DNA of 64,000 nt from Dokdonella fugitiva (GTDB taxonomy: Bacteria; Pseudomonadota; Gammaproteobacteria; Xanthomonadales; Rhodanobacteraceae), in the NCBI RefSeq assembly GCF_014138265.1, contig NZ_JACGXL010000002.1, positions 1-64,000 on the forward strand, given 5' to 3'. The position numbers were made by a program, and so were the translations under genes. The notes under the pieces were generated by a model. The model had not been told where the DNA came from and ran no database searches. It was given only the letters and a program-made list of their open reading frames with translations. This document shows, one piece after another, positions 1 to 64,000 of this stretch; the stretch's first letter is position 1; each line of letters opens with the position of its first letter.

Positions 1-1
1 C

Positions 2-1924
2 GACCTCAAGCCCGCCAACGTGCTCGTGCGCCGCGTCGACGGCACGCCGATGCCGAAGATCATCGACTTCGGCATCGCCATCGGCGGCACCGCCGCGGGC
101 GACGGCGTCGCCGCGTCGACCGCGACGTCGGATCGTGCCGGCACCACGCTCTACATGAGTCCCGAGCAGGCACTGCAGCCGCTGCGCGGCATCGACACGC
201 GCAGCGACGTCTATTCGCTCGGCGTCATGCTCTACGAGGTGCTCAGCGGCACCGACGCGGCCGCGCTCAGCTCGCTCGCCCACCACTCCACGCGCGCGCC
301 GCAGCAGACCCTGCTCGCGGCGATCGACAGCGGCGCCGATGCCGACGCCTCGCCCGATTCGGCCGCGCTGCTCGCCGCCGCGCGCCGCCTGCCGCCGGAG
401 TTGCGCGCGATCCTGCGCAAGGCGCTCGCGAGCGACCGCACGCACCGCTACGACTCCGCTGCCGCGCTCGCCGACGACCTCGAGCGCTATCGCGAGCGAC
501 GCCCGGTCAAGGCGATGCCGGCCTCGCGCTGGTACCTCGCGCGCAAGTTCGTCGCGCGCCACCGCCTCGGCCTCGGCGCGGCGGCGCTCGTCGCGCTCGC
601 GCTCGTCGCCGGCACGCTGCTCGCGCTGCGCGGCCTCGCGGTCGCACGCCACGAAGCAGCCAAGGCCGAGCGCGTGTCCGGTTTCGTGCGCAGCATGCTC
701 GCCGGCATCGACCCGGACCGCGCGCGCGGCATGGACAACCGCCTGCTGCGTTCGATCCTCGATGCGGCCGCCGATCGCGCGAGCCGTGAACTGGCCGCGC
801 AGCCGGACGTGCGCGCGGAGATCGAGCGCACGATCGCGAGCAGCTATTCGTCGCTCGGCGAGTTCGCGCTCGCCGGCAGCCATTTCGACGCCGCCGTCGC
901 CGCGGCGCGCGAGGCCGGCCTCGCGCCGGGCAAGAGCGCCGACATCGCGAGCCAGCGCGCGCTCGGGCTCAACGCGGCCGGCCATCCGCAGGACGCGCTC
1001 GCCGCGGCCGAGGCCGCATTCGCACTCGTCGCCGGCCTGCCCGACGACGATCGCGACCGCCTGCTCGTCGAGAGTCGGCTCGCCTCGATCGAGCGCGACG
1101 CCGGCAAGCTCGACGCCGCGCGCGCACGCTACGCGCGCGTGATCGAGCGGCAGAAGCAGCTCTTCGGCGACGACGACGAGGCGACGCTCGAGAGCGAACA
1201 GGGCCTCGCGATCGCCGACTTCGTCGCCGGTCGCTTCGGCGACGCGCGGCCGTTGCTGCAGCGCCTCATCGCGACGTACCGCGCGCAGCGCGGCGCCGAG
1301 GACATCAAGACCGTCGGTGCGCAGGTCAGCCTCGCGGTGCTCGAGAACGAGGACGAGCATCCGGCCGAAGCGGTGCGCCTGCTGGCGCCGCTGCTGCCCG
1401 TCGTCGAGAAGGTGTACGGCCCGGACCACCCACGCACGCTCGTCGTGGTCATGAATCTCGGTAGCGCCCTGCGCTACGACAAGCATTACGACGAGGCACG
1501 CCCGTACTACCTGCGCGCACTCGAACTCGCTCGCAAGCTGTACGGCGACACCGCGCCGCGCACGCTGATGGCCGAGGGCAACCTGTCGATGATGCTGCGC
1601 GATGCCGGCGATCTCGCCGAAGCCGAACGCCACGCGCGCTTCGTCGCCGACAACGCGGAGAAGGCGTTCGGCGACAACCCGTACCGCGCGGCGATGTACC
1701 GCGGCTACGCGACCGTGCTCACCGCGATGGGCCGCTACGCCGAGGCCGAACGCGAGCTCGACCGCGCCTGGGCCGTGTTCAGCGGCGCCGCCGGTTACGG
1801 TCCCGACCATCCGCGCAGCCAGGAAGTCGTCGGCAGCTACATCGACCTCTACGAGGCCTGGAAGAAGCCGGACAAGAAGGCGGAATGGACCGCGCGCAGG
1901 CACGCGCCGGCGAAAGCGGGCTGA
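2..1924 (+). CDS. Serine/threonine protein kinase with TPR-like C-terminal region, 5' truncated
   Basis: The reading frame is already open at base 2, so the N-terminal lobe of the kinase lies outside the window. The first visible codons give DLKPAN, the catalytic loop of Hanks-type kinases with the catalytic Asp. DFG follows at visible residues 22-24, then GTTLYMSPEQ (activation segment end) and DTRSDVYSLGVMLYE (subdomain IX). A single hydrophobic segment at about residues 187-208 should anchor the kinase in the inner membrane. The ~430 residues after it are helical and alanine-rich, with repeated A-x-x-Y/L patterns typical of tetratricopeptide repeats, probably periplasmic. Substrates cannot be read from the sequence. 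Membrane kinases with TPR tails are common in Xanthomonadales and usually act in signalling; that role is inference. The stop at 1922-1924 is followed by a perfect 15-bp hairpin. Confidence 0.93.
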   Translation, partial: DLKPANVLVRRVDGTPMPKIIDFGIAIGGTAAGDGVAASTATSDRAGTTLYMSPEQALQPLRGIDTRSDVYSLGVMLYEVLSGTDAAALSSLAHHSTRAPQQTLLAAIDSGADADASPDSAALLAAARRLPPELRAILRKALASDRTHRYDSAAALADDLERYRERRPVKAMPASRWYLARKFVARHRLGLGAAALVALALVAGTLLALRGLAVARHEAAKAERVSGFVRSMLAGIDPDRARGMDNRLLRSILDAAADRASRELAAQPDVRAEIERTIASSYSSLGEFALAGSHFDAAVAAAREAGLAPGKSADIASQRALGLNAAGHPQDALAAAEAAFALVAGLPDDDRDRLLVESRLASIERDAGKLDAARARYARVIERQKQLFGDDDEATLESEQGLAIADFVAGRFGDARPLLQRLIATYRAQRGAEDIKTVGAQVSLAVLENEDEHPAEAVRLLAPLLPVVEKVYGPDHPRTLVVVMNLGSALRYDKHYDEARPYYLRALELARKLYGDTAPRTLMAEGNLSMMLRDAGDLAEAERHARFVADNAEKAFGDNPYRAAMYRGYATVLTAMGRYAEAERELDRAWAVFSGAAGYGPDHPRSQEVVGSYIDLYEAWKKPDKKAEWTARRHAPAKAG

Positions 1925-1930
1925 GGCCCG

Positions 1931-1965
1931 CGATCACCGCATCGCGCGCGGCGATGCGGTGATCG
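1931..1965. terminator. Perfect 15-bp hairpin between convergent genes
   Basis: CGATCACCGCATCGC (1931-1945) is exactly inverted at 1951-1965 around the 5-base loop GCGCG. It lies between the kinase stop and the aqpZ stop, which face each other, so it could end or stabilise both transcripts. No T-run follows on either side, so a standard intrinsic terminator is not shown; a REP-like stem is equally possible. Confidence 0.5.
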
Positions 1966-1976
1966 GACGTGGTGCG

Positions 1977-2675
1977 TCAGCGTCGGCCGTCGCCGAACAG
2001 CGCGCGATAGGCGAAGCCGCCGAGCGCGCCGCCGACGAGCGGCGCGAGCCAGAACAGCCACAGTTGCGACGTCGCCGCGGTGCTCGCGAAGAACGCCACG
2101 CCGGTCGAGCGCGCCGGATTCACCGACGTGTTCGTCACCGGGATGCTGACGAGGTGGATCAGCGTCAACGCGAAGCCGATCGCGATCGGCGCGAATCCGG
2201 TCGGTGCCGCGCCGTGGGTCGAGCCCATGATCACGAACACGAAGAAGAACGTCATGACGATTTCGCAGGCGAGCGCCGCCTGCATCGAGTAGTGCCCCGG
2301 CGAGAGGTCGCCGTAGCCGTTCGTCGCGAAGGCGCCGGTCTCGAAGCCCGGCTTGCCGCTGGCGATGAAGTACAACACCGCGGCCGCGGCGACGGCGCCG
2401 AGCACCTGCGCGATCACGTAGGGCACGACGTCGCCGACCGGGAAGCGCCCGCCCGCGGCGAGGCCGACCGACACCGCTGGATTGAAATGGCCGCCGGAGA
2501 CATGGCCGACCGCGTACGCCATCGTGAGCACGGTCATGCCGAACGCGAGTGCGACGCCGGCGAAACCGATGCCGAGTAGCGGGAACGCCGCGGCGAGGAC
2601 CGCGCTGCCGCAACCACCGAACACGAGCCAGAACGTGCCGAAGAACTCGGCTGCCACGCGCTTGCCTATCGACAT
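1977..2675 (-). CDS. aqpZ: Aquaporin Z, water channel
   Basis: This 232-residue inner-membrane channel is close in length and sequence to E. coli AqpZ (231 residues). Both Asn-Pro-Ala boxes are present: GHFNPAV (N65) and NTSVNPARS (N186). His174, Thr183 and Arg189 match the narrow water-selective filter of AqpZ rather than a glycerol facilitator. Six hydrophobic segments can be counted. I chose ATG at 2675 because a strong ribosome site (AGGGAGGAAGG on the minus strand) lies just upstream and the protein then begins [15 protein letters not shown] like the family; the frame is open further upstream but without family character. It is transcribed toward the kinase gene, apart from the next gene by 180 bp. 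Confidence 0.97.
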
Positions 2676-2855
2676 GACCTTCCTCCCTTGGTGAGTCGTG
2701 CGAACGATCGTCGGACGCCAAGGCGCGGTGCGAGGTCCGTACCTGCTCCGACGACGCATCGTAGCGGCACAGCGTGCGGCACGACGACCACGACGAGGGT
2801 CGATGCGCCGAATTGGCGCCGCAGGCGATCCCACATCCGCGTCGACTCCGCGGAC

Positions 2856-3425
2856 TCAGAAGCTGCGCACGCGCCGCGGTTTGATCAGCAACGACATGCC
2901 GATGCCGGCGAGCAGCCATCCGCCGAACTGGTCGGCGAGGTCGCCGAGCAGGAACGACGTGGAAAAGCCGTACCAGGTCCATTGCGACACCGAGATCGAC
3001 AGCCATGCGGCGACGCCGATCGCGGCCATCGACAGCACGCGGCGACCGACGCCGCCACCGAGCTGCACGAGCAGCAGTGCGCCGAACAGCGCCGCGAACA
3101 CGTTCGAAACGAACTCGGTGACGAGCTGGCGCGGCGACATCGCCTCACCGCCGTTCGGCCGGTAGATCATGAGCCCGGACGGCCCGCCGGCCAGGCGCTG
3201 CTTCCACGCGTCCTGCTGCTCCGGCGTCGCGTTGGCGAAGTCGAGCCAGGGGAAGTAGTACATGCCGGGCCGGTCGACGTTGCTGCCGAGGCTCGCGACG
3301 ACGGCGGCCTCGTTCGGCAGCGGCTTGAGCGCGTCGCGTTCGAACGGCAGCACCATGTGCGACACCGCGCCCCAGACGAACATGAGGAAGCCGCCGACAA
3401 TCGCGGCCAGCACGACACGGACCAT
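2856..3425 (-). CDS. Conserved membrane protein of unknown function
   Basis: This 189-residue protein has a hydrophobic N-terminal helix (residues 3-22, VVLAAIVGGFLMFVWGAVSH), a central soluble stretch of about 75 residues rich in Pro and aromatic residues, and two to three further membrane helices after residue 100. No catalytic motif is apparent. The arrangement suggests an inner-membrane protein with a periplasmic loop between the first two helices. I recognise the general type from proteobacterial genomes but cannot name a function. It lies upstream of aqpZ on the same strand with 180 bp between, so co-transcription is possible but not shown. Confidence 0.8.
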   Translation of the reverse strand: MVRVVLAAIVGGFLMFVWGAVSHMVLPFERDALKPLPNEAAVVASLGSNVDRPGMYYFPWLDFANATPEQQDAWKQRLAGGPSGLMIYRPNGGEAMSPRQLVTEFVSNVFAALFGALLLVQLGGGVGRRVLSMAAIGVAAWLSISVSQWTWYGFSTSFLLGDLADQFGGWLLAGIGMSLLIKPRRVRSF

Positions 3426-3549
3426 GGTTCACTCCCCGCTTGTCGACGCAATTCCGTCGATCATACGCGCGCGGGGTGCGCGATGGTGAACTTGCGTCAT
3501 CGTCGGCGGCGAGCACGGCGCACCGACGCGAGACGACTCGTCCGAACAA

Positions 3550-3576
3550 CGACGGGCCGCGCCTTGCGGCCCGTCG
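3550..3576 (-). terminator. Hairpin downstream of the small secreted protein gene
   Basis: CGACGGGCCGC (3550-3560) is perfectly inverted at 3566-3576 with a 5-base loop. It lies 25 bp beyond the stop of the minus-strand gene at 3601-4062. Only a weak TTGTT follows on that strand, so termination is plausible rather than certain. Confidence 0.5.
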
Positions 3577-3600
3577 TGTGCGGCGATGCACAGCGAGGCG

Positions 3601-4062
3601 CTACTTGCGGATCTTGCCGGTCTGCTCGATCGTGAAGCCGCCGACGCTCACGCCGAGTTCGACGCCCTCACCCGAACCGGCGAGCGCGAGCGAGACCGTG
3701 CCCTTGGTCAGCAGCTGGGCGGTGCCCGACTTCACCGCGCCGGCACTCGCATCACCTTGCGCGTACGTGCCGAGCACGTCGTTGATGTTGTGCACGTCGG
3801 TGAAGCGGCCGGTGCCGTTGTCGATGTGCGACTTGCCGACGGTGAGGCCGCCGCCCTTGGCCGAGATCTTCACGTTCATCGATTCGCCGTTCTCGCAGCT
3901 CACCGTGCCGTGGCCTTCGGCGTGCTTGTAGATGAGCGACCAGCCGGTCAGCGAGAACTTCAACTTGCAGTCCAGGTTCGCCGATTCCGCATGCGCCTGG
4001 ACCGAACCGAACAGCGCCAGCGCGAGGCCGGCGGCGAGTACGGACAGTGTGTGGTGCTTCAT
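3601..4062 (-). CDS. Small secreted protein of unknown function
   Basis: This 153-residue protein starts MKHHTLSVLAAGLALALFGS and has a textbook Sec signal peptide ending VQAHA-ES (cleavage about residue 25). The mature part is about 128 residues, with Cys32 and Cys56, alternating polar/hydrophobic segments and many Gly, which suggests a beta-rich periplasmic or outer-membrane-associated fold. A strong AGGAGG site precedes the ATG at 4062. The open frame continues upstream in phase into the neighbouring region, but only this start gives a signal peptide. It stands alone, with a hairpin behind it. I know homologous hypothetical proteins but no function. Confidence 0.85.
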   Translation of the reverse strand: MKHHTLSVLAAGLALALFGSVQAHAESANLDCKLKFSLTGWSLIYKHAEGHGTVSCENGESMNVKISAKGGGLTVGKSHIDNGTGRFTDVHNINDVLGTYAQGDASAGAVKSGTAQLLTKGTVSLALAGSGEGVELGVSVGGFTIEQTGKIRK

Positions 4063-4129
4063 GGGACAACCTCCTGTGTTGGGCCGGGCGCAGTCTCGCG
4101 CCGCCAAGCTGAACGGCGCGGGACCGTCG

Positions 4130-4717
4130 TCAACGCGGCGCTTCGCGCGACCATGCGAGCAGTTCGCGCCAGCGCGCGAGCTTGTCCGCGCGCGGGATCG
4201 ACGCGTTCGCGGGGCTCGTCGACGGCAGCGCGAGTACGGCGAGGCGCGCGCGGCGCGCGGCGTCGATCGCCGGCTCGATGCGGCGCCGATACACCTGCAG
4301 CGCCTTGGCGCCGTTGAGCGCGATCGCGGCGATCGCAGGTTCACGCGCGAGCAGGCCCGGGACGTCGTTGGCGACCTCGCTCGCGACGACGATGTCGCTG
4401 TCGAGGCTGCCGCGGCGCTCGCAGCGCTCGAGCACGTCCCAGATGCCGACGCCGCGCGCGTGCAGACGCGCGATGCGCTCGGCGTAGGGAAGCTCGGGGC
4501 CGGCGTCGTACAGCTGGCCCATGAACGGCCAGAACAGGTTCTGTGCATGCGCGTAGGATTGGCGCAGCGCGAGCGAGGCGAGGCTCGGCACGGTGCCGAG
4601 CACGAGCACGCGGCAGCCCGAAGCGACCTGCGGCGGAAAACTCTCGACGCGGGGCGCCGCGCTCGCGGCAGCGCCTCCGCCGGCCGGATCAGCCGGCCTT
4701 CTTCTTGAGTTCGGCAA
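4130..4717 (-). CDS. Hypoxanthine-DNA glycosylase (uracil-DNA glycosylase superfamily)
   Basis: About 195 residues. The segment RVLVLGTVPSLASLALRQSYAHAQNLFWPFMGQLYDAG has the pattern of the deoxyinosine/hypoxanthine glycosylase branch (G-x-x-PS motif, then Y-x-H-x-x-N-x-FW-x-x-MG). Further family landmarks are GIWDVLERCERRGSLD and ALNGAKALQVYRR near the middle. It should remove deaminated adenine from DNA by base excision in the cytosol. The frame offers no ATG or GTG before the conserved core, so a TTG at 4717 is the only obvious start; this overlaps the 3' end of the peroxiredoxin gene by 29 bp and implies translational coupling. The exact start is uncertain, the family is not. Confidence 0.88.
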   Translation of the reverse strand: MPNSRRRPADPAGGGAAASAAPRVESFPPQVASGCRVLVLGTVPSLASLALRQSYAHAQNLFWPFMGQLYDAGPELPYAERIARLHARGVGIWDVLERCERRGSLDSDIVVASEVANDVPGLLAREPAIAAIALNGAKALQVYRRRIEPAIDAARRARLAVLALPSTSPANASIPRADKLARWRELLAWSREAPR

Positions 4718-5234
4718 GATCGGCGAGCACCTGCTTGGAGTTTTCCTTCGGATCGACGTCCTTGTAGCGCTTGGCGACCTTGCCCGCAGGATCGATGAGG
4801 AAGGTCTCGCGGCGCGCGTAGCTCATGCCGAGCTTGGACGTGAGCACGCCGTACGCCTTCGCGGTCGACTGGTCGGCGTCGGACAGCAGGCGGAACGGCA
4901 CGTGGTATTTCTCGGCGAACTCGGCGTGCGACTTCACGTCGTCGAGGCTGACGCCGTAGACGTCGGCACCGGCCTTGCGCAGCGCGACGATGTCGTCGCG
5001 GAACGTGCAGACCTCGGTCGTGCAGCCGGGCGTGAAGTCCTTCGGATAGAAGTACAGCACGGTCCACTTGCCGTGCTCCTGCGCGAGCGTGTGCCAGTCG
5101 CCCTTCTGGTCCTGCAGGCGGTAGTCGGGCGCGGCGTCGCCGACCGCGGGACCCGTGGCGGCCGGTTCGTCGGCGAACGACGGCGCGGCGGCCAGCGCGA
5201 GGGCGAAACCGAGCAGGCAGGCGAAACGTTTCAT
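4689..5234 (-). CDS. Secreted peroxiredoxin of the BCP/PrxQ type
   Basis: 181 residues with a Sec signal peptide (MKRFACLLGFALALAAAPSFA, cleavage about residue 21), so it acts in the periplasm. The AhpC-TSA/thioredoxin fold carries the peroxidatic motif DFTPGCTTEVCTFRD with Cys71 and a second cysteine at 76, the spacing of PrxQ/BCP enzymes that form an intramolecular disulfide. It would reduce hydrogen peroxide or organic hydroperoxides with thiol reductant. E. coli BCP has no signal peptide, so this is an exported version. The start at 5234 is fixed by the signal peptide. It overlaps the downstream DNA glycosylase gene, pairing an oxidative-damage defence with base repair. Confidence 0.93.
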   Translation of the reverse strand: MKRFACLLGFALALAAAPSFADEPAATGPAVGDAAPDYRLQDQKGDWHTLAQEHGKWTVLYFYPKDFTPGCTTEVCTFRDDIVALRKAGADVYGVSLDDVKSHAEFAEKYHVPFRLLSDADQSTAKAYGVLTSKLGMSYARRETFLIDPAGKVAKRYKDVDPKENSKQVLADLAELKKKAG

Positions 5235-5368
5235 GGGGATAACTCCGGCGAAGGGGGCGGTGGCGGGCGGCCAGTCTACGCCGCCGCGCACGGAGGACCG
5301 GCGTTCGCTGCAATTTCATTCAGAATGGATACGGTATTCGGAAAGCCGGCGGACGCGGAAGCGACGGC

Positions 5369-5596
5369 ATGGCGGGCATGGTCCTCAAGCACCTCTACCA
5401 CGCGCGCGGCAGCGACGGGAACGACTACGAGATCCACGTCTACGTCGAGCCCGCGAGCCACGAGAACGCGCACATCGAGCGCCTCGCCAAGGTCTGCCTC
5501 GCCGACGGCGGCGAGCTCAAGGTGCTGTCGAAGCGGCACTACCAAGTCGCCACGACCGGGGTCACGCTCGAAGCGCACGATCCGGAGGCGATCTGA
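5369..5596 (+). CDS. Small hypothetical protein
   Basis: A 75-residue frame beginning MAGMVLKHLYHARGSDGNDYEIHVY. The composition (mixed charged and aliphatic residues, one Cys) looks protein-like, and the codon choice follows the GC-rich third positions of neighbouring genes. A second in-frame ATG is at codon 4. It has no signal peptide or membrane segment. It is divergent from the peroxiredoxin gene and convergent with the lipoprotein gene. I do not recognise a family. Confidence 0.6.
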   Translation: MAGMVLKHLYHARGSDGNDYEIHVYVEPASHENAHIERLAKVCLADGGELKVLSKRHYQVATTGVTLEAHDPEAI

Positions 5597-5803
5597 GGTG
5601 CGCGCGGGCGAGCCACGGGCATCCGGCCCGTGGCCGCCTGCCGCTGCGCGGAGTGCGTGACCCCGGACGTGGACCAGGTGCGCGCAGCGAGGCCGGCAAA
5701 GCGCTTCGACGTCGAACGTGCCGGTCGACCGATGGTCTTCCGGCCTACGCCTGCGACGTGTGGACGGTCGCGTCGCCGAAGCGACGGCGATCCGCACCCG
5801 CGA

Positions 5804-6532
5804 CTATTTTTTCCTGGCGAGCGGGGGGAACTTCGCCGCGTCGTAACCACCGACCTCGAACACGAGCGTGCGCGACGGCTTGCCCTTCTCGGTGACGTCG
5901 ATGCTGAGCTTCTGCGTAGCGGCGAGCTTGGCCAGGAAACCCTTGTCGTCCTTGATGAACAGTGCCGGCTCGCCCGTGTCCGGCAGGTACGCGGCGATCT
6001 TCTGTGGCTTGTCGTCGAACCGCGCGGCGAGGCTGCACGTGCCCTTGCACTCGAAGCCCTTGCCGCCACCGAACAGGTAGACGCTCTGCCCCCAGGCCGA
6101 ATGGCGGCGCAGGATCAGGCGCACGCGCTTGTCCGCGGCGAGGTCGCTGCTGTAGATCGATGCGGTGACCTGGTCGCCGCCCGATTCCTTGCCCGCCTGG
6201 TAACTCCACATCGCGACGAGCCGCCGGCGCGCGGCGATCTCGGTCGCCTTCGCGGTCGCGTCGGCGAGCGTTTCCTGCACTTCCTTCGCCGCGCCGCTGC
6301 CCGGCCACTTGTCGACGACCTCCTTGCCGATCGGCGCGGCGAGCTCCCACTGCTGCTCCTTGCGCAAGGTGCGGTAGAGCTCGAGCGACTTGGTCTGTTG
6401 TGCATCGGCCGCGGGCGCCGTGGCCGGCGCGGCGGGCGCAGCGCCCGGCGCCGCGGTCGACGGCGGCTGCGACGGCGAACAGGCGGCGGCGAGCATGGCG
6501 GCGAGCACGAGGGCAGGAGTCTGGCGACGCAT
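5804..6532 (-). CDS. Putative lipoprotein of unknown function
   Basis: 242 residues. The N-terminus MRRQTPALVLAAMLAAACSPSQ is a lipoprotein signal with lipobox LAAAC (Cys18), so the mature protein should be lipidated and anchored in the envelope. An Ala/Pro-rich linker (residues 19-45) precedes a globular domain. The segment after residue 48 looks helical. The C-terminal half contains a CKGTC pair (about residues 160-164) and beta-like segments ending FPPLARKK. No catalytic motif is recognised. It is convergent with the small gene at 5369-5596. Confidence 0.85.
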   Translation of the reverse strand: MRRQTPALVLAAMLAAACSPSQPPSTAAPGAAPAAPATAPAADAQQTKSLELYRTLRKEQQWELAAPIGKEVVDKWPGSGAAKEVQETLADATAKATEIAARRRLVAMWSYQAGKESGGDQVTASIYSSDLAADKRVRLILRRHSAWGQSVYLFGGGKGFECKGTCSLAARFDDKPQKIAAYLPDTGEPALFIKDDKGFLAKLAATQKLSIDVTEKGKPSRTLVFEVGGYDAAKFPPLARKK

Positions 6533-6607
6533 CGGCGATGCTCCATGGCGGATGGAACCGTCATCCTACCTGCATGTGCGCCGCGCGGCTGAGTCGGCAT
6601 GTTCGCG

Positions 6608-7168
6608 TCAGTAGGCGCGACAGGGATCGCGGCCCGCGTTGCGTTCGTACGTCGACACGACCTCGTCGTGCTCGCGGCCGCTGCGCCCGCGCTCGCGCGC
6701 GAGCCGTCGACACGCTTCCGCGCGCGGCAGCGGCGTGGCCGACACGCTGACCGCCGGCGCACCCTTGCCTCGCCGTCCACCGCCTGCGGCGGCCTGCGAC
6801 GGCGCGATCGACTTCGGGCACGCATCGTGGCGGTAGAACACCGCGCCATCGGCCGCACGGCATTGCCACGACATGTCGGTGCGCCCTGCCCTGTCGCCGC
6901 GCGTCCGCCGACCCTTGCGCGGCGCGGCCGGCGGATGCTCGCGCACGGCCTGCACGCGTTCGTGAGTCGCCGCGGATGTCGGTGGCGGCGGAGCGAGCGC
7001 GACCTCCGACTGCTGCTCGCCCGCGCCGCAGGCGCGGTCCTGGTAGGCGATCTCGCCACGCGGGCTGCGGCAGCGGTAGACGGAGTCGGCGTGCGCCGCC
7101 GTGGCGGCGCACAGCCACAGCAGCAGGGTGCAGGCATGGGCGCGGCAGCGCGTGCGTCGATCGTGCAT
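6608..7168 (-). CDS. Secreted protein with two DUF4124-like segments
   Basis: 186 residues with a signal peptide (MHDRRTRCRAHACTLLLWLCAATAAHA). The mature N-terminus DSVYRCRSPRGEIAYQDRAC is a typical DUF4124 motif (a short Cys-containing segment found on many gammaproteobacterial envelope proteins). A second copy, MSWQCRAADGAVFYRHDAC, follows a basic, Pro-rich linker, and the C-terminus again has a paired-Cys region. The two C-x(13-14)-C units suggest small disulfide-stapled domains. The ATG at 7168 is preceded by GGGAGG. The function of DUF4124 proteins is not known to me. It is divergent from dinB. Confidence 0.82.
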   Translation of the reverse strand: MHDRRTRCRAHACTLLLWLCAATAAHADSVYRCRSPRGEIAYQDRACGAGEQQSEVALAPPPPTSAATHERVQAVREHPPAAPRKGRRTRGDRAGRTDMSWQCRAADGAVFYRHDACPKSIAPSQAAAGGGRRGKGAPAVSVSATPLPRAEACRRLARERGRSGREHDEVVSTYERNAGRDPCRAY

Positions 7169-7362
7169 GTTCGGTCCTCCCGGCGACGGCGGACATGCTG
7201 CGACGCGCGGGCGATCGCGGCGATCGCCTCGCCGCGCGACGCGACGTGCGAAGGCCGCGCGCGACGATGCACGATGGCTCCGCCCGCACCCGTGCGATCG
7301 GCCCGCGCGCACCACGGCACACGGGAGTAGCATCGCGCGCTTCGACGCAGCAGTGCGACGCG

Positions 7363-8424
7363 GTGCGCAAGTTCATCCATATCGACATGGACGCGTTCTA
7401 CGCGTCGGTCGAACAGCGCGACGACCCGTCGCTGCGCGGGCGGCCGGTGGTGGTCGCCTGGCGTGGCGCGCGCTCGGTCGTCTGCGCGGCGAGCTACGAG
7501 GCCCGCACCTACGGCGTGCGTTCGGCAATGCCGGCCGTGCGCGCGGAGCGGCTCTGCCCCGACGCGGTGTTCGTGCCACCCGACTTCACGCGCTACAAGG
7601 CCGTCTCGCAGCAGGTGCGCGCGATCCTGCTGCGCCACACCGACCTGGTCGAGCCGCTGTCGCTGGACGAGGCCTACCTCGACGTGACCGAACCGAAATC
7701 GGCCTTGCCGAGCGCGACCGCGATCGCGCGTTCGATCCGCGAGCAGATCCGCGAGGAAACCGCGCTGACCGCATCGGCCGGCGTCGCGCCGGCGAAGTTC
7801 CTCGCGAAGATCGCCTCCGACTGGCGCAAGCCCGACGGCCTGTTCGTGATCCGCCCGCACGAGGTGCGGGACTTCCTCGAGCCGCTGCCGGTCGCGCGCA
7901 TCCACGGCGTCGGCAAGGTCATGGACGGCAAGCTCGCCGCGCTCGGCATCCGCACCGTCGGCGAGTTGCGCGCGTTCGACGCGCATGCGCTGGAGGCGCG
8001 TTTCGGGCGTTACGGCCGCCGCCTGTCCGAACTCGCGCACGGCGTCGACCACGGCGAAGTGCGGCCGGACCGGCCGACGCAGTCGATCTCGTCCGAGGAC
8101 ACGTTCGCCGAGGACGTGCCGCTCGCCGCGACCGAACCGGTGATCCGCGACCTCGCCGCGCGCACCTGGGCGGCGACGCGGCGCACCGAACGCATCGGTC
8201 GCACCGTCGTGCTGAAGCTCAAGACGCGCGAGTTCCGCATCCTCACCCGCAGCCGCACGCCGGAGGCGCCGCCGCACTCGGTCGATGAGCTCACCGGCAT
8301 CGCGCTCGCGTTGCGCGAGCAGGTCGCACTGCCGGCGTCGACGCTATATCGCCTCGTCGGCGTCGGTCTCGCCAACTTCTGCGACCCCGACGACACGCCG
8401 GCGCAGTCGATGCTGTTCGCATGA
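7363..8424 (+). CDS. dinB: DNA polymerase IV (Y-family translesion polymerase)
   Basis: 353 residues beginning with GTG (MRKFIHIDMDAFYASVE). The catalytic carboxylates are visible: Asp8 in HIDMDAF and Asp102/Glu103 in SLDEAYLDV. Tyr13 occupies the steric-gate position filled by Phe13 in E. coli Pol IV. The helix-hairpin-helix region RIHGVGKVMDGKLAALGIRTVGEL and the little-finger domain follow. The C-terminus QSMLFA fits the beta-clamp binding consensus. The GTG is chosen because the protein then aligns from residue 1 with E. coli DinB; no strong ribosome site is seen in front of it. It synthesises past damaged bases. I see no clear LexA box in the 194-bp upstream gap. Confidence 0.96.
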   Translation: MRKFIHIDMDAFYASVEQRDDPSLRGRPVVVAWRGARSVVCAASYEARTYGVRSAMPAVRAERLCPDAVFVPPDFTRYKAVSQQVRAILLRHTDLVEPLSLDEAYLDVTEPKSALPSATAIARSIREQIREETALTASAGVAPAKFLAKIASDWRKPDGLFVIRPHEVRDFLEPLPVARIHGVGKVMDGKLAALGIRTVGELRAFDAHALEARFGRYGRRLSELAHGVDHGEVRPDRPTQSISSEDTFAEDVPLAATEPVIRDLAARTWAATRRTERIGRTVVLKLKTREFRILTRSRTPEAPPHSVDELTGIALALREQVALPASTLYRLVGVGLANFCDPDDTPAQSMLFA

Positions 8425-8513
8425 GAGGGTGCCCGTACGGCGGCGGACGCCCGAGACACGGAGCACACGCAGACGGTCGCGTGCCCGTGCTTCGATCCCT
8501 CGCGGGGACTCGT

Positions 8514-9494
8514 TCATCGCAGTTGGATCGCCGGGCCATGCGGCGCGATCGCGCAGGTCAGGTCGGGCGACACCGGGCGTGGTGCCGGCAGCGCCTTCGG
8601 CATCGGCGCGGCCTTCGGCGCCCCGCGCACGGTCAGCAGCACGCCGACGAGGGTGAGCGCGCCACCCGCGATCGCGAGCACGCCCATCACCTGGCCGAGC
8701 CAGAGCCATGCGAGCACGCCAGCGATGAGTGGCTGCGCGTAGAGGAAACTCGACACGACCGACACCGGCGCGCGCGACAGCGCGAAGCTCCACGCGATGT
8801 AGCCGAGCACGGTCGGGCCGACGCCGAGCCAGACCGCGCTCGCGACCTGCGCACCGGAAGCGAGCGCGAGCTTCTCCGGCAGGTGCAGGCCGAACGGCAA
8901 CAGGCCGAGCGTGCCGACGAAGATGCTCGCCGCGGTGAAACCGATCGGCGACGCGCGCTGCAGCAGCGGCTTCTGGAACACGAAGTAGATGCTCGTCGCG
9001 AGAACCGCCACGAGCACGAGCAACGCCATCGGCTCGAAACGGATCGCGCGGCCCGAACCGAACGTGACGAACAGCGCACCGACGAACGCGATCGCGAGGC
9101 CGACGAGCACGCGCGCACCGAGCGTCTCGCCGAGGCGCAACGCGGCGAGCGCGGCGACCACGCCCGGCGCGATCGAGACGATCACTGAGGCCGAACCGGC
9201 CGGCACGCGCGTCATCGCGTAGCCGAGCGAAAGCTGGTAGACGGTCATGCCGAGCAGCGCGAGCACGACGACCGCAGGCCAGTCGCGCCGCGGCGGCAGC
9301 GTGATCCAGCCGAAAGCGACCGGCAGCGCGAAGATCGCCGACGCGACGAGGAAGCGCAGCAGCGCAAGCTCGGCCGGCGCGAACGCCTGCAGGCCGTAGG
9401 AGATCGCCGGGAATGCCGACGACCAGATGAAGATCGTCACGCCGGCGGCGAGCAGCGGCAGCGCAGCGAGAACGGGACGGCTACGGATGTCCAT
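8514..9494 (-). CDS. EamA-family (drug/metabolite transporter) permease
   Basis: 326 residues with ten predicted membrane helices in two five-helix repeats, the EamA pattern. The first repeat contains TIFIWSSAFPAISYGLQAFAPAELALLRFLVA, the usual opening of this family, and the second contains WLGVGPTVLGYIAWSFALSRAPVSVVSSFLYAQPLIAGVLAWLWLGQ. The last 35 residues are a Pro/Ala-rich cytoplasmic tail. It probably exports a small metabolite or amino acid; substrate cannot be read. The start at 9494 gives MDIRSRPVLAALPLLA. It is divergent from a LysR regulator 300 bp away, which probably controls it. Confidence 0.92.
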   Translation of the reverse strand: MDIRSRPVLAALPLLAAGVTIFIWSSAFPAISYGLQAFAPAELALLRFLVASAIFALPVAFGWITLPPRRDWPAVVVLALLGMTVYQLSLGYAMTRVPAGSASVIVSIAPGVVAALAALRLGETLGARVLVGLAIAFVGALFVTFGSGRAIRFEPMALLVLVAVLATSIYFVFQKPLLQRASPIGFTAASIFVGTLGLLPFGLHLPEKLALASGAQVASAVWLGVGPTVLGYIAWSFALSRAPVSVVSSFLYAQPLIAGVLAWLWLGQVMGVLAIAGGALTLVGVLLTVRGAPKAAPMPKALPAPRPVSPDLTCAIAPHGPAIQLR

Positions 9495-9502
9495 GGTGGA
9501 CC

Positions 9503-9694
9503 TCAGCAGTGCAGAGCGGGACGGCCGTGCGAGCGGTCGTCGTCCGCGGGCGCGCGGTGTTCCGGCGCGCGGGTGGATGGGCGGGGCTCGCCGCCGGCTT
9601 CGCGGCGCGACCCCTCGTTGGACCACAGCGGCTTCGTGGGGTAACCCTCGAGACCCAGGAGACCGCCGGCGATGGCATTCAATTCCTTCAACAT
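9503..9694 (-). CDS. Possible small protein upstream of the EamA transporter
   Basis: A 63-residue frame starting MLKELNAIAGGLLGLEGYPTKP and ending 8 bp before the transporter start, on the same strand. The N-terminal 22 residues look like a real amphipathic helix; the remainder is low-complexity, Arg/Pro/His-rich. The codon phase shows the expected GC preference only in part. It could be a leader peptide coupled to the transporter gene, or chance. No family recognised. If it is not a gene, the gap 9495-9803 holds only regulatory DNA. Confidence 0.4.
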   Translation of the reverse strand: MLKELNAIAGGLLGLEGYPTKPLWSNEGSRREAGGEPRPSTRAPEHRAPADDDRSHGRPALHC

Positions 9695-9786
9695 GGCACT
9701 GACTCGACGACTTGCGGGATTGGCCCGGTGAGCGAGACGATAGGCGGGTTCCGCCGGTCGCGGTAGCGACATGTTTGATAGTCAGA

Positions 9787-9803
9787 CTTGAGGATTATTC
9801 AAG
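9787..9803. promoter_or_regulatory. Candidate LysR-type operator
   Basis: CTTGAGGATTATTCAAG forms an imperfect palindrome with arms CTTGA(G)/(T)TCAAG, matching the T-N11-A style of LysR boxes. It sits directly before the LysR ATG at 9804, where autoregulation would be expected. It also contains the GAGG that may serve as ribosome site. Assignment is inference from position and shape. Confidence 0.35.
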
Positions 9804-10745
9804 ATGGATCGGGCCCCGTTGAACGCGCTGCAGGTGTTCGTCACGGCCGCGCGCGCGCAGAACATGACGCGCGCGGCCGAGCGCCTGCACCTGACCGTGA
9901 GCGCGCTCAGCCACCAGGTGCGGCTGCTCGAACAGCGCCTCGGCGTGACCCTGTTCGTGCGCGGTCCGCGCGGGCTCAAGCCGACCGCCGAAGGTGCGAT
10001 GCTGCTGCAGCGCGTCGGCGCCCACCTCGACGCGATCGACGAGGCGCTGCAGCCGCTGCGCGCGCGTCGCGACTGCGTGCTCAGCATCAGCGCGCTGCCC
10101 TCGCTCGCGTCGAGCTGGCTGATGCCGCGCCTGCCGCGCTTCGTCGCGCAGCATCCGGATTTCGAGTTCAACCTCGATTCGTCGATCGAGCGCGTCGACT
10201 TCGCCGACGGCCGCTTCGATGGGGCGCTGCGCTACGGACCCGGCAATTGGGACGGCGTCACCGCGGAACTCTTGTTCGAGGAATGGCTGACGCCGGTCGC
10301 GAGCCCGGCGCTGCTCGCCGGACGCGCGCGACCGCGCCTCGAGGAACTCGGCGAGTGGCCGCTGCTGAGCCCGGACGATCCATGGCCGCGCTGGTTCGAG
10401 CAATTCGGCGGCAAGGAACCGAAACGCTACGTCGCGACGTTCAGCGACTCGGACACCTTGCAGCGCGCGACCGTCGAAGGCATGGGCGTTTCCCTCGGCC
10501 GCGCGACGCTGATGCGACCGCTGGTCGAGAGTGGTCGCCTCGTCGTGCTGTTTCCCGAACGCATGAAGGCGCGCTACGCGCACCACCTGGTCTATCCCGA
10601 GCGCTCGATCCGGCACAAGGGCTTCCAGGCGTTTCGCGAATGGCTGCATGCGGAAGCCGCGGCGTTCCGCGACAGCGGCGCCGCCGATGCGATGCCGCTC
10701 GCCGCTGCGGCGACGCGCCCGAAGCGGGCGAAACGCGGCGCCTAG
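9804..10745 (+). CDS. LysR-family transcriptional regulator (GcvA-like)
   Basis: 313 residues. Residues 1-65 form the winged helix-turn-helix (LNALQVFVTAARAQNMTRAAERLHLTVSALSHQVRLLEQRLGVTLFVR), the standard LysR N-terminus, with TVSALSHQVRLLE as recognition helix. The substrate-binding domain runs from about residue 92 to 300, with RFDGALRYGPGNWDGVTAELLFEEWLTPVASP resembling GcvA/AmpR types. The C-terminal RPKRAKRGA is a basic tail. It is divergently placed from the EamA transporter and the small frame before it, so it probably regulates them in response to a small ligand. The ligand is unknown. Confidence 0.93.
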   Translation: MDRAPLNALQVFVTAARAQNMTRAAERLHLTVSALSHQVRLLEQRLGVTLFVRGPRGLKPTAEGAMLLQRVGAHLDAIDEALQPLRARRDCVLSISALPSLASSWLMPRLPRFVAQHPDFEFNLDSSIERVDFADGRFDGALRYGPGNWDGVTAELLFEEWLTPVASPALLAGRARPRLEELGEWPLLSPDDPWPRWFEQFGGKEPKRYVATFSDSDTLQRATVEGMGVSLGRATLMRPLVESGRLVVLFPERMKARYAHHLVYPERSIRHKGFQAFREWLHAEAAAFRDSGAADAMPLAAAATRPKRAKRGA

Positions 10746-10825
10746 GCCGCACGACCGTACGCCGGTCGGCATCGATACCGCGCAAGCCGGCCGCGCGGGC
10801 GCGCGGACGGCCTACAGGCGAACCG

Positions 10826-11785
10826 TCATCCGCCGCAAAGATCGCGCGTCTTCTTCGCGTCGCCGCGCAGGCTGTTGTCGACGTAGTAGTCGAGCAGGCC
10901 GCGAGCGAGCTTCTCGTCGGCGACGGGAACCAGCGATTGCGCGTCGCGCATCCAGCCGTCTATGCACGCATCCTTCGCCGCCTTGCTCGCGCCGCACGCG
11001 AGCAGGTGGTCGAACGCGGTGCGCCAGGTCGCGAACTGCGCGCGCGTGAGCGGCGCACCGTGGCCGGGCACGAGCCGCTCGAAGTCGACCTTGGCGAGAT
11101 GGCCGAGCGCGGCCTGCCAGCGCACCGGGCACGCCGTGTCGAACAGCGGCGCCGGCAAGGTCACGAGGTCGCCCGCGGCGAGCGTGCGCGTGGCCGGGTC
11201 GAACAGCCAGACGTCGCCCGCGGTGACTGCGCGCGTCTCGAGGCCGACCTGCACGCGGCGTCCGGCGATTGCCTGCACGCCGGCCCGCTCGATGCGTTCG
11301 TCCGGATACAACGCGGGTCCCGCGTCGATCAGGGCGAGTTCCTCGCGCAGCGCGGCCTTCTGCGCCGGATCGGCGTCCGGCTTGGCGAGGATCGGCTCGA
11401 TCTGCGCGCGGTACTTCGCGAGGAAACCGTGCATCGCCTGCTCGATCGCGCCGCTCGCATGGACGCGCGCGTCGGGATAGGCCTTGCGCAGGCGCGCGTT
11501 GCCGCCGACGTGGTCGAGGTGCCAGTGGCTGTTGAAGATCGCGGCGATCGGCAGGTCGCGCGCATGCGCGTAGTCGATGATCGCGTCGGTGTGCGCGGCG
11601 TGGCGTCCGGTGTCGAACACGATGAGCCCGCCCGCGCCGTCGAACACGACCGTGTTGCCGTCCGGCTGCTCGCCCGCGACGAAGCGCCCCGGCAGCAGGC
11701 GCACGCCGGGCGCGAGGTCGTCGGCGGCGGCAGCGGTCGTGGCGAAAAGGACCAAGGCGAGGTAGGACACGATCCGGCGCAGCAT
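10826..11785 (-). CDS. Periplasmic MBL-fold metallohydrolase
   Basis: 319 residues with a signal peptide (MLRRIVSYLALVLFATTAAA). The metallo-beta-lactamase fold is identified by NSHWHLDHVGGNARL (HxHxDH zinc motif), then GDLVTLPAPLF and PGHGAPLTRAQF, which supply the later metal ligands. It resembles B3-like or QuiP/SoxH-like exported hydrolases, which act on lactones, lactams or other esters; the substrate is not deducible. A long insert rich in Ala/Glu (about residues 115-165) lies between the first motif and the later ligands. The ATG at 11785 is chosen because it starts the signal peptide; the open frame extends upstream without export features. Confidence 0.92.
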   Translation of the reverse strand: MLRRIVSYLALVLFATTAAAADDLAPGVRLLPGRFVAGEQPDGNTVVFDGAGGLIVFDTGRHAAHTDAIIDYAHARDLPIAAIFNSHWHLDHVGGNARLRKAYPDARVHASGAIEQAMHGFLAKYRAQIEPILAKPDADPAQKAALREELALIDAGPALYPDERIERAGVQAIAGRRVQVGLETRAVTAGDVWLFDPATRTLAAGDLVTLPAPLFDTACPVRWQAALGHLAKVDFERLVPGHGAPLTRAQFATWRTAFDHLLACGASKAAKDACIDGWMRDAQSLVPVADEKLARGLLDYYVDNSLRGDAKKTRDLCGG

Positions 11786-11948
11786 CGGCGTACTCCGCTT
11801 GGGGCGATGCGGCGAGCCTCGCATGCCGGACGCGGCGCGGCACCTGCCGTTCGTCCCGGCGCGCCGGCGCGCTTGCGGCAAGGCGTGGCGCCGACGCGCC
11901 GGACGGCGCCGACGTACCATCCGCGTTCCCACGCCGCGGATGCCCCGC

Positions 11949-12629
11949 ATGACGATCGTCGTCCATCATCTCGACAACTCGCGTTCGCAGCGCGTGCTCT
12001 GGCTGCTCGAAGAACTCGGCCTGCCGTACGAGATCTTGGCGTACCGGCGCGATCCGCGCACGATGCTCGCGCCCGATACGCTGCGCCGCGTCCATCCGCT
12101 CGGCAAGGCGCCCGTCGTCGTCGACGGCGAACGCGTGCTCGCCGAATCCGGCGCGATCGTCGAGTACCTCGCCGAACGCTACGGCGCCGCGACGCTCGTG
12201 CCGGCGCGCGACTCGTCCGCGTGGCTGCGCTACCGCTACTGGCTGCACTACGCGGAAGGTTCGGCGATGCCGCCGCTGCTGCTCAAGCTCGTATTCGATC
12301 GCATTGGTCGCGCGAAGATGCCGTTCTTCGCGCGGCCGATCGCGCGCGGCATCGTCGCGCGGGTGCGGCGCAGCTTCATCGACCCGCAACTCGCCTTGCA
12401 CCTCGACTACCTCGAGGGCGAACTCGCGAAGGCACCGTGGTTCGCCGGCGACGCGTTCGGTGCCGCCGACATCCAGATGAGCTTCCCGCTCGAAGCCGCG
12501 GCCGAACGCGCCGGCCTCGACGCCACGCGCCCGCACCTGTGGCAGTGGCTCGAACGCATCCAGGCGCGTCCCGCGTATCGCCGGGCACTCGAACGCGGCG
12601 GTCCGTACGCTTACGCGCGGCCTGCGTGA
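11949..12629 (+). CDS. Glutathione S-transferase family protein
   Basis: 226 residues. The N-terminal thioredoxin-like domain is MTIVVHHLDNSRSQRVLWLLEELGLPYEILAYRRD, with Ser/Arg at the glutathione-activating position. The GSH-binding Pro-Val-Val and Glu-Ser-Gly follow (GKAPVVVDGERVLAESGAIVEYL). The all-helical C-terminal domain ends WLERIQARPAYRRALERGGPY. It resembles fungal/plant-type GSTs found in proteobacteria and should conjugate or reduce hydrophobic electrophiles in the cytosol. An ATG three codons upstream (11940) is an equally possible start. It is divergent from the MBL-fold gene with about 160 bp between. Confidence 0.93.
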   Translation: MTIVVHHLDNSRSQRVLWLLEELGLPYEILAYRRDPRTMLAPDTLRRVHPLGKAPVVVDGERVLAESGAIVEYLAERYGAATLVPARDSSAWLRYRYWLHYAEGSAMPPLLLKLVFDRIGRAKMPFFARPIARGIVARVRRSFIDPQLALHLDYLEGELAKAPWFAGDAFGAADIQMSFPLEAAAERAGLDATRPHLWQWLERIQARPAYRRALERGGPYAYARPA

Positions 12630-12634
12630 CGGCG

Positions 12635-14377
12635 TCAGGACGCGTGCGCGGATGCGTCCGCACGCAGCGCGCGCTCGAGCAGCCAGAGCAACGCGGCGAG
12701 CGCGAGCCAGGCGAGGAAGAAAGGCCCGCGCGGCAACGCGACCGCGCGCGCGTCCCGCACCACCGTGTCGCGCGGACCGACGAGCGCGCGCGTCGCCTCG
12801 CGGTCGGCCGCGGCGGCCAGCGCGACCGCTTCGTCGCGCGCACGCACGTGCCATGCGAGGCGACGGTCGTCGTCGACGAGCACGTGCCAGCCCGCCTCCG
12901 CGGGCCAGTAAGCCGCGCAGCGCTCGCCCGCTTCGTCGACGGCCTGCAGCGGCGTGCTCCGCCCGCCCGGCGATTCGACCGCGGCGCCGGCACCGACACC
13001 GCAGAACACCGCGCGTTCGTCGACGCGCGCGTCCGCCGGCAGGCGCGGCGAAGCGCCCGCACGGGCACGCGCGATGGTCGCGAACGTATCGCTCCACAGG
13101 CTGCCGTAGCGCGCGCGTTCACCAGCGAGCGCGAGGCGGAACGCATCGTCAAGCCACCAGAGGCCGACGCGACCCCGGCCGCGCACGCGCCAGGCGGCGA
13201 GCAACGATCCGTCGTCCGCGCGCAGCAAGGGCGCCGCGTCGGACGCCTGCACGTCGAACGGGCGGCGCGCGAACGCGAGCCGCGCATCAGCGATGCCGAG
13301 GACGCGGTCGAGCGTGACCGCAGCCGGCGCCTGCGCGCTCGCCCGCACGTCGAAGCCGAGTGCCGACCAGTCGCTTGCGACCTCGGCCGGCAGCGGCCCG
13401 GTCGCGCGCAGCAACAGGCCGAGGCCGTCGTCGACGGCATGCAGCAACGCCGCCTTCGGCGCGGCGCCGAGCGCGGCCCAGGCGCGCTCGTCGACGAGTG
13501 CGACGTCGGTCGCCGCAAGCGTCGCCGCGTCGAGCACGGCACCGCCTTCGACGAGGGCGACACCGTCGCTGAGCGCGACGCGGCTGTCGAGGCGCGCGCC
13601 GGCGTCGACGGCCCAGCGGCGCAGGTACTTGAGTTCGGCATCGGGCGCGCCGGCGAGCACGAGCAGTGCGAGCGCGCCACCCTCGCGCACCGCCACCGGC
13701 ACGTCGATCTCGTCGACGCGGGTGCCGTTCGCCTCGCTCGCACGCAGGCGCAACGAGAGCGTGCCCGCCACGCGCGCCTGCGCCGCGAGCGTGAACACGC
13801 CCTGCGCATCGGCGAGCGTGCTCGCGACGATCGCGCCGGCGGGATCGAGCAGTTCGACGCGTGCGCCCGGCGCGCCTTCGACGCGCCCGCCGATGCGCAG
13901 CGCATGGCCGGTGAGCGCGTCGCGCGGCGCGTCGAGCGCGACGATGCCGCGCGGCAGCGGCGCCGCGTCGAACGCGACGACACGGCCGAGCGCCGCATCG
14001 CGATCGCGCGCGGGCAGGCCGCCGCCGACGATGCGCACGCGCGACGCGTCCGCGTGGCGACGCAGCGCACCGGCGAGGTCGGGGGCGCGTTCGATCGCGC
14101 GCGGCGCGTCCACGCCCGGCAGCGCAACGACATCGTCGCCGCGAGCGAGCGCGGCGACCTGCGCCGCCGTGACGCCCGGCGTCAGCACGACGAGTTCGCC
14201 GCCGCGATGCGCTTCGCGTGTCGACGGTGGGTACAGGCAGAACCACAGCGCGAGCGCCGCGAGCAGCTGCACGACGATGCGCGCACCGCGACGACCACGG
14301 CCATCGCGTGCGCTGCGCCAGGCGCCGAGCAACGCAGCGAGCGCGAGCAGGCATGCGACGGCGATCATCGCGTTCAT
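12635..14377 (-). CDS. Large membrane-anchored protein at the end of the MoxR/TldD operon
   Basis: 580 residues. Two N-terminal hydrophobic helices (MNAMIAVACLLALAALLGAW and about residues 33-47) and one near the C-terminus (LPRGPFFLAWLALAALLWLLERAL) bracket an extracytoplasmic region of about 470 residues. Inside it are a likely carboxypeptidase-regulatory-like beta domain (VEGAPGARVELLDPAGAIVAS..) and a domain resembling the glutamine-amidotransferase-like fold of BatA-operon proteins. The ATG overlaps the stop of the upstream gene by four bases, so the two are translationally coupled. The function is probably structural or regulatory in the envelope module of this operon; no active site is recognised. 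The opposite strand carries long open frames, a GC artefact. Confidence 0.85.
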   Translation of the reverse strand: MNAMIAVACLLALAALLGAWRSARDGRGRRGARIVVQLLAALALWFCLYPPSTREAHRGGELVVLTPGVTAAQVAALARGDDVVALPGVDAPRAIERAPDLAGALRRHADASRVRIVGGGLPARDRDAALGRVVAFDAAPLPRGIVALDAPRDALTGHALRIGGRVEGAPGARVELLDPAGAIVASTLADAQGVFTLAAQARVAGTLSLRLRASEANGTRVDEIDVPVAVREGGALALLVLAGAPDAELKYLRRWAVDAGARLDSRVALSDGVALVEGGAVLDAATLAATDVALVDERAWAALGAAPKAALLHAVDDGLGLLLRATGPLPAEVASDWSALGFDVRASAQAPAAVTLDRVLGIADARLAFARRPFDVQASDAAPLLRADDGSLLAAWRVRGRGRVGLWWLDDAFRLALAGERARYGSLWSDTFATIARARAGASPRLPADARVDERAVFCGVGAGAAVESPGGRSTPLQAVDEAGERCAAYWPAEAGWHVLVDDDRRLAWHVRARDEAVALAAAADREATRALVGPRDTVVRDARAVALPRGPFFLAWLALAALLWLLERALRADASAHAS

Positions 14378-16542
14378 CGCACCGTCTCCGGCGCGGCGAG
14401 CACGTCGAGGTAGGCGCGATCCGCGGCGCCGGGCAGCGCGCGCGTCGCCGTCGCGGCCGGCGACGGCGGCAGCAGCGGCCAGAGCGCCGCGCGCAGCTCG
14501 CGCCGGCAATCGACGCAGTCTGGCTCGCGCCGCGCGCGATCGAGCGCGGCGAGTGCGCCGAGCACGTCCGGCGTGTCGCCGCGCGCGCCGAGCGCGCGCT
14601 GTGCCGCGTCCCAGTCGGCCGCACCACGACCATCGAGCGCCTGCCACAACGCCACGAGCGCCGCGTCACCGGCCAGCGTGGGCGCGAGCGACCCGCTGCG
14701 ATCGCCGAGGTCCTTGCGCTCGCCGCCGAGGCGGCGTGCTTCGTCGGGCACGGGCAGCTCGAGGCCGACGCGCGCGAGGTAGATGCGCGTCGCCTGCTGC
14801 ACCTGCTTGATGTAGTCGAGCGCACGATGTTCGTACGGCAGCGCCTGCGCGGGCGCGCCCTGGCGCAGGTGCAGCTCGGCCTGCCACATCTCGGCGAGCG
14901 CGGACTTCAGCGTCGCCCGCGTGTCGGGATCGAGCAGCGTCGCCGCTTCGGCGATGTCGTGCACGTGGCCGTACTCGGCGACGACGTCGCCGGCGTCACC
15001 GAATTTCGCCGGCGCGCCGGTCGGCGCTCGTTCCTGCGCTTCGTGCGCGGCGGCGAGCGCACCGGCCTGCGTGTCGGCACCACCGACCGCGCCTTCGGGC
15101 GCGTGCTCCGCGTGGCCTTCCGATTCCTCGCCGAGGAATTGGCCGTAGCGCAGGCGCAGCAGCTTCTGGTCGACGCCGATCGCGTCGGAGCGCGCGAGGA
15201 ACTTCGCTTCGTCGAGCTGCGCCGCGTCGGCGAGCAGGGCTTCGGTGTCGATGATGATCTGGCGCTGGCTGCGGAAATACGCCGGCATCGTCTTCTGCAC
15301 GATGCCGTCGAGGCCGGCGCTGTCCTTCGACGGATCGGCCGGCCAGCGCAGGATGAGGCTCGGGCTGCGCGTGCGGTTCGCGTTCGGTTCGCGCTCGTCG
15401 TCGACGACGAGGCGCGCGACGACGTCGTCTCCCTTGGAAAAGCCGAGCGCCGCGAGATCGATCGCGTGCGCGTAGCGCAGTACGACGCGTGGCGCACGCG
15501 CTTCGTCGGGCACGGCCTTCGCCGCATCGGCCGGTTCGCCGGCGAGGACGATCACCTGCTCCGTGAATGCGATGTTCTCGCCGCTGCCCTGCGCGTGCGT
15601 GACGACGAGCTCCGCATGCGCGATGCCGTAGTCGTCGCTCGCCTCGAATGCGAGCGGCCAGGTCTTCTGGTGTGCTTCGGCGAGCGTGAGCGTCCGCTCG
15701 GGCGCGAGCACGCGGATCTCCGGCGCGGCGTCGGTGATCGCATCGATGCGGTGCAGTCGATCGTCGGCGAGCGGCGGCGCCGCATCGACGACGATGCGGT
15801 ACAGCATCGAAGCGGCGAGCGTCGCTTCGCCACGCCAGTCGTCGCCGTCGTGCCGCAGCACGACGCGCCGGCCGTCGTGGAGCGCGAGCGCAACCGCGGC
15901 CGGTTGCGGCGCCAGGCGCAGCCGCCAGCGCAGGACCGCGTCCTGCGGCGCCTTCGTGTCGAGCGCGGTCTCGTGGCGTTCGGGCAGGCGCGTGTAGGCG
16001 GGCGGCGCAACCGTGAGTTCGATCGCCGTCAGGCGCGTCGCGTCCGCGCCGGCGCCCGGCGCGGACGCGGCGGCCGGCGAGTCGTCGGCGCGACGCGGCG
16101 CAGGAACGAGGAATGCAACCGCCGACACGAGCAGCGCGAGCGCGAGGCTCGCCGCGAACGCGCGCCGCGGCCACGCGGGGCGAAGGTCGAGCACGAGGCG
16201 GTCGAGCCGTTGCAGCAGGCGCGCGCGCTGCAGCGCGGCGAGTGGCGCGAGCGTGGCCGGTTCGCGGAACAGCAGCGCGGCACTGTCGTCCATCGCTGGT
16301 GCGCGCGCATCGAGCGCACGCGCGAGCCACCGCGTGTCGACACCACGCGTGACGCGCAGCAGCACGATGCCGAGCGCGATGGCTGCGCACACGGCGAATG
16401 CGAGCGCGCCGCGCGCACCGGCGATGCGCAGCAGCAGCACGACGCCCGCGAGCGACGGCGGCAGCGCGAGGCCGAACGCGACGAGGCAGCGACGCGTGCC
16501 CGCGGCACGGCGCAGTCGATCGAGGCGTGGATCGATGCTCAT
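14374..16542 (-). CDS. DUF4175-like membrane protein of the MoxR operon
   Basis: 722 residues. Two hydrophobic helices lie in the first 65 residues and a third at about 130-148 (FAASLALALLVSAVAFLVP). A long periplasmic part follows: a beta-rich segment around residues 175-400 (LTAIELTVAPPAYTRLPERHE.., then repeated EASDDYGIAHAELVV units), then a coiled-coil-like, Glu/Ala/Gln-rich region in the C-terminal third. The pattern matches the DUF4175 family seen in MoxR-BatA loci. Its start ATG overlaps the BatA stop by four bases and its stop overlaps the next ATG, so it lies inside a coupled chain. Biochemical role unknown. Confidence 0.82.
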   Translation of the reverse strand: MSIDPRLDRLRRAAGTRRCLVAFGLALPPSLAGVVLLLRIAGARGALAFAVCAAIALGIVLLRVTRGVDTRWLARALDARAPAMDDSAALLFREPATLAPLAALQRARLLQRLDRLVLDLRPAWPRRAFAASLALALLVSAVAFLVPAPRRADDSPAAASAPGAGADATRLTAIELTVAPPAYTRLPERHETALDTKAPQDAVLRWRLRLAPQPAAVALALHDGRRVVLRHDGDDWRGEATLAASMLYRIVVDAAPPLADDRLHRIDAITDAAPEIRVLAPERTLTLAEAHQKTWPLAFEASDDYGIAHAELVVTHAQGSGENIAFTEQVIVLAGEPADAAKAVPDEARAPRVVLRYAHAIDLAALGFSKGDDVVARLVVDDEREPNANRTRSPSLILRWPADPSKDSAGLDGIVQKTMPAYFRSQRQIIIDTEALLADAAQLDEAKFLARSDAIGVDQKLLRLRYGQFLGEESEGHAEHAPEGAVGGADTQAGALAAAHEAQERAPTGAPAKFGDAGDVVAEYGHVHDIAEAATLLDPDTRATLKSALAEMWQAELHLRQGAPAQALPYEHRALDYIKQVQQATRIYLARVGLELPVPDEARRLGGERKDLGDRSGSLAPTLAGDAALVALWQALDGRGAADWDAAQRALGARGDTPDVLGALAALDRARREPDCVDCRRELRAALWPLLPPSPAATATRALPGAADRAYLDVLAAPETVR

Positions 16543-17708
16543 GACGCGCCTCGCTGCGCCACGTGCGTGGCGAGCACGCGCTCGACGACGAACAGGATCG
16601 CCGCGAGCAGGGCGAATCGCGCATCGAGCGGGCGCACCGGGCCCGGCAACGGCGCCGCGTCGATGCGCGCCTCGTATGTGGCCCGCGCGGGCTCGAACGC
16701 AGCGGCATCGGCGCGATCGGGTGCGCCGGCGGCGCCGCGCAACGCATCGAGCAGCAACGTCGCGAAGCGTGCATCGAGCACGTCGGGTAATCGCGTCGGC
16801 GACAGGCTGTCCGGCAACGCGATCGTCCGCCCGGCGCCCTGCACGCGCGAACGCGCGAGCACGCTGCCGTCCGCATCGCGCCAGAGCGGTTCACCCCCGC
16901 CCGCATCGTGCGCGACGAGCGCGATGCCACCGCGTTCGACCCACGCGTCGACCTCGGCCGGCCGCGACGGCGCGAGCCATGCGAGCCAGCGCGCGTCGGC
17001 GGGCACGCCGCGCGCGAGCGGAGCGGCATCGAGCAGGTAGCGACCCGGCTCGCGCGCGTTCCACGCCGCGACCGCGGCGCGCAGGTAGGGCAACGACGTC
17101 GCGTCCTCGTCCGCGTAGCGCACAGCGAAGTGGATCGTCGCGCGCGCCACCACCGGCGTCGCGTTCGCCTCGCCGTCGACGACGTGCCAGTCGAGCGCAT
17201 GCGCGAGGCGTGGGCGCTCGCCGTCGAGGCCACCAAGCGTGCGCGGCACGACGACGTGCAGCGTCGCGCCGGCGGGCAAGCTCGCATCGGCTTCGCGCAG
17301 CAGGCTCGCGAACGGCACCGCGTGGTCGGCGAGCGGCTGTTCGGCCGGTGGAAACGACGGCGCGAGCCAGCGCAGGTCGACGCCGGTGCGATCAAACAGC
17401 GCGCGCGCCGCGGCCGGATCGGCACCAGGGGCGATGTAGGCGTGTTCGACGCCGTTCGCCTCGACCTGGTCGAGCACCGGCCGCGCGAGCAGCAGTGCGA
17501 GTGTCGCGAGCAGCAGCAGGCGCGCGAGCAGCAGCCACGGCCGCTCGAAGCGAATGCGTCGGCGCGGCTGCACCCGCGCGCTGATCCAGCGCAGCGCGGC
17601 GAATTCGGTGCGTTCGAGCTGCAGCCGCCGCACGAGATGGATGAGGATCGGCAGCGCGCACGCGGCGAGCGCAGCGAGGCCGAGCGGCGCGAGCAGCGCG
17701 AAGCTCAC
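16539..17708 (-). CDS. BatA-like membrane protein
   Basis: 389 residues. The N-terminus MSFALLAPLGLAALAACALPILIHLVRRLQLERTEFAALRWI is the conserved double-pass segment of BatA-domain proteins, followed by a second helix pair (LLLARLLLLATLALLLARPVL). The remaining 300 residues are extracytoplasmic and end in another helix (ALLAAILFVVERVLATHV). No MIDAS motif (DxSxS) is present, unlike BatA with a complete VWA domain. It probably assembles with the DUF58 and MoxR products. Four-base overlaps link it to DUF58 upstream and the DUF4175-like gene downstream. Confidence 0.88.
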   Translation of the reverse strand: MSFALLAPLGLAALAACALPILIHLVRRLQLERTEFAALRWISARVQPRRRIRFERPWLLLARLLLLATLALLLARPVLDQVEANGVEHAYIAPGADPAAARALFDRTGVDLRWLAPSFPPAEQPLADHAVPFASLLREADASLPAGATLHVVVPRTLGGLDGERPRLAHALDWHVVDGEANATPVVARATIHFAVRYADEDATSLPYLRAAVAAWNAREPGRYLLDAAPLARGVPADARWLAWLAPSRPAEVDAWVERGGIALVAHDAGGGEPLWRDADGSVLARSRVQGAGRTIALPDSLSPTRLPDVLDARFATLLLDALRGAAGAPDRADAAAFEPARATYEARIDAAPLPGPVRPLDARFALLAAILFVVERVLATHVAQRGAS

Positions 17709-18619
17709 GTCGCGCCCTCGCCGTTGGCGCCGCTGCTCGCCTGCGCGCCGAACAGCCGGCGCAGTGGCAGGTCGGCCGGCTGGTCGAGCAGGTATTCGGC
17801 GTGGCGGATGCCGTTGGCGACGAAGCGGCGCGCGAGCTGCGCGCGCGCCGCGCCGAAACGTTCGAGGAAATCCGCGCGCACGCGCTCGGCCTCGACGCGA
17901 CGCTCGGCCGACGATTCGGGATCGACGAAGCGATGGCCACCGCGGAACGGGAAGTCACGCTCGTCCGCACCGAGCAGTTGCACGCTCGCGACGTCGCGCC
18001 GCGCGGACGCGAGGCGCTCGGCGAGCACCGCGGCCGCGTCGTCGAAGAAGTCCGACAGCAGCACGACGAGCGACGACGGCGCGATGCGTTCCCACAACGG
18101 CCGCACCGCCGCCTCGGCGGGCCATGCGCCGCCGGGCCGGCATTGCACGAGTTCGAGCACGCAGCGATCACGCTGGCGAGCACCCGCGCCGGCCGGCACG
18201 ACGCGCGGCGCGTCGCCGCCGAGCACGACGAGGCCGAAGCGATCGCCCTGGCGCAACGCGAGTTCGATCACGCACGCGGCGAGCGTCTTCGCCGCGTCGA
18301 GCTTGCCGCGCGCCGGTGCCGCGCGGTCGGCATGGCGCATCGATGCGGTCGCATCGACGACGATCCACGCGGTGAGCGGGCTGTCGCGCTCGGCCTCGCG
18401 CACGAAGTAGCGATCGGAGCGCGCGTACAGCTTCCAGTCGATACGGCGCGGTTCGTCGCCGGGCTCGTAGGCGCGGTATTGCGCGAATTCGAGCCCGGCG
18501 CCGCGGCTGCGGCTCGTGTGCTGGCCGAGGCCGTCGCCGCCCGCGTGACTGCGCAGCGCGAGGCGCAGGTCGCGCAGGCGCGCGCGCACGTCGACCGGAA
18601 CGAGCGCCTGCAACGTCAC
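17705..18619 (-). CDS. DUF58 domain protein (VWA-like partner of MoxR)
   Basis: 304 residues, no signal peptide, cytosolic. The signature GAGLEFAQYRAYEPGDEPRRIDWKLYARSDRYFVREAERD is the DUF58 core. It is followed by a VWA-like strand WIVVDATASMRHAD, where a degenerate MIDAS (DATAS for DxSxS) can be seen. DUF58 proteins occur next to MoxR ATPases almost everywhere and are thought to be delivery factors or clients of the ATPase. It starts with GTG, whose GTGA overlaps the stop of the DUF4260 gene. Confidence 0.92.
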   Translation of the reverse strand: MTLQALVPVDVRARLRDLRLALRSHAGGDGLGQHTSRSRGAGLEFAQYRAYEPGDEPRRIDWKLYARSDRYFVREAERDSPLTAWIVVDATASMRHADRAAPARGKLDAAKTLAACVIELALRQGDRFGLVVLGGDAPRVVPAGAGARQRDRCVLELVQCRPGGAWPAEAAVRPLWERIAPSSLVVLLSDFFDDAAAVLAERLASARRDVASVQLLGADERDFPFRGGHRFVDPESSAERRVEAERVRADFLERFGAARAQLARRFVANGIRHAEYLLDQPADLPLRRLFGAQASSGANGEGAT

Positions 18620-19011
18620 GGTGCACGCCTCGCCACGCGGCCGATGCGGCCGAGATGAGTATCACCGAAGCTGCTCGCGTACTTGAGGCCGTAGCCGAGC
18701 GCGCGATCGAAGCCGACGTGCGCGCTCCAGACCAGTCCGGCGACGAACAGCGCGGGCTGCGCGATCAGTTGGCCGGCGACGAAGCACGCGACCGGGCCGA
18801 CGTAGGCGTGGGTCGCGTTGTAGCACGCAGCACCGACGCGCGGCCCGGCGAGGTAGCCGAGGAAGGCGATGTCCGGCGCGAGGAAGCACAGCGCGAACAG
18901 GCCCCAGCCGTAGCCGGATTGCGCGTACAGCCACGCCGCGGCGAACAGCACGCACGCGCCTTCGACGCGCAGCAAGGTGCGTACGCCGCCTTCCGCTCCG
19001 CCGCTCATCAT
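18616..19011 (-). CDS. DUF4260 family membrane protein
   Basis: 131 residues with four hydrophobic segments. The strings LFALCFLAPDIAFLGYLAGPRVGAACYNATHAYVGP and VGFDRALGYGLKYASSFGDTHLGRIGR are the DUF4260 signature. Two adjacent ATGs (19011, 19008) compete as start. The gene is unusual within a MoxR operon: 7 bp downstream of the MoxR stop and overlapping the DUF58 start. Members of the family are small membrane proteins without assigned role. Confidence 0.88.
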   Translation of the reverse strand: MMSGGAEGGVRTLLRVEGACVLFAAAWLYAQSGYGWGLFALCFLAPDIAFLGYLAGPRVGAACYNATHAYVGPVACFVAGQLIAQPALFVAGLVWSAHVGFDRALGYGLKYASSFGDTHLGRIGRVARRAP

Positions 19012-19018
19012 CGCGCGC

Positions 19019-20005
19019 TCAGTTCGGCGCGGGCAGCGCGCGCAGCAGCGCGGCGACGACGTCGTCGCTGCTGCGCTGCTCCGCTTCCGCGGCGAACGAA
19101 AGCAGCAGGCGGTGGCGCAACACGGGTGCTGCGAGCGCCTTGACGTCCTCGCGCGTCGCCGCGAGGCGGCCATGGATGAGCGCGCGCGCCTTCGCCGCGA
19201 GCACGAGCGACTGCCCCGCGCGCGGTCCCGCGCCCCAGCGCACCCATTCACGCACTTCGGCGACCGGGCTGTCCTGCGGGCGCGACGCGCGCACGAGGCG
19301 CGTGATCCAGGCGAGCAGGTCGTCGCCGACGTGCACCTCGCGCGTGAGCGCCTGCAGCCTGATCACGTCCTCGCCGTGCATCACCGGCGTGATGCGCGCG
19401 CTCGTGCTGCCGGTCGTCTGCGCGAGGATCGCGCGTTCCTCCGCTTCGTCCGGATAGTCGACGCGCACGTGCAGCAGGAAGCGGTCGAGCTGCGCCTCCG
19501 GCAGGGGGTAGGTGCCGGCCTGCTCGAGCGGATTCTGCGTCGCGAGCACGAAGAACGGCTGCGGCAGGCGGTGCGTCGTGCCGGCGTAGCTGATCGTGCG
19601 TTCCTGCATCGCCTCGAGCAGCGCCGACTGCGTCTTCGGCGGCGTGCGGTTGAGTTCGTCGGCGAGCAGCAGGTGGGTGAACACCGGGCCCTGCTGGAAC
19701 TTGAAGTAGCGTTTGCCGGTGCCGTGGTCCTCCTCGAGGATTTCGGTGCCGACGATGTCGCTCGGCATGAGGTCCGGGGTGAACTGCACGCGGCGGAAGT
19801 CGAGCGCGAGCGCTTCGCCGAGCGATCGCACGAGCAGTGTCTTGCCGAGCCCCGGCACGCCTTCGATCAGGCAGTGCCCGCCCGCGAGCAGGCCGATCAG
19901 CAACTGTTCGACGACCCCGGCCTGGCCGACGATGACCTGCGCGATCGCGTCGCGGAGCCCGGCGAGCCTGCCGAGTTGCTGCTGGATGGACTGTTCGTCG
20001 GTCAT
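19019..20005 (-). CDS. MoxR-family AAA+ ATPase
   Basis: 328 residues. Walker A is EGVPGLGKT, Walker B LLLADELNR, sensor 1 VLATQNPLEQAGTYPLPEAQLDRF, and the C-terminal lid domain contains VREWVRWGAGPRAGQSLVLAAKARALIHGR. All are diagnostic of MoxR. These cytosolic hexameric ATPases act as chaperones that remodel partner proteins, often together with DUF58/VWA and BatA-type proteins. The ATG at 20005 (MTDEQSIQQQLGRLAGLRDAI) fits family length. Upstream, 242 bp with a repeat element separate it from the DUF4159 gene of the same strand. Confidence 0.96.
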   Translation of the reverse strand: MTDEQSIQQQLGRLAGLRDAIAQVIVGQAGVVEQLLIGLLAGGHCLIEGVPGLGKTLLVRSLGEALALDFRRVQFTPDLMPSDIVGTEILEEDHGTGKRYFKFQQGPVFTHLLLADELNRTPPKTQSALLEAMQERTISYAGTTHRLPQPFFVLATQNPLEQAGTYPLPEAQLDRFLLHVRVDYPDEAEERAILAQTTGSTSARITPVMHGEDVIRLQALTREVHVGDDLLAWITRLVRASRPQDSPVAEVREWVRWGAGPRAGQSLVLAAKARALIHGRLAATREDVKALAAPVLRHRLLLSFAAEAEQRSSDDVVAALLRALPAPN

Positions 20006-20044
20006 GCGGGGTGCTCGGGCATTCGAGAAATGGAAAGAAGGCAA

Positions 20045-20238
20045 AGCTTGAAACACGAAGGACACGAAGGACACGAAAGTAAAGCAAATACGGTCAAAGC
20101 CTGACGGAGCACGCAGGGGAGACTTCGAATCGACGACGCTCTTGCCCTCTCCGTGCGCTCCGTGCGGTCGGTATTTCAATCTTCCATCTTGCTTCTTCTT
20201 CGTGTCCTTCGTGTCCTTCGTGTTTCAGTCTTCAAGCT
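20045..20238. repeat. Inverted-repeat element with ACACGAAGG units
   Basis: The left end carries AGCTTGAA followed by three tandem ACACGAA(GG) units (20051-20078). The right end carries the exact inversion, three TTCGTGTCC-type units (20199-20225), then TTCAAGCT (20231-20238). About 120 bp of unrelated DNA lie between, including a CTCCGTGCGCTCCGTGCGG direct repeat. No coding potential is seen. It fills the spacer between the DUF4159 and MoxR genes and looks like a small dispersed element of the MITE/REP kind. Confidence 0.6.
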
Positions 20239-20247
20239 CTGGAACAA

Positions 20248-20955
20248 TCATGCGGTCAGTGCGTAGACGACGATGTTGACGGCGAACTTCGTGTTGTCCT
20301 CGGCGAGGAAACGCTTGTTGCGCCAGTCGTAGTCCCACTCGCAGCCGTAGTCCTTGTTGCTGTAGAGCACGCCGAGGCGGCCGTCGACCTCGATGCCCTT
20401 GAGGTACTCGTGCACGAGGTCGTCGCCCCAGCCGTTGAGTTCGAACGCGGTGTTCGGCGGGCCGTCGAAGCGGAAGAAACTCGTGAACAGCGGATGCGCC
20501 TTCGGCAGCTTCTTCAACGCGTCGGCACCGAAGATCGTCGCCATCTCCTGTTCGAACGACTTCGCGAACAGGCCGTCGACGTCGTGGTTGCAGTCGTCGA
20601 CGAGGACGAAACCGCCGGCACGCACGTAGCGTTCGAAGTTGCGCCGCTCGTCCGGGTTGAACTCGACCAGCTTGTGCCCCGCGAGGTAGCAGAACGGCTG
20701 GGTCAGCATGCGCGTGTCGGCGAGCGGCAGCACGCGCTCGCGTGGATCGACGCGCAGGGTCGTGTACTGGATCAGCGCGTCGAGCAGGTTCGAAGGCATG
20801 CGCGCGTCGACGTCCCAGTCGCCCGACTCGTACATGAGGCGGGTGAACCAGAAGTCGTACGCCGCGTCGTCCGCGCGCGCGCGGCGCACGGTCGGCGCGA
20901 GCAGCGCGGCCGCGCCGCCGGCGAACATCAGGCGGAGGAATTCGGCGCGGGTCAT
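20248..20955 (-). CDS. Secreted DUF4159 protein
   Basis: 235 residues. The N-terminus MTRAEFLRLMFAGGAAALLAPTVRRARA is signal-like, with a Tat flavour (R-A-E-F-L-R) but only one arginine before the hydrophobic stretch, so Sec or Tat cannot be decided. The mature part (YDFWFTRLMYESGDWDVDARMPSNLLDALIQYTTLRV, then FVLVDDCNHDVDGLFAKSFEQEM and LNGWGDDLVHEYLKG) matches DUF4159, a glutamine-amidotransferase-like fold often found beside MoxR and BatA genes. It lies between the TldE gene and MoxR on one strand, about 60 bp after TldE. The function is unknown; a role in the envelope is inferred from export. Confidence 0.88.
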   Translation of the reverse strand: MTRAEFLRLMFAGGAAALLAPTVRRARADDAAYDFWFTRLMYESGDWDVDARMPSNLLDALIQYTTLRVDPRERVLPLADTRMLTQPFCYLAGHKLVEFNPDERRNFERYVRAGGFVLVDDCNHDVDGLFAKSFEQEMATIFGADALKKLPKAHPLFTSFFRFDGPPNTAFELNGWGDDLVHEYLKGIEVDGRLGVLYSNKDYGCEWDYDWRNKRFLAEDNTKFAVNIVVYALTA

Positions 20956-20981
20956 CGTCGGGCGCGGCGCGCGGGCAGCGG

Positions 20982-21011
20982 TTCCGGCCTTCCCGCGCGG
21001 GAAGGCCGGAA
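20982..21011 (-). terminator. 13-bp perfect hairpin between TldE and DUF4159
   Basis: TTCCGGCCTTCCC (20982-20994) is inverted exactly at 20999-21011 with the loop GCGC. It lies 7 bp beyond the TldE stop. No T-run follows on the minus strand, so it may stabilise the upstream message or attenuate rather than fully end transcription. Confidence 0.45.
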
Positions 21012-21018
21012 GCCGCGA

Positions 21019-22353
21019 TCAGACCGCGTCGGACAGTGAGCTGAAGGTGAAGTCGCGGATCTTCAGCGGCGGGATCATCATCACGAACGGCGACTCGTCG
21101 TCGGCGACGCGCACCGGTTTGCCGATCTCCTCGATGTTGTTGAGCATGATCGCCGGCGACTCGTTGAAGCGGAAGTTCTTGATCGGGTACTTGATCTCGC
21201 CGTCTTCGATGTAGAACGTGCCGTCGCGGGTCAGGCCGGTGAGCAGCACGGTCTGCGGGTCGACCAGGCGGATGTACCAGGTGCGCGTGACGAGCACGCC
21301 CTTCTTGGTGCCCTTGACCAGGTCCATCGTCGACTTGTCGCCGCCGGCCATGATGAGGTTGCCCGGCTGGCCGATCGCCTTCTTGCCCTGCTTCTGCGCC
21401 CAGTAGCGCGAATACTGCAGGTATTCGACCTTGCCGTTGGTGACGATCGGCGTGCGTTCGCGCGCGAGGCCGTCGTTGTCCCACGGCAGCACCGCGGACT
21501 GCTCGTCCCACGGATCGGCGTACATCGTCACGCGCTCGTCGAACAGCTTCTCGCCGAGCTTGTTGCCGCCGCCCTTCTTCGACAGGAAGCTGCGCCCCTC
21601 GTCGGACTGGCGCGCGTCGAAGCCGAACATCATGAAGGAGATGAGGCCCGCGCTGGCGGCGGGCTCCATGATCACCGTGTACTTGCCCGGCTCGAGCGCC
21701 TTCGCGTCGACCGAACCCTTCGCCTTGCGGATCGCCGTCTGGATCTCGCTCTTCGCGTCGAACTTGGTGACGTCACCGAGGTTGCGCGCGACCCAGCCCG
21801 AACCATGGCCGTCCTCGGTGCGCACGGTGCAAGTGAAGTCGACGCCGCTGGTCTTCTGGTAACCGAAGTTGCCCTTGCTGTTGGCGATCGCCGAGAACGC
21901 CTGGCTGTCGGTGAAGAAGCCCGCCGCGACGAGCTTGTCCTTGCGGCACGGCTCGATGCACGCGGCGGCGACGCCGGCGCGGTATTCCGGCGTGATCGCG
22001 GCGGTCTTCTCGGAGAAGGTGCCGCTCGCCTTGTACGCCTGCTTGTCGATCGCCGGCACGAACTCCGGGTTCTCTGGCGCGAGGCGCGCGAGTTCCTCGG
22101 CGCGCCGCACGACCGCCTCGATCGAGGCGTCGTCGAAGCTGTTGATGGTCGCGGTGCCGACGCGCTTGCCGAACGCGACTTCGACGGCGAGGTCGCAGTC
22201 GCTGACGCGGCCGCTGGTCGACACGCTGTTGAGCGCGTAGCGGATGTTGCCGTTGAAGCCGCCGTTGAGCGTGGCGCTGCACTGGTCCGCCTTCGACGCC
22301 TTGATCGCCTTGTCGAGGATCGCCTTGGCCTGTTCTTCGGTGTAGATGCTCAT
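21019..22353 (-). CDS. TldE/PmbA-type subunit of a TldD/TldE metalloprotease
   Basis: 444 residues. It shows the PmbA/TldE organisation: an N-terminal domain with ALNSVSTSGRVSDCDLAVEVAFGKRVGTATINSFDDASIEAVV, a middle GVDFTCTVRTEDGHGSGWVA, and a C-terminal beta domain (NGKVEYLQYSRYWAQKQGK, then LVTRTWYIRLVDPQTVLLTGLTRDGTFYIEDGEIKYPIKNFRFNESP). The last string is a hallmark of the family. As expected for the TldE half it lacks the HExxxH metal site. No signal peptide is visible, although its partner has one. The start at 22353 (MSIYTEEQAKAILDKAI) lies 20 bp behind the TldD stop, a clear two-gene unit. Confidence 0.94.
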   Translation of the reverse strand: MSIYTEEQAKAILDKAIKASKADQCSATLNGGFNGNIRYALNSVSTSGRVSDCDLAVEVAFGKRVGTATINSFDDASIEAVVRRAEELARLAPENPEFVPAIDKQAYKASGTFSEKTAAITPEYRAGVAAACIEPCRKDKLVAAGFFTDSQAFSAIANSKGNFGYQKTSGVDFTCTVRTEDGHGSGWVARNLGDVTKFDAKSEIQTAIRKAKGSVDAKALEPGKYTVIMEPAASAGLISFMMFGFDARQSDEGRSFLSKKGGGNKLGEKLFDERVTMYADPWDEQSAVLPWDNDGLARERTPIVTNGKVEYLQYSRYWAQKQGKKAIGQPGNLIMAGGDKSTMDLVKGTKKGVLVTRTWYIRLVDPQTVLLTGLTRDGTFYIEDGEIKYPIKNFRFNESPAIMLNNIEEIGKPVRVADDESPFVMMIPPLKIRDFTFSSLSDAV

Positions 22354-22373
22354 CGCTGTGTTCTCCGCTTCGC

Positions 22374-24008
22374 TCAGCCGAGGCTGCGCGCCGTGTTGAT
22401 GACGTTGGCGCCGTTGAAGCGCGCGGTGCTGGAGCCGTGCGAGACGGCGGAGACCTGGCCCGGCTGGCCCTTGCCGTCGAAGAACGAACCGCCGAAGCGG
22501 AAGTCCTTCTCGTCGCAGACGGCGGCGCACGAGTTCCAGAATTCGGGCGTGCGGATCTGGTACGCGACGTCCTCGAGCGGCTGGGTGACCTTGCCGTTCT
22601 TGATCTCGTAGAACAGCTGGCCGCCGAACTGCGCGTTGTAGCGCTGCTGGTCGATCGAGAACGAACCGTCGCCGATGATGTAGATGCCGTTCTCGATGCC
22701 CTTGATCATGTCGGCCGGGGACATCGCTTCCTTGCCCGGGGCGAGCGAGACGTTCGCCATGCGCTGGAACTGCACGCTCGACCACGAGTCGGCGTAGCAG
22801 CAGCCCTGCGATTCCTTCAGGCCGAGGATGTGCGCCTGGTCGCGGATCACCTGGTAGTTGACCAGCGTGCCGTCCTTGATGAGGTCCCAGCGCTGCGTCT
22901 TGACGCCTTCGTCGTCGTAGCCGACCGCGCCGAGCGTGCCCTTCTGCACCTTGTCGGCGAAGATCGTGACCTTGTCGCTGCCGTACTTGAACTTGTCGCG
23001 CCACTTGTCGAGCGTCGCGAAGCTCGTGCCGGCATAGTTCGCCTCGTAGCCGAGCACGCGGTCGAGTTCGAGCGGATGGCCGACCGATTCGTGGATCGTC
23101 AGCCACAGGTGCGACGGATCGAGCATGAGGTCGTACTTGCCCGGCTTCACCGACTGCGCGGTGAGCTTCTCCTTCGCCTGCTTCGCCGCGGCGATCGCGT
23201 CTTCCTTCATGTCGTAGGAGTTGCCGTAGACGATCGCGCCGCCGGGCAGCTCGACCTTGTCGGCCTTGTTGCCGTCGAGGTACTCGAAGCCCATGCCGCG
23301 CGGCGCCGACAGGCCGGCGCGGATGCGGAACTTGCCGGTCTTCTGGTCGACCGCGGTGACCTGCATCGGCGCCCAGATGCGGTGCACGTCCTGGTCGATG
23401 TAGGAGCCGTCGGTCGAGGCGAAGTACTTCTGCTCGTTGACCAGGAACAGGATCGAGTTGATGAAGCTCGCGCCGGCCTGCATCGCGGCGGCGTTGACGC
23501 CGAGCAGCAGGTCGACCTTGTCCTTGATCGGCACTTCCATCGAATTCTTGACGATCGGCGTGGTCCAGCTGACCTCGCCGACGCCCTTCACCGGCGCGAG
23601 CTCGACCGGCTTGGCCTGGATCTTCGAGTTCGCCTTGGCGATCGCGACGGCTTCCTTCGCCGCCCTGGCGATCGCGTCGGGGCTCATGTCGCTGGTCGCG
23701 GCGAAGCCCCAGGTGCCGTTGGCGATGACGCGGATGCCGATGCCGCTCGATTCGGTGTTGACGACGTTCTGTACCTTGTCTTCGCGCGTGATGACGAACT
23801 GGCGCAGGTAGCGGCCGATGCGCACGTCGCAGTAGCTCGCGCCGCCCGACTTCGCCGCGTTGAGCGCGATGTCGGCGAACTTCTTCTTCGTCGCGACGTC
23901 GAGCTTGCTGAGCAGGGCTTCGGCCGCGATCACGCGGCCGTGCATCGCCGGCAGCAGCAGGCTGCCGAGACCGATGCCGGTCATCTTGAGGAAATTGCGC
24001 CTTTCCAT
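22374..24008 (-). CDS. TldD-type metalloprotease subunit with Tat signal
   Basis: 544 residues. The N-terminus [20 protein letters not shown] has the twin-arginine motif RRNFLK plus a hydrophobic stretch ending near AAE, so export by Tat is expected. The TldD metal site HESVGH (HExxxH, residues 306-311) is followed by [18 protein letters not shown]. Other family landmarks are [22 protein letters not shown] near the N-terminus and [20 protein letters not shown] near the C-terminus. The cysteine that serves as third ligand in E. coli TldD is not obvious at the matching place, where DGKGQPGQ is read. E. coli TldD is cytosolic, so export is a notable change. CGGAGGAGAC precedes the ATG at 24008. 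It heads the nine-gene unit. Confidence 0.95.
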
Positions 24009-24173
24009 CTGTCTCCTCCGGGTTCGTTCGCCGCACACGCGCGTCGGTCGATCTTGTCGGAAGCCCTTGGGGGTTGATACGTGCCAAACGGCATGGCCGC
24101 GACGCGCGCAGGCTGCCCCGTCGGCACGAGCGGCGCCCCGGCTGCGGTCCCGTAGGGGGCCGGCGACGCGGCT

Positions 24174-24182
24174 TGATAGACT
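24174..24182 (+). promoter_or_regulatory. Extended -10 element for queD
   Basis: TTGATAGACT contains TG-N-TAGACT, an extended -10. With normal spacing the transcript would begin at about 24189-24190, which is the queD ATG, so the mRNA may be leaderless; no ribosome site is present. The same TTGNTA(G/A)ACT(T)GCGC string recurs at 25560 and 43374. Confidence 0.35.
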
Positions 24183-24189
24183 TGCGCCA

Positions 24190-24549
24190 ATGGAAATCTC
24201 CAAGACCTTCCGCATCGAAGCCGCGCATCGCCTGCCGAACGTACCGGCCGGGCACAAGTGCAGCCGCCTGCACGGCCACTCGTTCGCGATCGCGATCCAT
24301 GTGAGCGGGCCGCTCGATCCCGACCTCGGCTGGGTCATGGACTACGCCGATCTCAAGGCGGCGTTCGCGCCGCTGTTCGAGCAGCTCGACCACCACTACC
24401 TCAACGAGGTGCCCGGCCTCGAGAACCCGACCAGCGAGCAGCTCGCGCGCTGGGTCTGGCAGCGGCTCGCGCCGCGGCTGCCGCTGCTGTCGAAGGTGGT
24501 CGTCAACGAAACCTGCACGACCGCCTGCGAGTATCGCGGAAACGACTGA
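24190..24549 (+). CDS. queD: 6-carboxy-5,6,7,8-tetrahydropterin synthase, queuosine pathway
   Basis: 119 residues, the usual QueD length. The zinc ligands are His13 (EAAHRL), His28 and His30 (RLHGHSF), and the catalytic Cys24 lies in [11 protein letters not shown]. The Asp/His pair of the second half is in [11 protein letters not shown], and the substrate-binding Glu in [14 protein letters not shown]. It converts dihydroneopterin triphosphate to carboxytetrahydropterin, the second step to the 7-deazaguanine of queuosine tRNA. It is divergent from the TldD gene. No other queuosine gene is nearby. Confidence 0.96.
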
Positions 24550-24653
24550 TTATCCCGCGTCGCCGCAAAAGCAGCCGGAAACATGTAATTCATTGAAATG
24601 AAAGAAAACGAGCCGAACATTCCTCGGTGCGGCGGTCTTCGTTCAGCCAAACA

Positions 24654-24684
24654 TGTTGCATCGCAACAAAGAGCCTGCTAGGAT
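24654..24684 (+). promoter_or_regulatory. Phasin promoter with overlapping palindrome
   Basis: TTGCAT (24656-24661) and TAGGAT (24679-24684) are separated by 17 bp, and the -10 carries the TG extension (TGCTAGGAT). The palindrome TGTTGC-ATC-GCAACA (24654-24668) overlaps the -35 hexamer. It resembles the TGC-N3-GCA core reported for the PHB-responsive repressor PhaR, which controls phasin genes elsewhere. That PhaR binds here is inference. Confidence 0.55.
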
Positions 24685-24724
24685 GCCGTTCAACACCCAC
24701 CCATTACCTGCAGAGGTATCGAAC

Positions 24725-25120
24725 ATGTTCGAGCAGATCAACACGCAGTCCCTTGCGCTCGGCAAGAGCTACGCCGATGCCTTCGTGAAGGCGCAGGGCC
24801 TCGCCCTGGCCGGTTTCGAGCGCATCACCGAGCTGAACCTCAAGACCTTCGAAGACCGCGTGAAGGCGTCGGTCGAGTTCTGGACCGAAGCCGCCGAAGT
24901 GCGCGACTTCGAGGCCGCCAAGGCGATTTCGGCCAAGGGCGTCCAGCTCGCGAAGGAAAGCGCCGAGAAGCTCTACGCGAACAGCCAGGAAGTCCTCGGC
25001 GTTTCGCTCAAGACCTCGGAAGCGATCGGTTCGCTGGCCAAGACCTCGTTCGACTCGGTCAACGAGACGGTCACCGACACGTTGAACAAGACGGTCAAGG
25101 CAGCCAAGAAGGCCGTCTGA
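24725..25120 (+). CDS. Phasin family protein
   Basis: 131 residues, all helical with regular heptad-like spacing: FEQINTQSLALGKSYADAFVKAQGLALAGFERITELNLKTFEDRVKASVEFW is the Phasin_2 pattern. The C-terminus is Lys-rich (TLNKTVKAAKKAV). Phasins coat polyhydroxyalkanoate granules and limit their size. GAGGTATCGAAC precedes the ATG. The gene has its own promoter and an excellent terminator, so it is monocistronic. Codon usage is less GC-extreme (many AAG/GAA, AAC), which fits high expression. Confidence 0.92.
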   Translation: MFEQINTQSLALGKSYADAFVKAQGLALAGFERITELNLKTFEDRVKASVEFWTEAAEVRDFEAAKAISAKGVQLAKESAEKLYANSQEVLGVSLKTSEAIGSLAKTSFDSVNETVTDTLNKTVKAAKKAV

Positions 25121-25177
25121 TCGGGCAAGTCCCCATAAGACGCCGCCGCTACTCCCCTTGGCGCGGCGTCGACCTCG

Positions 25178-25210
25178 AAAGGCCGGGCTCTCTCCCGGCC
25201 TTTCTTTTTT
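25178..25210 (+). terminator. Intrinsic terminator of the phasin gene
   Basis: AAAGGCCGGG (25178-25187) pairs perfectly with CCCGGCCTTT (25194-25203) across a 6-base loop, directly followed by CTTTTTT. This is a complete Rho-independent terminator. Confidence 0.92.
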
Positions 25211-25642
25211 GCGCGCGACCTGCGTTCCGCCCTGGATCCGCGGCCCCGGAAGCGCCCCGCGCGCTGCGACAAGATGTCGCGCCACGCTGATCGCGGCGAC
25301 GCCTGCCCCGATATTGCGCACGAGAGCATCGAGGCCCGGCCAGGCGCTTCGGGTCAGACGACCCGACGAGGCAGCGCGGTACGCACGATGAGTATCGCTA
25401 CCTTCCAGCAAAAACAAGCGCTTGCGGCCGGGATGCGACCGCCCGGAGGCGTTCCGCTGGACGCCCGCGACGGCCACGCAGGCTCGGCGGCCCGCGCGGA
25501 TGGCGCCGCCACGAGACGCCTCGACACTCCTTTTCTAGATTGCGGCGTGTGCGCGCCGCTTGATAAACTGCGCGGCCTTTTGGAGAGGTGGAGCGCGCCG
25601 GGAACGCGCGCCGCGACGATCCTCCACCGGCGGGAGCTCCCT
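25211..25642. other. Non-coding stretch ahead of the atp operon
   Basis: The 430 bp between the phasin terminator and atpI contain no gene I can support. A frame in phase with atpI opens at an ATG at 25388, but it runs through the likely promoter and has no family character. The last 80 bp form a long leader with the inverted pair GGTGGAG/CTCCACC, which could fold shortly before the atpI start. Confidence 0.6.
25540..25569 (+). promoter_or_regulatory. Likely atp operon promoter
   Basis: TTGCGG (25540-25545) and TAAACT (25564-25569) are 18 bp apart, the latter with a TG extension (TTGATAAACT). The predicted transcript would have a leader of about 65 bases before the atpI GTG. No activator site was noticed. 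Confidence 0.4.
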
Positions 25643-26870
<1,228 letters not shown>

Positions 26871-26871
26871 T

Positions 26872-26940
26872 GCGATCGTCCATGATCGCGAGAGGCGAAG
26901 AGCGGCCGTCCTTGGCCGCACTCTTCACCTGAAGCAAAGC
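26872..26940. repeat. Composite palindromic repeat in the atpB-atpE spacer
   Basis: Two stems follow each other: GCGATC-GTCCAT-GATCGC (26872-26889) and GCGGCC-GTCCTT-GGCCGC (26902-26919), then TTCACCTGAAGCAAAGC. The same order of elements, in slightly different bases, recurs after atpC (33064-33175), which identifies a repeat family rather than two chance stems. Confidence 0.65.
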
Positions 26941-26981
26941 TGGTTACACAGAACGTTTCAGTCGATTTCCACTTCACCTAG

Positions 26982-27278
<297 letters not shown>

Positions 27279-27300
27279 GCACCGAAATCCGAAGGTTCAG

Positions 27301-27324
27301 CACGGCGATCCACGGATCGCCGTG
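27301..27324. repeat. Perfect palindrome in the atpE-atpF spacer
   Basis: CACGGCGATCC (27301-27311) is perfectly inverted at 27314-27324 with a 2-base loop. Its core GCGATCC..GGATCGC is shared with the stems at 33067 and 43438. It lies 22 bp behind the atpE stop and could act as an mRNA stabiliser that raises c-subunit yield. Confidence 0.65.
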
Positions 27325-27339
27325 TCGCAGGAGCATTCC

Positions 27340-27810
27340 ATGATTCCGAACATCACTCTGGTCATCCAGGGCTTCGCGTTCTTCGCGGTCGTCCTGCTGG
27401 TCATGAAATTCGGTTGGCCGCACATCATCGCGGCGATCGAAGAGCGCCAGAACAAGATCGCCGAAGGCCTGTCGCAGGCGGAGAAGGCGCGCAAGGAGCT
27501 CGCCGACGCCGACGCGCGCGTCGCCGACGAGATCAGGAAGGCGCGCGCGGAAGCCGCGCAGATCGTCGACAAGGCGCATCAGCAGGCGACGCAGATCGTC
27601 GACAAGGCGCGCCAGGACGCGATCGTCGAGGCGACCAAGCAGAAGGCGATCGCGGCCGCCGACATCGAGGCGCAGGCGCACAAGGCTCGCGAGGAACTGC
27701 GTGGCAAGGTCGCCGCGCTCGCGGTCGCCGGCGCCGAGAAGATCCTCAAGCGCGAGATCGACGCGAACGCGCACAAGTCGCTGATCGACCAGCTCGTCAC
27801 CGAGATCTGA
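27340..27810 (+). CDS. atpF: ATP synthase F0 subunit b
   Basis: 156 residues, the same length as E. coli AtpF. One N-terminal membrane helix (ITLVIQGFAFFAVVLLVMKFGW) is followed by a long, charged Ala/Lys/Glu coiled coil with repeats of QIVDKA, the peripheral stalk dimer. C-terminal AEKILKREIDANAHKSLIDQL contacts subunit delta. CAGGAGCATTCC precedes the ATG at 27340. atpH begins 4 bp behind its stop. Confidence 0.97.
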   Translation: MIPNITLVIQGFAFFAVVLLVMKFGWPHIIAAIEERQNKIAEGLSQAEKARKELADADARVADEIRKARAEAAQIVDKAHQQATQIVDKARQDAIVEATKQKAIAAADIEAQAHKAREELRGKVAALAVAGAEKILKREIDANAHKSLIDQLVTEI

Positions 27811-27813
27811 CCG

Positions 27814-28347
27814 ATGTCGACCGCCCTCACCTTCGCCCGTCCGTACGCACGCGCCGCCTTCGAGCTCGCGCGCGCGAACAATGCCCTCGGCGCGTGGGCC
27901 GGCAAGCTCGCGTTCGCGGCGCAGGTCGCCGCCGATCCGCGCGTCGCCACGCTGTTCGGCGACCCGCGCGTCGCGCAGGCCGACCTCGCCGCACTGGTCA
28001 CGCCGGAAGGCGAAGCGGCCGATTCGCCGTTCGCCGGCTTCGTGCGCCTGCTCGCCGAGAACCGCCGCCTGCCGGTGCTGCCGGAGATCGGCGCGCTGTT
28101 CGAGGAGCTCAAGCAGGAAGCCGAGCGCGTGCTCAAGGTGAACGTGCGCTCGGCGACGCCGATCGACGCGAACGAGACCGCCAAGCTGAAGGACGCGCTC
28201 AAGCGCCGCTTCGGCCGCGACATCGAGATCGAGCAGTCGATCGACGCCGACGTGCTCGGCGGTGCGGTGATCGACGCCGGCGACATCGTCATCGACGGCT
28301 CCGTGCGCGGCAGGCTCGCACGCCTCGGACAGGCGCTCGCGCAGTAA
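27814..28347 (+). CDS. atpH: ATP synthase F1 subunit delta
   Basis: 177 residues. The N-terminal six-helix domain (FARPYARAAFELARANNALGAWAGKLAFAAQVAADP) and the C-terminal LGGAVIDAGDIVIDGSVRGRLARLGQAL are the family signature. It links the peripheral stalk to the top of F1. It starts 4 bp behind atpF and is separated from atpA by 165 bp containing two inverted repeats. Confidence 0.96.
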   Translation: MSTALTFARPYARAAFELARANNALGAWAGKLAFAAQVAADPRVATLFGDPRVAQADLAALVTPEGEAADSPFAGFVRLLAENRRLPVLPEIGALFEELKQEAERVLKVNVRSATPIDANETAKLKDALKRRFGRDIEIEQSIDADVLGGAVIDAGDIVIDGSVRGRLARLGQALAQ

Positions 28348-28354
28348 GGAAATC

Positions 28355-28382
28355 CGGCCTGCCGGCCACTACCGGCAGGCCG
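28355..28382 (+). repeat. 11-bp perfect hairpin after atpH
   Basis: CGGCCTGCCGG (28355-28365) and CCGGCAGGCCG (28372-28382) pair perfectly around CCACTA, followed by TCGTTT. It resembles a weak terminator inside the operon and may act as an attenuator or as a 3' stabiliser of the F0 part of the message. Confidence 0.55.
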
Positions 28383-28402
28383 TCGTTTGCAACGACGTCG
28401 GA

Positions 28403-28462
28403 AGTCAAACGTCGACGATCGATCGAAGCGGCAGCATCGAGAACGATCCGCGACGTTTGACT
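28403..28462. repeat. 12-bp inverted repeat before atpA
   Basis: AGTCAAACGTCG (28403-28414) is exactly inverted at 28451-28462 with 36 bp between, in which GACGATCGATC occurs. It follows the atpH hairpin directly. Its function is unknown; the shape fits a dispersed intergenic repeat. Confidence 0.55.
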
Positions 28463-28512
28463 TTTGACCCCTTGGAACCGTCGCTCGTCGACGAGAGCAG
28501 GAACCACAGACC

Positions 28513-30060
28513 ATGGCTACCACGATCAATCCGTCCGAAATCAGCGAGCTCATCAAGAGCCGCATCGAGAAGTTCAAGCTGTCCGCGGAAGCGCGCAACG
28601 AAGGCACGCTGACCGGCGTGTCGGACGGCATCGTGCGCATCCACGGCCTCAACGACGTGATGTCGGGCGAGATGGTCGAGCTGCCGGGCAACACCTACGC
28701 GCTCGCGCTCAACCTCGAGCGCGACTCGGTCGGCGCGGTCGTGCTCGGCGACTACGAGCACCTGCGCGAAGGCGACACCGCCAAGACCACCGGCCGCATC
28801 CTCGAAGTGCCGGTCGGCCGCGAGCTGCTCGGCCGCGTCGTCAACGCGCTCGGCGAACCGATCGACGGCAAGGGCCCGATCAGCGCCAAGCAGACCTCGC
28901 CGATCGAGAAGGTCGCGCCGGGCGTGATCTGGCGCAAGTCCGTCGACCAGCCGGTGCAGACCGGTTACAAGTCGGTCGACTCGATGATCCCGATCGGCCG
29001 CGGCCAGCGCGAACTGATCATCGGCGACCGCCAGACCGGCAAGACCGCGCTCGCCGTCGACGCGATCATCAACCAGAAGAATTCGGGCATCAAATGCATC
29101 TACGTCGCGATCGGCCAGAAGCAGTCGTCGATCGCCAACGTCGTGCGCAAGCTCGAGGAGCATGACGCGCTCAAGCACACGATCATCGTCGTCGCCTCGG
29201 CGTCCGAGTCGGCGGCGATGCAGTACATCGCGCCGTATTCGGGCTGCGCGATGGGCGAGTTCTTCCGCGACAACGGCGAAGACGCGCTCATCATCTACGA
29301 CGACCTCACCAAGCAGGCGTGGGCGTATCGCCAGATCTCGCTGCTGCTGAAGCGCCCGCCGGGCCGCGAAGCGTACCCGGGCGACGTGTTCTACCTGCAC
29401 AGCCGCCTGCTCGAGCGCGCCGCGCGCGTCAACGAGGAGTACGTCGAGAAGCACACCAACGGCGCCGTCAAGGGCAAGACCGGTTCGCTCACCGCGCTGC
29501 CGATCATCGAGACGCAGGCTGGCGACGTGTCCGCGTTCGTCCCGACCAACGTGATCTCGATCACCGACGGCCAGATCTTCCTCGAGACCGACCTGTTCAA
29601 CTCGGGCATCCGCCCGGCCGTGAACGCGGGCATCTCGGTGTCGCGCGTGGGTGGCGCGGCGCAGACCAAGATCGTCAAGAAGCTGTCGGGCGGCGTGAAG
29701 CTCGCACTGGCGCAGTTCCGCGAACTCGCCGCGTTCGCGCAGTTCGCCTCAGACCTCGACGCGGCGACGCGTGCGCAGCTCGAGCGCGGCCAGCGCGTCA
29801 CCGAGCTGATGAAGCAGAAGCAGTACGCGCCGCTGTCGATCGCCGAACTCGCGCTGTCGGTGTACGCCGCGGAGAAGGGCTTCCTCGACGACCTGGCGCT
29901 GAACAAGGTGCTGCCGTTCGAAGCCGCGCTGCACGCGCACTTCCACAGCAACTACGGCGATCTCATGAAGAAGATCGTCGAGACCGGCGACTGGAACAAC
30001 GACATCGAGGCCGCGTTCAAGAAGGGCCTGGAAGAGTTCAAGAAGACCGGCAGCTGGTAA
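28513..30060 (+). CDS. atpA: ATP synthase F1 subunit alpha
   Basis: 515 residues, near the E. coli length (513). The Walker A is GDRQTGKT and the non-catalytic nucleotide site region reads [46 protein letters not shown], the alpha/beta signature. The protein forms the non-catalytic half of the F1 hexamer. An open frame on the opposite strand is an artefact of GC-rich codons. Confidence 0.99.
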
Positions 30061-30063
30061 CGC

Positions 30064-30123
30064 GTAGGGTGGGCCCCGGCCCACCGTTGGCGAGCGATGA
30101 CGGCGGACCCAGGTCCGCCCTAC
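30064..30123. repeat. GTAGGG...CCCTAC repeat in the atpA-atpG spacer
   Basis: The 60-bp element begins GTAGGGTGGGC and ends GTCCGCCCTAC. It holds two inner palindromes, TGGGCCCCGGCCCA and GGCGGACC-CA-GGTCCGCC. It fills almost the whole spacer. Elements with GTAGGGTGGG ends are a familiar dispersed class in Xanthomonadales genomes (recall). Confidence 0.65.
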
Positions 30124-30136
30124 AGCGAGAGACGAA

Positions 30137-31000
30137 ATGGCAGGCGCAAGAGAAATCCGAACCAAGATCAAGAGCGTCGCGAACACGCGCAAGGTCACGC
30201 GCGCGCTCGAGATGGTCTCGGCCTCGAAGATCCGCAAGGCGCAGGACCTCATGAAGGCCTCGCGCCCGTACGCGCGCCTGATGCGCCAGGTCATCGGCCA
30301 CATCGCGCACGCGAACGTCGAGTTCCAGCATCCATTCCTGGTCGCGCGCAAGGACGTCAAGCGCGTCGGCTACGTGGTCGTGTCGACCGACCGCGGCCTG
30401 TGCGGCGGCCTCAACTCGAACATGTTCCGCAAGCTGCTGGTCGAGATCCGCGGCTGGCAGGACAAGGGCGTCGAGGTCGACGTGGTCTGCATCGGCCAGA
30501 AGGCGACGCAGTTCTTCCGCCGCCTCAAGGTCAACATGCTCGGCTCGGTCACCCACCTCGGCGAGAAGCCGCAGATCGCGCAGCTGATCGGCGTGATCAA
30601 GGTCGTGCTCGACGCCTACACCGAAGGCCGCATCGATCGCCTGCACCTCGCCTACAACGACTTCGTCAACACGATGACGCAGAAGGCGACGGTCGACACG
30701 CTGCTGCCGCTGCCGCCGTCGCCGGAACTCGAGACGGCGCACGCGTGGGACTACATCTACGAACCGGACGCGGCGGCGGTGCTCGAGCACGTGCTCACGC
30801 GCTACATCGAGTCGCTGGTCTACCAGTCGGTGCTCGAGAATCTCGCCAGCGAACATGCCGCGCGCATGGTCGCGATGAAGAGCGCGTCAGACAACGCGAC
30901 CAAGGCGATCGGCTCGCTCACGCTCGTCTACAACAAGGCGCGCCAGGCGGCGATCACGCAGGAAATCAGTGAAATCGTGGGGGGAGCTGCCGCGGTGTGA
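30137..31000 (+). CDS. atpG: ATP synthase F1 subunit gamma
   Basis: 287 residues, equal to E. coli AtpG. N-terminal helix [32 protein letters not shown] and C-terminal helix [46 protein letters not shown] form the rotor coiled coil; [15 protein letters not shown] is the family signature. It is the central rotating shaft. Confidence 0.98.
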
Positions 31001-32515
<1,515 letters not shown>

Positions 32516-32516
32516 G

Positions 32517-32613
32517 CGGCTTCCGGGGATTCGCGATTCGGGATCGGGGACTCGGTAGCACAGGCTTCCGATCCCAGGTTTCCGAATCCCGAATCTCCCA
32601 ATCCCCAATCCCG
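32517..32613. repeat. GGGATTCG-type repeat in the atpD-atpC spacer
   Basis: The spacer is built from degenerate copies of GGGATTCGxGAT(T/C)GGGGA on the left half and their inversions (CCGAATCCC, CCCAATCCCCAATCCC) on the right, so the whole 97 bp can fold on itself. Similar 'GGGATTGGGGATT' arrays are common in Xanthomonadales spacers (recall). Confidence 0.65.
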
Positions 32614-32638
32614 TCGAACGAACGAAGTGAGAGAGACC

Positions 32639-33061
32639 ATGGCCACAATCCGCTGCGACATCGTCAGCGCCGAGGAAGAGATCTTCCACGGCCAGGCGCA
32701 GATGGTCATCGCCACCGGCGAAATGGGTGAACTCGGCATCGCGCCGCGCCACGCGCCGCTGATCACGCGACTCAAGCCGGGCCAGGTGCGCGTGCAGCTC
32801 GAGAACGGCGAGGAGCAGTTCTTCTACGTCTCCGGCGGCATACTCGAAGTGCAGCCGCAGGTCGTCACCGTGCTCGCCGACACCGCGATCCGCGCCAAGG
32901 ACCTCGACGAAGCCGCCGCGCGCGGGGCGAAGGACGAAGCGGAGCGTGCGCTCGCGAACCGCACCGATGCGCTCGAAGTCGCGCAGGCACAGGCGCAGCT
33001 CGCGCAAGCGATGGCACAGCTGCAGGCGCTCGAGCGGCTGCGTCGTTCCCTCAAGCATTGA
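32639..33061 (+). CDS. atpC: ATP synthase F1 subunit epsilon
   Basis: 140 residues, the E. coli size (139). The N-terminal beta-sandwich ([49 protein letters not shown]) and [26 protein letters not shown] are typical, and the helical C-terminal pair is Ala/Gln-rich. Epsilon couples the rotor and inhibits hydrolysis. A GTG four codons upstream is a weaker start. It is the last gene of the operon. Confidence 0.98.
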
Positions 33062-33063
33062 TC

Positions 33064-33175
33064 CTTGCGATCCGTCCATGGATCGCAGGAGTCGGCACGC
33101 CAGGTAGTCGTGAAGGTTTCCCGTTCCGCGCGGCTCCAGAGTGGCCATCCATGGCCACACTGTTCAAGTGAAGCA
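33064..33175. repeat. Composite palindromic repeat after atpC
   Basis: TGCGATCC-GTCCAT-GGATCGCA (33066-33087) and GTGGCCAT-CC-ATGGCCAC (33141-33158) are followed by GTTCAAGTGAAGCAAA. Order and core bases match the element at 26872-26940. The intervening 50 bp are unique. Confidence 0.65.
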
Positions 33176-33182
33176 AAAAACA

Positions 33183-33215
33183 AACGCCGGCACGAGCCGG
33201 CGTTTTTGTTTTTTC
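33183..33215. terminator. Bidirectional terminator between atpC and the GtrA gene
   Basis: AACGCCGGC-ACGA-GCCGGCGTT (33183-33204) is followed by TTTTGTTTTTT on the plus strand and preceded by AAAAAAC, which gives a T-run on the minus strand. It serves the atp operon and the convergent GtrA/membrane-protein pair; the plus-strand T-run touches the GtrA stop codon. Confidence 0.92.
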
Positions 33216-33594
33216 AGCGGTAGACCCAGTGGCGTGAGGCGAGGAAGCTGCCGAGCGCGAGCGCGCCGTCGACGAGCGGTTTGCCGAGCCACGCGCCGCG
33301 CAATCCGAACAGCGCGTCGATCGCCGACACGCCCGCGGTGCTGAGCACGGTGTTCACGCCCCAGAGCAACACGTAGCGCCCGAGCTGGCGCCAGCCGGGC
33401 CGGCGGCCGTCCCGTGCGAACGTGTAGTTGCCGTTGAGCCAGAAGCCGAGCAGCGCGCCGACCACACGCCCGGCGATGTTCGCGGCCGCGACCGGTACGC
33501 CCGCGCGACTCAGCACGAACATCACGCTCCAGTCGGCGAGCCACTGCAGCACGCCGACGACGAGGAACGAACGTCCCTGTCGCAACAGGCTCAC
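33214..33594 (-). CDS. GtrA family membrane protein
   Basis: 126 residues with four membrane helices. SFLVVGVLQWLADWSVMFVLSRAGVPVAAANIAGRVVGALLGFWLNGNYTFAR and the terminal FLASRHWVYR are GtrA signatures. These proteins are thought to flip or handle polyprenyl-linked sugars during glycan decoration. It starts with a GTG whose GTGA overlaps the stop of the preceding large membrane protein gene, so the two act together. Confidence 0.9.
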   Translation of the reverse strand: MSLLRQGRSFLVVGVLQWLADWSVMFVLSRAGVPVAAANIAGRVVGALLGFWLNGNYTFARDGRRPGWRQLGRYVLLWGVNTVLSTAGVSAIDALFGLRGAWLGKPLVDGALALGSFLASRHWVYR

Positions 33595-35591
33595 GGATCG
33601 CTCCGCGCGGGCTCGACCGACCACAGTTCGGCGGCGCCGGCGGCCGCCACGCGCTGCGCACCGAGCGCGTCGAGCGCCGCGCGCTGCGCGTCGCCGAGGT
33701 GCCCGGGTCGCAACAGCAGCCAGCGCGCGTCGACGTCGCGGATCAGCGTTCGCCAGCCGACGCCGGAGGCGTCGGCGTCGGCCGCGATGCGCGCGCGTTC
33801 GAGCGCCGGCGCATAGTGCGACACGCTGCGTCCGCGCCGGGCGAGCTCGGCGATGAACGGCGCCTGCGGATCGAGGGCGAGCACGATCGAATCGCCATCG
33901 TCGCGCCGGCGCAGTTCGGCGATCAGCGTGCGCTCGGGCGCGTAGCGCCGGAACGCTTCACCGGCGCCGTCCATGTTGCCGGTGAGCTTGCGCAACGTGT
34001 TGACCTGCAGCAGCCAGGTCGCATTCGCCTGGAACGTGAAATCGAGCGCACAGATCCCGAGCAGCACGCACGCCGCGCCGCGCGCACCCAGCGAACGCAC
34101 GACGGCGACGACCAGCGCGGGCAGCAGCAGCACCAGGCCCGGGAACGCGTAGCGCGCATACTGCATCGGCAGCAGCGGCAGCAGCAGCACGATGCTCGCG
34201 ACGAGCGCGAGCGCGCGCGTCTCGCGGCGCGCGAGTGCGACCAGCCATGCGCCGCCGAGCGCGACGAGCACGAAGCCGAAGCCGCCGCCTGCCGCTTCGA
34301 GGTAACGATCGGTGTCGAACGTGATCGACCACGGCAGGCCGATGCCGAAGCCGGCGTGCCAGCGCGGGTCGGCGAGCTGCGCCGGCGGCAGCAGCGGCGA
34401 GGCGAACACCTGGTTGAACAACGGGAACAGCGGATTGCCGGTGGCCTGCCACGCGTACGCGTAGTTCGAACCGGCCAGCACGCCGAACAACGCGAGCGCG
34501 ACCGGCATGCGCTTCCAGTCGACGCGCCCGCGCGCATGCACGAGCGCCCAGGCGACGAGCACGAGCGCGCTCACCGCACTGCCGAACTTCAGCGCGACGA
34601 GACCGGCGCACAGCACCGCACCGGCCCGCAGCCGCTCACCGCGCGCGTCGACGATCGCGAGTGCGCACGCGAGCAGCAGCGCCGTCGCCGGCAATTCGGT
34701 GTGCATGCTGCTGAGCAGGGCGGCGAGCAGCGGCAGGCTCGCGCACAGCGCGACCGCCAACCAGGCCGCGGCGGCATCCGCCCCCACGCGGCGCGCGAGC
34801 CGCCAGGCCATGCCGGCCACGAGCAGCAGCCACAGCGCATCGAGCGCGCCGCGCGCCTCCCGTCGCGCGATCACCTGCGCGATCGCCTGCAACACGTCGC
34901 CGAGCCAGGGCGCGAGCGCCCAGATCTGCTGCGCCGGATCCGGCGCGTACGCCGCATAGCGCTGCAACTGGCTCGGCAGTCCGAGGTGATAGGCGAGGTC
35001 GTCGGCCTGCATCGTCGGCAGCCAGGTGCCGACCGAGGCGAGCCCGAGCGCCAGCACGGCGACCGCTGCGAGTCGCGGCGAATCGGCGATCGCCGACCGC
35101 CAGCCCGCGCGTGCTGCGACGAACGCGCGGCGCAACGCGCCGCGCCGCAGAATGCAGGCCGCCGCGAGCAGCGGCACGTAGACCCATGCGCGATGGATCG
35201 GCCAGTGCAACGTCCAACCGGCGAGCCCGCCGATCAACACCAGGCCGAGCGGCAGCGCGAGCAGTGCGTCATCGTCGTCGCCGAGCAGAAGGCTGCCGAG
35301 GGCGCACGCGGCGACGCCGAGCCATGCGACCGCGAGCACCGGCAGCACGCCCGCGAACCACACGAGCGCGAACGCCCAGACACAGGCGAGCGCGGTCGCG
35401 AGCGGCATCGAGCGCGCGCGTTGCAGCAGTACCGCCAGGCCGAACGAAACCAGCGCGAGCACGAGGCCGTCGACGCAGCGGTTCCACGTCAGCGCGAGCC
35501 AGAGGCGCTGCACGACCAGGCCCGCCACGCACGCGACTGCGCCGGCCCAGACCAGGGCCGCGGCGGCGGTGGCGCGTGGACCTGCGGGCAT
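33591..35591 (-). CDS. Polytopic membrane protein, probable GT-C type glycosyltransferase
   Basis: 666 residues with about 14 hydrophobic helices and a soluble C-terminal part of about 130 residues (LTGNMDGAGEAFRRYAPERTLIAELRRRDDGDSIVL..). The loop after a luminal-type helix reads LPTMQADDLAYHLGLPSQL, with the paired Asp expected for GT-C enzymes that use polyprenyl-phosphate sugars. Its coupling to GtrA supports a role in transferring a lipid-linked sugar at the periplasmic face. Which glycan is modified is unknown. Confidence 0.8.
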   Translation of the reverse strand: MPAGPRATAAAALVWAGAVACVAGLVVQRLWLALTWNRCVDGLVLALVSFGLAVLLQRARSMPLATALACVWAFALVWFAGVLPVLAVAWLGVAACALGSLLLGDDDDALLALPLGLVLIGGLAGWTLHWPIHRAWVYVPLLAAACILRRGALRRAFVAARAGWRSAIADSPRLAAVAVLALGLASVGTWLPTMQADDLAYHLGLPSQLQRYAAYAPDPAQQIWALAPWLGDVLQAIAQVIARREARGALDALWLLLVAGMAWRLARRVGADAAAAWLAVALCASLPLLAALLSSMHTELPATALLLACALAIVDARGERLRAGAVLCAGLVALKFGSAVSALVLVAWALVHARGRVDWKRMPVALALFGVLAGSNYAYAWQATGNPLFPLFNQVFASPLLPPAQLADPRWHAGFGIGLPWSITFDTDRYLEAAGGGFGFVLVALGGAWLVALARRETRALALVASIVLLLPLLPMQYARYAFPGLVLLLPALVVAVVRSLGARGAACVLLGICALDFTFQANATWLLQVNTLRKLTGNMDGAGEAFRRYAPERTLIAELRRRDDGDSIVLALDPQAPFIAELARRGRSVSHYAPALERARIAADADASGVGWRTLIRDVDARWLLLRPGHLGDAQRAALDALGAQRVAAAGAAELWSVEPARSDP

Positions 35592-35746
35592 CGTCGATTC
35601 CGGGCCGGGCGGCCGGGCATGCTAGCAGGCCGACGCGAACCGTGACCGGTTTCGCGCACGCCGGCCGCGCCGCTAACGAGCACATCACATCGACCCCCGC
35701 ATCCGCGTGGCAGTATCGGCCGCGTTTTCCGAGCTTGCCGCCGTCC

Positions 35747-37702
35747 ATGCGTGCCGATTGCCGCCGAATCCTGCCGCTCCTGCTCTTGCTGCCGTGCCTC
35801 GCGCACGCGCAGAACGCTTCGACGTTCACTGCGCTCGACGGCTACGGCACGCTCGCCGCCGGCGGCGTCATCGCGACCGTCGCCGGCGATGCGAACCGCA
35901 ACGCCACGGCGCAGCTCGAATGGCGCGAACAAGGCGCAGCCGGCTGGCGCCCCGGACATCCGCTCGTGCGCGTCGATGCGACGCATTTCCTCGGCAGCCT
36001 GTTCTGGCTCGACGCGGGGCACGCCTACGACGTGCGCGTCACCCTCGCGGACCCGGACGGTGCAGGCGCGACGCCGACGCGCACGGCGAGCGTCGCCACG
36101 CGCGCGGAAGCACCCGTGTTCGTGCCTGCGCGCACGCTCTACGTCGCGCCGACCGGCTCGGACGCGCACACCGGCACGACTCCGGCGCAGGCGCTGAAGA
36201 CGATCCAGCACGCGGCGGATCTTTCGCGCCCGGGCGATCTCGTCTCGGTCGCAGCCGGCGTCTATCGCGAGAGCGTCGACGTGCCGCTCGCGGGCAACGC
36301 GAGCCAGCCGATCGTGTTCCGCGGCGCGCCGGGCGCGATCCTCGACGGCGCCGACGCCGCGATCGCCGCCGGTGCGAGCTGGACCAATGCCGGCAGCGGC
36401 GTGTGGTCGCGCGCGACCGGCTTCGCCACCGCGCTCGTGGTCAGCGACCAGGGCCGGCTGTTCCCGTACACGAGCATCGCCGCGCTGCGCACGCTGTCGT
36501 CGGGCGCACCGGGCGGGTTCTACTTCGACGGCACGACGCTGTCGGTCAAGTTCAGCGACGGCTCGGCGCCTGCGCAGCGCCACCTCGACGTCGCACGGCT
36601 CGCGGCCGGCTTCGTCGTCGACGGCCTGCACCACGTGCGCATCGAGGACTTCGAGATCCGCCACTACGGCAGCGACGAGTACGGCAAGGGCATCTACCTG
36701 CGCTACGCGAGCGACGCGATCGTCGCCGGCAACACGATCCACGAGAACGCCGCGACCGGCGTCTGGGTCAAGGGCGGCGACCGCAACCTCATCGAGCGCA
36801 ACGTGATCTTCGACAGCTCGATCTTCGGCTGGCCGTGGGAAGCGACCCACGACAGCAGCGCTCAGAACAGCGCGATCGCGTTCACCGACGACATCGGCCG
36901 CGGCAACGTGATCCGCCGCAACACGATCCACGACACCTACGACGGCCTGCATCCGTGCGGCGACAGCGCACCCGCCGCCGGCTTCAGCAACGAGACCGAC
37001 GTCTACGAGAACACGATCTACCGCCACAACGACGACGCGATCGAGGCCGAAGGCTACTGCGCGAACGTGCGCATCTGGGGCAATCGCATCCGCGACAGCC
37101 TGATGGCGTTCGCGGTCGCGCCGGCCGGCACGGGCCCGGTCTGGATCGTGCGCAACATCGCCTGGAACCTCGGCAACACGCACTCCGCACTCGTCGACGG
37201 CTACACCTCGAGCGGCATCAAGATCAACAGCGGTTATTCGACGCCGGTCGGCCCGCTGCTGCTCTACCACAACAGCTTCGTCACGACCGTAGCGGACACC
37301 GCCGCGATCGTCTTCCTCGATCCCGGCGTCACGACGTCGCTCGTCAGCCGCAACAACCTCTACGACGGCGTGCACTACGCGCTGCGCAAGATCAACACGA
37401 TCGCGCTCGGCCTCGACTACGACGACCTGCACGCGGCGAGCGCGCCCCTCGTGCGCTGGTATTCGACCGACTACGCCGACCTCGTCGCGCTGCGCGCGGG
37501 TACCGGGCAGGAGTTGCACGGCATTTCCGCGGCGCCCCTGCTCGCCGCGCCGGCTTCGGGCGACTTCATGCCGCTCGGCGCGAGCCCGCTGGTCGACCAC
37601 GGCGTACTGCTGCCCGGCATCGACGACGGCTACGCCGACGCCGCCCCCGACATCGGCGCGGTCGAGCGCGTCGATCTCATCTTCGCCGACGGCTACGACT
37701 GA
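35747..37702 (+). CDS. Secreted right-handed beta-helix protein with IFADGYD tail
   Basis: 651 residues. A signal peptide (MRADCRRILPLLLLLPCLAHA) precedes a fibronectin-like N-terminal domain (residues about 25-120). From LYVAPTGSDAHTGTTPAQALKTIQHAADLSRPGDLVSVAAGVY onward it shows DUF1565/Pel-type parallel beta-helix coils with repeated N-x-I/V pairs (GNTIHENAATGVWVKGGDRNLIERNVIFDSS, NVIRRNTIHDTYDG, ENTIYRHNDDAIEAEGYC). Such folds are usual in polysaccharide lyases and hydrolases or in adhesins. The C-terminus is VERVDLIFADGYD, a short tail I believe recurs on secreted proteins of related genera. The start is set by the signal peptide. The substrate is unknown. Confidence 0.88.
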   Translation: MRADCRRILPLLLLLPCLAHAQNASTFTALDGYGTLAAGGVIATVAGDANRNATAQLEWREQGAAGWRPGHPLVRVDATHFLGSLFWLDAGHAYDVRVTLADPDGAGATPTRTASVATRAEAPVFVPARTLYVAPTGSDAHTGTTPAQALKTIQHAADLSRPGDLVSVAAGVYRESVDVPLAGNASQPIVFRGAPGAILDGADAAIAAGASWTNAGSGVWSRATGFATALVVSDQGRLFPYTSIAALRTLSSGAPGGFYFDGTTLSVKFSDGSAPAQRHLDVARLAAGFVVDGLHHVRIEDFEIRHYGSDEYGKGIYLRYASDAIVAGNTIHENAATGVWVKGGDRNLIERNVIFDSSIFGWPWEATHDSSAQNSAIAFTDDIGRGNVIRRNTIHDTYDGLHPCGDSAPAAGFSNETDVYENTIYRHNDDAIEAEGYCANVRIWGNRIRDSLMAFAVAPAGTGPVWIVRNIAWNLGNTHSALVDGYTSSGIKINSGYSTPVGPLLLYHNSFVTTVADTAAIVFLDPGVTTSLVSRNNLYDGVHYALRKINTIALGLDYDDLHAASAPLVRWYSTDYADLVALRAGTGQELHGISAAPLLAAPASGDFMPLGASPLVDHGVLLPGIDDGYADAAPDIGAVERVDLIFADGYD

Positions 37703-37756
37703 GCGGATGGGCGGGCGCAGCCGACGGCCGGCGCGACGGCGGCACCGATCCGCCTC

Positions 37757-37778
37757 TAGAATGTGAGCCACGTCTCAC
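37757..37778 (+). promoter_or_regulatory. Possible glmU promoter with palindrome at the start site
   Basis: TAGAAT (37757-37762) is a good -10 but no convincing -35 is present. GTGAG-CCACGT-CTCAC (37763-37778) follows immediately, over the predicted transcription start, where a repressor would bind. The GlmU start lies 140 bp further on. Confidence 0.3.
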
Positions 37779-37921
37779 CGACGGGCTTCCTGGACGGCGC
37801 AGTCGCCGCCCACGGGCCCGCCTGAGGTACCGGGTCCGGTAGACGGGTGGCGCGGCGCGACCGCGACCTTGCGAGCCGGGCGCGCCCCTGGGCGTCCGGC
37901 GTCCTGTTGAGAGGATGTTCC

Positions 37922-39289
37922 GTGACGAGCGCTCCCCTGCATGTGATCGTCCTCGCCGCCGGCGAGGGCAAGCGGATGAAGTCCGCCAAGCCGAAGGTGC
38001 TGATGCCGCTCGCCGGACGGCCGATGCTCGCCCACGTACTCGACTCCGCGCGCGCGCTGCAGCCGGCGCGCATCCATGTCGTCTACGGCCATCTCGGCGA
38101 GCAGGTGAAGGCCGCACTCACCGACCTCGGCGACCTGACGTGGGTGCACCAGCCGGAGCAGCGCGGCACCGGCCACGCGGTCAAGCTCGCGATGCCCGAC
38201 GTGCCGGAGGATTCGCGCGTGCTCGTGCTTTACGGCGACGTGCCGCTGATCCGCACCGACACGCTGCGCAAGCTGCTCGCGGTCGAAGCGCCGCTCGCCG
38301 CGCTCGTGACCCAGCTCGACAATCCGTACGGCTACGGCCGCGTCGTGCGCGACGGCATCGGCCGCATCCGCGCGATCGTCGAGGAGAAGGACGCGACGAT
38401 CGAGCAGCGCGCGATCACCTGGGTCAACAGCGGCATCCTCGCCGCCGACACGCGCCGCCTGCGCGTGTGGATCAACAACCTCACCGACGCGAACGCGCAG
38501 CGCGAGTATTACCTCACCGACGTTTTCGAGCAGGCCAACGAGGAAGGCGAGCCGGCCGAAGCGGTGCCGTGCATCAACCCGCAGGAAGTGTTCGGCGCGA
38601 ACGACCCGTGGCAGCTCGCCGGGCTCGAACGCATGCACCAGCGCCTGCGCGCGACCCAGCTCGCCGCCGCCGGCGTGCGCTTCGCCGATCCGGTGCGCTT
38701 CGACGTGCGCGGCGACGTGCGCGTCGGCCGCGACGTCGAGATCGACGTCGACGTGATCCTCGAAGGCCTGGTCGAGCTCGGCGACGAGGTGCGCATCGGG
38801 CCGTTCTGTCGCGTGCGCAACTCGACGCTCGCCGCGGGCACGATCGTGCATTCGCATTGCAACCTCGACGGCGTCGTCACCCACGGCCCGTGCGACATCG
38901 GCCCGTTCGCGCGCCTGCGCCCGGGCACCGAACTCGCCGCGCACGCGCGCGTCGGCAACTTCGTCGAGACCAAGAAGGCGCGCTTCGGCGAGCATTCCAA
39001 GGCGAACCACCTCGCCTACGTCGGCGATGCCGAGGTCGGTCGCGACGTCAACATCGGCGCAGGCACGATCACCTGCAACTACGACGGCGTCGACAAGCAC
39101 GTGACGACGATCGAGGACGGTGCCTTCATCGGTTCCAATACCGCGCTCGTCGCGCCGGTGCGCGTCGGCAAAGACGCGACGATCGGCGCCGGCTCGGTGA
39201 TCGGCAAGGAAGCGCCCGCCGGCGAGCTCACGGTCGCGCGCGCGCGCCAGGCCACCGTGCCCGGCTGGCGGCGGCCGAAGAAGGGCTGA
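37922..39289 (+). CDS. glmU: Bifunctional UDP-GlcNAc pyrophosphorylase / GlcN-1-P acetyltransferase
   Basis: 455 residues (E. coli 456). The uridyltransferase domain opens [30 protein letters not shown], where the usual GxGTRM is GEGKRM, and includes YGDVPLI and [12 protein letters not shown]. The left-handed beta-helix acetyltransferase domain has hexapeptide repeats and the catalytic-site string [41 protein letters not shown]. It makes UDP-GlcNAc for peptidoglycan and, here, for the neighbouring polysaccharide cluster. The GTG at 37922 follows GAGAGGATGTTCC. In many relatives glmU follows atpC; here about 4.5 kb of other genes lie between. Confidence 0.98.
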
Positions 39290-39295
39290 CGCCGC

Positions 39296-41296
39296 TCAGC
39301 GCGACCGCGGCTCGATGCCGAACGCGCGCTCGATCGCGCGCGGGTCGTACCATCGCCCACCCTTGACGACGAGATCGATGCGGCGGAGGTCCTCGATGTC
39401 GCGCTCGGGCGCGCCGTCGACGAGGATCATGTCGGCGAGGCGGCCGGGCGCGATCACGCCGCGCTCGCCGTCCACGCCCATCACCCGCGCGGAACCGAGC
39501 GTGGCCAGGCGCAACACGTCGGCCGGCGCGATGCCCGCGTGCGCGTACAGCACGAGTTCGTGGTGCAGCATGTACGGCGTCGTGTCGGTGCCGGGCACGA
39601 TCGCGACGCCGGCATCGTGCAATGCCTTCAGCAGCGCGAGCATCGCCGGGATCGCCGCGCGATACGCGCCCTCCTCGCCCTTCGGCGGCACGAACGCGCT
39701 GCTCGCGGTGATGCCCTGAGGATCGCGGCGCACCTGCGCGGGCAGGCGCGGCAGCACCGGTGCGAGCCCGGGCAGCGGCGCCGCGGGATCGCCGCAGAAG
39801 AAGCCCTCGAAGATGCCGAGCGTCGGGTCGAGCACGGTGTGGTGCGCGCGCAGGAACTCGACGAACTCGCGCACGCGCGGCTGCGCCGGGGTGAACTCGC
39901 GCGCGTGCGCGGCGACCTTCAGGTGGCGGTCCAGCGTGCGCGTTTCCTGCAGTTGCGGGTAGAGGAAGTTCAGCACGATGAAATTGAAGTGCTGGATCTC
40001 GTCGGCACCGGCCTCGACGAACTGTCGCGCCGACATGAAGGCGGGCACGTGGCCGCTGAAGCGCAGGCCGAGCGCGTGCGCACGCTCGGCGACGAGCGGC
40101 ACGAGCGCGGGCTTGAGCGAGTTGTAGACCTTGATCTGCGCGTAGCCGTGCGCGGCGTACCAGTCGACCTCGCGCAACGCCTCGTCGGCGGTGTCGGCGT
40201 ACATGTCGATCGGCACCGAGTACTCGCTGCGCCCGTCGATGATGCCCGCCTTGAGCACGCGCGGACCGAGCTCGCTGCCGTCGTCGTAGCGACGCACGCG
40301 CGCGGCGAACTCGTCGACGTTGTTCGCCATGTCGCGCGCGCTGGTGATGCCGTTGGCGAGATCGAGCGCACCGTCGCTGTCGCTGCCGAAGTGCTGGTGG
40401 TTGTCCCACAGTCCCGGCATGAGGAGGCGGCCGCGCGCGTCGACGACCTCGACACCGGCGTCGGCGAGCACCGCGTCGGGCGCCACGCGCACGATGCGCT
40501 CGCCGCGCACGAGCACGCTCGTGCCGGGCGTGACGGAGAGATCGCGCGGATCGAACACGCGCGCGTCGCGGATCAGCAGCCCGCCGCTCGGTGCGTGCGC
40601 GAGTTCGCGCGCGAGGCGCGCCGAACGCTCGGCGCCGAGGCGCTGCTGCGCGGCGAGCATCGGCGCGAGTTGCATGCGCGCCCGCGGCGGCACCGCCGAG
40701 AACCATTCGCTCGCGAGCACAGCGTCGCCGCCGCGGCCGAGCCAGACCGGTTGCGGCGAGAAGTCGAGGCCGCCGATGTAGTACAGCACGTAGTCGCCGA
40801 CCCGCGTCGGCGCATCGGTCGGCTCGAGCCACGCCTCGCCCGACGGCAGCAGGCGCAGGCGATGCCCGCGCGCGGCGAGCAGGGCACGCGCGAGCACGGC
40901 GCGGAACTCCGGCGGTGGATTCAGTGGCAGGTAGAACACCGCGTCGTGCAGCACGGACTCGCCCGCTTCGCGCCGATTCTTCCATTGCGCGCGGCCGCCG
41001 GTGCGCCGGAACGTCTCGTCGATCGACGCCTTCGCGCGATCGACGCCGTGCGCGACGTACTCGAGCGGCAGGCCGTCCGCATCGACCCGCCAGCGCGCGC
41101 TGACGTCGTCGCCCCAGCCGCGATCGCGATAGGAGAACTCGGCGCGCGTCGCACCGTCGGCATCGACGGCAACTTCCTGGCGCCCCGACTCGACACCCTG
41201 GATCAGGATCGTCGCGACGCGTGGTTCGGCGCCGTCGGCAATGCCGGCGACGCATGTGAGCGTGAGCGCGAGCAGCCAGCCGGCGGAGCGCGTCAC
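39296..41296 (-). CDS. Secreted amidohydrolase-like protein, copy 2
   Basis: 666 residues with a signal peptide ([22 protein letters not shown], starting with GTG). An N-terminal domain of about 190 residues (ILIQGVESGRQEVAVDADGATRAEFSYRDRGWGDDVSARWRVDADG..) is followed by an amidohydrolase domain: composite-site strand [17 protein letters not shown], metal motif WDNHQHF (His300, His302), K of QIKVYNSL, then SGHVPAF, DEIQHFN and IVPGTDTT. Closest in pattern are imidazolonepropionase-like and Xaa-Pro-type peptidases. The substrate is unknown. The GTGA start overlaps the stop of the paralogous gene upstream. Confidence 0.9.
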   Translation of the reverse strand: MTRSAGWLLALTLTCVAGIADGAEPRVATILIQGVESGRQEVAVDADGATRAEFSYRDRGWGDDVSARWRVDADGLPLEYVAHGVDRAKASIDETFRRTGGRAQWKNRREAGESVLHDAVFYLPLNPPPEFRAVLARALLAARGHRLRLLPSGEAWLEPTDAPTRVGDYVLYYIGGLDFSPQPVWLGRGGDAVLASEWFSAVPPRARMQLAPMLAAQQRLGAERSARLARELAHAPSGGLLIRDARVFDPRDLSVTPGTSVLVRGERIVRVAPDAVLADAGVEVVDARGRLLMPGLWDNHQHFGSDSDGALDLANGITSARDMANNVDEFAARVRRYDDGSELGPRVLKAGIIDGRSEYSVPIDMYADTADEALREVDWYAAHGYAQIKVYNSLKPALVPLVAERAHALGLRFSGHVPAFMSARQFVEAGADEIQHFNFIVLNFLYPQLQETRTLDRHLKVAAHAREFTPAQPRVREFVEFLRAHHTVLDPTLGIFEGFFCGDPAAPLPGLAPVLPRLPAQVRRDPQGITASSAFVPPKGEEGAYRAAIPAMLALLKALHDAGVAIVPGTDTTPYMLHHELVLYAHAGIAPADVLRLATLGSARVMGVDGERGVIAPGRLADMILVDGAPERDIEDLRRIDLVVKGGRWYDPRAIERAFGIEPRSR

Positions 41297-43284
41297 GGGC
41301 TCGCCGGTCGCGGCAGGATGCCGAGCGCACGCTCGATCGCGGCGGGGTCGTACACCTTGCCGCCCTTGACCACGGTCGCAACCTTGCGGATGTCGGTGAT
41401 GTCGCGCGACGGGTCGCCGTCGACGAGCAGCAGGTCGGCGTACTTGCCCGGTGCGATCGCGCCGCGGTCGCGCGTGACGCCCATGACTTCGGCCGGCACC
41501 AGCGTCGCCATGCGCAGCACTTCGGCCGGCGCGATGCCTGCTTTCGCGTAGAGCTCGAGTTCGTGGTGCAGCTGGTAGCCGGCCAGCGCATCGGTGCCGG
41601 GGATGATCGTCACGCCGGCGTCGTGCAACGACTTGAGCAACGCGAGCATCGCCGGGAACGCGGCGCGATAGGCCTCTTCCTGGCCCTTCGGCACGGGCAG
41701 CGCGCCGGCGAACATGGCGCGCCGCACCTGCGGCGGCAGGCGTGGCGCGAGCGTTTCGAGGCCGGGCGTGATCGCGGTCGGGTCGCCGCTGAACAGGTCC
41801 TCGAAGATCGTCATGGTCGGATCGAGCACGGTGTGGTGCGCCTTGAGGAAGGCGACGAACTCGCGCACTTCGGGCTTGTCCGGCGTGAACGCGCGCGCGT
41901 GCTCGGCGACCTTGATGAAGCGATCGCGGTTGCGCGTCTCCTGCACTCCCGGAAAGAGGAAGTTGAGCACGACGAAGTTGAGGTGCTGGATCTCGTCGGC
42001 ACCGCCTTCGACGAACTGGCGCGCGGACATGAGCGCGGGCACGTGGCCGCTCACGCGCAGGCCGCGCTCGTGGGCGCGCGCAGCGATCAGCGGCATCAGT
42101 TCCGGCTTGATCGACGAGTAGATCTTGATCTGCACGTAACCGTGGTCGGCGTACCAGTCGACGTCCTTGATCGCGTCTTCGGCGGAGTCGACGCGCATCT
42201 TGGTCGGTCCGGCGAACTCGCCGGTGCCGTCGATGATGCCGGCCTTGAGCACGCGCGGCCCGATCTCGCTGCCGTCGTCGAAGCGTGCGACGCGCTTGAG
42301 GAAGGCGTCGGTGTCGTTGGCCATGTCGCGCGCGCTGGTCACACCGTTGGCCAGGTCGAGCAGGCCGTCGACGTCGCTGAAATGCTGGTGGTTGTCCCAC
42401 AGGCCGGGCATGAGGAAGCGCCCGTGCGCATCGAGCACTTCGGCGTCGGCGACCGCCTGCAGCGCCGCGTCGGGCGCGACGCGCACGACGCGTTCGCCGC
42501 GCACGAGCACGCTCGTGTGTTCGCTTACCGACAGGTCGCGCGGGTCGAACACGCGCGCGTCGCGGATGAGCAGGCCGCCCTTCGGCGCGCGCACGAGTTC
42601 GCGCGCGAGGCGCGCCGACCACGCGTTGTCGGCGGCTTCCTGCGCGGCCTGCAGCGGCTCGAGGCCCTTCGCGAGCGCCGCCGGCACGACCGAGAACCAC
42701 CCCGACACGATCGCCGCGGTCGCGCCCTCGCCGTCGAGCCAGATCGGTTGGGGCGTGAAGCCGAGTCCGGTGATGCGGTAGTGGTGCAGCTCGCGTCCGT
42801 CGACCTGCACGCTGCCCTGCGCTTCGATCGATGCTTCGCCCGCCGGCAGCAGCGCGAGGCGGTGGTCTGGGGCCTTGAGCAAGGCGCGCGCGAGCACGCC
42901 GAGGAATTCCGGCGGCGCATTGTTCGGCACGTAGAACGCGCCCGCGGCGGGTGCTTCGCCCCGCTCGGTGCGGCTGTGCCAGCTCGCCGTGCCGGCGGCG
43001 ATCGAGAAGTGCTCCTCGACCGGTGCCTTCATGTAGTCGTTGCCGCGTCCTTCGTAGCGGGTGGGCCGTCCGGCGTCGTCGAGCGTCCAGTCGGCCGTGA
43101 TGTGGTCGCCGCGACCACGGTCGTTGTAGGCGTACTCGGCGTGCACGCGGCCGCCGGCCGCGGCATCCACGGTCTGCGTGCCGGCGGCGTTGCCCTGGAT
43201 CGTGATCGTGTCGGTGCGTGTCGCGGCGACGGCCGCGTGCGCGCCGCAGGCGGCGAGCAGTGCGGCGGCGAGGAAACGCAGCAT
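41293..43284 (-). CDS. Secreted amidohydrolase-like protein, copy 1
   Basis: 663 residues, paralogue of the next gene in the same order of domains. Signal peptide [21 protein letters not shown]-terminal domain [46 protein letters not shown]; then the amidohydrolase barrel with WDNHQHF (His299, His301), [22 protein letters not shown] and IIPGTDAL, all metal ligands present. ATG at 43284 follows TGGAG; ATGs four and eleven codons upstream are less likely. The two genes probably arose by tandem duplication and diverged. Confidence 0.9.
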
Positions 43285-43373
43285 GGCGGACTCCATTCGT
43301 GCGGGAGTCCCGAGCATACCGAGCCTCCCGCGCGCTCACCCCTGCCGGACGCAACCCCCGCGGCGATTCGCTC

Positions 43374-43383
43374 TTGCTAGACT
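43374..43383 (+). promoter_or_regulatory. Extended -10 element upstream of the polysaccharide cluster
   Basis: TTGCTAGACT carries TG-N-TAGACT, nearly the same string as before queD. Without a clear -35 it would depend on the extension. The predicted transcript begins about 43390, leaving a leader of about 100 bases before the dehydrogenase gene, which contains two stems. Confidence 0.35.
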
Positions 43384-43437
43384 TGCGCGCCCCTAGCAGG
43401 AAGTCGGGAAGCGGACCGTGCTCCCTTTCTCGATGGC

Positions 43438-43485
43438 GCGATCCGCGGATCGCACCGGCAGGGCGATTCTTCCACAGCCTGCCGG
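43438..43485 (+). repeat. Two palindromes in the leader of the UDP-sugar dehydrogenase gene
   Basis: GCGATCCGCGGATCGC (43438-43453) is a perfect 16-bp palindrome, and CCGGCAGG/CCTGCCGG (43455-43462, 43478-43485) forms a second stem. The right arm ends just before the GGAG ribosome site (43484-43487), so folding could limit translation. The first palindrome has the same GCGATCC core as stems in the atp operon. Confidence 0.55.
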
Positions 43486-43493
43486 AGCCCCGA

Positions 43494-44786
<1,293 letters not shown>

Positions 44787-44877
44787 GGCGGTACGCGCAC
44801 CGCACGTACCGGTGCGGCGGTACGTAAACGGCAAGATCGCCGGCACGCTGCGTGCGTCCGGCCCACGGAGAAGACAC

Positions 44878-45885
44878 ATGCGCATCCTCGTCACCGGCGC
44901 CGCCGGCTTCATCGGATCGACCCTGAGCGAGCGCCTGCTCGCGCGCGGCGACGACGTGCTCGGCTACGACAACCTCAACGACTACTACGATCCGACGCTG
45001 AAGGAAGCGCGCCTGGCCAAGCTCACGCCGCACGCGAACTTCCGCTTCGTGCGCGGTTCGCTCGAGGATCGGCCGACGCTCGAACGCGCCTTCGCCGACT
45101 TCCGCCCGCAGCGCGTGGTCAACCTCGCGGCGCAGGCCGGCGTGCGCTATTCACTGACCAATCCGTACGCGTACATCGAGGCGAACCTGGTCGGCTTCAT
45201 CAACGTGCTCGAGGCCTGCCGCCACGGTGGCGTCGAGCACCTCGTCTACGCCTCGTCGAGCTCGGTCTACGGCGCCAACCGCAAGCTGCCGTTCTCGGTG
45301 CAGGACGCGGTCGACCATCCGGTCAGCCTGTATGCCGCGACGAAGAAGGCGAACGAGCTGATGGCGCACACCTACAGCCACCTGTACCGGCTGCCGACCA
45401 CGGGCCTGCGATTCTTCACCGTGTACGGTCCGTGGGGACGGCCGGACATGGCGCTGTTCCTGTTCACGCGCAAGATCCTCGCCGGCGAACCGATCGAAGT
45501 GTTCAACCACGGCAAGCACACGCGCGATTTCACCTACATCGACGACATCGTCGAAGGCGTGATCCGCACGCTCGACCGCGTACCCGACGGCGACCCCGCG
45601 TTCGATCCATTGCGGCCGAACCCGGGCTCGTCGGCCGCGCCGTACCGCGTCTACAACATCGGCAACAACCAGCCGGTCGAACTCGCGCGCTACATCGAGG
45701 TGCTCGAGCAGAAGCTCGGCCGCAGCGCCGAGAAGATCCTGCTTCCGCTGCAACCGGGCGACGTGCCGGACACCTACGCCGACGTCGCCGAACTGTCGCG
45801 CGACACCGGCTACACGCCGTCGACGCCGGTCGAGGTCGGCATCGACCGCTTCGTCGACTGGTACCGCGCGTTCTACCGGGTCTGA
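44878..45885 (+). CDS. NAD-dependent UDP-uronate 4-epimerase (CapI/LspL type)
   Basis: 335 residues, extended short-chain dehydrogenase. GAAGFIG (7-13) binds [20 protein letters not shown] and YAATKKANE hold the Ser and Tyr-x-x-x-Lys of catalysis. The strings [17 protein letters not shown] and [50 protein letters not shown] are typical of UDP-glucuronate epimerases. Beside TviB-like dehydrogenase it may act on UDP-GlcNAcA or on UDP-GlcA, giving a galacto-configured uronate. The ATG at 44878 follows CGGAGAAGAC. Confidence 0.92.
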
Positions 45886-46056
45886 GGCGTTCCGGAGGCG
45901 TCGCCGGCACGGCACCGGGCCGGGTTCCAGGCCCGACGCGCGGCGACCCGACGGACCGCCGCGCCGGGCACCCCACAAGTGGATTATTCTGCGCAGGAGG
46001 GGGCGACGAAGGGCGCCCGCAGCTCGGGCCGGCACCGCACGGAGCCGCCATGAAAG

Positions 46057-46072
46057 TGTGATAGGGTTCACA
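46057..46072. promoter_or_regulatory. Perfect CRP/Clp-type palindrome before the polysaccharide export gene
   Basis: TGTGA-TAGGGT-TCACA is an exact TGTGA-N6-TCACA match, the consensus of CRP and of the Xanthomonadales homologue Clp, which responds to c-di-GMP. It lies 24 bp before the ATG at 46096, too close to activate a promoter of its own in the usual position. It could repress, or act as roadblock on transcripts from a TATTCT-like -10 near 45975. Binding is inference. Confidence 0.5.
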
Positions 46073-46095
46073 TTTCCATAGGGAGGGAGCGCGCC

Positions 46096-46719
46096 ATGTC
46101 GCCATTCGTCCGGCTGATCTTGATCGCTATCGTGTTGATTTTGCAGGCTTGTGCTGCCGGCACCGGGCTGAGCAACGGAACGCCGCGGGTCAACCCCGAG
46201 GCGCAGGCCGTCAGCGTCTACCGGATCGGCGTCGACGACATCGTCGAGGTGTCGGTCTGGCACAACCCGGACCTCAACGCGAAGGTGCCGGTGCGCCCGG
46301 ACGGCATGATCTCGATCCCGCTCGTCGGCGACGTCATGGCCGGCGGCAAGACCCCCGAGGAAGTCTCGGCCGAGATCGCCGAGAAGCTCAAGACCTACGT
46401 CCGCGACCCGCAGGTCGCGGTGATCCTGACCGAGCTGCGCAGCCACGAGTATCTCTCGCGCGTGCGCGTGACCGGCGCCGTGCGCAACCCGATCTCGGTG
46501 CCGTACCGGCAGGGCATGACCGTGCTCGACGCGGTGCTCGCGGCCGGCGGCACGACCGAGTTCGCCTCGGCCGACCGCACCGAGCTGTACCGCAAGGAAG
46601 GCGAAAGCACGCGCGCCTACGCTGTTCGCCTCGACCAGATCCTCAAGAAGGGCGACCTGTCGACGAACTATCCGGCGCAACCGGGCGACGTGATCACCGT
46701 CCCCGAACGCGTGTTCTGA
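46096..46719 (+). CDS. Polysaccharide export lipoprotein (Wza-like, XrtA-cluster type)
   Basis: 207 residues. The signal ends in the lipobox LQAC (Cys19), so the protein is lipidated in the outer membrane or periplasm. The Poly_export domain YRIGVDDIVEVSVWHNPDLNAKVPVRPDGMISIPLVGDVMAGGKTPEEVSAEI is followed by a SLBB-like segment (VRVTGAVRNPISVPYRQGMTVLDAVLAAGG). At this length it lacks the C-terminal helix that makes the Wza pore; the barrel encoded at 49176 may supply the outer-membrane passage. GGGAGGGA precedes the ATG. Confidence 0.94.
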   Translation: MSPFVRLILIAIVLILQACAAGTGLSNGTPRVNPEAQAVSVYRIGVDDIVEVSVWHNPDLNAKVPVRPDGMISIPLVGDVMAGGKTPEEVSAEIAEKLKTYVRDPQVAVILTELRSHEYLSRVRVTGAVRNPISVPYRQGMTVLDAVLAAGGTTEFASADRTELYRKEGESTRAYAVRLDQILKKGDLSTNYPAQPGDVITVPERVF

Positions 46720-46735
46720 CGGAACGGAGCGCGAG

Positions 46736-48289
46736 ATGGCGAACGCGATGGCGCCGATGGGCGAACTGGTGCCGGTGCTGCTGACCGAGGCGCGCCGGCG
46801 CAAGCTCGCGCTCGGCACGATGTTCGCGATCATCGCGATCGCCGCGCTGGTGATCGGCGTGTCGCTGCCGCGCAAGTACGAATCGTCGACGACGATCCTC
46901 GTGCAGGAGAGCAACATCGTGACCGGCCTCATGGAAGGCCGTGCGGTCGCCACCGGCGTCGCCGACCGGGCTTCGATCGCGCGCGAGGTGATCTTCAGCC
47001 GCAAGGTCATGAACGAGATCCTCGGCGCCGGCGGCTGGCTCGACAAGCAGCCGTCGGCGATCGACCAGGACCGCATGATCGAGGCGATCACCGACCGCAC
47101 GAAGATCACCAGCCCGCGCGACAACCTGATCCAGATCACCTACGCGGACAACGTGCCGGAACGCTCGTTCCACGTCACCCAGCGACTCGCCGAGATGTTC
47201 ATCCAGGAGAGCCTCGCCGCGAAGGAGCGCGAGAGCCGCAACGCGTTCGAGTTCATCAACGGCCAGGTCGAGTCGTACCACAAGAAACTCACCGACGCCG
47301 AGGACAAGCTGAAGGCGTACCGCGAGGCGAACGTCGACGCCCGCCCCGGCGGCGAGGCGGACAGCAACAGCCGCATCGCGCAACTGCGCAGCCAGATCGA
47401 GCAGGCGCGGCTCGAGCTCATGGAGCAGCGCGCGCGAGAGAGTTCGCTCGTCTCGCAGGTGTCGGGCGAATCGGAGATCACCGCGGTGCAGACGCGCGCG
47501 AGCACCTACCGCGTGCAGCTCGCCGAACTGCAGAACCAGCTCGACCGCCTGCTGCTGACCTACACCGACGACTATCCCGACGTCGTGCGCATCCGCCACC
47601 AGATCCAGGACATCCAGGATTCGCTCAAGCGCGACGAGCAGCAGCGCGCGCTCGCGCCGAAGTCGAGCAAGGGACCGTCGCAGATCGACGACAGTATCCA
47701 GTACAACCCGCTCTACCAGGAGCTGCGCAGCAAGCTCAACGAAGCGCGCCGCAACGGCTCGGCGACCGCGTCGCGCCTGAGCGTCACCGAAGGCATGCTC
47801 AACGCCGAGCTCGAACGCAGCAAGCGCATCGCCAATTCGGAGAACGCGTTGTCCGAGCTCACCCGCGACTACGAGGTCAATCGCGACATCTACCAGGACC
47901 TGCTCAAGCGCCGCGAGAACGCGCGCGTGTCGATGGACCTCGACGCCAAGCAGCAGGGCCTGACCTTCCGCATCCAGGAGCCGGCGGTGCTGCCGATACG
48001 ACCGACCGGCCTGCGGCTCATGCATTTCGCGATCGCCGGGCTCGCGCTCGGCATCCTGCTGCCGCTCGGCCTGCTGTTCGGCTACGCGCGCTTCGATCCG
48101 CGCGTGCGCTCGGCGGCGCAGATCGAACGCATGGCCGGCGTGCCGGTGCTGGCGACGATCCCGGCCTACCCGACACCGGGCGACCGCCGCCGCAGCGCAT
48201 TGCACGGCACCGTGCTGGTCGTCATCATCGTCGGCGTGCTGCTCACCTACGCGGCGATGTACTGGATCCGCCTGGAGGTCATGCGATGA
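46736..48289 (+). CDS. Chain-length determinant protein (Wzz family, XrtA-cluster type)
   Basis: 517 residues. TM1 (residues 24-44, LALGTMFAIIAIAALVIGVSL), a long coiled-coil periplasmic region (QVESYHKKLTDAEDKLKAYREANVDARPGGEADSNSRIAQLRSQIEQARLELMEQ..), a proline-bearing TM2 (IRPTGLRLMHFAIAGLALGILLPLGLLFGYARFD) and a third hydrophobic segment at the C-terminus. It sets polymer length and connects export with the ATPase. Its TGA overlaps the next ATG by four bases. Confidence 0.94.
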   Translation: MANAMAPMGELVPVLLTEARRRKLALGTMFAIIAIAALVIGVSLPRKYESSTTILVQESNIVTGLMEGRAVATGVADRASIAREVIFSRKVMNEILGAGGWLDKQPSAIDQDRMIEAITDRTKITSPRDNLIQITYADNVPERSFHVTQRLAEMFIQESLAAKERESRNAFEFINGQVESYHKKLTDAEDKLKAYREANVDARPGGEADSNSRIAQLRSQIEQARLELMEQRARESSLVSQVSGESEITAVQTRASTYRVQLAELQNQLDRLLLTYTDDYPDVVRIRHQIQDIQDSLKRDEQQRALAPKSSKGPSQIDDSIQYNPLYQELRSKLNEARRNGSATASRLSVTEGMLNAELERSKRIANSENALSELTRDYEVNRDIYQDLLKRRENARVSMDLDAKQQGLTFRIQEPAVLPIRPTGLRLMHFAIAGLALGILLPLGLLFGYARFDPRVRSAAQIERMAGVPVLATIPAYPTPGDRRRSALHGTVLVVIIVGVLLTYAAMYWIRLEVMR

Positions 48290-49059
48290 GCGCGGGTGAC
48301 GTCGGCAAGCCGGCCGACCACGTCGGCGGCGCGCTCGAAGCGGCCGCGAACAAGCTCGGCGTGCGCACGAGCGCGAGCCGCTCGATCGCCCGCATGGCCG
48401 AGCCGCACGCGCTGACGCCGCGCCAGCTCGACGAGAAGCGGCTGATCCACCGCGACGACTCGGTGCGCCCGCAGGCCGACGCGTTCCGCGAGATCCGCAC
48501 GCGCTTGCTCGCGCTCGGCGGCGACCAGAATTTCGTGACGATGATCGCGCCGGTCAGCCCCGGTTCCGGCGGCAGCTTCGTCGCGCGCAACCTCGCCGCT
48601 TCGTTCGCGTTCGACGAGGCGAAGACCGCGCTGCTGATCGACTGCAACCCGCGCCACGCGGCGCAGCACAAGGCGCTCGGCACCGAGCCCGGTCCCGGGC
48701 TGATCGACTACCTCGACCACCCCGCGATGGGCATGGAACCGATCATCCATCGCACCGGCATCCCGCGCCTGCGCCTGATCCCGTCGGGCAAGCCGCGCGA
48801 GACGAGCGGCGAGTACTTTTCCTCGTTCCGCATGCGCGCCGCGCTCGACTCGTTGCGCTGCCGCTATCCGGATCGCTACCTGTTCCTCGACGGCCCGGCG
48901 GTGAAGGGTTCGCCCGACGCGCGCATCCTGTCCGACCTCGCCGACTTCGTCGTGCTCGTCGCCGGCTACGGGCGCGACACGCCGGCGGCGATCGCGCAGG
49001 CGGCCGCGATCTTCGATCCGAACCGTTTCGCCGGCGTGGTGTTCGACGAATTGCCCTGA
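48286..49059 (+). CDS. BY-kinase-like ATPase with a degenerate Walker A
   Basis: 257 residues, ParA/MinD-like fold of CpsD/CapB tyrosine autokinases. ADAFREIRTRLLALG and FVTMIAPVSPGSGGSFVARNLAASFAFDEAKTALLIDCNPR align with the kinase, but the Walker A lysine is Gly96 (PGSGGS instead of GxGKS). The Walker A' Asp is kept (LLIDCN) and Walker B is reduced to YLFLDGPAV. There is no Tyr-rich tail at the C-terminus; the protein ends VVFDELP. It is probably a non-catalytic partner of the Wzz protein. The start overlaps the wzz stop. Confidence 0.9.
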   Translation: MSAGDVGKPADHVGGALEAAANKLGVRTSASRSIARMAEPHALTPRQLDEKRLIHRDDSVRPQADAFREIRTRLLALGGDQNFVTMIAPVSPGSGGSFVARNLAASFAFDEAKTALLIDCNPRHAAQHKALGTEPGPGLIDYLDHPAMGMEPIIHRTGIPRLRLIPSGKPRETSGEYFSSFRMRAALDSLRCRYPDRYLFLDGPAVKGSPDARILSDLADFVVLVAGYGRDTPAAIAQAAAIFDPNRFAGVVFDELP

Positions 49060-49175
49060 CCTGCATGGACGGCGACGCGGCTCGCACCGCGTCGAGGAAC
49101 ATGACGTACCGGGTTCGCGAGGCCGGTTCCTGCATCCGCGCCGGAACCGGTGGTCCTGATAGGGAGGGGAGACCA

Positions 49176-50477
49176 ATGCGCATCACCCATCGCGGCTTGT
49201 TCGTCGCCGGCGCGCTCGCCGCGGCCGGCGCCCCGTCGCTGCAGGCGGAACCTGCGCTCGAGTACACGGTCGGCGTCGAACTCGAGCAGAACGACAACAT
49301 CAACCTCAGTCGCGACAACCCGGTCGAGGAGACCGTGCTGACGCCGTCGTTCGCGTTCGACCTCAAGCAGCAGGGCGCGGTGCTCAGCGCGACCGCAGCG
49401 GGCACGGTGTCGTACCGCGACTACCTCGGCGGCAAGTTCTCCGACGAGCTGCGCGGACTGCTTTCCGGCGTCGCGACCTGGTCGATCAGCCCGGACCGCT
49501 TCGACTGGGTGGCCGAGGACTACCTCGGCCGCCAGCCGATCAACGTGCTGCAGGCCGACGTACCGAGCAACCAGCAGCAGACCAACGTGTTCAGCAGCGG
49601 ACCGACCTGGCGCGCGCGCTTCGGCGACAACCTGCGCGGCCGCCTCGACCTGCGCTACACGAACACCTACGCGGAAGAAACCAACGATTTCAACAGCGAT
49701 CGCTTCAGCGCAGCAGGGCGCCTCGCCTGGCTGCTCGGCGCGCTCGACAACGTGAGCGGCTCGCTGACCGCCTCGCGCGTGCGCTACGACGAACTCGCCT
49801 CGCGGCCGTTCGACTACGACCGCGAGGACGCCTACATCGGCTACGAGCACGCCACCAACACGCTCAAGCTCGACGCCGCAGCCGGCTACAGCTGGGTCGA
49901 CCTGCGCGGGCCGGAAAGCCGCTCGGGCACGCTGCTCAGCCTCGGCCTGCGCTGGACGCCGTCGCCGGCGACCGACCTCGGCGTGAACGCCGCGCGGCAG
50001 TTCGCCGACGCGAGCCAGGACCTCGTGATCGATCCCGCCTCGATCGGCAACCTCGGCGTCGGCAGCGGCCGCAACGGCTCGGTGATCTCGCCGCAGCTCT
50101 ACGTCGAGAAACGCATCGGTCTCGATTTCAACCATCGCGAGGAAACCTACAACTTCAACGTCGCGCCGTTCTGGCGCAAGATCGACTACATCGAGGGCGA
50201 GTTCTTCAGCCAGCACGCGTTCGGCTGGACCGCGACGTTCAACTGGCTGTTCCGCCCGACCTTCGCGCTGGCGCTGTCGACCGGACGCGAGCATCGGGAC
50301 TACACCGGCCTCGGCCGCACCGACACCGACGCGAGCTATTCGATGGCGCTGTCGTGGCGGCAGACCAGCCACTGGACCTGGGTGCTGCGCGGCACGCACG
50401 CACTGCGCGACAGCACGTTGCGCGAAGCCGGTTACTCGGACAATGCGATCATCCTCTCCCTGACCTACACGCGCTGA
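49176..50477 (+). CDS. Outer-membrane beta-barrel protein of the EPS cluster
   Basis: 433 residues with a signal peptide (MRITHRGLFVAGALAAAGAPSLQA). The mature part is amphipathic beta strands with aromatic belts: LEYTVGVELEQNDNINLSRDN at the start, many R-x-D-x-R-Y type strands, and a last strand NAIILSLTYTR. The pattern matches the barrel proteins associated with exosortase/EPS loci (TIGR03016-like). It may form the exit channel for the polymer, complementing the short Wza-like protein. The ATG at 49176 follows AGGGAGGGGAGACC. Confidence 0.88.
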   Translation: MRITHRGLFVAGALAAAGAPSLQAEPALEYTVGVELEQNDNINLSRDNPVEETVLTPSFAFDLKQQGAVLSATAAGTVSYRDYLGGKFSDELRGLLSGVATWSISPDRFDWVAEDYLGRQPINVLQADVPSNQQQTNVFSSGPTWRARFGDNLRGRLDLRYTNTYAEETNDFNSDRFSAAGRLAWLLGALDNVSGSLTASRVRYDELASRPFDYDREDAYIGYEHATNTLKLDAAAGYSWVDLRGPESRSGTLLSLGLRWTPSPATDLGVNAARQFADASQDLVIDPASIGNLGVGSGRNGSVISPQLYVEKRIGLDFNHREETYNFNVAPFWRKIDYIEGEFFSQHAFGWTATFNWLFRPTFALALSTGREHRDYTGLGRTDTDASYSMALSWRQTSHWTWVLRGTHALRDSTLREAGYSDNAIILSLTYTR

Positions 50478-50489
50478 CGACGGGACCGG

Positions 50490-51296
50490 ATGATCGAGGC
50501 GGCACATTCCAACGCGCGCACGGCGACCCGCACCGTCGCCCTGATGTATCACGCGATCGGCGGTCCGGGCAGTCCCGACGCCGCGCAGGATCCGCACTAC
50601 ACCGTCGAGGCGACGCGCTTCGCGGCGCAGCTGGACGCGCTCGTGCGCGTCGCCGGCGGCGTCACCAGCGCGCGCGACTGGCTCGCCGCACCGAGCCGCG
50701 CGGCCGTGCTCACCTTCGACGACGGCCACGCGAGCAACCACGCGCTCGCCTGGCCGGCGCTGTGCGAGCGCGGCCTGCGCGCGGACTTCTTCGTCAATCC
50801 CGGCAAGGTCGGCGAAGCCGGCCTCGCCGGATGGGCGCAGCTGCGCGAGATGGCCGCGAGCGGCATGTCGATCCAGTCGCACGGCTGGAACCATCGCTAC
50901 TTCACCGAACTCGACGAGCGCGCACTGCGCGAGGACCTGCTGCGCTCTCGCCTCGCGATCGAAGACCACGTCGGCAGCGCGGTGACCCTGCTCGCACCGC
51001 CCGGCGGGCGCATGCGCGCCGACCTGCCCGCGGTCGCACGCGAATGCGGCTACGCGCACGTGCTCGGCTCCGAACCGGGCGTGCTCGACGCCGCGGACGC
51101 GGGCCGCGCGCTGCCGCGCATGAGCGTGACCGCGTCGCTCGACGTCGCGACACTCGAAGGCTGGGTCGCCGGCCGCGGCGTCGCGCGCGCCCGCCTGCGC
51201 TACGGCGTGCTCGGCTTCGCCAAGCGCGCGCTCGGCGACCGCCGCTACGAACGCCTGCGCGGAAGACTGCTCGGCCGGGGAGACTCCACCCGATGA
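50490..51296 (+). CDS. Polysaccharide deacetylase (NodB domain)
   Basis: 268 residues. The metal and catalytic motifs are TFDDGH (75-80) and SHGWNH (130-135), with LLAPPGGRMRADL as motif 3. It removes N- or O-acetyl groups from the polymer or a lipid-linked intermediate. No signal peptide is seen, so it may act in the cytosol or by another route. ATGA overlap with the next gene indicates coupling. Confidence 0.93.
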   Translation: MIEAAHSNARTATRTVALMYHAIGGPGSPDAAQDPHYTVEATRFAAQLDALVRVAGGVTSARDWLAAPSRAAVLTFDDGHASNHALAWPALCERGLRADFFVNPGKVGEAGLAGWAQLREMAASGMSIQSHGWNHRYFTELDERALREDLLRSRLAIEDHVGSAVTLLAPPGGRMRADLPAVARECGYAHVLGSEPGVLDAADAGRALPRMSVTASLDVATLEGWVAGRGVARARLRYGVLGFAKRALGDRRYERLRGRLLGRGDSTR

Positions 51297-52435
51297 AATG
51301 GACCTTCGTGCTGTGCCTGTTCATGCTCGGCTGGACCTACCTCGGCTATCCGCTCGCGATGCTCGCGCGCGCGCTCTATCGCCCGCGCCGCGTACAGCCG
51401 GCGGAGTGGGAACCGAGCGTGGAGGTCGTCATCGTCGCGCACAACGCCGCGGACGAACTCGCCGCGAAACTGAAGAACGTCGCCGCACTCGACTATCCGC
51501 CCGAGAAGCTGCGTTTCCACGTCGCCTCGGACGGCTCGGAAGACCACACGCCGACCGTGCTGCGCGAGTTCGGCGACCCGCGCCTGATCCCGTACGTGTT
51601 CCCGGTACGGCGTGGCAAATCGGCCTGCCTCGGCGACATCGTGCCCAAGCTCAAGGCCGACGTGGTGCTGTTCGCGGATGCGCGCCAGCGCATCGAACCC
51701 GGCGCGCTGCGCGCGCTGCTGCGCCTGCTGTCCGACCCGCGCGTCGGCGCGGTCGGCGGCGAACTCGCGTTCGAGCGCAGCTACAGCGACTTCGGCGACG
51801 GCGTCGACTTCTACTGGCGCTACGAGACCTTCATCCGCGGCAACGAGGCGGAGAGCGGTTCGGTCGTCGGCGTGAGCGGTGCGCTCTACGCCGCGCGCCG
51901 CGCGTTGCTGCCGCAGATTCCCGAGGGCCTCATCCTCGACGACCTGTGGATCCCGCTGCAGATCGCGCGCGACGGTTCGCGCATCGTGTTCAGCAGCGAG
52001 GCGCGCGCGTGGGACCGGCCGTCGAAGGACGCCGCGGTCGAATCGCTGCGCAAGCGGCGCACGCTCGCCGGCAACTTCCAGCTGATCGCGCGCGAACCGT
52101 CGTTGCTGCTGCCGTGGACGCATCCGCTCGGCTGGCGCCTGTGGGGCCACAAGTGGCTGCGCCTGCTCGCGCCGTGGTTCATGCTGGCGGTGTTCGCGAG
52201 CAACCTCGCGCTGCTCACCGAGTCGCCGAAATGGGCGCTGCTCGCGCTCGCGCAGGCGGCGTTCTACGGCCTCGCGTTCGCCGCGATGCGCAAGCCGGAG
52301 CTGCTGCGCATCACGCCGGTACGGATCATCGCGACGTTCGTGCGCATGAACGGCTACGCCGTGCTCGGCCTGCACGACTTCCTCACCGGGCGCGCCAGCG
52401 CGGCCTGGTCCGTCACGCGCCGGCGGGATGCCTGA
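51293..52435 (+). CDS. Membrane-bound glycosyltransferase family 2
   Basis: 380 residues. An N-terminal helix (WTFVLCLFMLGWTYLGYPLAML), a GT2 domain with VEVVIVAHNAADEL, HVASDGSED and VLFADARQRIEPGAL (DxD-type region), the acceptor motif ILDDLWIPLQIARDG and RKRRTLAGNFQL, then three C-terminal helices. Similar enzymes polymerise or initiate beta-linked glycans at the inner membrane. The donor sugar cannot be read. Confidence 0.92.
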   Translation: MKWTFVLCLFMLGWTYLGYPLAMLARALYRPRRVQPAEWEPSVEVVIVAHNAADELAAKLKNVAALDYPPEKLRFHVASDGSEDHTPTVLREFGDPRLIPYVFPVRRGKSACLGDIVPKLKADVVLFADARQRIEPGALRALLRLLSDPRVGAVGGELAFERSYSDFGDGVDFYWRYETFIRGNEAESGSVVGVSGALYAARRALLPQIPEGLILDDLWIPLQIARDGSRIVFSSEARAWDRPSKDAAVESLRKRRTLAGNFQLIAREPSLLLPWTHPLGWRLWGHKWLRLLAPWFMLAVFASNLALLTESPKWALLALAQAAFYGLAFAAMRKPELLRITPVRIIATFVRMNGYAVLGLHDFLTGRASAAWSVTRRRDA

Positions 52436-52438
52436 TCG

Positions 52439-53677
52439 ATGGCCACGAACGCCACGCCGGATCGGCCGCTGCGCGTCCTCTACGTCGTCTCCCTGTTCCC
52501 GTGTTGGTCGGAGACGTTCATCGTGCGCGAGATGCACGCGCTGATCGAACGCGGTGCCGAGCTCGCGATCCTCTCGCTCAAGCCGGCGAGCGAGAAGATC
52601 GTGCAGGACCGCGCCGCGCTGCTGCTCGACCGCACGATCCACCCGAAGGGCGCGCTCGCGTCGGTGCTCGCGTTCGCCGGGCTCGCGCTGCGCCGCCCGT
52701 GGGTCACGCTCGGCTTCGTCGCGCGCCTCGTCGCCGGCCTCTGGCGCCAGCCGGGGGTGCTGTTCAACAGCCTCGGCGCGGTCTGCCGCGCCGCCGGCCA
52801 GCTGCGCCGGCTCGACGCGTTCGACGCCGACCTCGTGCATGCGCCGTGGGCGACCTACCCCGCGACCGTCGCGTGGTTCCTGTCGCGCGTGCTCGGCAAG
52901 CCGTTCTCGTTCACGAGCCGCGCGCACGACATCTTCGTCGAGGACCACATGATGGCGGCGAAGCTCGCCGCGACCGACCTCGCGGTGACGATCACGCGCA
53001 ACAACGTGCGCCACATGCAACGCTGGATCTCCCCGCCCGGCTCGGTGCCGATCCAGGTGATGCATTCGGCGCTGGAGCTCGGCGAGACGCGTTATTCGCG
53101 CGAGGGCCGCCTGCCGCACCGGCTGCTGTCGGTCGGCCGGCTGGATCCGATCAAGGGCTTCGACGTGCTGCTGCCCGCGCTCGCGCTGCTGCGCGACCGC
53201 GGCGTCGCGTTCGACAGCGTGGTCATCGGCGAAGGCGAGGAACGCGCGCGCCTCGAAGCGCAACGCGACGAACTCGGACTGCAGGACCGCGTCGCGTTCG
53301 TCGGCGCCAAGCCGCAGACCGACGTGCGCAAGGCGATGGCCGAGTCGACGCTGATGGTGATGCCGTGCGTGGTCACGCCCGAAGGCAACGCCGACGGCAT
53401 CCCGAACGTGCTCACCGAAGCGATGGCGGCCGGCCTGCCGGTCGTCAGCACGCGCGTGTCGGGCATCCCGGAACTCGTCGACGACGGCGTCAGCGGCCGC
53501 ATCGTCGAACAACGCGACGCCGCCGCGCTCGCCGACGCGATCGCCGCGCTGCTCGCCGATCCCGCGCTCGGCGACGCCTATGCGGCCGCCGGTCGCGCCA
53601 AGGTCGAACGCGAGTTCGACGTGCGCATCGAAGCGGGCCGCCTGTTCGACTGCTTCACGAAGGTCGTCCATGGCTGA
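52439..53677 (+). CDS. Glycosyltransferase family 4 (first)
   Basis: 412 residues, GT-B fold. N-terminal LYVVSLFPCWSETFIVREMHALIERGAELAILSL, and a C-terminal donor site SVGRLDPIKGFDVLLPALALLRDRG with EGNADGIPNVLTEAMAAGLPVVSTRVSGIPELV, where the E-x7-E motif binds the nucleotide sugar. It starts 3 bp after the GT2 stop and ends with an 8-bp overlap onto the next gene. Confidence 0.94.
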   Translation: MATNATPDRPLRVLYVVSLFPCWSETFIVREMHALIERGAELAILSLKPASEKIVQDRAALLLDRTIHPKGALASVLAFAGLALRRPWVTLGFVARLVAGLWRQPGVLFNSLGAVCRAAGQLRRLDAFDADLVHAPWATYPATVAWFLSRVLGKPFSFTSRAHDIFVEDHMMAAKLAATDLAVTITRNNVRHMQRWISPPGSVPIQVMHSALELGETRYSREGRLPHRLLSVGRLDPIKGFDVLLPALALLRDRGVAFDSVVIGEGEERARLEAQRDELGLQDRVAFVGAKPQTDVRKAMAESTLMVMPCVVTPEGNADGIPNVLTEAMAAGLPVVSTRVSGIPELVDDGVSGRIVEQRDAAALADAIAALLADPALGDAYAAAGRAKVEREFDVRIEAGRLFDCFTKVVHG

Positions 53678-54803
53678 GCCCCGTCGCGTGCTCGTCGTCA
53701 GCGACGAGATGGAAGTCGGCGGCAGCCAGCGCCAGATCGCGCACCTGCTCGCCGGGCTCGACCGCGCGCGCTGGCAGGCGGAGCTGCTGTACTTCCGCAA
53801 CCGTTCGTTCCTCGCGGACCGGCTCGCCGAATCCGGCATCCGTGTGCACGAACTGCCCAAGCGCGGCCGCATCGACCCGCGTTTCGTACTGCGCCTCGCC
53901 GCACTGCTGCGCCGCGGCCGCTACGACATCGTGCATTGCTATTCGCTGACCGCCGAGCTGTGGGTGCGCGCGCTGCTGCCGGTGTCGCCGCGATGCGCGT
54001 TCATCGCGTCGGTGCGCGGCCTGTGCCTGCACCACACGCGGCGACAGTGGCGGTTCAAGCGCTGGATCGTGCGCCGCGCGGACGCGGTCATCGCCAACGC
54101 ACGCGCCGGAGCGCGCGCGACCGCCGAGCGCACCGGCCTGCCGCTCGGCCGCATCAGCCTCGTGCCGAACGGCGTCGAGATGCCCGCGTCGATCGCGCCG
54201 GACCGGCGCGCGCGCGAGCGCGATGCGCTCGGCGTCCCGCCGGGCCGCTGCTGCGGCCTGTTCGTCGGCCGCTTCGTAGCGGTCAAGAACATCCCGCTGC
54301 TGCTCGACGCGCTCGCGCTGGTCGCGGCGGCACGCCGTCCGTTCCTCCTGCTCGCCGGCGACGGCCCGCTCGACGCCGAGCTGCGCGCGCAGGCGACGCG
54401 GCTCGGCCTCGATGCCGACGTGCGCTTCCTCGGCGAGCGCAGCGACGCGCAGGCGCTGATGCAGTGCGCCGACTTCCTCGTGCTGTGCTCGCGCGAGGAA
54501 GGCCTGTCGAACGTCGTGCTCGAGGCGATGGCCGCCGGTTGCACGCCGCTCGTCTCCGCGGTCGGCGGCAATCCCGAACTGGTCGAGCACGAACGCAACG
54601 GCCTGCTGTTCCCGAGCGACGACGGCGCCGCGCTCGCCGCCGCGCTCGAACGCGTCGCCGGCGACGATGCGCTGCGCGCGCGCCTCGCCGGCGCCGCGTA
54701 CGACGATGCCGCCCACGGCTATGCCGTCGACGAGATGGTCCGACGCACCGAAGCCGTGTACGCGCGCGTGCTCGGGCCGTCGCGCCGCACCGGTGGGGAC
54801 TGA
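53670..54803 (+). CDS. Glycosyltransferase family 4 (second)
   Basis: 377 residues. VLVVSDEMEVGGSQRQIAHLLAGLD is the family start; VGRFVAVKNIPLLLDALALV and CSREEGLSNVVLEAMAAGCTPLVSAVGGNPELV form the donor site. The ATG lies within the end of the preceding gene (8-bp overlap). Confidence 0.94.
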   Translation: MAEPRRVLVVSDEMEVGGSQRQIAHLLAGLDRARWQAELLYFRNRSFLADRLAESGIRVHELPKRGRIDPRFVLRLAALLRRGRYDIVHCYSLTAELWVRALLPVSPRCAFIASVRGLCLHHTRRQWRFKRWIVRRADAVIANARAGARATAERTGLPLGRISLVPNGVEMPASIAPDRRARERDALGVPPGRCCGLFVGRFVAVKNIPLLLDALALVAAARRPFLLLAGDGPLDAELRAQATRLGLDADVRFLGERSDAQALMQCADFLVLCSREEGLSNVVLEAMAAGCTPLVSAVGGNPELVEHERNGLLFPSDDGAALAAALERVAGDDALRARLAGAAYDDAAHGYAVDEMVRRTEAVYARVLGPSRRTGGD

Positions 54804-54881
54804 CGCGATGCCGACGCAACCGACCTGCTGCTCCTCGCCGATGCCGCGCGACGACGCGTCGGCGCCACCAGGAATCCGTGC

Positions 54882-56675
54882 ATGCCTGTCGTGACCGACC
54901 CCGCGAGCGTGATCGGCGATTTCGCCTGCGCCCTCGGCCCCGCCGCCGCACGCGCGCTCGTCGTACCGGCGGGCTACGCCTCGTCCGTCGAAGGCGACGT
55001 GCACATCGCCACGCGCGGCGCGGTGCGCCGCGGCGAAGCGGCCGGCGTGCGCTGGCTCGCGCTTGCCGACCTCGTCGAGGGCCGCTGCGACGACGGCGTC
55101 GCCGCACTCGACGGCGAACCGCCGCACGCACGCTGGCGTGGCCGCTTCGCACAGCTCGCCTGGAGCGCGGACGGGCGCCGCATGGTCGCGCTCACCGACC
55201 ATTTCTCGACCCTGCCGCTGTACGTGCTCGAGCGCGACGGTACCGTGCTGTTCGCGAGCGACCTGCGCCTGATCCTCGCGAGCCCGCTGTGCACGCGCGA
55301 GGTCGATCCGCTCGCGATCTATCACTACCTCAACTTCGCCTACGTGCCGGCGCCGCTGACGATCTGCGCCGGCGTGCAGCACCTCACGCCGGGCACGCGC
55401 TATGCGTGGGACGGTGCGCACGGTCGCAGCACGCGCTACTGGCTGCCGGCGTACGCGGAAGACCTGCGCGGCAGCGACGACCAGCTGGCGCGCGCGCTGC
55501 GCGAGCAGATCGTCGCGAGCGTGCACGACCATCGCCCGTCCGACGCGCGCAGCTGGGGCTGCTTCCTCTCCGGCGGTACCGACAGCTCGAGCATCGTGTC
55601 GATCCTCGCGAGCGAGCGGCCCGGCGCCAAGGTGCGCAGCTTCTCGATCGGCTTCGCCGAAGAAGGTTACGACGAACTCGGCTACGCCGAACTCGTCGCG
55701 CGCACGGTCGGCGCCGAACCGTACACCGCGCGCGTGAGCCGTGGCGAAGCGGTCGCGCTGCTCGAACGCGTCGTCGACGCCTGGGACCAGCCGTTCGGCG
55801 ACGCGTCGGCGGTGCCGACGCTCGCCTGCGCCGCGCTCGCGGCGACGCAATCGGTCGACACGCTGCTCGCCGGCGACGGCGGCGACGAGATCTACGGCGG
55901 CAACGAGCGCTACGCGAAGGACCAGGTGATGGAGACGTTCCATCGCCTGCCCGCGCCGCTCAAGGCGCTCGCACGCGGCGTCGGCCGCATCGCCGGCCGC
56001 TCCTCGTCTCACTTCCTCAACCGCGTCGACAACTTCACGCGGCGCGCGTCGCTGCCGAATCCGGACCGCTTCTACACCGACGACTCGTTCGGTTCGGACG
56101 ACTACGACGACCTGCTCACGCCCGCGTTCCGCGCGCGCGTGCCGCGCGACGCGTCGCTCGATTTCATGCGCGAGGTGTACGCGCTCGGCGGCTCGGCCGG
56201 CCCGCTGCACCGGATCATGCGCCTCGACCTCGCGATGGCGATCGCGCAGAACGACCTCTACAAGGTGCACGGCGCCTGCCGCGCGCACGGCATCAGCGCA
56301 CGCTATCCGTACCTCGACCCGCGCCTCGTCGCCTGGACCGGGCGGCTGCCGCCGTCGTACAAGGTGCGGGGCACGACCAAGCGCTACCTGTTCAAGCAAG
56401 CGATGGTCGGCATCCTGCCCGACGACGTGCTGCGCAAGAAGAAGCAGGGCTTCGGCCTGCCGGTCGCGGTGTGGTTGCGCAACGACCCGGTGTTCCAGGG
56501 CTTCGTGCGCGACGTGCTGTTCGATCCGCGTTCGCTCGCGCGCGGCATGTTCGAGCGCGCGTTCGTCGAGCGCCTGCTCGCCGAGCACGCGCGCGGCAGC
56601 TGGGACCATTCGCGCGGAATCTGGCAGCTCGTCGTGCTCGAGCTGTGGCTGCGGAGACACTTCGATGCAGCCTGA
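54882..56675 (+). CDS. Asparagine-synthase-like protein lacking the N-terminal nucleophile
   Basis: 597 residues. The C-terminal synthetase domain has the PP-loop FLSGGTDSSS (230-236), AGDGGDEIYGG and the Lys-rich end KKKQGFGLPVAVWLR, so AMP-forming amide transfer is possible. The N-terminal 190 residues keep glutaminase-domain strands (ALTDHFSTLPLYVLERDGTVLFASDLRLIL), but the protein begins MPVVTDP instead of MCG, and no Cys is found at position 2. It therefore cannot use glutamine by the standard route; it may use ammonia or the paralogue's. The overlap with the next gene is 11 bp. Confidence 0.9.
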   Translation: MPVVTDPASVIGDFACALGPAAARALVVPAGYASSVEGDVHIATRGAVRRGEAAGVRWLALADLVEGRCDDGVAALDGEPPHARWRGRFAQLAWSADGRRMVALTDHFSTLPLYVLERDGTVLFASDLRLILASPLCTREVDPLAIYHYLNFAYVPAPLTICAGVQHLTPGTRYAWDGAHGRSTRYWLPAYAEDLRGSDDQLARALREQIVASVHDHRPSDARSWGCFLSGGTDSSSIVSILASERPGAKVRSFSIGFAEEGYDELGYAELVARTVGAEPYTARVSRGEAVALLERVVDAWDQPFGDASAVPTLACAALAATQSVDTLLAGDGGDEIYGGNERYAKDQVMETFHRLPAPLKALARGVGRIAGRSSSHFLNRVDNFTRRASLPNPDRFYTDDSFGSDDYDDLLTPAFRARVPRDASLDFMREVYALGGSAGPLHRIMRLDLAMAIAQNDLYKVHGACRAHGISARYPYLDPRLVAWTGRLPPSYKVRGTTKRYLFKQAMVGILPDDVLRKKKQGFGLPVAVWLRNDPVFQGFVRDVLFDPRSLARGMFERAFVERLLAEHARGSWDHSRGIWQLVVLELWLRRHFDAA

Positions 56676-57909
56676 GACGAGCTCGCGCACCGCGGACACG
56701 CACGCGGGACAGGGGCGTGTCTCGCGTGGTCCACGTCCGTTGCGCGTGCTCATGGTGCTGGAGAGCAACTTCCCGGTGATCGGCGGTGGCGGCGCCGAGT
56801 CGCAGGTGCGCACGCTCGCGCTGCGCCTGCGCGAACGCGGCCATCGCGTCACCGTGCTCACGCCGCTGCGCGATCCTGAGCTCACGCCGGCGCGCATCGG
56901 CCGCCACGAAGGCATCCCGGTGCTGCGCATCGCCTATCCGCGCATCCGCCTGTTCGGCTCGCTCGTGCTGTGGCTGCGCCTGCTCGCGTTCCTCGCGCGG
57001 CACGGCCGGCGCTACGACGCCTGGCACGTGCACATCGCGCATCACCTCGGCGCCCTCACGACGATGATGGGCCGCCGCGTCGGCCGCACCGTGGTGGTGA
57101 AGGTCTCGGGCTGGTGGGAACTCAAGAAGGGCCTGCTGCGCGACGACGGCGGTTTCGTCGCGCGCGTCGGCCAGCGCTGGCTGCGCGGCGCGCACGCGCT
57201 GCAGGCGATCAGCCACCGCATCGAGGCCGAACTGCTGCGGCACGGCTTCGCGCGCGAGCGCATCGTCGCGCTGCCGAACGCGATCGACATGCGCCGCTTC
57301 GGCGTGCGCGCGGCGCCGCCCGCGGAGGGCGTGCCCACCGCCGTGTTCGTCGGCCGGCTCGTGCCCGAGAAGGGGCTCGGCGTGCTGCTCGACGCGTGGG
57401 CCGCGGCCTTCCCGCAGGACGGTCGCGCGCGCCTGCGCCTGGTCGGCGCCGGACCGCTCGAAGCATCGCTGCGCGCGCAGGCCGAACGCCTCGGCATCGC
57501 CGCGCAGGTCGAGTTCCTCGGCCACCGATCCGACGTCGAACATCTGCTGCGCGAAGCCGATTTCGGCGTGCTGACCTCGACCATCGAAGGGCTGTCCAAC
57601 ACGCTGCTCGAGTTCATGGCCTCGTGCCTGCCGGTCGTCGCGAGCCGCGTCAGCGGCAGCGAGGATTTCGTCGTCGACGGCCGCAACGGCTGGCTGTTCG
57701 AACCGGGCGACCGCGACGCGCTCGCGCGCTGTCTCGCCGACGCGGTCGCCCACGGCCGCGCGGGCCTGCACCGGCTCGGCTGCAATGCGCGCGCCGACGT
57801 CGCCGGTCGTGCCGACCTCGACGTCGTGGTCGACCGGCTGCTCGCGTTGTACCGTGGCGACGATCCGGCGCGCGTCGACGCGCCGGCCATTCCGCTCACG
57901 GGGGGCTGA
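56665..57909 (+). CDS. Glycosyltransferase family 4 (third)
   Basis: 414 residues. A polar 25-residue N-terminal extension precedes VLMVLESNFPVIGGGGAESQVRTLALRLRERGHRVTVLTPL. Donor site: VFVGRLVPEKGLGVLLDAW and TSTIEGLSNTLLEFMASCLPVVASRVSGSEDFV. It lies between the two asparagine-synthase-like genes, which suggests that all three act on the same repeat unit. Confidence 0.93.
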   Translation: MQPETSSRTADTHAGQGRVSRGPRPLRVLMVLESNFPVIGGGGAESQVRTLALRLRERGHRVTVLTPLRDPELTPARIGRHEGIPVLRIAYPRIRLFGSLVLWLRLLAFLARHGRRYDAWHVHIAHHLGALTTMMGRRVGRTVVVKVSGWWELKKGLLRDDGGFVARVGQRWLRGAHALQAISHRIEAELLRHGFARERIVALPNAIDMRRFGVRAAPPAEGVPTAVFVGRLVPEKGLGVLLDAWAAAFPQDGRARLRLVGAGPLEASLRAQAERLGIAAQVEFLGHRSDVEHLLREADFGVLTSTIEGLSNTLLEFMASCLPVVASRVSGSEDFVVDGRNGWLFEPGDRDALARCLADAVAHGRAGLHRLGCNARADVAGRADLDVVVDRLLALYRGDDPARVDAPAIPLTGG

Positions 57910-57912
57910 AGC

Positions 57913-59772
57913 ATGTGCGGCATCATCGGCATCGTCGTCGCACCCGGGCAGCAGCCACCCGACGCCGCCGTCGGCCAGGCGATGAACGACGCGATCCGCC
58001 ATCGCGGCCCCGACGACGAGGGCTACTACCGCGACGCGCGCGCGCTGCTCGGCATGCGCCGGCTCGCGATCATCGACATCGTCGGCGGGCACCAGCCGAT
58101 GTCCGCCGACGGCGGTCGCATCCAGCTCGTGTTCAACGGCGAGATCTACAACTACCGCGAACTGCGCGCCGAACTGCAGGCCCTCGGCCGCGAGTTCCAT
58201 TCCGCCTCCGACAGCGAAGTCGTCGCGCAGGCGTTCGCCGAATGGGGCGAGCGCTGCTTCGCGCGGCTCGACGGCATGTTCGCGCTCGCGGTGTGGGACC
58301 GCCGCACGCAGACGCTCGTGCTCGCGCGCGACCGCTTCGGCGAGAAGCCGCTGTTCTACGCGCACGACGACGCGCGCCTGCTGTTCGCGAGCGAACTCAA
58401 GTCGCTGATCGAAGTGCCCGGCTTCCGCCGCGAGCTCGACCCCGCCGCGCTGCGCTCGTACGTGCGCTACGGTTACGTGCCGACGCCGGCGAGCATCTTC
58501 GCGAGCGTGCGCAAGCTGCCGCCCGGCTGCTACCTGCGCTGCAGCGACGGGCGCATCGCGATCGAACGCTACTACGCGCTCGACTTCAGCCGCCGCCAGG
58601 CGATCGCGCCGGCCGACGCCGAACAGCGCCTCGCCGAGCTGCTCGATCGCGCGGTGCACAGCCGCATGGTCGCCGACGTGCCGTTCGGCGCGTTCCTCAG
58701 CGGCGGCCTCGATTCGAGCACGGTCGTCGCGCTGATGACGCGCCATTCGTCGCAGCGCGTGCGCACCTACTCGATCGGATTCAAGGAAGCGGCCTACAAC
58801 GAATTGTCGGACGCGCGCCGCGTCGCCGAGCACCTCGGCACCGACCACCACGAACTCGTCGTCGAACCCGACGCGGTCAGCCTGCTCGAGCAGCTCGTCT
58901 GGTACCTCGACGAGCCGTTCGCCGATTCCTCGGCGGTGCCGACCTTCCTCGTCTCGCAGCTCGCGCGCACGCAGGTGACGATGGTGCTCACCGGCGACGC
59001 CGGCGACGAGACGTTCGCCGGCTACACGCGCTACCTGCGTTTCCTCGCGCTGCAGCGGCTCGGCCCGCTGAAGGCGCCGGTCGCGATCGCCGCGCGCGCG
59101 GGTGCCGGCCTCGTCGGCGGCTCGTTCGGCTACCGCCTGCGCGGCGTCGCCGAGCGCATGCGCATGCCGTTTCCCGAGAGCTACCTCGGCAGCGTCGCGA
59201 TGAGCCGGCCGGAGACCGTGCAGGCCCTGCTCGGCGCGGCTTTGCAGGACGGCTACGCCGACCCGCTGCACGCGCTCGCGCGCGACGGCAGCGCGCGCCA
59301 TTCGATGCTCGACCGCATCGTCGAACTCGACTTCGGCAGCTACCTGCCCGACGACATCCTGGTCAAGGTCGACCGCATGGCGATGGCGAACTCGCTCGAG
59401 GGCCGCGTGCCGTTCCTCGATCCGAACGTGGTCGAGTTCGCGGTGAGCCTGCCCGACGCGCTGCGCGTGCGGCACGGCCGCGGCAAGCACATCCTGCGCC
59501 GCGTCGCCGAGCGCTGGCTGCCCGCCGACGTGCTCGCCAAGCCGAAGCAAGGCTTCGCGATCCCGCTCGGCCAGTGGTTCCGCGGGCCGTTGCGGCCGCT
59601 CGCCGAGGACGTGCTCGCCAGCCGCGCGTTCCGCGAACGCGGCCTCATCGACGCCGCCGCCGCGCGCGCCTGCCTCGACGACCATCTCGCCGGTCGCGCC
59701 GACCGCGGCGAGTCGCTCTGGCTGATCCTCTCGCTCGAGCTGTGGGCGCGCCGCTTCCTCGACGCGACCTGA
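57913..59772 (+). CDS. Glutamine-dependent amidotransferase of the EPS cluster (AsnB-like)
   Basis: 619 residues with a complete asparagine-synthase layout. Cys2 (MCGIIGIV) is the glutaminase nucleophile; RHRGPDDEG and VFNGEIYNYRELR are N-terminal landmarks. The PP-loop SGGLDSS is at 263-269, then GDAGDETFAGYTRYL and KPKQGFAIPLGQWFRGPLR. In exosortase-A clusters this type is a named component; a likely role is amidation of uronic acids. It starts 3 bp after the GT4 stop and is followed 3 bp later by the ligase gene. Confidence 0.93.
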   Translation: MCGIIGIVVAPGQQPPDAAVGQAMNDAIRHRGPDDEGYYRDARALLGMRRLAIIDIVGGHQPMSADGGRIQLVFNGEIYNYRELRAELQALGREFHSASDSEVVAQAFAEWGERCFARLDGMFALAVWDRRTQTLVLARDRFGEKPLFYAHDDARLLFASELKSLIEVPGFRRELDPAALRSYVRYGYVPTPASIFASVRKLPPGCYLRCSDGRIAIERYYALDFSRRQAIAPADAEQRLAELLDRAVHSRMVADVPFGAFLSGGLDSSTVVALMTRHSSQRVRTYSIGFKEAAYNELSDARRVAEHLGTDHHELVVEPDAVSLLEQLVWYLDEPFADSSAVPTFLVSQLARTQVTMVLTGDAGDETFAGYTRYLRFLALQRLGPLKAPVAIAARAGAGLVGGSFGYRLRGVAERMRMPFPESYLGSVAMSRPETVQALLGAALQDGYADPLHALARDGSARHSMLDRIVELDFGSYLPDDILVKVDRMAMANSLEGRVPFLDPNVVEFAVSLPDALRVRHGRGKHILRRVAERWLPADVLAKPKQGFAIPLGQWFRGPLRPLAEDVLASRAFRERGLIDAAAARACLDDHLAGRADRGESLWLILSLELWARRFLDAT

Positions 59773-59775
59773 CCG

Positions 59776-61089
59776 ATGTTGCGCTTCCTGCTCCTGTTCC
59801 AGATCCTCTACACGGTCTACCAGGGCCACTACAACTTCGAGTCCGGCGTGCCCGGCCTCAACCTGCCGAACGCGCTGTTCCTGCTCGTGCTGCTGGCCCT
59901 GCGCTTCTCCGGCAAGTCCGACGAGGTGCACGCGAAGGCGCTCATGCGCGGGCCGCTGCTGTTCTTCATGGCGATGCTCGTGCTCGCGTTCGCGATCGCG
60001 CAGATGCGCGCGCCGGGCCTGTTCATGGTCGATCTCACCTACCTCAAGAACGCGCTGTTCTCGCCGCTGCTGTACTTCATGTACCTGCACTGCAAGCAGG
60101 ACCTGAAGAACACGCGCCTGCTGGTGATCGCGGTGATGGTGGTGGCCGGGCTCGCCGCGGTGCAGGCGATCCGCCAGGGTTTCGACTACGGCATCGGCAC
60201 CTACGTCGAGACGCATCGCGCGGCCGGCCCGTTCGGCAGCAACTTCCGCGACGCGAACCGCGCCGGCGTCTACTACGCGATGTTCCTGCCGATGTTCATC
60301 GGCCTGGCGCTGTTCCTCCAGGACAAGCGCTGGCGCATCGCCGCGCTCGCCGGCGTCGTGCTGCTGACGATGGCGCTGCTGTTCACCTACTCGCGCCAGG
60401 CCTACTTCATCGCGGTGATCGGCCTCGTCGTTCTGCTGCTCCGGCGCAGCGTGCTGCTCGCGCTCGTGCTCGGCGCGGCGCTCGCCTCGCTGGTCGGCTT
60501 CCTGCCCGAGAGCGTGACCCAGCGCGTCGCCGAGACGCAGCAGAAGGGACCGCACGGCGAGGAGAAGGTCGACGAGAGCACGGCGAGCCGCTGGGAGATC
60601 TGGGCAGGCGCGCTCGCGATGTGGCAGGCGAACCCGGCCGGCGTCGGCCAGAATCGCTTCAAGGACGAGATCGGCCACTACTCGGCGTTCCAGCACTTCG
60701 ACGCGCACAACTTCTACGTGCTCACGCTCGCCGAAGGCGGGCCGCAGGAACTCGCCGCGCTGCTGCTGCTCGTCGTCGCGACGTTCCGCCTCGGCGCGTG
60801 GTTGCGCCGGAGCATGCCGCCCGACGACCCCGAGGCGCGCGCGCTCGCGCTCGGCTTCAGCGTGACCGCGTTCTGCATGGCGCTCGGCAACCTCTACGGC
60901 AGCCCGTTCCTCGAAGGCAACGTGATGGGCACGTTCTGGATCCTGTGCGGGCTGCTCGAACGCTACATGCTGCTGAAGACCCGGCAGGCGCCGGCGTCGA
61001 CCGCGCTCGTCGTCGGCGGTGCCGACCGCATGCTCGAACGCTTCCCGCTCGCCGCGCGCGCGCGCGGCCTTTCGGCGCGCCGGCCGTGA
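59776..61089 (+). CDS. O-antigen ligase/polymerase-like membrane protein
   Basis: 437 residues with about eleven hydrophobic helices. The Wzy_C-type periplasmic loop contains ASRWEIWAGALAMWQANPAGVGQNRFKDEIGHYSAFQHFDAHNFYVLTLAEGGPQEL, with the His and Gly-x-Gly pattern of the ligase/polymerase family. It joins repeat units, or transfers glycan to an acceptor, at the periplasmic face. Related proteins in XrtA loci are annotated as O-glycosylation ligases. GTGA overlap couples it with the flippase. Confidence 0.9.
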   Translation: MLRFLLLFQILYTVYQGHYNFESGVPGLNLPNALFLLVLLALRFSGKSDEVHAKALMRGPLLFFMAMLVLAFAIAQMRAPGLFMVDLTYLKNALFSPLLYFMYLHCKQDLKNTRLLVIAVMVVAGLAAVQAIRQGFDYGIGTYVETHRAAGPFGSNFRDANRAGVYYAMFLPMFIGLALFLQDKRWRIAALAGVVLLTMALLFTYSRQAYFIAVIGLVVLLLRRSVLLALVLGAALASLVGFLPESVTQRVAETQQKGPHGEEKVDESTASRWEIWAGALAMWQANPAGVGQNRFKDEIGHYSAFQHFDAHNFYVLTLAEGGPQELAALLLLVVATFRLGAWLRRSMPPDDPEARALALGFSVTAFCMALGNLYGSPFLEGNVMGTFWILCGLLERYMLLKTRQAPASTALVVGGADRMLERFPLAARARGLSARRP

Positions 61090-62657
61090 CCGCGACGCGG
61101 CCGCGTCGCGCGGTGCTCGCGCTGTCGGGCCTCAACCTCGCGGGCAAGCTGCTCGCGATCGGCAAGACGCTGATCATCGCGACGCTGTTCGGCACCAGCG
61201 GCGTGCTCGACGCATTCTGGGTCGCCTACTCGCTGCCGCTGATGCTGCCGAACCTGCTCACGACGGTGATCACCGTCGCCTTCGTGCCGCGATTCGTGAA
61301 GAGCCTCGAAGGGCGCACCGGCGCCGACGCCTGGCGCGGCGCGAACACGCTGTTCACGCTCGCGATCGGCGTGTCGCTGCTCGCCTGCGCGGCGATCCAG
61401 CTGTGGACCGGCGCGCTCGTGCACCGCCTCGCACCCGGCCTCGCGCCGGACAACCAGCAGCAGGCGATCGGGATGATCCGCATGATGCTGCCGTGCATGC
61501 TCATGCTCACGCTGTCGTCGCTGCTGTCGGCGCTCAGCAACGCACGCGAGCGCTTCGTCCTGCCCGGCCTCGACGGCGTCGTCAACAATACCGCGATCAT
61601 CCTCGTCGCGCTGCTGCTCGCACGCGGACTCGGCGTGCGCGCGCTGATCGTCGGCATCACGCTCGGCTTCTTCGTGCAGATGTGCATCCTGTGCTTCGGC
61701 AACCGCGACCTGTTCCGCAGCAGCCTGCGCCCCGCGTTCGCGCTCGGCCATCCGGATTTCCTGCGCCCGCTCGCGCACCTGCTGCCGCTGCTCGTCGGAT
61801 CGGTCGGTGCGATGCTGACCGGTCTCGTCGACCAGTACTTCGTCTCGCGCCTCGACGCCGGCTCGATCTCCGCGCTCACCTACGCCACGATGATGGCGAT
61901 GCTGCCGGTCGAGGTATTCGCGCAGGCGATCATCACGAGCTACTACCCGGCGCTCGGCCGCGGCGTCGCCGCCGGCGATTACGCCGCGGTCACCGCGACC
62001 TGGCGCAGTGGCCAGCGCCTGATCCTGCTGCTGACCCTGCCGTGCGCGGTGCTGCTGGTCGGGCTCGCCAAGCCGATCGTGGTCGTGCTGCTCGAACACG
62101 GCCGCTTCGACGACCGCTCGACCGCGCTGACCGTGGAAGCGATGAGCATCCTCGCGATCGGCATGGTGTTCCGCTCGCAGGCGTACTTCAGCTACCGGGT
62201 GCTGCACAGCATGATCCGGCCGTGGACACAGGTCTTCATCGGGCTCGCCGGCGTCGCGACCTGCGTCGGCCTCAACCTCGCCTGGGCGCAGCGCCTCGGC
62301 CTGCGCGGCGTCGCGCTGTCCGCGGTGCTGTCGCAGTTGCAGTCGGCACTGATCGCCGCGCTCGTCGTGCGCCGCTTGCTGCGCGCGGACGCATCCGCGC
62401 CGCGGGCGCTGTCGACGCCGGTGCTGCTGCCGGTCGGCGTGCTCGCCGCCGGCGTGCTGCTCGCGCGCCTGCTCGTGCCCGCCGGCCTCTACGAAGCAAG
62501 CCATCGCCTGTGGGCGCTCGCCTGCGGGTTCGCCGCGGTGCCGGCCGGGCTTGCCGCGTTCGCGCTCGCCTGGCGCCTCGGCCTGCCCGAAGCGGTGGAC
62601 CTCGTCGCGAAGCTGCGCAGCCGCCTCGCGCGCCCGCGGCGCCTGCGCGAACCGTGA
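61086..62657 (+). CDS. MurJ/MviN-like flippase
   Basis: 523 residues with about 14 helices. LLAIGKTLIIATLFGTSGVLDAFWVAYSLPLMLPNLLTTVITVAFVPRFVKSLEG is the MviN family start, and VDQYFVSRLDAGSISALTYATMMAMLPVEVFAQAIITSYYPAL matches the second half. As part of the EPS cluster it most likely flips the undecaprenyl-linked repeat unit rather than lipid II. The protein begins with GTG at 61086. The open frame in this phase continues upstream through the ligase gene, but only as a shadow. Confidence 0.92.
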   Translation: MTATRPRRAVLALSGLNLAGKLLAIGKTLIIATLFGTSGVLDAFWVAYSLPLMLPNLLTTVITVAFVPRFVKSLEGRTGADAWRGANTLFTLAIGVSLLACAAIQLWTGALVHRLAPGLAPDNQQQAIGMIRMMLPCMLMLTLSSLLSALSNARERFVLPGLDGVVNNTAIILVALLLARGLGVRALIVGITLGFFVQMCILCFGNRDLFRSSLRPAFALGHPDFLRPLAHLLPLLVGSVGAMLTGLVDQYFVSRLDAGSISALTYATMMAMLPVEVFAQAIITSYYPALGRGVAAGDYAAVTATWRSGQRLILLLTLPCAVLLVGLAKPIVVVLLEHGRFDDRSTALTVEAMSILAIGMVFRSQAYFSYRVLHSMIRPWTQVFIGLAGVATCVGLNLAWAQRLGLRGVALSAVLSQLQSALIAALVVRRLLRADASAPRALSTPVLLPVGVLAAGVLLARLLVPAGLYEASHRLWALACGFAAVPAGLAAFALAWRLGLPEAVDLVAKLRSRLARPRRLREP

Positions 62658-62899
62658 CGGCCTTCACGAATCGCAGGCTCCCCGACAGCCGGGAAATCGA
62701 TTTTCCGATAATCGAATCGGATTAATCGGCGGCATTTTCCGGGTGAATGCCGGATAACCGATTTCACCGTTTTACAACGTTGCTCACAAATTTTGAGCGA
62801 ACCCGGGCAAGTCGTTGTCGCGGGTTGCGAATTTCATCGCAAACCGGGGCAGAAGCGGCCGGCAGAATTCTCGCCTCGCTTCCTCCCCTGGATTAATTC
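62658..62899. other. AT-rich spacer after the EPS cluster
   Basis: This 242-bp gap contains the only clearly AT-rich stretch in the window (ATTTTCCGATAATCGAAT, ACCGTTTTACAACGTTGCTC). Short palindromes are ATCGATT-type strings near 62695-62735 and GCTCA..TGAGC at 62780-62796. It probably holds the promoter of the secreted protein downstream and the end of the EPS transcript, but I could not fix a -35/-10 pair. No gene is supported in it. Confidence 0.5.
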
Positions 62900-64000
62900 A
62901 TGCCCGCCCCCCTGTTCCGGAATGTTTCGCTGCTTGCGCTCTCCCTCGTCGCGTCATCGGCGTTCGTGGCCGGCAATGCCCGTGCCGAATCCGTCGCCGA
63001 CGAAGTCTTCGGCAGCGGCTTCGAGGCACCGGCCGGCGGCGGGGTTGCCAATGCCTGCAGCACGTTCTACCCGAACGGCTTCACCCTGCTCGAAGGCAAG
63101 ATCAATCCACCGTCGGGCAGCTTCGCCAAGCCGGCCAAGGGCCAGGCGTTCGCCGACGCGGGCTTCGACACCTGCATGGTGCGCATGACCCAGCACGACG
63201 TCGAGCCGCCGCAGGAATTCGCGCGCAACGACTACTCGCGCCGCGAGCCGTTCAACGCCGACAACAGCCGCGTGCTCGTCTACGGTTCGGGCGGCTACTG
63301 GCATACCTACGACGCGAACACGCTGCAGTACTACAAGCAGCTCAACGGCCCGGCGGGCGACTCCGAAGTGCAGTGGCATCCGACCGATCCGAACAGCATC
63401 TACTACATGCCGACCAACGGCGGCCTGAAGATCTTCAAGCTCAACATCACGACCAACACCTCGCAGGTCGTCGCCGACTTCACCGGTCGCCTGCCGTGGT
63501 CGAGCGCCGCGCGCCTGTGGACGAAGAGCGAAGGTTCGCCGTCGCGCGACGGCCGCTACTGGGGCTTCCAGGCCGAAACGAGCAGCTTCGGCATCCTCGG
63601 TTACGTCGTCTACGACCTGCAGACCGACCAGATCGTCGGCACGCGCAGCGCGACCGTGCGCCCCGACCACACGAGCATGACGCCGTCCGGCCGCTGGTTC
63701 ACCTCGTCGGACGACACGCTCGGCACATGGGCATGGTCGCCCGACTTCACCCAGAAGAAGAAGCTGCTGCACAAGTCCGAGCATTCGGACATCGCGGTCG
63801 GCACGAACGGGCACGATCTCTACACGTCGATCGATTTCCAGAGCAACGACGGCGACGTGTTCTTCGTCGACATCGACGCCTGCCCGAGCGTGCCCGCCGA
63901 CGCCGACCCCGCGTCGACGCCGGAATGCCCGCGCACGGTGCTGTTCCCGACCTACGTCAACGGCTCCTCGACGTCGGTGCACATCTCCGGCAAGGCGTAC
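62900..64000 (+). CDS. Secreted propeller-like protein with VFGSGFE motif, 3' truncated
   Basis: 367 codons are visible and the frame is open at the window end. A signal peptide (MPAPLFRNVSLLALSLVASSAFVAGNARA) is followed at once by ESVADEVFGSGFEAPAGGG, a short motif like the tail of the beta-helix protein at 35747. The rest shows repeated strand groups of a beta-propeller: VQWHPTDPNSIYYMPTNGG, SPSRDGRYWGFQAE, VVYDLQTDQIVG, MTPSGRWFTSSDD, and further on HSDIAVGTNGHDLYTSI. This resembles TolB- or oligogalacturonate-lyase-like propellers. Cys residues are paired near the N-terminus. The function is unknown. Confidence 0.85.
   Translation, partial: MPAPLFRNVSLLALSLVASSAFVAGNARAESVADEVFGSGFEAPAGGGVANACSTFYPNGFTLLEGKINPPSGSFAKPAKGQAFADAGFDTCMVRMTQHDVEPPQEFARNDYSRREPFNADNSRVLVYGSGGYWHTYDANTLQYYKQLNGPAGDSEVQWHPTDPNSIYYMPTNGGLKIFKLNITTNTSQVVADFTGRLPWSSAARLWTKSEGSPSRDGRYWGFQAETSSFGILGYVVYDLQTDQIVGTRSATVRPDHTSMTPSGRWFTSSDDTLGTWAWSPDFTQKKKLLHKSEHSDIAVGTNGHDLYTSIDFQSNDGDVFFVDIDACPSVPADADPASTPECPRTVLFPTYVNGSSTSVHISGKAY

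Follow-up and report, generated by a model that had tools for sequence, protein, structure and literature searches.

A conserved eight-gene unit in the window, the whole 64,000-nucleotide stretch of Dokdonella fugitiva DNA analysed here, joins a TldD/TldE metallopeptidase to a MoxR-type ATPase module. Its core consists of TldD, TldE, DUF4159, MoxR, DUF58, a BatA-like protein, a DUF4175-like protein and a membrane protein (Table 1). The set is jointly conserved: the same genes in the same order recur across phyla, occur together in genomes and carry a Tat-type signal on TldD only. We give a probability of about 0.5 to the reading that MoxR and DUF58, with the three inner-membrane proteins, activate or feed an exported TldD/TldE metallopeptidase. 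This coupled reading is favoured by the linked order, the two-way co-occurrence, the distance correlation, the signal pattern, the DUF4159 subtype and the presence of an extra TldD/TldE pair, each of which is considered below.

The original prediction described nine genes on one strand, and all nine are present on the minus strand, running from 24008 to 12635. The eight junctions, from TldD to the gene of the 580-aa protein, measure +20, +63, +242, +7, −4, −4, −4 and −4 bases, so that the 4-base overlaps said to predominate occur at four of eight. The proposed nine-gene unit has to be reduced to eight, given that DUF4260 (Pfam match, E 3e-41) was matched in the window only, among the ORFs of 167 stretches (the window plus 166 loci); it is a lineage-specific insertion. 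The DUF4159-MoxR spacer holds an inverted repeat with 44-nt arms whose fold is very stable (z −7.4; none of 200 shuffles was equally stable), and exact matches to its 18-base core were confined, over 224 loci, to this genome's own copies. A promoter in this gap was considered and set aside; a simple sigma-70 scan of 12000-25000, a weak guide at 70% GC, gave 0 promoters against 0.3 expected, and the gap proved to be a hairpin. A known anti-phage defence system was likewise rejected, as PADLOC returned two weak AAA matches to MoxR only (E 6e-4 and 9e-4).

Table 1. Genes and spacer of the unit, in the direction of reading of the minus strand.
Feature	Coordinates	Strand	Description
TldD	22374..24008	-	544 aa; metallopeptidase subunit; RRNFLK Tat-type signal; HESVGH motif
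TldE	21019..22353	-	444 aa; TldD partner; without HExxxH or export signal
DUF4159	20248..20955	-	235 aa; GATase1-like fold; signal-like N-terminal stretch
Spacer	20006..20247		242 bp; long inverted-repeat hairpin; outside the conserved unit
MoxR-type AAA+ ATPase	19019..20005	-	328 aa; Pfam AAA_3
DUF4260	18616..19011	-	131 aa; lineage-specific insertion; outside the core
DUF58 (VWA-like)	17705..18619	-	304 aa; cytoplasmic partner of MoxR
BatA-like	16539..17708	-	389 aa; hydrophobic segments, two N-terminal and one C-terminal
DUF4175-like	14374..16542	-	722 aa; three TM-like segments; beta-sandwich, then helical region
Membrane protein	12635..14377	-	580 aa; TM-like segments, two N-terminal and one C-terminal

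The gene order TldD-TldE-DUF4159-MoxR-DUF58 is kept at 62 of the 69 DUF4159 places in the window's taxonomic order, and contig ends account for three of the seven misses. Stand-alone-DUF4159 loci elsewhere in the phylum have the linked order in 6/6 cases, and the core is present at 63 of the 78 loci that were named, among which are Bacteroidota, Oxalobacteraceae, and Acidobacteriota and PVC MAGs. The gene neighbourhood is not due to chance, because the same order is found at 62/69, 6/6 and 63/78 loci. The union of TldD/TldE with MoxR-DUF58-BatA-DUF4175 that had been claimed is thus real and kept across phyla. Nor do the two blocks lie apart in most close relatives: of 299 genomes of the taxonomic order, 65 have an exported-type TldD, all of them within the 67 that have DUF4159. 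A second TldD is often present in the unit, and a TldD-TldD-TldE variant was found at 29 loci of this taxonomic order.

In Bacteroidota, the 20 genomes of 247 that have a close TldD are also those with a linked DUF4159. Four of these 20 have TldD in divergent orientation to DUF4159 and four more have it on another contig, so that one transcript does not hold for every genome and a single universal operon is ruled out. At five Pontibacter/Rufibacter loci the set is missing, and the same genome carries another TldD 2-4 kb from DUF4159; one MAG (G693, locus L188) has TldD and lacks DUF4159. Pairwise distances of TldD and MoxR over 128 loci correlate at 0.865, against a permutation maximum of 0.095, a figure to which species history contributes.

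These genes might instead be co-selected envelope-stress functions, co-regulated and co-inherited, with neither physical nor ATP coupling between them. The divergent or separate TldD in 8/20 Bacteroidota points in this direction, as do the gaps at TldE-DUF4159 and DUF4159-MoxR, which exceed those within the MoxR block (gap sizes depend on start codons picked by similarity, and many genes were unscorable). MoxR-DUF58 sets without TldD, at 13 of 14 long-ORF loci and at L097 and L098, agree with it too and indicate that the ATPase module has work to do without this peptidase. Nevertheless, an order fixed across phyla, a near-perfect two-way co-occurrence even where the genes are unlinked, and a TldD-specific subtype of DUF4159 together exceed what co-regulation usually leaves. 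We therefore regard mere co-selection as unlikely.

TldD and TldE each have three PmbA_TldD domains, all above the curated Pfam cut-offs. The metal-site motif is intact in TldD and lost in TldE, HExxGH being found in 236/239 and 0/190 sequences, respectively. All 17 aligned TldD sequences keep the metal-site residues and the Glu/Asp at +3/+5 after the motif without change, as they do a Cys close to the C-terminus that may correspond to Cys454, the third metal ligand of the E. coli enzyme. The E. coli TldD/TldE pair (PmbA; microcin B17 maturation, CcdA turnover) is alike in its three PmbA_TldD domains per subunit, in having HExxxH in one subunit only and in the Glu/Asp at +3/+5; in the available part of the source, it is described as an obligate heterodimer that acts on unfolded peptides (PMC5810440). 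It differs from the window pair, in which TldD has a Tat signal and sits in a MoxR unit. The unit's proteins form a distinct subfamily rather than an E. coli-type TldD/PmbA, since they fall below the NCBIfam equivalog cut-offs (125.5 bits vs 635 and 77.5 vs 513; for PmbA, 51 vs 438), and a profile search matches them only distantly to E. coli TldD (5nj5_A, 64.5 bits).

An RRx[FLM] motif with a hydrophobic stretch was found in 235 of 236 scored TldD relatives and a hydrophobic N-terminus in none of 188 scored TldE, these calls being made with our own pattern and hydropathy threshold. Of the exported TldD/TldE that had been claimed, TldD has a real Tat-type signal and TldE has none. With a signal on one subunit only, export of the pair requires an extra step, and TldE probably leaves by Tat hitchhiking on TldD; ternary Tat hitchhiking has been described (PMC4273604, available part), and TatC is encoded in the window's genome. 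The signal-less TldE (188/188) would also suit a pair that acts in the cytoplasm, the RR stretch not being used for export. This seems very unlikely to us, given that the RR motif and hydrophobic stretch are kept in 235/236 TldD and absent from related Acidobacteriota TldD/TldE pairs at 6/20 loci, and that a separate, ordinary cytoplasmic TldD/PmbA pair is found elsewhere in the same genome, which makes the pair of the unit an extra one. A distant exported-looking TldD also occurs in Acidobacteriota, where the flank viewed was 1.5 kb. Actinobacterial TldD matches of ~40% identity were set aside, the annotated one being an ordinary pair with no MoxR genes within ~8 kb and the other lying in a record that is unannotated at that place. 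A literature search that covered few subscription papers found nothing pairing TldD with the periplasm and a Tat signal.

The role of E. coli TldD/TldE in RiPPs, where it takes off the microcin B17 leader (PMC5810440, available part), suggests that the exported pair might trim a secreted precursor. We give hardly any weight to such RiPP-like maturation, as ORF clustering (ORFs of at least 70 aa, clusters in at least six loci; shorter precursors fall outside this scope) found no further cross-clade family in or beside the unit.

DUF4159 matches Pfam PF13709 above the cut-off (E 1e-50), and the TldD-linked proteins are a distinct subtype, with three signatures in 135/135 sequences. The Cys of its GATase1-like fold sits after the fourth strand, as it does in GATase1 enzymes; a Cys nucleophile was considered, and no catalytic His/Glu could be placed in DUF4159. 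A WGDDxxH loop is strictly conserved and poorly modelled (pLDDT about 45), and may be a partner contact. No paper naming DUF4159 was found in the same literature search, with its few subscription papers.

A signal-like hydrophobic N-terminus is present in 63 of 65 DUF4159 sequences of the window's taxonomic order. There is no room for a signal in 24/29 Oxalobacteraceae and 17/22 Bacteroidota sequences, so that DUF4159 may be cytoplasmic in those. MoxR and DUF58 carry no signals either, and Tat transports folded, cofactor-loaded proteins. These features would fit maturation before export, with MoxR/DUF58 and a signal-less DUF4159 loading or assembling TldD/TldE in the cytoplasm and the membrane proteins serving solely to dock this machinery. 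Such a scheme is at odds with the 63/65 signal-like N-termini and with the large domains of the BatA-like, DUF4175-like and 580-aa proteins, which the positive-inside reading places outside, and we consider it quite improbable.

The MoxR protein (AAA_3, E 7e-63) and the adjacent DUF58 (E 4e-39) form a MoxR-DUF58 pair, putatively of the MRP type, with a Walker A-like GxPGxxK[TS] in 151/151 and a MIDAS-like D.[ST].S in 145/148 sequences. The BatA-like protein has the Pfam BatA N-terminal domain (3e-10) and matches NCBIfam two_anch (9e-16), and no VWA domain was found in it with Pfam. The 722-aa protein has no Pfam match of its own; its label, DUF4175-like, holds indirectly, as four of 29 aligned relatives match DUF4175 (PF13779; best 3e-14), and TPR_16 occurs in two of the 29. 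Its AF2 model (pLDDT 82.3, pTM 0.52) gave beta-sandwich matches in the PDB with a query TM-score of at most 0.15 and no informative homologue. The 580-aa protein has an Ig-like stretch and two invariant Cys.

In the coupled reading, TldD and TldE would be folded and paired while still in the cytoplasm, then exit together via Tat, with TldE riding as hitchhiker and the signal-less forms of DUF4159 possibly as a third rider on TldD. DUF4159 might then couple the peptidase to the membrane proteins, and cytoplasmic MoxR/DUF58 might pass ATP cycles through the BatA-like, DUF4175-like and 580-aa proteins. By analogy with the MoxR that activates periplasmic methanol dehydrogenase, these cycles could mature or open TldD/TldE; they might otherwise serve to present unfolded periplasmic polypeptides for N-terminal trimming. 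A more complete version is a cross-phylum periplasmic protein-trimming machine, in which the ATP of cytoplasmic MoxR/DUF58 drives, via the membrane proteins, a TldD-TldE-DUF4159 complex exported in folded form on one Tat signal, and DUF4159 is a TldD-specific adaptor or second enzyme with a DDC-N-HD site; we find this version doubtful. To our knowledge, there is no established example of a periplasmic ATP-coupled peptidase.

Alpha-type loci have MoxR, DUF58 and a long protein with DUF4159 at its end, which we take RL3501 to be. In the available parts of the sources, the MoxR of Rhizobium leguminosarum RL3499-RL3502 (cmdA-D) is of the MRP type, RL3499 matters to membrane integrity (PMC3893208), and mutation leads to envelope and morphology defects (PMC3893208, PMC5700661). 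The window differs from this type, whose DUF4159 lies in an ORF of ~900-1,100 aa, in that its DUF4159 is separate and follows TldD/TldE; a single protein combining a BatA N-terminus with DUF4159, without TldD, was not the arrangement found. TldD/TldE were present in 0/14 alpha-type loci compared (14 of 93 long-ORF rows), and a fourth TM-like segment ahead of DUF4159 exceeded the threshold in 3/9 long-ORF proteins. The Bat operons (Bacteroides aerotolerance, MoxR-DUF58-BatA-E) are alike in MoxR, DUF58 and the BatA N-terminal domain, as far as the available parts of the sources go (PMC5700661, PMC11834572). They differ in that the unit lacks a VWA domain in its BatA-like protein, BatB and the TPR Bat proteins, and has DUF4159, the DUF4175-like protein and TldD/TldE instead. 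The methanol dehydrogenase cluster presumably has a DUF58 protein as well, MxaS. In this cluster (mxaF ... mxaR, S, A, C, K, L, D; PMC6414531), as is proposed for the window, a MoxR-type ATPase lies with a periplasmic metalloenzyme, which there is activated by an MRP-type MoxR (PMC3893208; both sources available in part). The client there is a quinoprotein and here would be a peptidase.

The unit is probably not wholly new to print, given that the available part of a Stenotrophomonas maltophilia study mentions a similarly composed, uncharacterised operon of nine locus tags, NIPOLPBK_01784-01792, with two TldD, a putative protease, a MoxR-like ATPase, a membrane protein and three hypothetical proteins (PMC7688217). 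Some of its genes were down in biofilm by RNA-seq in all seven isolates, and that part of the study proposes no function past the family names (PMC7688217). From its composition, which fits the TldD-TldD-TldE variant, this operon looks like the unit described here.

Operons with MoxR and DUF58 are widespread, and for most of them the client is unknown. The union of such a module with TldD/TldE, a metallopeptidase of known structure and assay, opens the question of MoxR-Bat clients to direct tests. The unit would further provide a peptidase example of Tat hitchhiking that can be read from sequences of several phyla, and would place two uncharacterised domains, DUF4159 and DUF4175, in a pathway. 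Should the module power the peptidase, a membrane relay would bring ATP to periplasmic proteolysis.

The TldD/TldE pair and the MoxR block, joined in one unit in the original prediction, stay together at most DUF4159 places in Xanthomonadales. Across 299 Xanthomonadales genomes, DUF4159 was found in 67, at 69 places, and a TldD of the exported type (E <= 1e-60) in 65, all among those 67; the two with DUF4159 and without such a TldD are G004 and G019. When the window was compared with all 68 other DUF4159 places, each fetched, TldD, TldE, DUF4159, MoxR and DUF58 followed in this order at 62 of the 69 places, window counted, and all eight core genes, that is these five plus the BatA-like, DUF4175-like and membrane proteins, were present at 61. 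Three of the seven misses are contig-end cuts (L071, L083, L094) and four have other kinds of DUF4159 (L065, L097, L098, L099); the genomes of L098 and L099 (G016 and G034) hold a linked set as well. Two TldD copies occur in 36 of the 62 linked places.

From TldD onward, the genes of the window's unit are separated by 20, 63, 242 and 7 bases and then overlap four times by 4 bases, and a GST gene on the opposite strand stops 6 bases short of the unit's end. DUF4260, counted as one of nine genes in the original prediction, was seen in the window and at no other fetched locus, the same-genus loci L080 and L081 included, and so drops out of the conserved set. Its insertion leaves the reading frames tightly packed. 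The 242-bp gap is a spacer of 52% GC with a single long hairpin fold (44-nt arms, 86% complementary), and nothing similar was found in 222 loci, which had no match to the spacer core. The spacer is possibly what remains of a mobile element, and transcription of TldD/E could be uncoupled from that of MoxR by it.

Features of the unit and its surroundings in the window
Feature	Position	Strand	Remark
580-aa membrane protein	12635-14377	minus	
DUF4175-like protein	14374-16542	minus	
BatA-like protein	16539-17708	minus	
DUF58	17705-18619	minus	
DUF4260	18616-19011	minus	between moxR and DUF58
MoxR	19019-20005	minus	
Hairpin spacer	20006-20247		
DUF4159	20248-20955	minus	
TldE	21019-22353	minus	
TldD	22374-24008	minus	
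Phasin, then ATP synthase subunits A, B, alpha, gamma, beta	24653-32515		upstream of unit, divergent
Polysaccharide-type genes	37847-56675		nucleotidyl/hexapeptide transferase, UDP-glucose dehydrogenase family, weak outer-membrane porin-like match, asparagine synthase

Among 398 genomes drawn from the Pseudomonadota, 106 hold DUF4159. Outside the order, this sample has six rows with a short, stand-alone DUF4159, and the whole unit is present at 6/6 loci. In 93 rows DUF4159 lies in a long ORF; 14 of these loci were fetched, with TldD and TldE in none and MoxR and DUF58 upstream in 13. The alpha-type long proteins (L106-L119) have DUF4159 as their C-terminal part, and some show an extra hydrophobic stretch just before it (3/9 above threshold), which resembles the relic of a signal peptide where two genes have fused.

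When named genomes were scanned with a TldD alignment, 585 loci were confirmed, and in the best 78 of these the five-gene core lies in order at 63, including Oxalobacteraceae, Microbulbifer, Nevskia and Tahibacter, the Bacteroidota Dyadobacter, Algoriphagus, Pontibacter, Robertkochia and Fibrisoma, and one MAG each from the Acidobacteriota (L193) and the PVC group (L194). Five of the 15 misses are Pontibacter/Rufibacter, in whose genomes another TldD lies 2 to 4 kb away from a DUF4159; nine lie on short contigs, contig ends or the stretch edge, and the genome of the last, the Verrucomicrobia MAG L188, lacks DUF4159. At these Pontibacter/Rufibacter loci (L157, L159, L164, L166 and L173) the TldD-TldE pair is an additional one, separate from the MoxR set, and the genomes have a linked pair as well.

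Co-occurrence extends to the Bacteroidota, where 23 of 247 genomes have TldD (20 close, 3 at 50-53% identity) and the linked-type DUF4159 is found in the same 20 with the close TldD. Both genes are on one contig within 8 kb in 16 of the 20 (four on opposite strands) and on different contigs in the other four. Since DUF4159 of any type occurs in 181/247, most genomes that have the domain lack the linked subtype; a second, higher-scoring subtype is common in the phylum sample (G696). In Acidobacteriota, TldD at E <= 1e-60 was found in 29/199 genomes, with identity above 70% in two only. Pairwise distances of TldD, TldE, DUF4159, MoxR, DUF58 and the DUF4175-like protein correlate at 0.70 to 0.94 (128 loci). 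The sphingomonad-type loci L100 and L101, probably alphaproteobacterial by their kinship label, fall beside Xanthomonadales loci whether TldD, MoxR or DUF4159 is compared, a placement that suggests that the unit moved as a whole.

TldD keeps HESVGH, the following Glu and Asp and a C-terminal Cys in 17/17 aligned sequences; the metal site of E. coli TldD uses two His and Cys454 (PMC5810440). Of 135 linked DUF4159 sequences (at least 300 bits), 133 share a locus with TldD and two lie on cut contigs, and DDC[NQ]HD, NKDxGC and WGDDxxH are present in all 135. Neither the solved relative 4i66 nor divergent relatives show the Cys of the linked type, whose predicted structure is GATase1-like. Walker A is present in 151/151 MoxR and a MIDAS-like motif in 145/148 DUF58 sequences. 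The BatA-like, DUF4175-like and 580-aa proteins have about three TM-like segments each, and charge predicts their large domains to be outside. In regions expected outside, the DUF4175-like protein has a strictly conserved Cys pair, CxxC near the C-terminus, and the 580-aa protein two strictly conserved Cys. No further gene family common to several clades was found within or beside the unit among the listed ORF clusters.

Export signals were scored with our own patterns and thresholds rather than a trained predictor. An N-terminal twin-arginine motif is present in 235 of 236 scorable TldD (239 in all), the lone exception having KRK, and 188/188 scored TldE (190 in all) have no hydrophobic N-terminal segment, the frame opening fewer than 20 codons upstream in 113. 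Because E. coli TldD is active only together with TldE (PMC5810440), we infer that the two would be exported together, a route with a three-subunit precedent in PaoABC (PMC4273604). For DUF4159, 63/65 sequences from the order begin with a hydrophobic stretch resembling a signal, accompanied in some by RR and in others by a near-Tat motif; a signal has no room in 24/29 Oxalobacteraceae and 17/22 Bacteroidota sequences. In 20 related Acidobacteriota loci TldD has the motif in 14, one doubtful, and lacks it in 6, and for this reason it seems that a formerly cytoplasmic pair gained the Tat-type signal later. These distant TldD/TldE pairs (L204-L223) were viewed with 1.5 kb of flank.

No paper in the open-access library searched mentions DUF4159. 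A not-yet-characterised S. maltophilia operon, described as two TldD, a putative protease, a MoxR-like ATPase, a membrane protein and three hypotheticals, with some genes down in biofilm in 7/7 isolates (PMC7688217), in all likelihood corresponds to this unit in its nine-gene TldD-TldD-TldE form, and is the only expression evidence found in the available literature excerpts. MoxR ATPases are regarded as chaperones, each activating its dedicated complex, of which periplasmic methanol dehydrogenase is one, and the R. leguminosarum member has a role in membrane integrity (PMC3893208); we therefore favour a role in which the MoxR module would activate or feed TldD/E. The strongest fact against this role is the module without TldD in most alpha-type loci examined. 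Taken together, the exported peptidase is inherited as one set with the membrane proteins and the ATPase pair of the cytoplasm.
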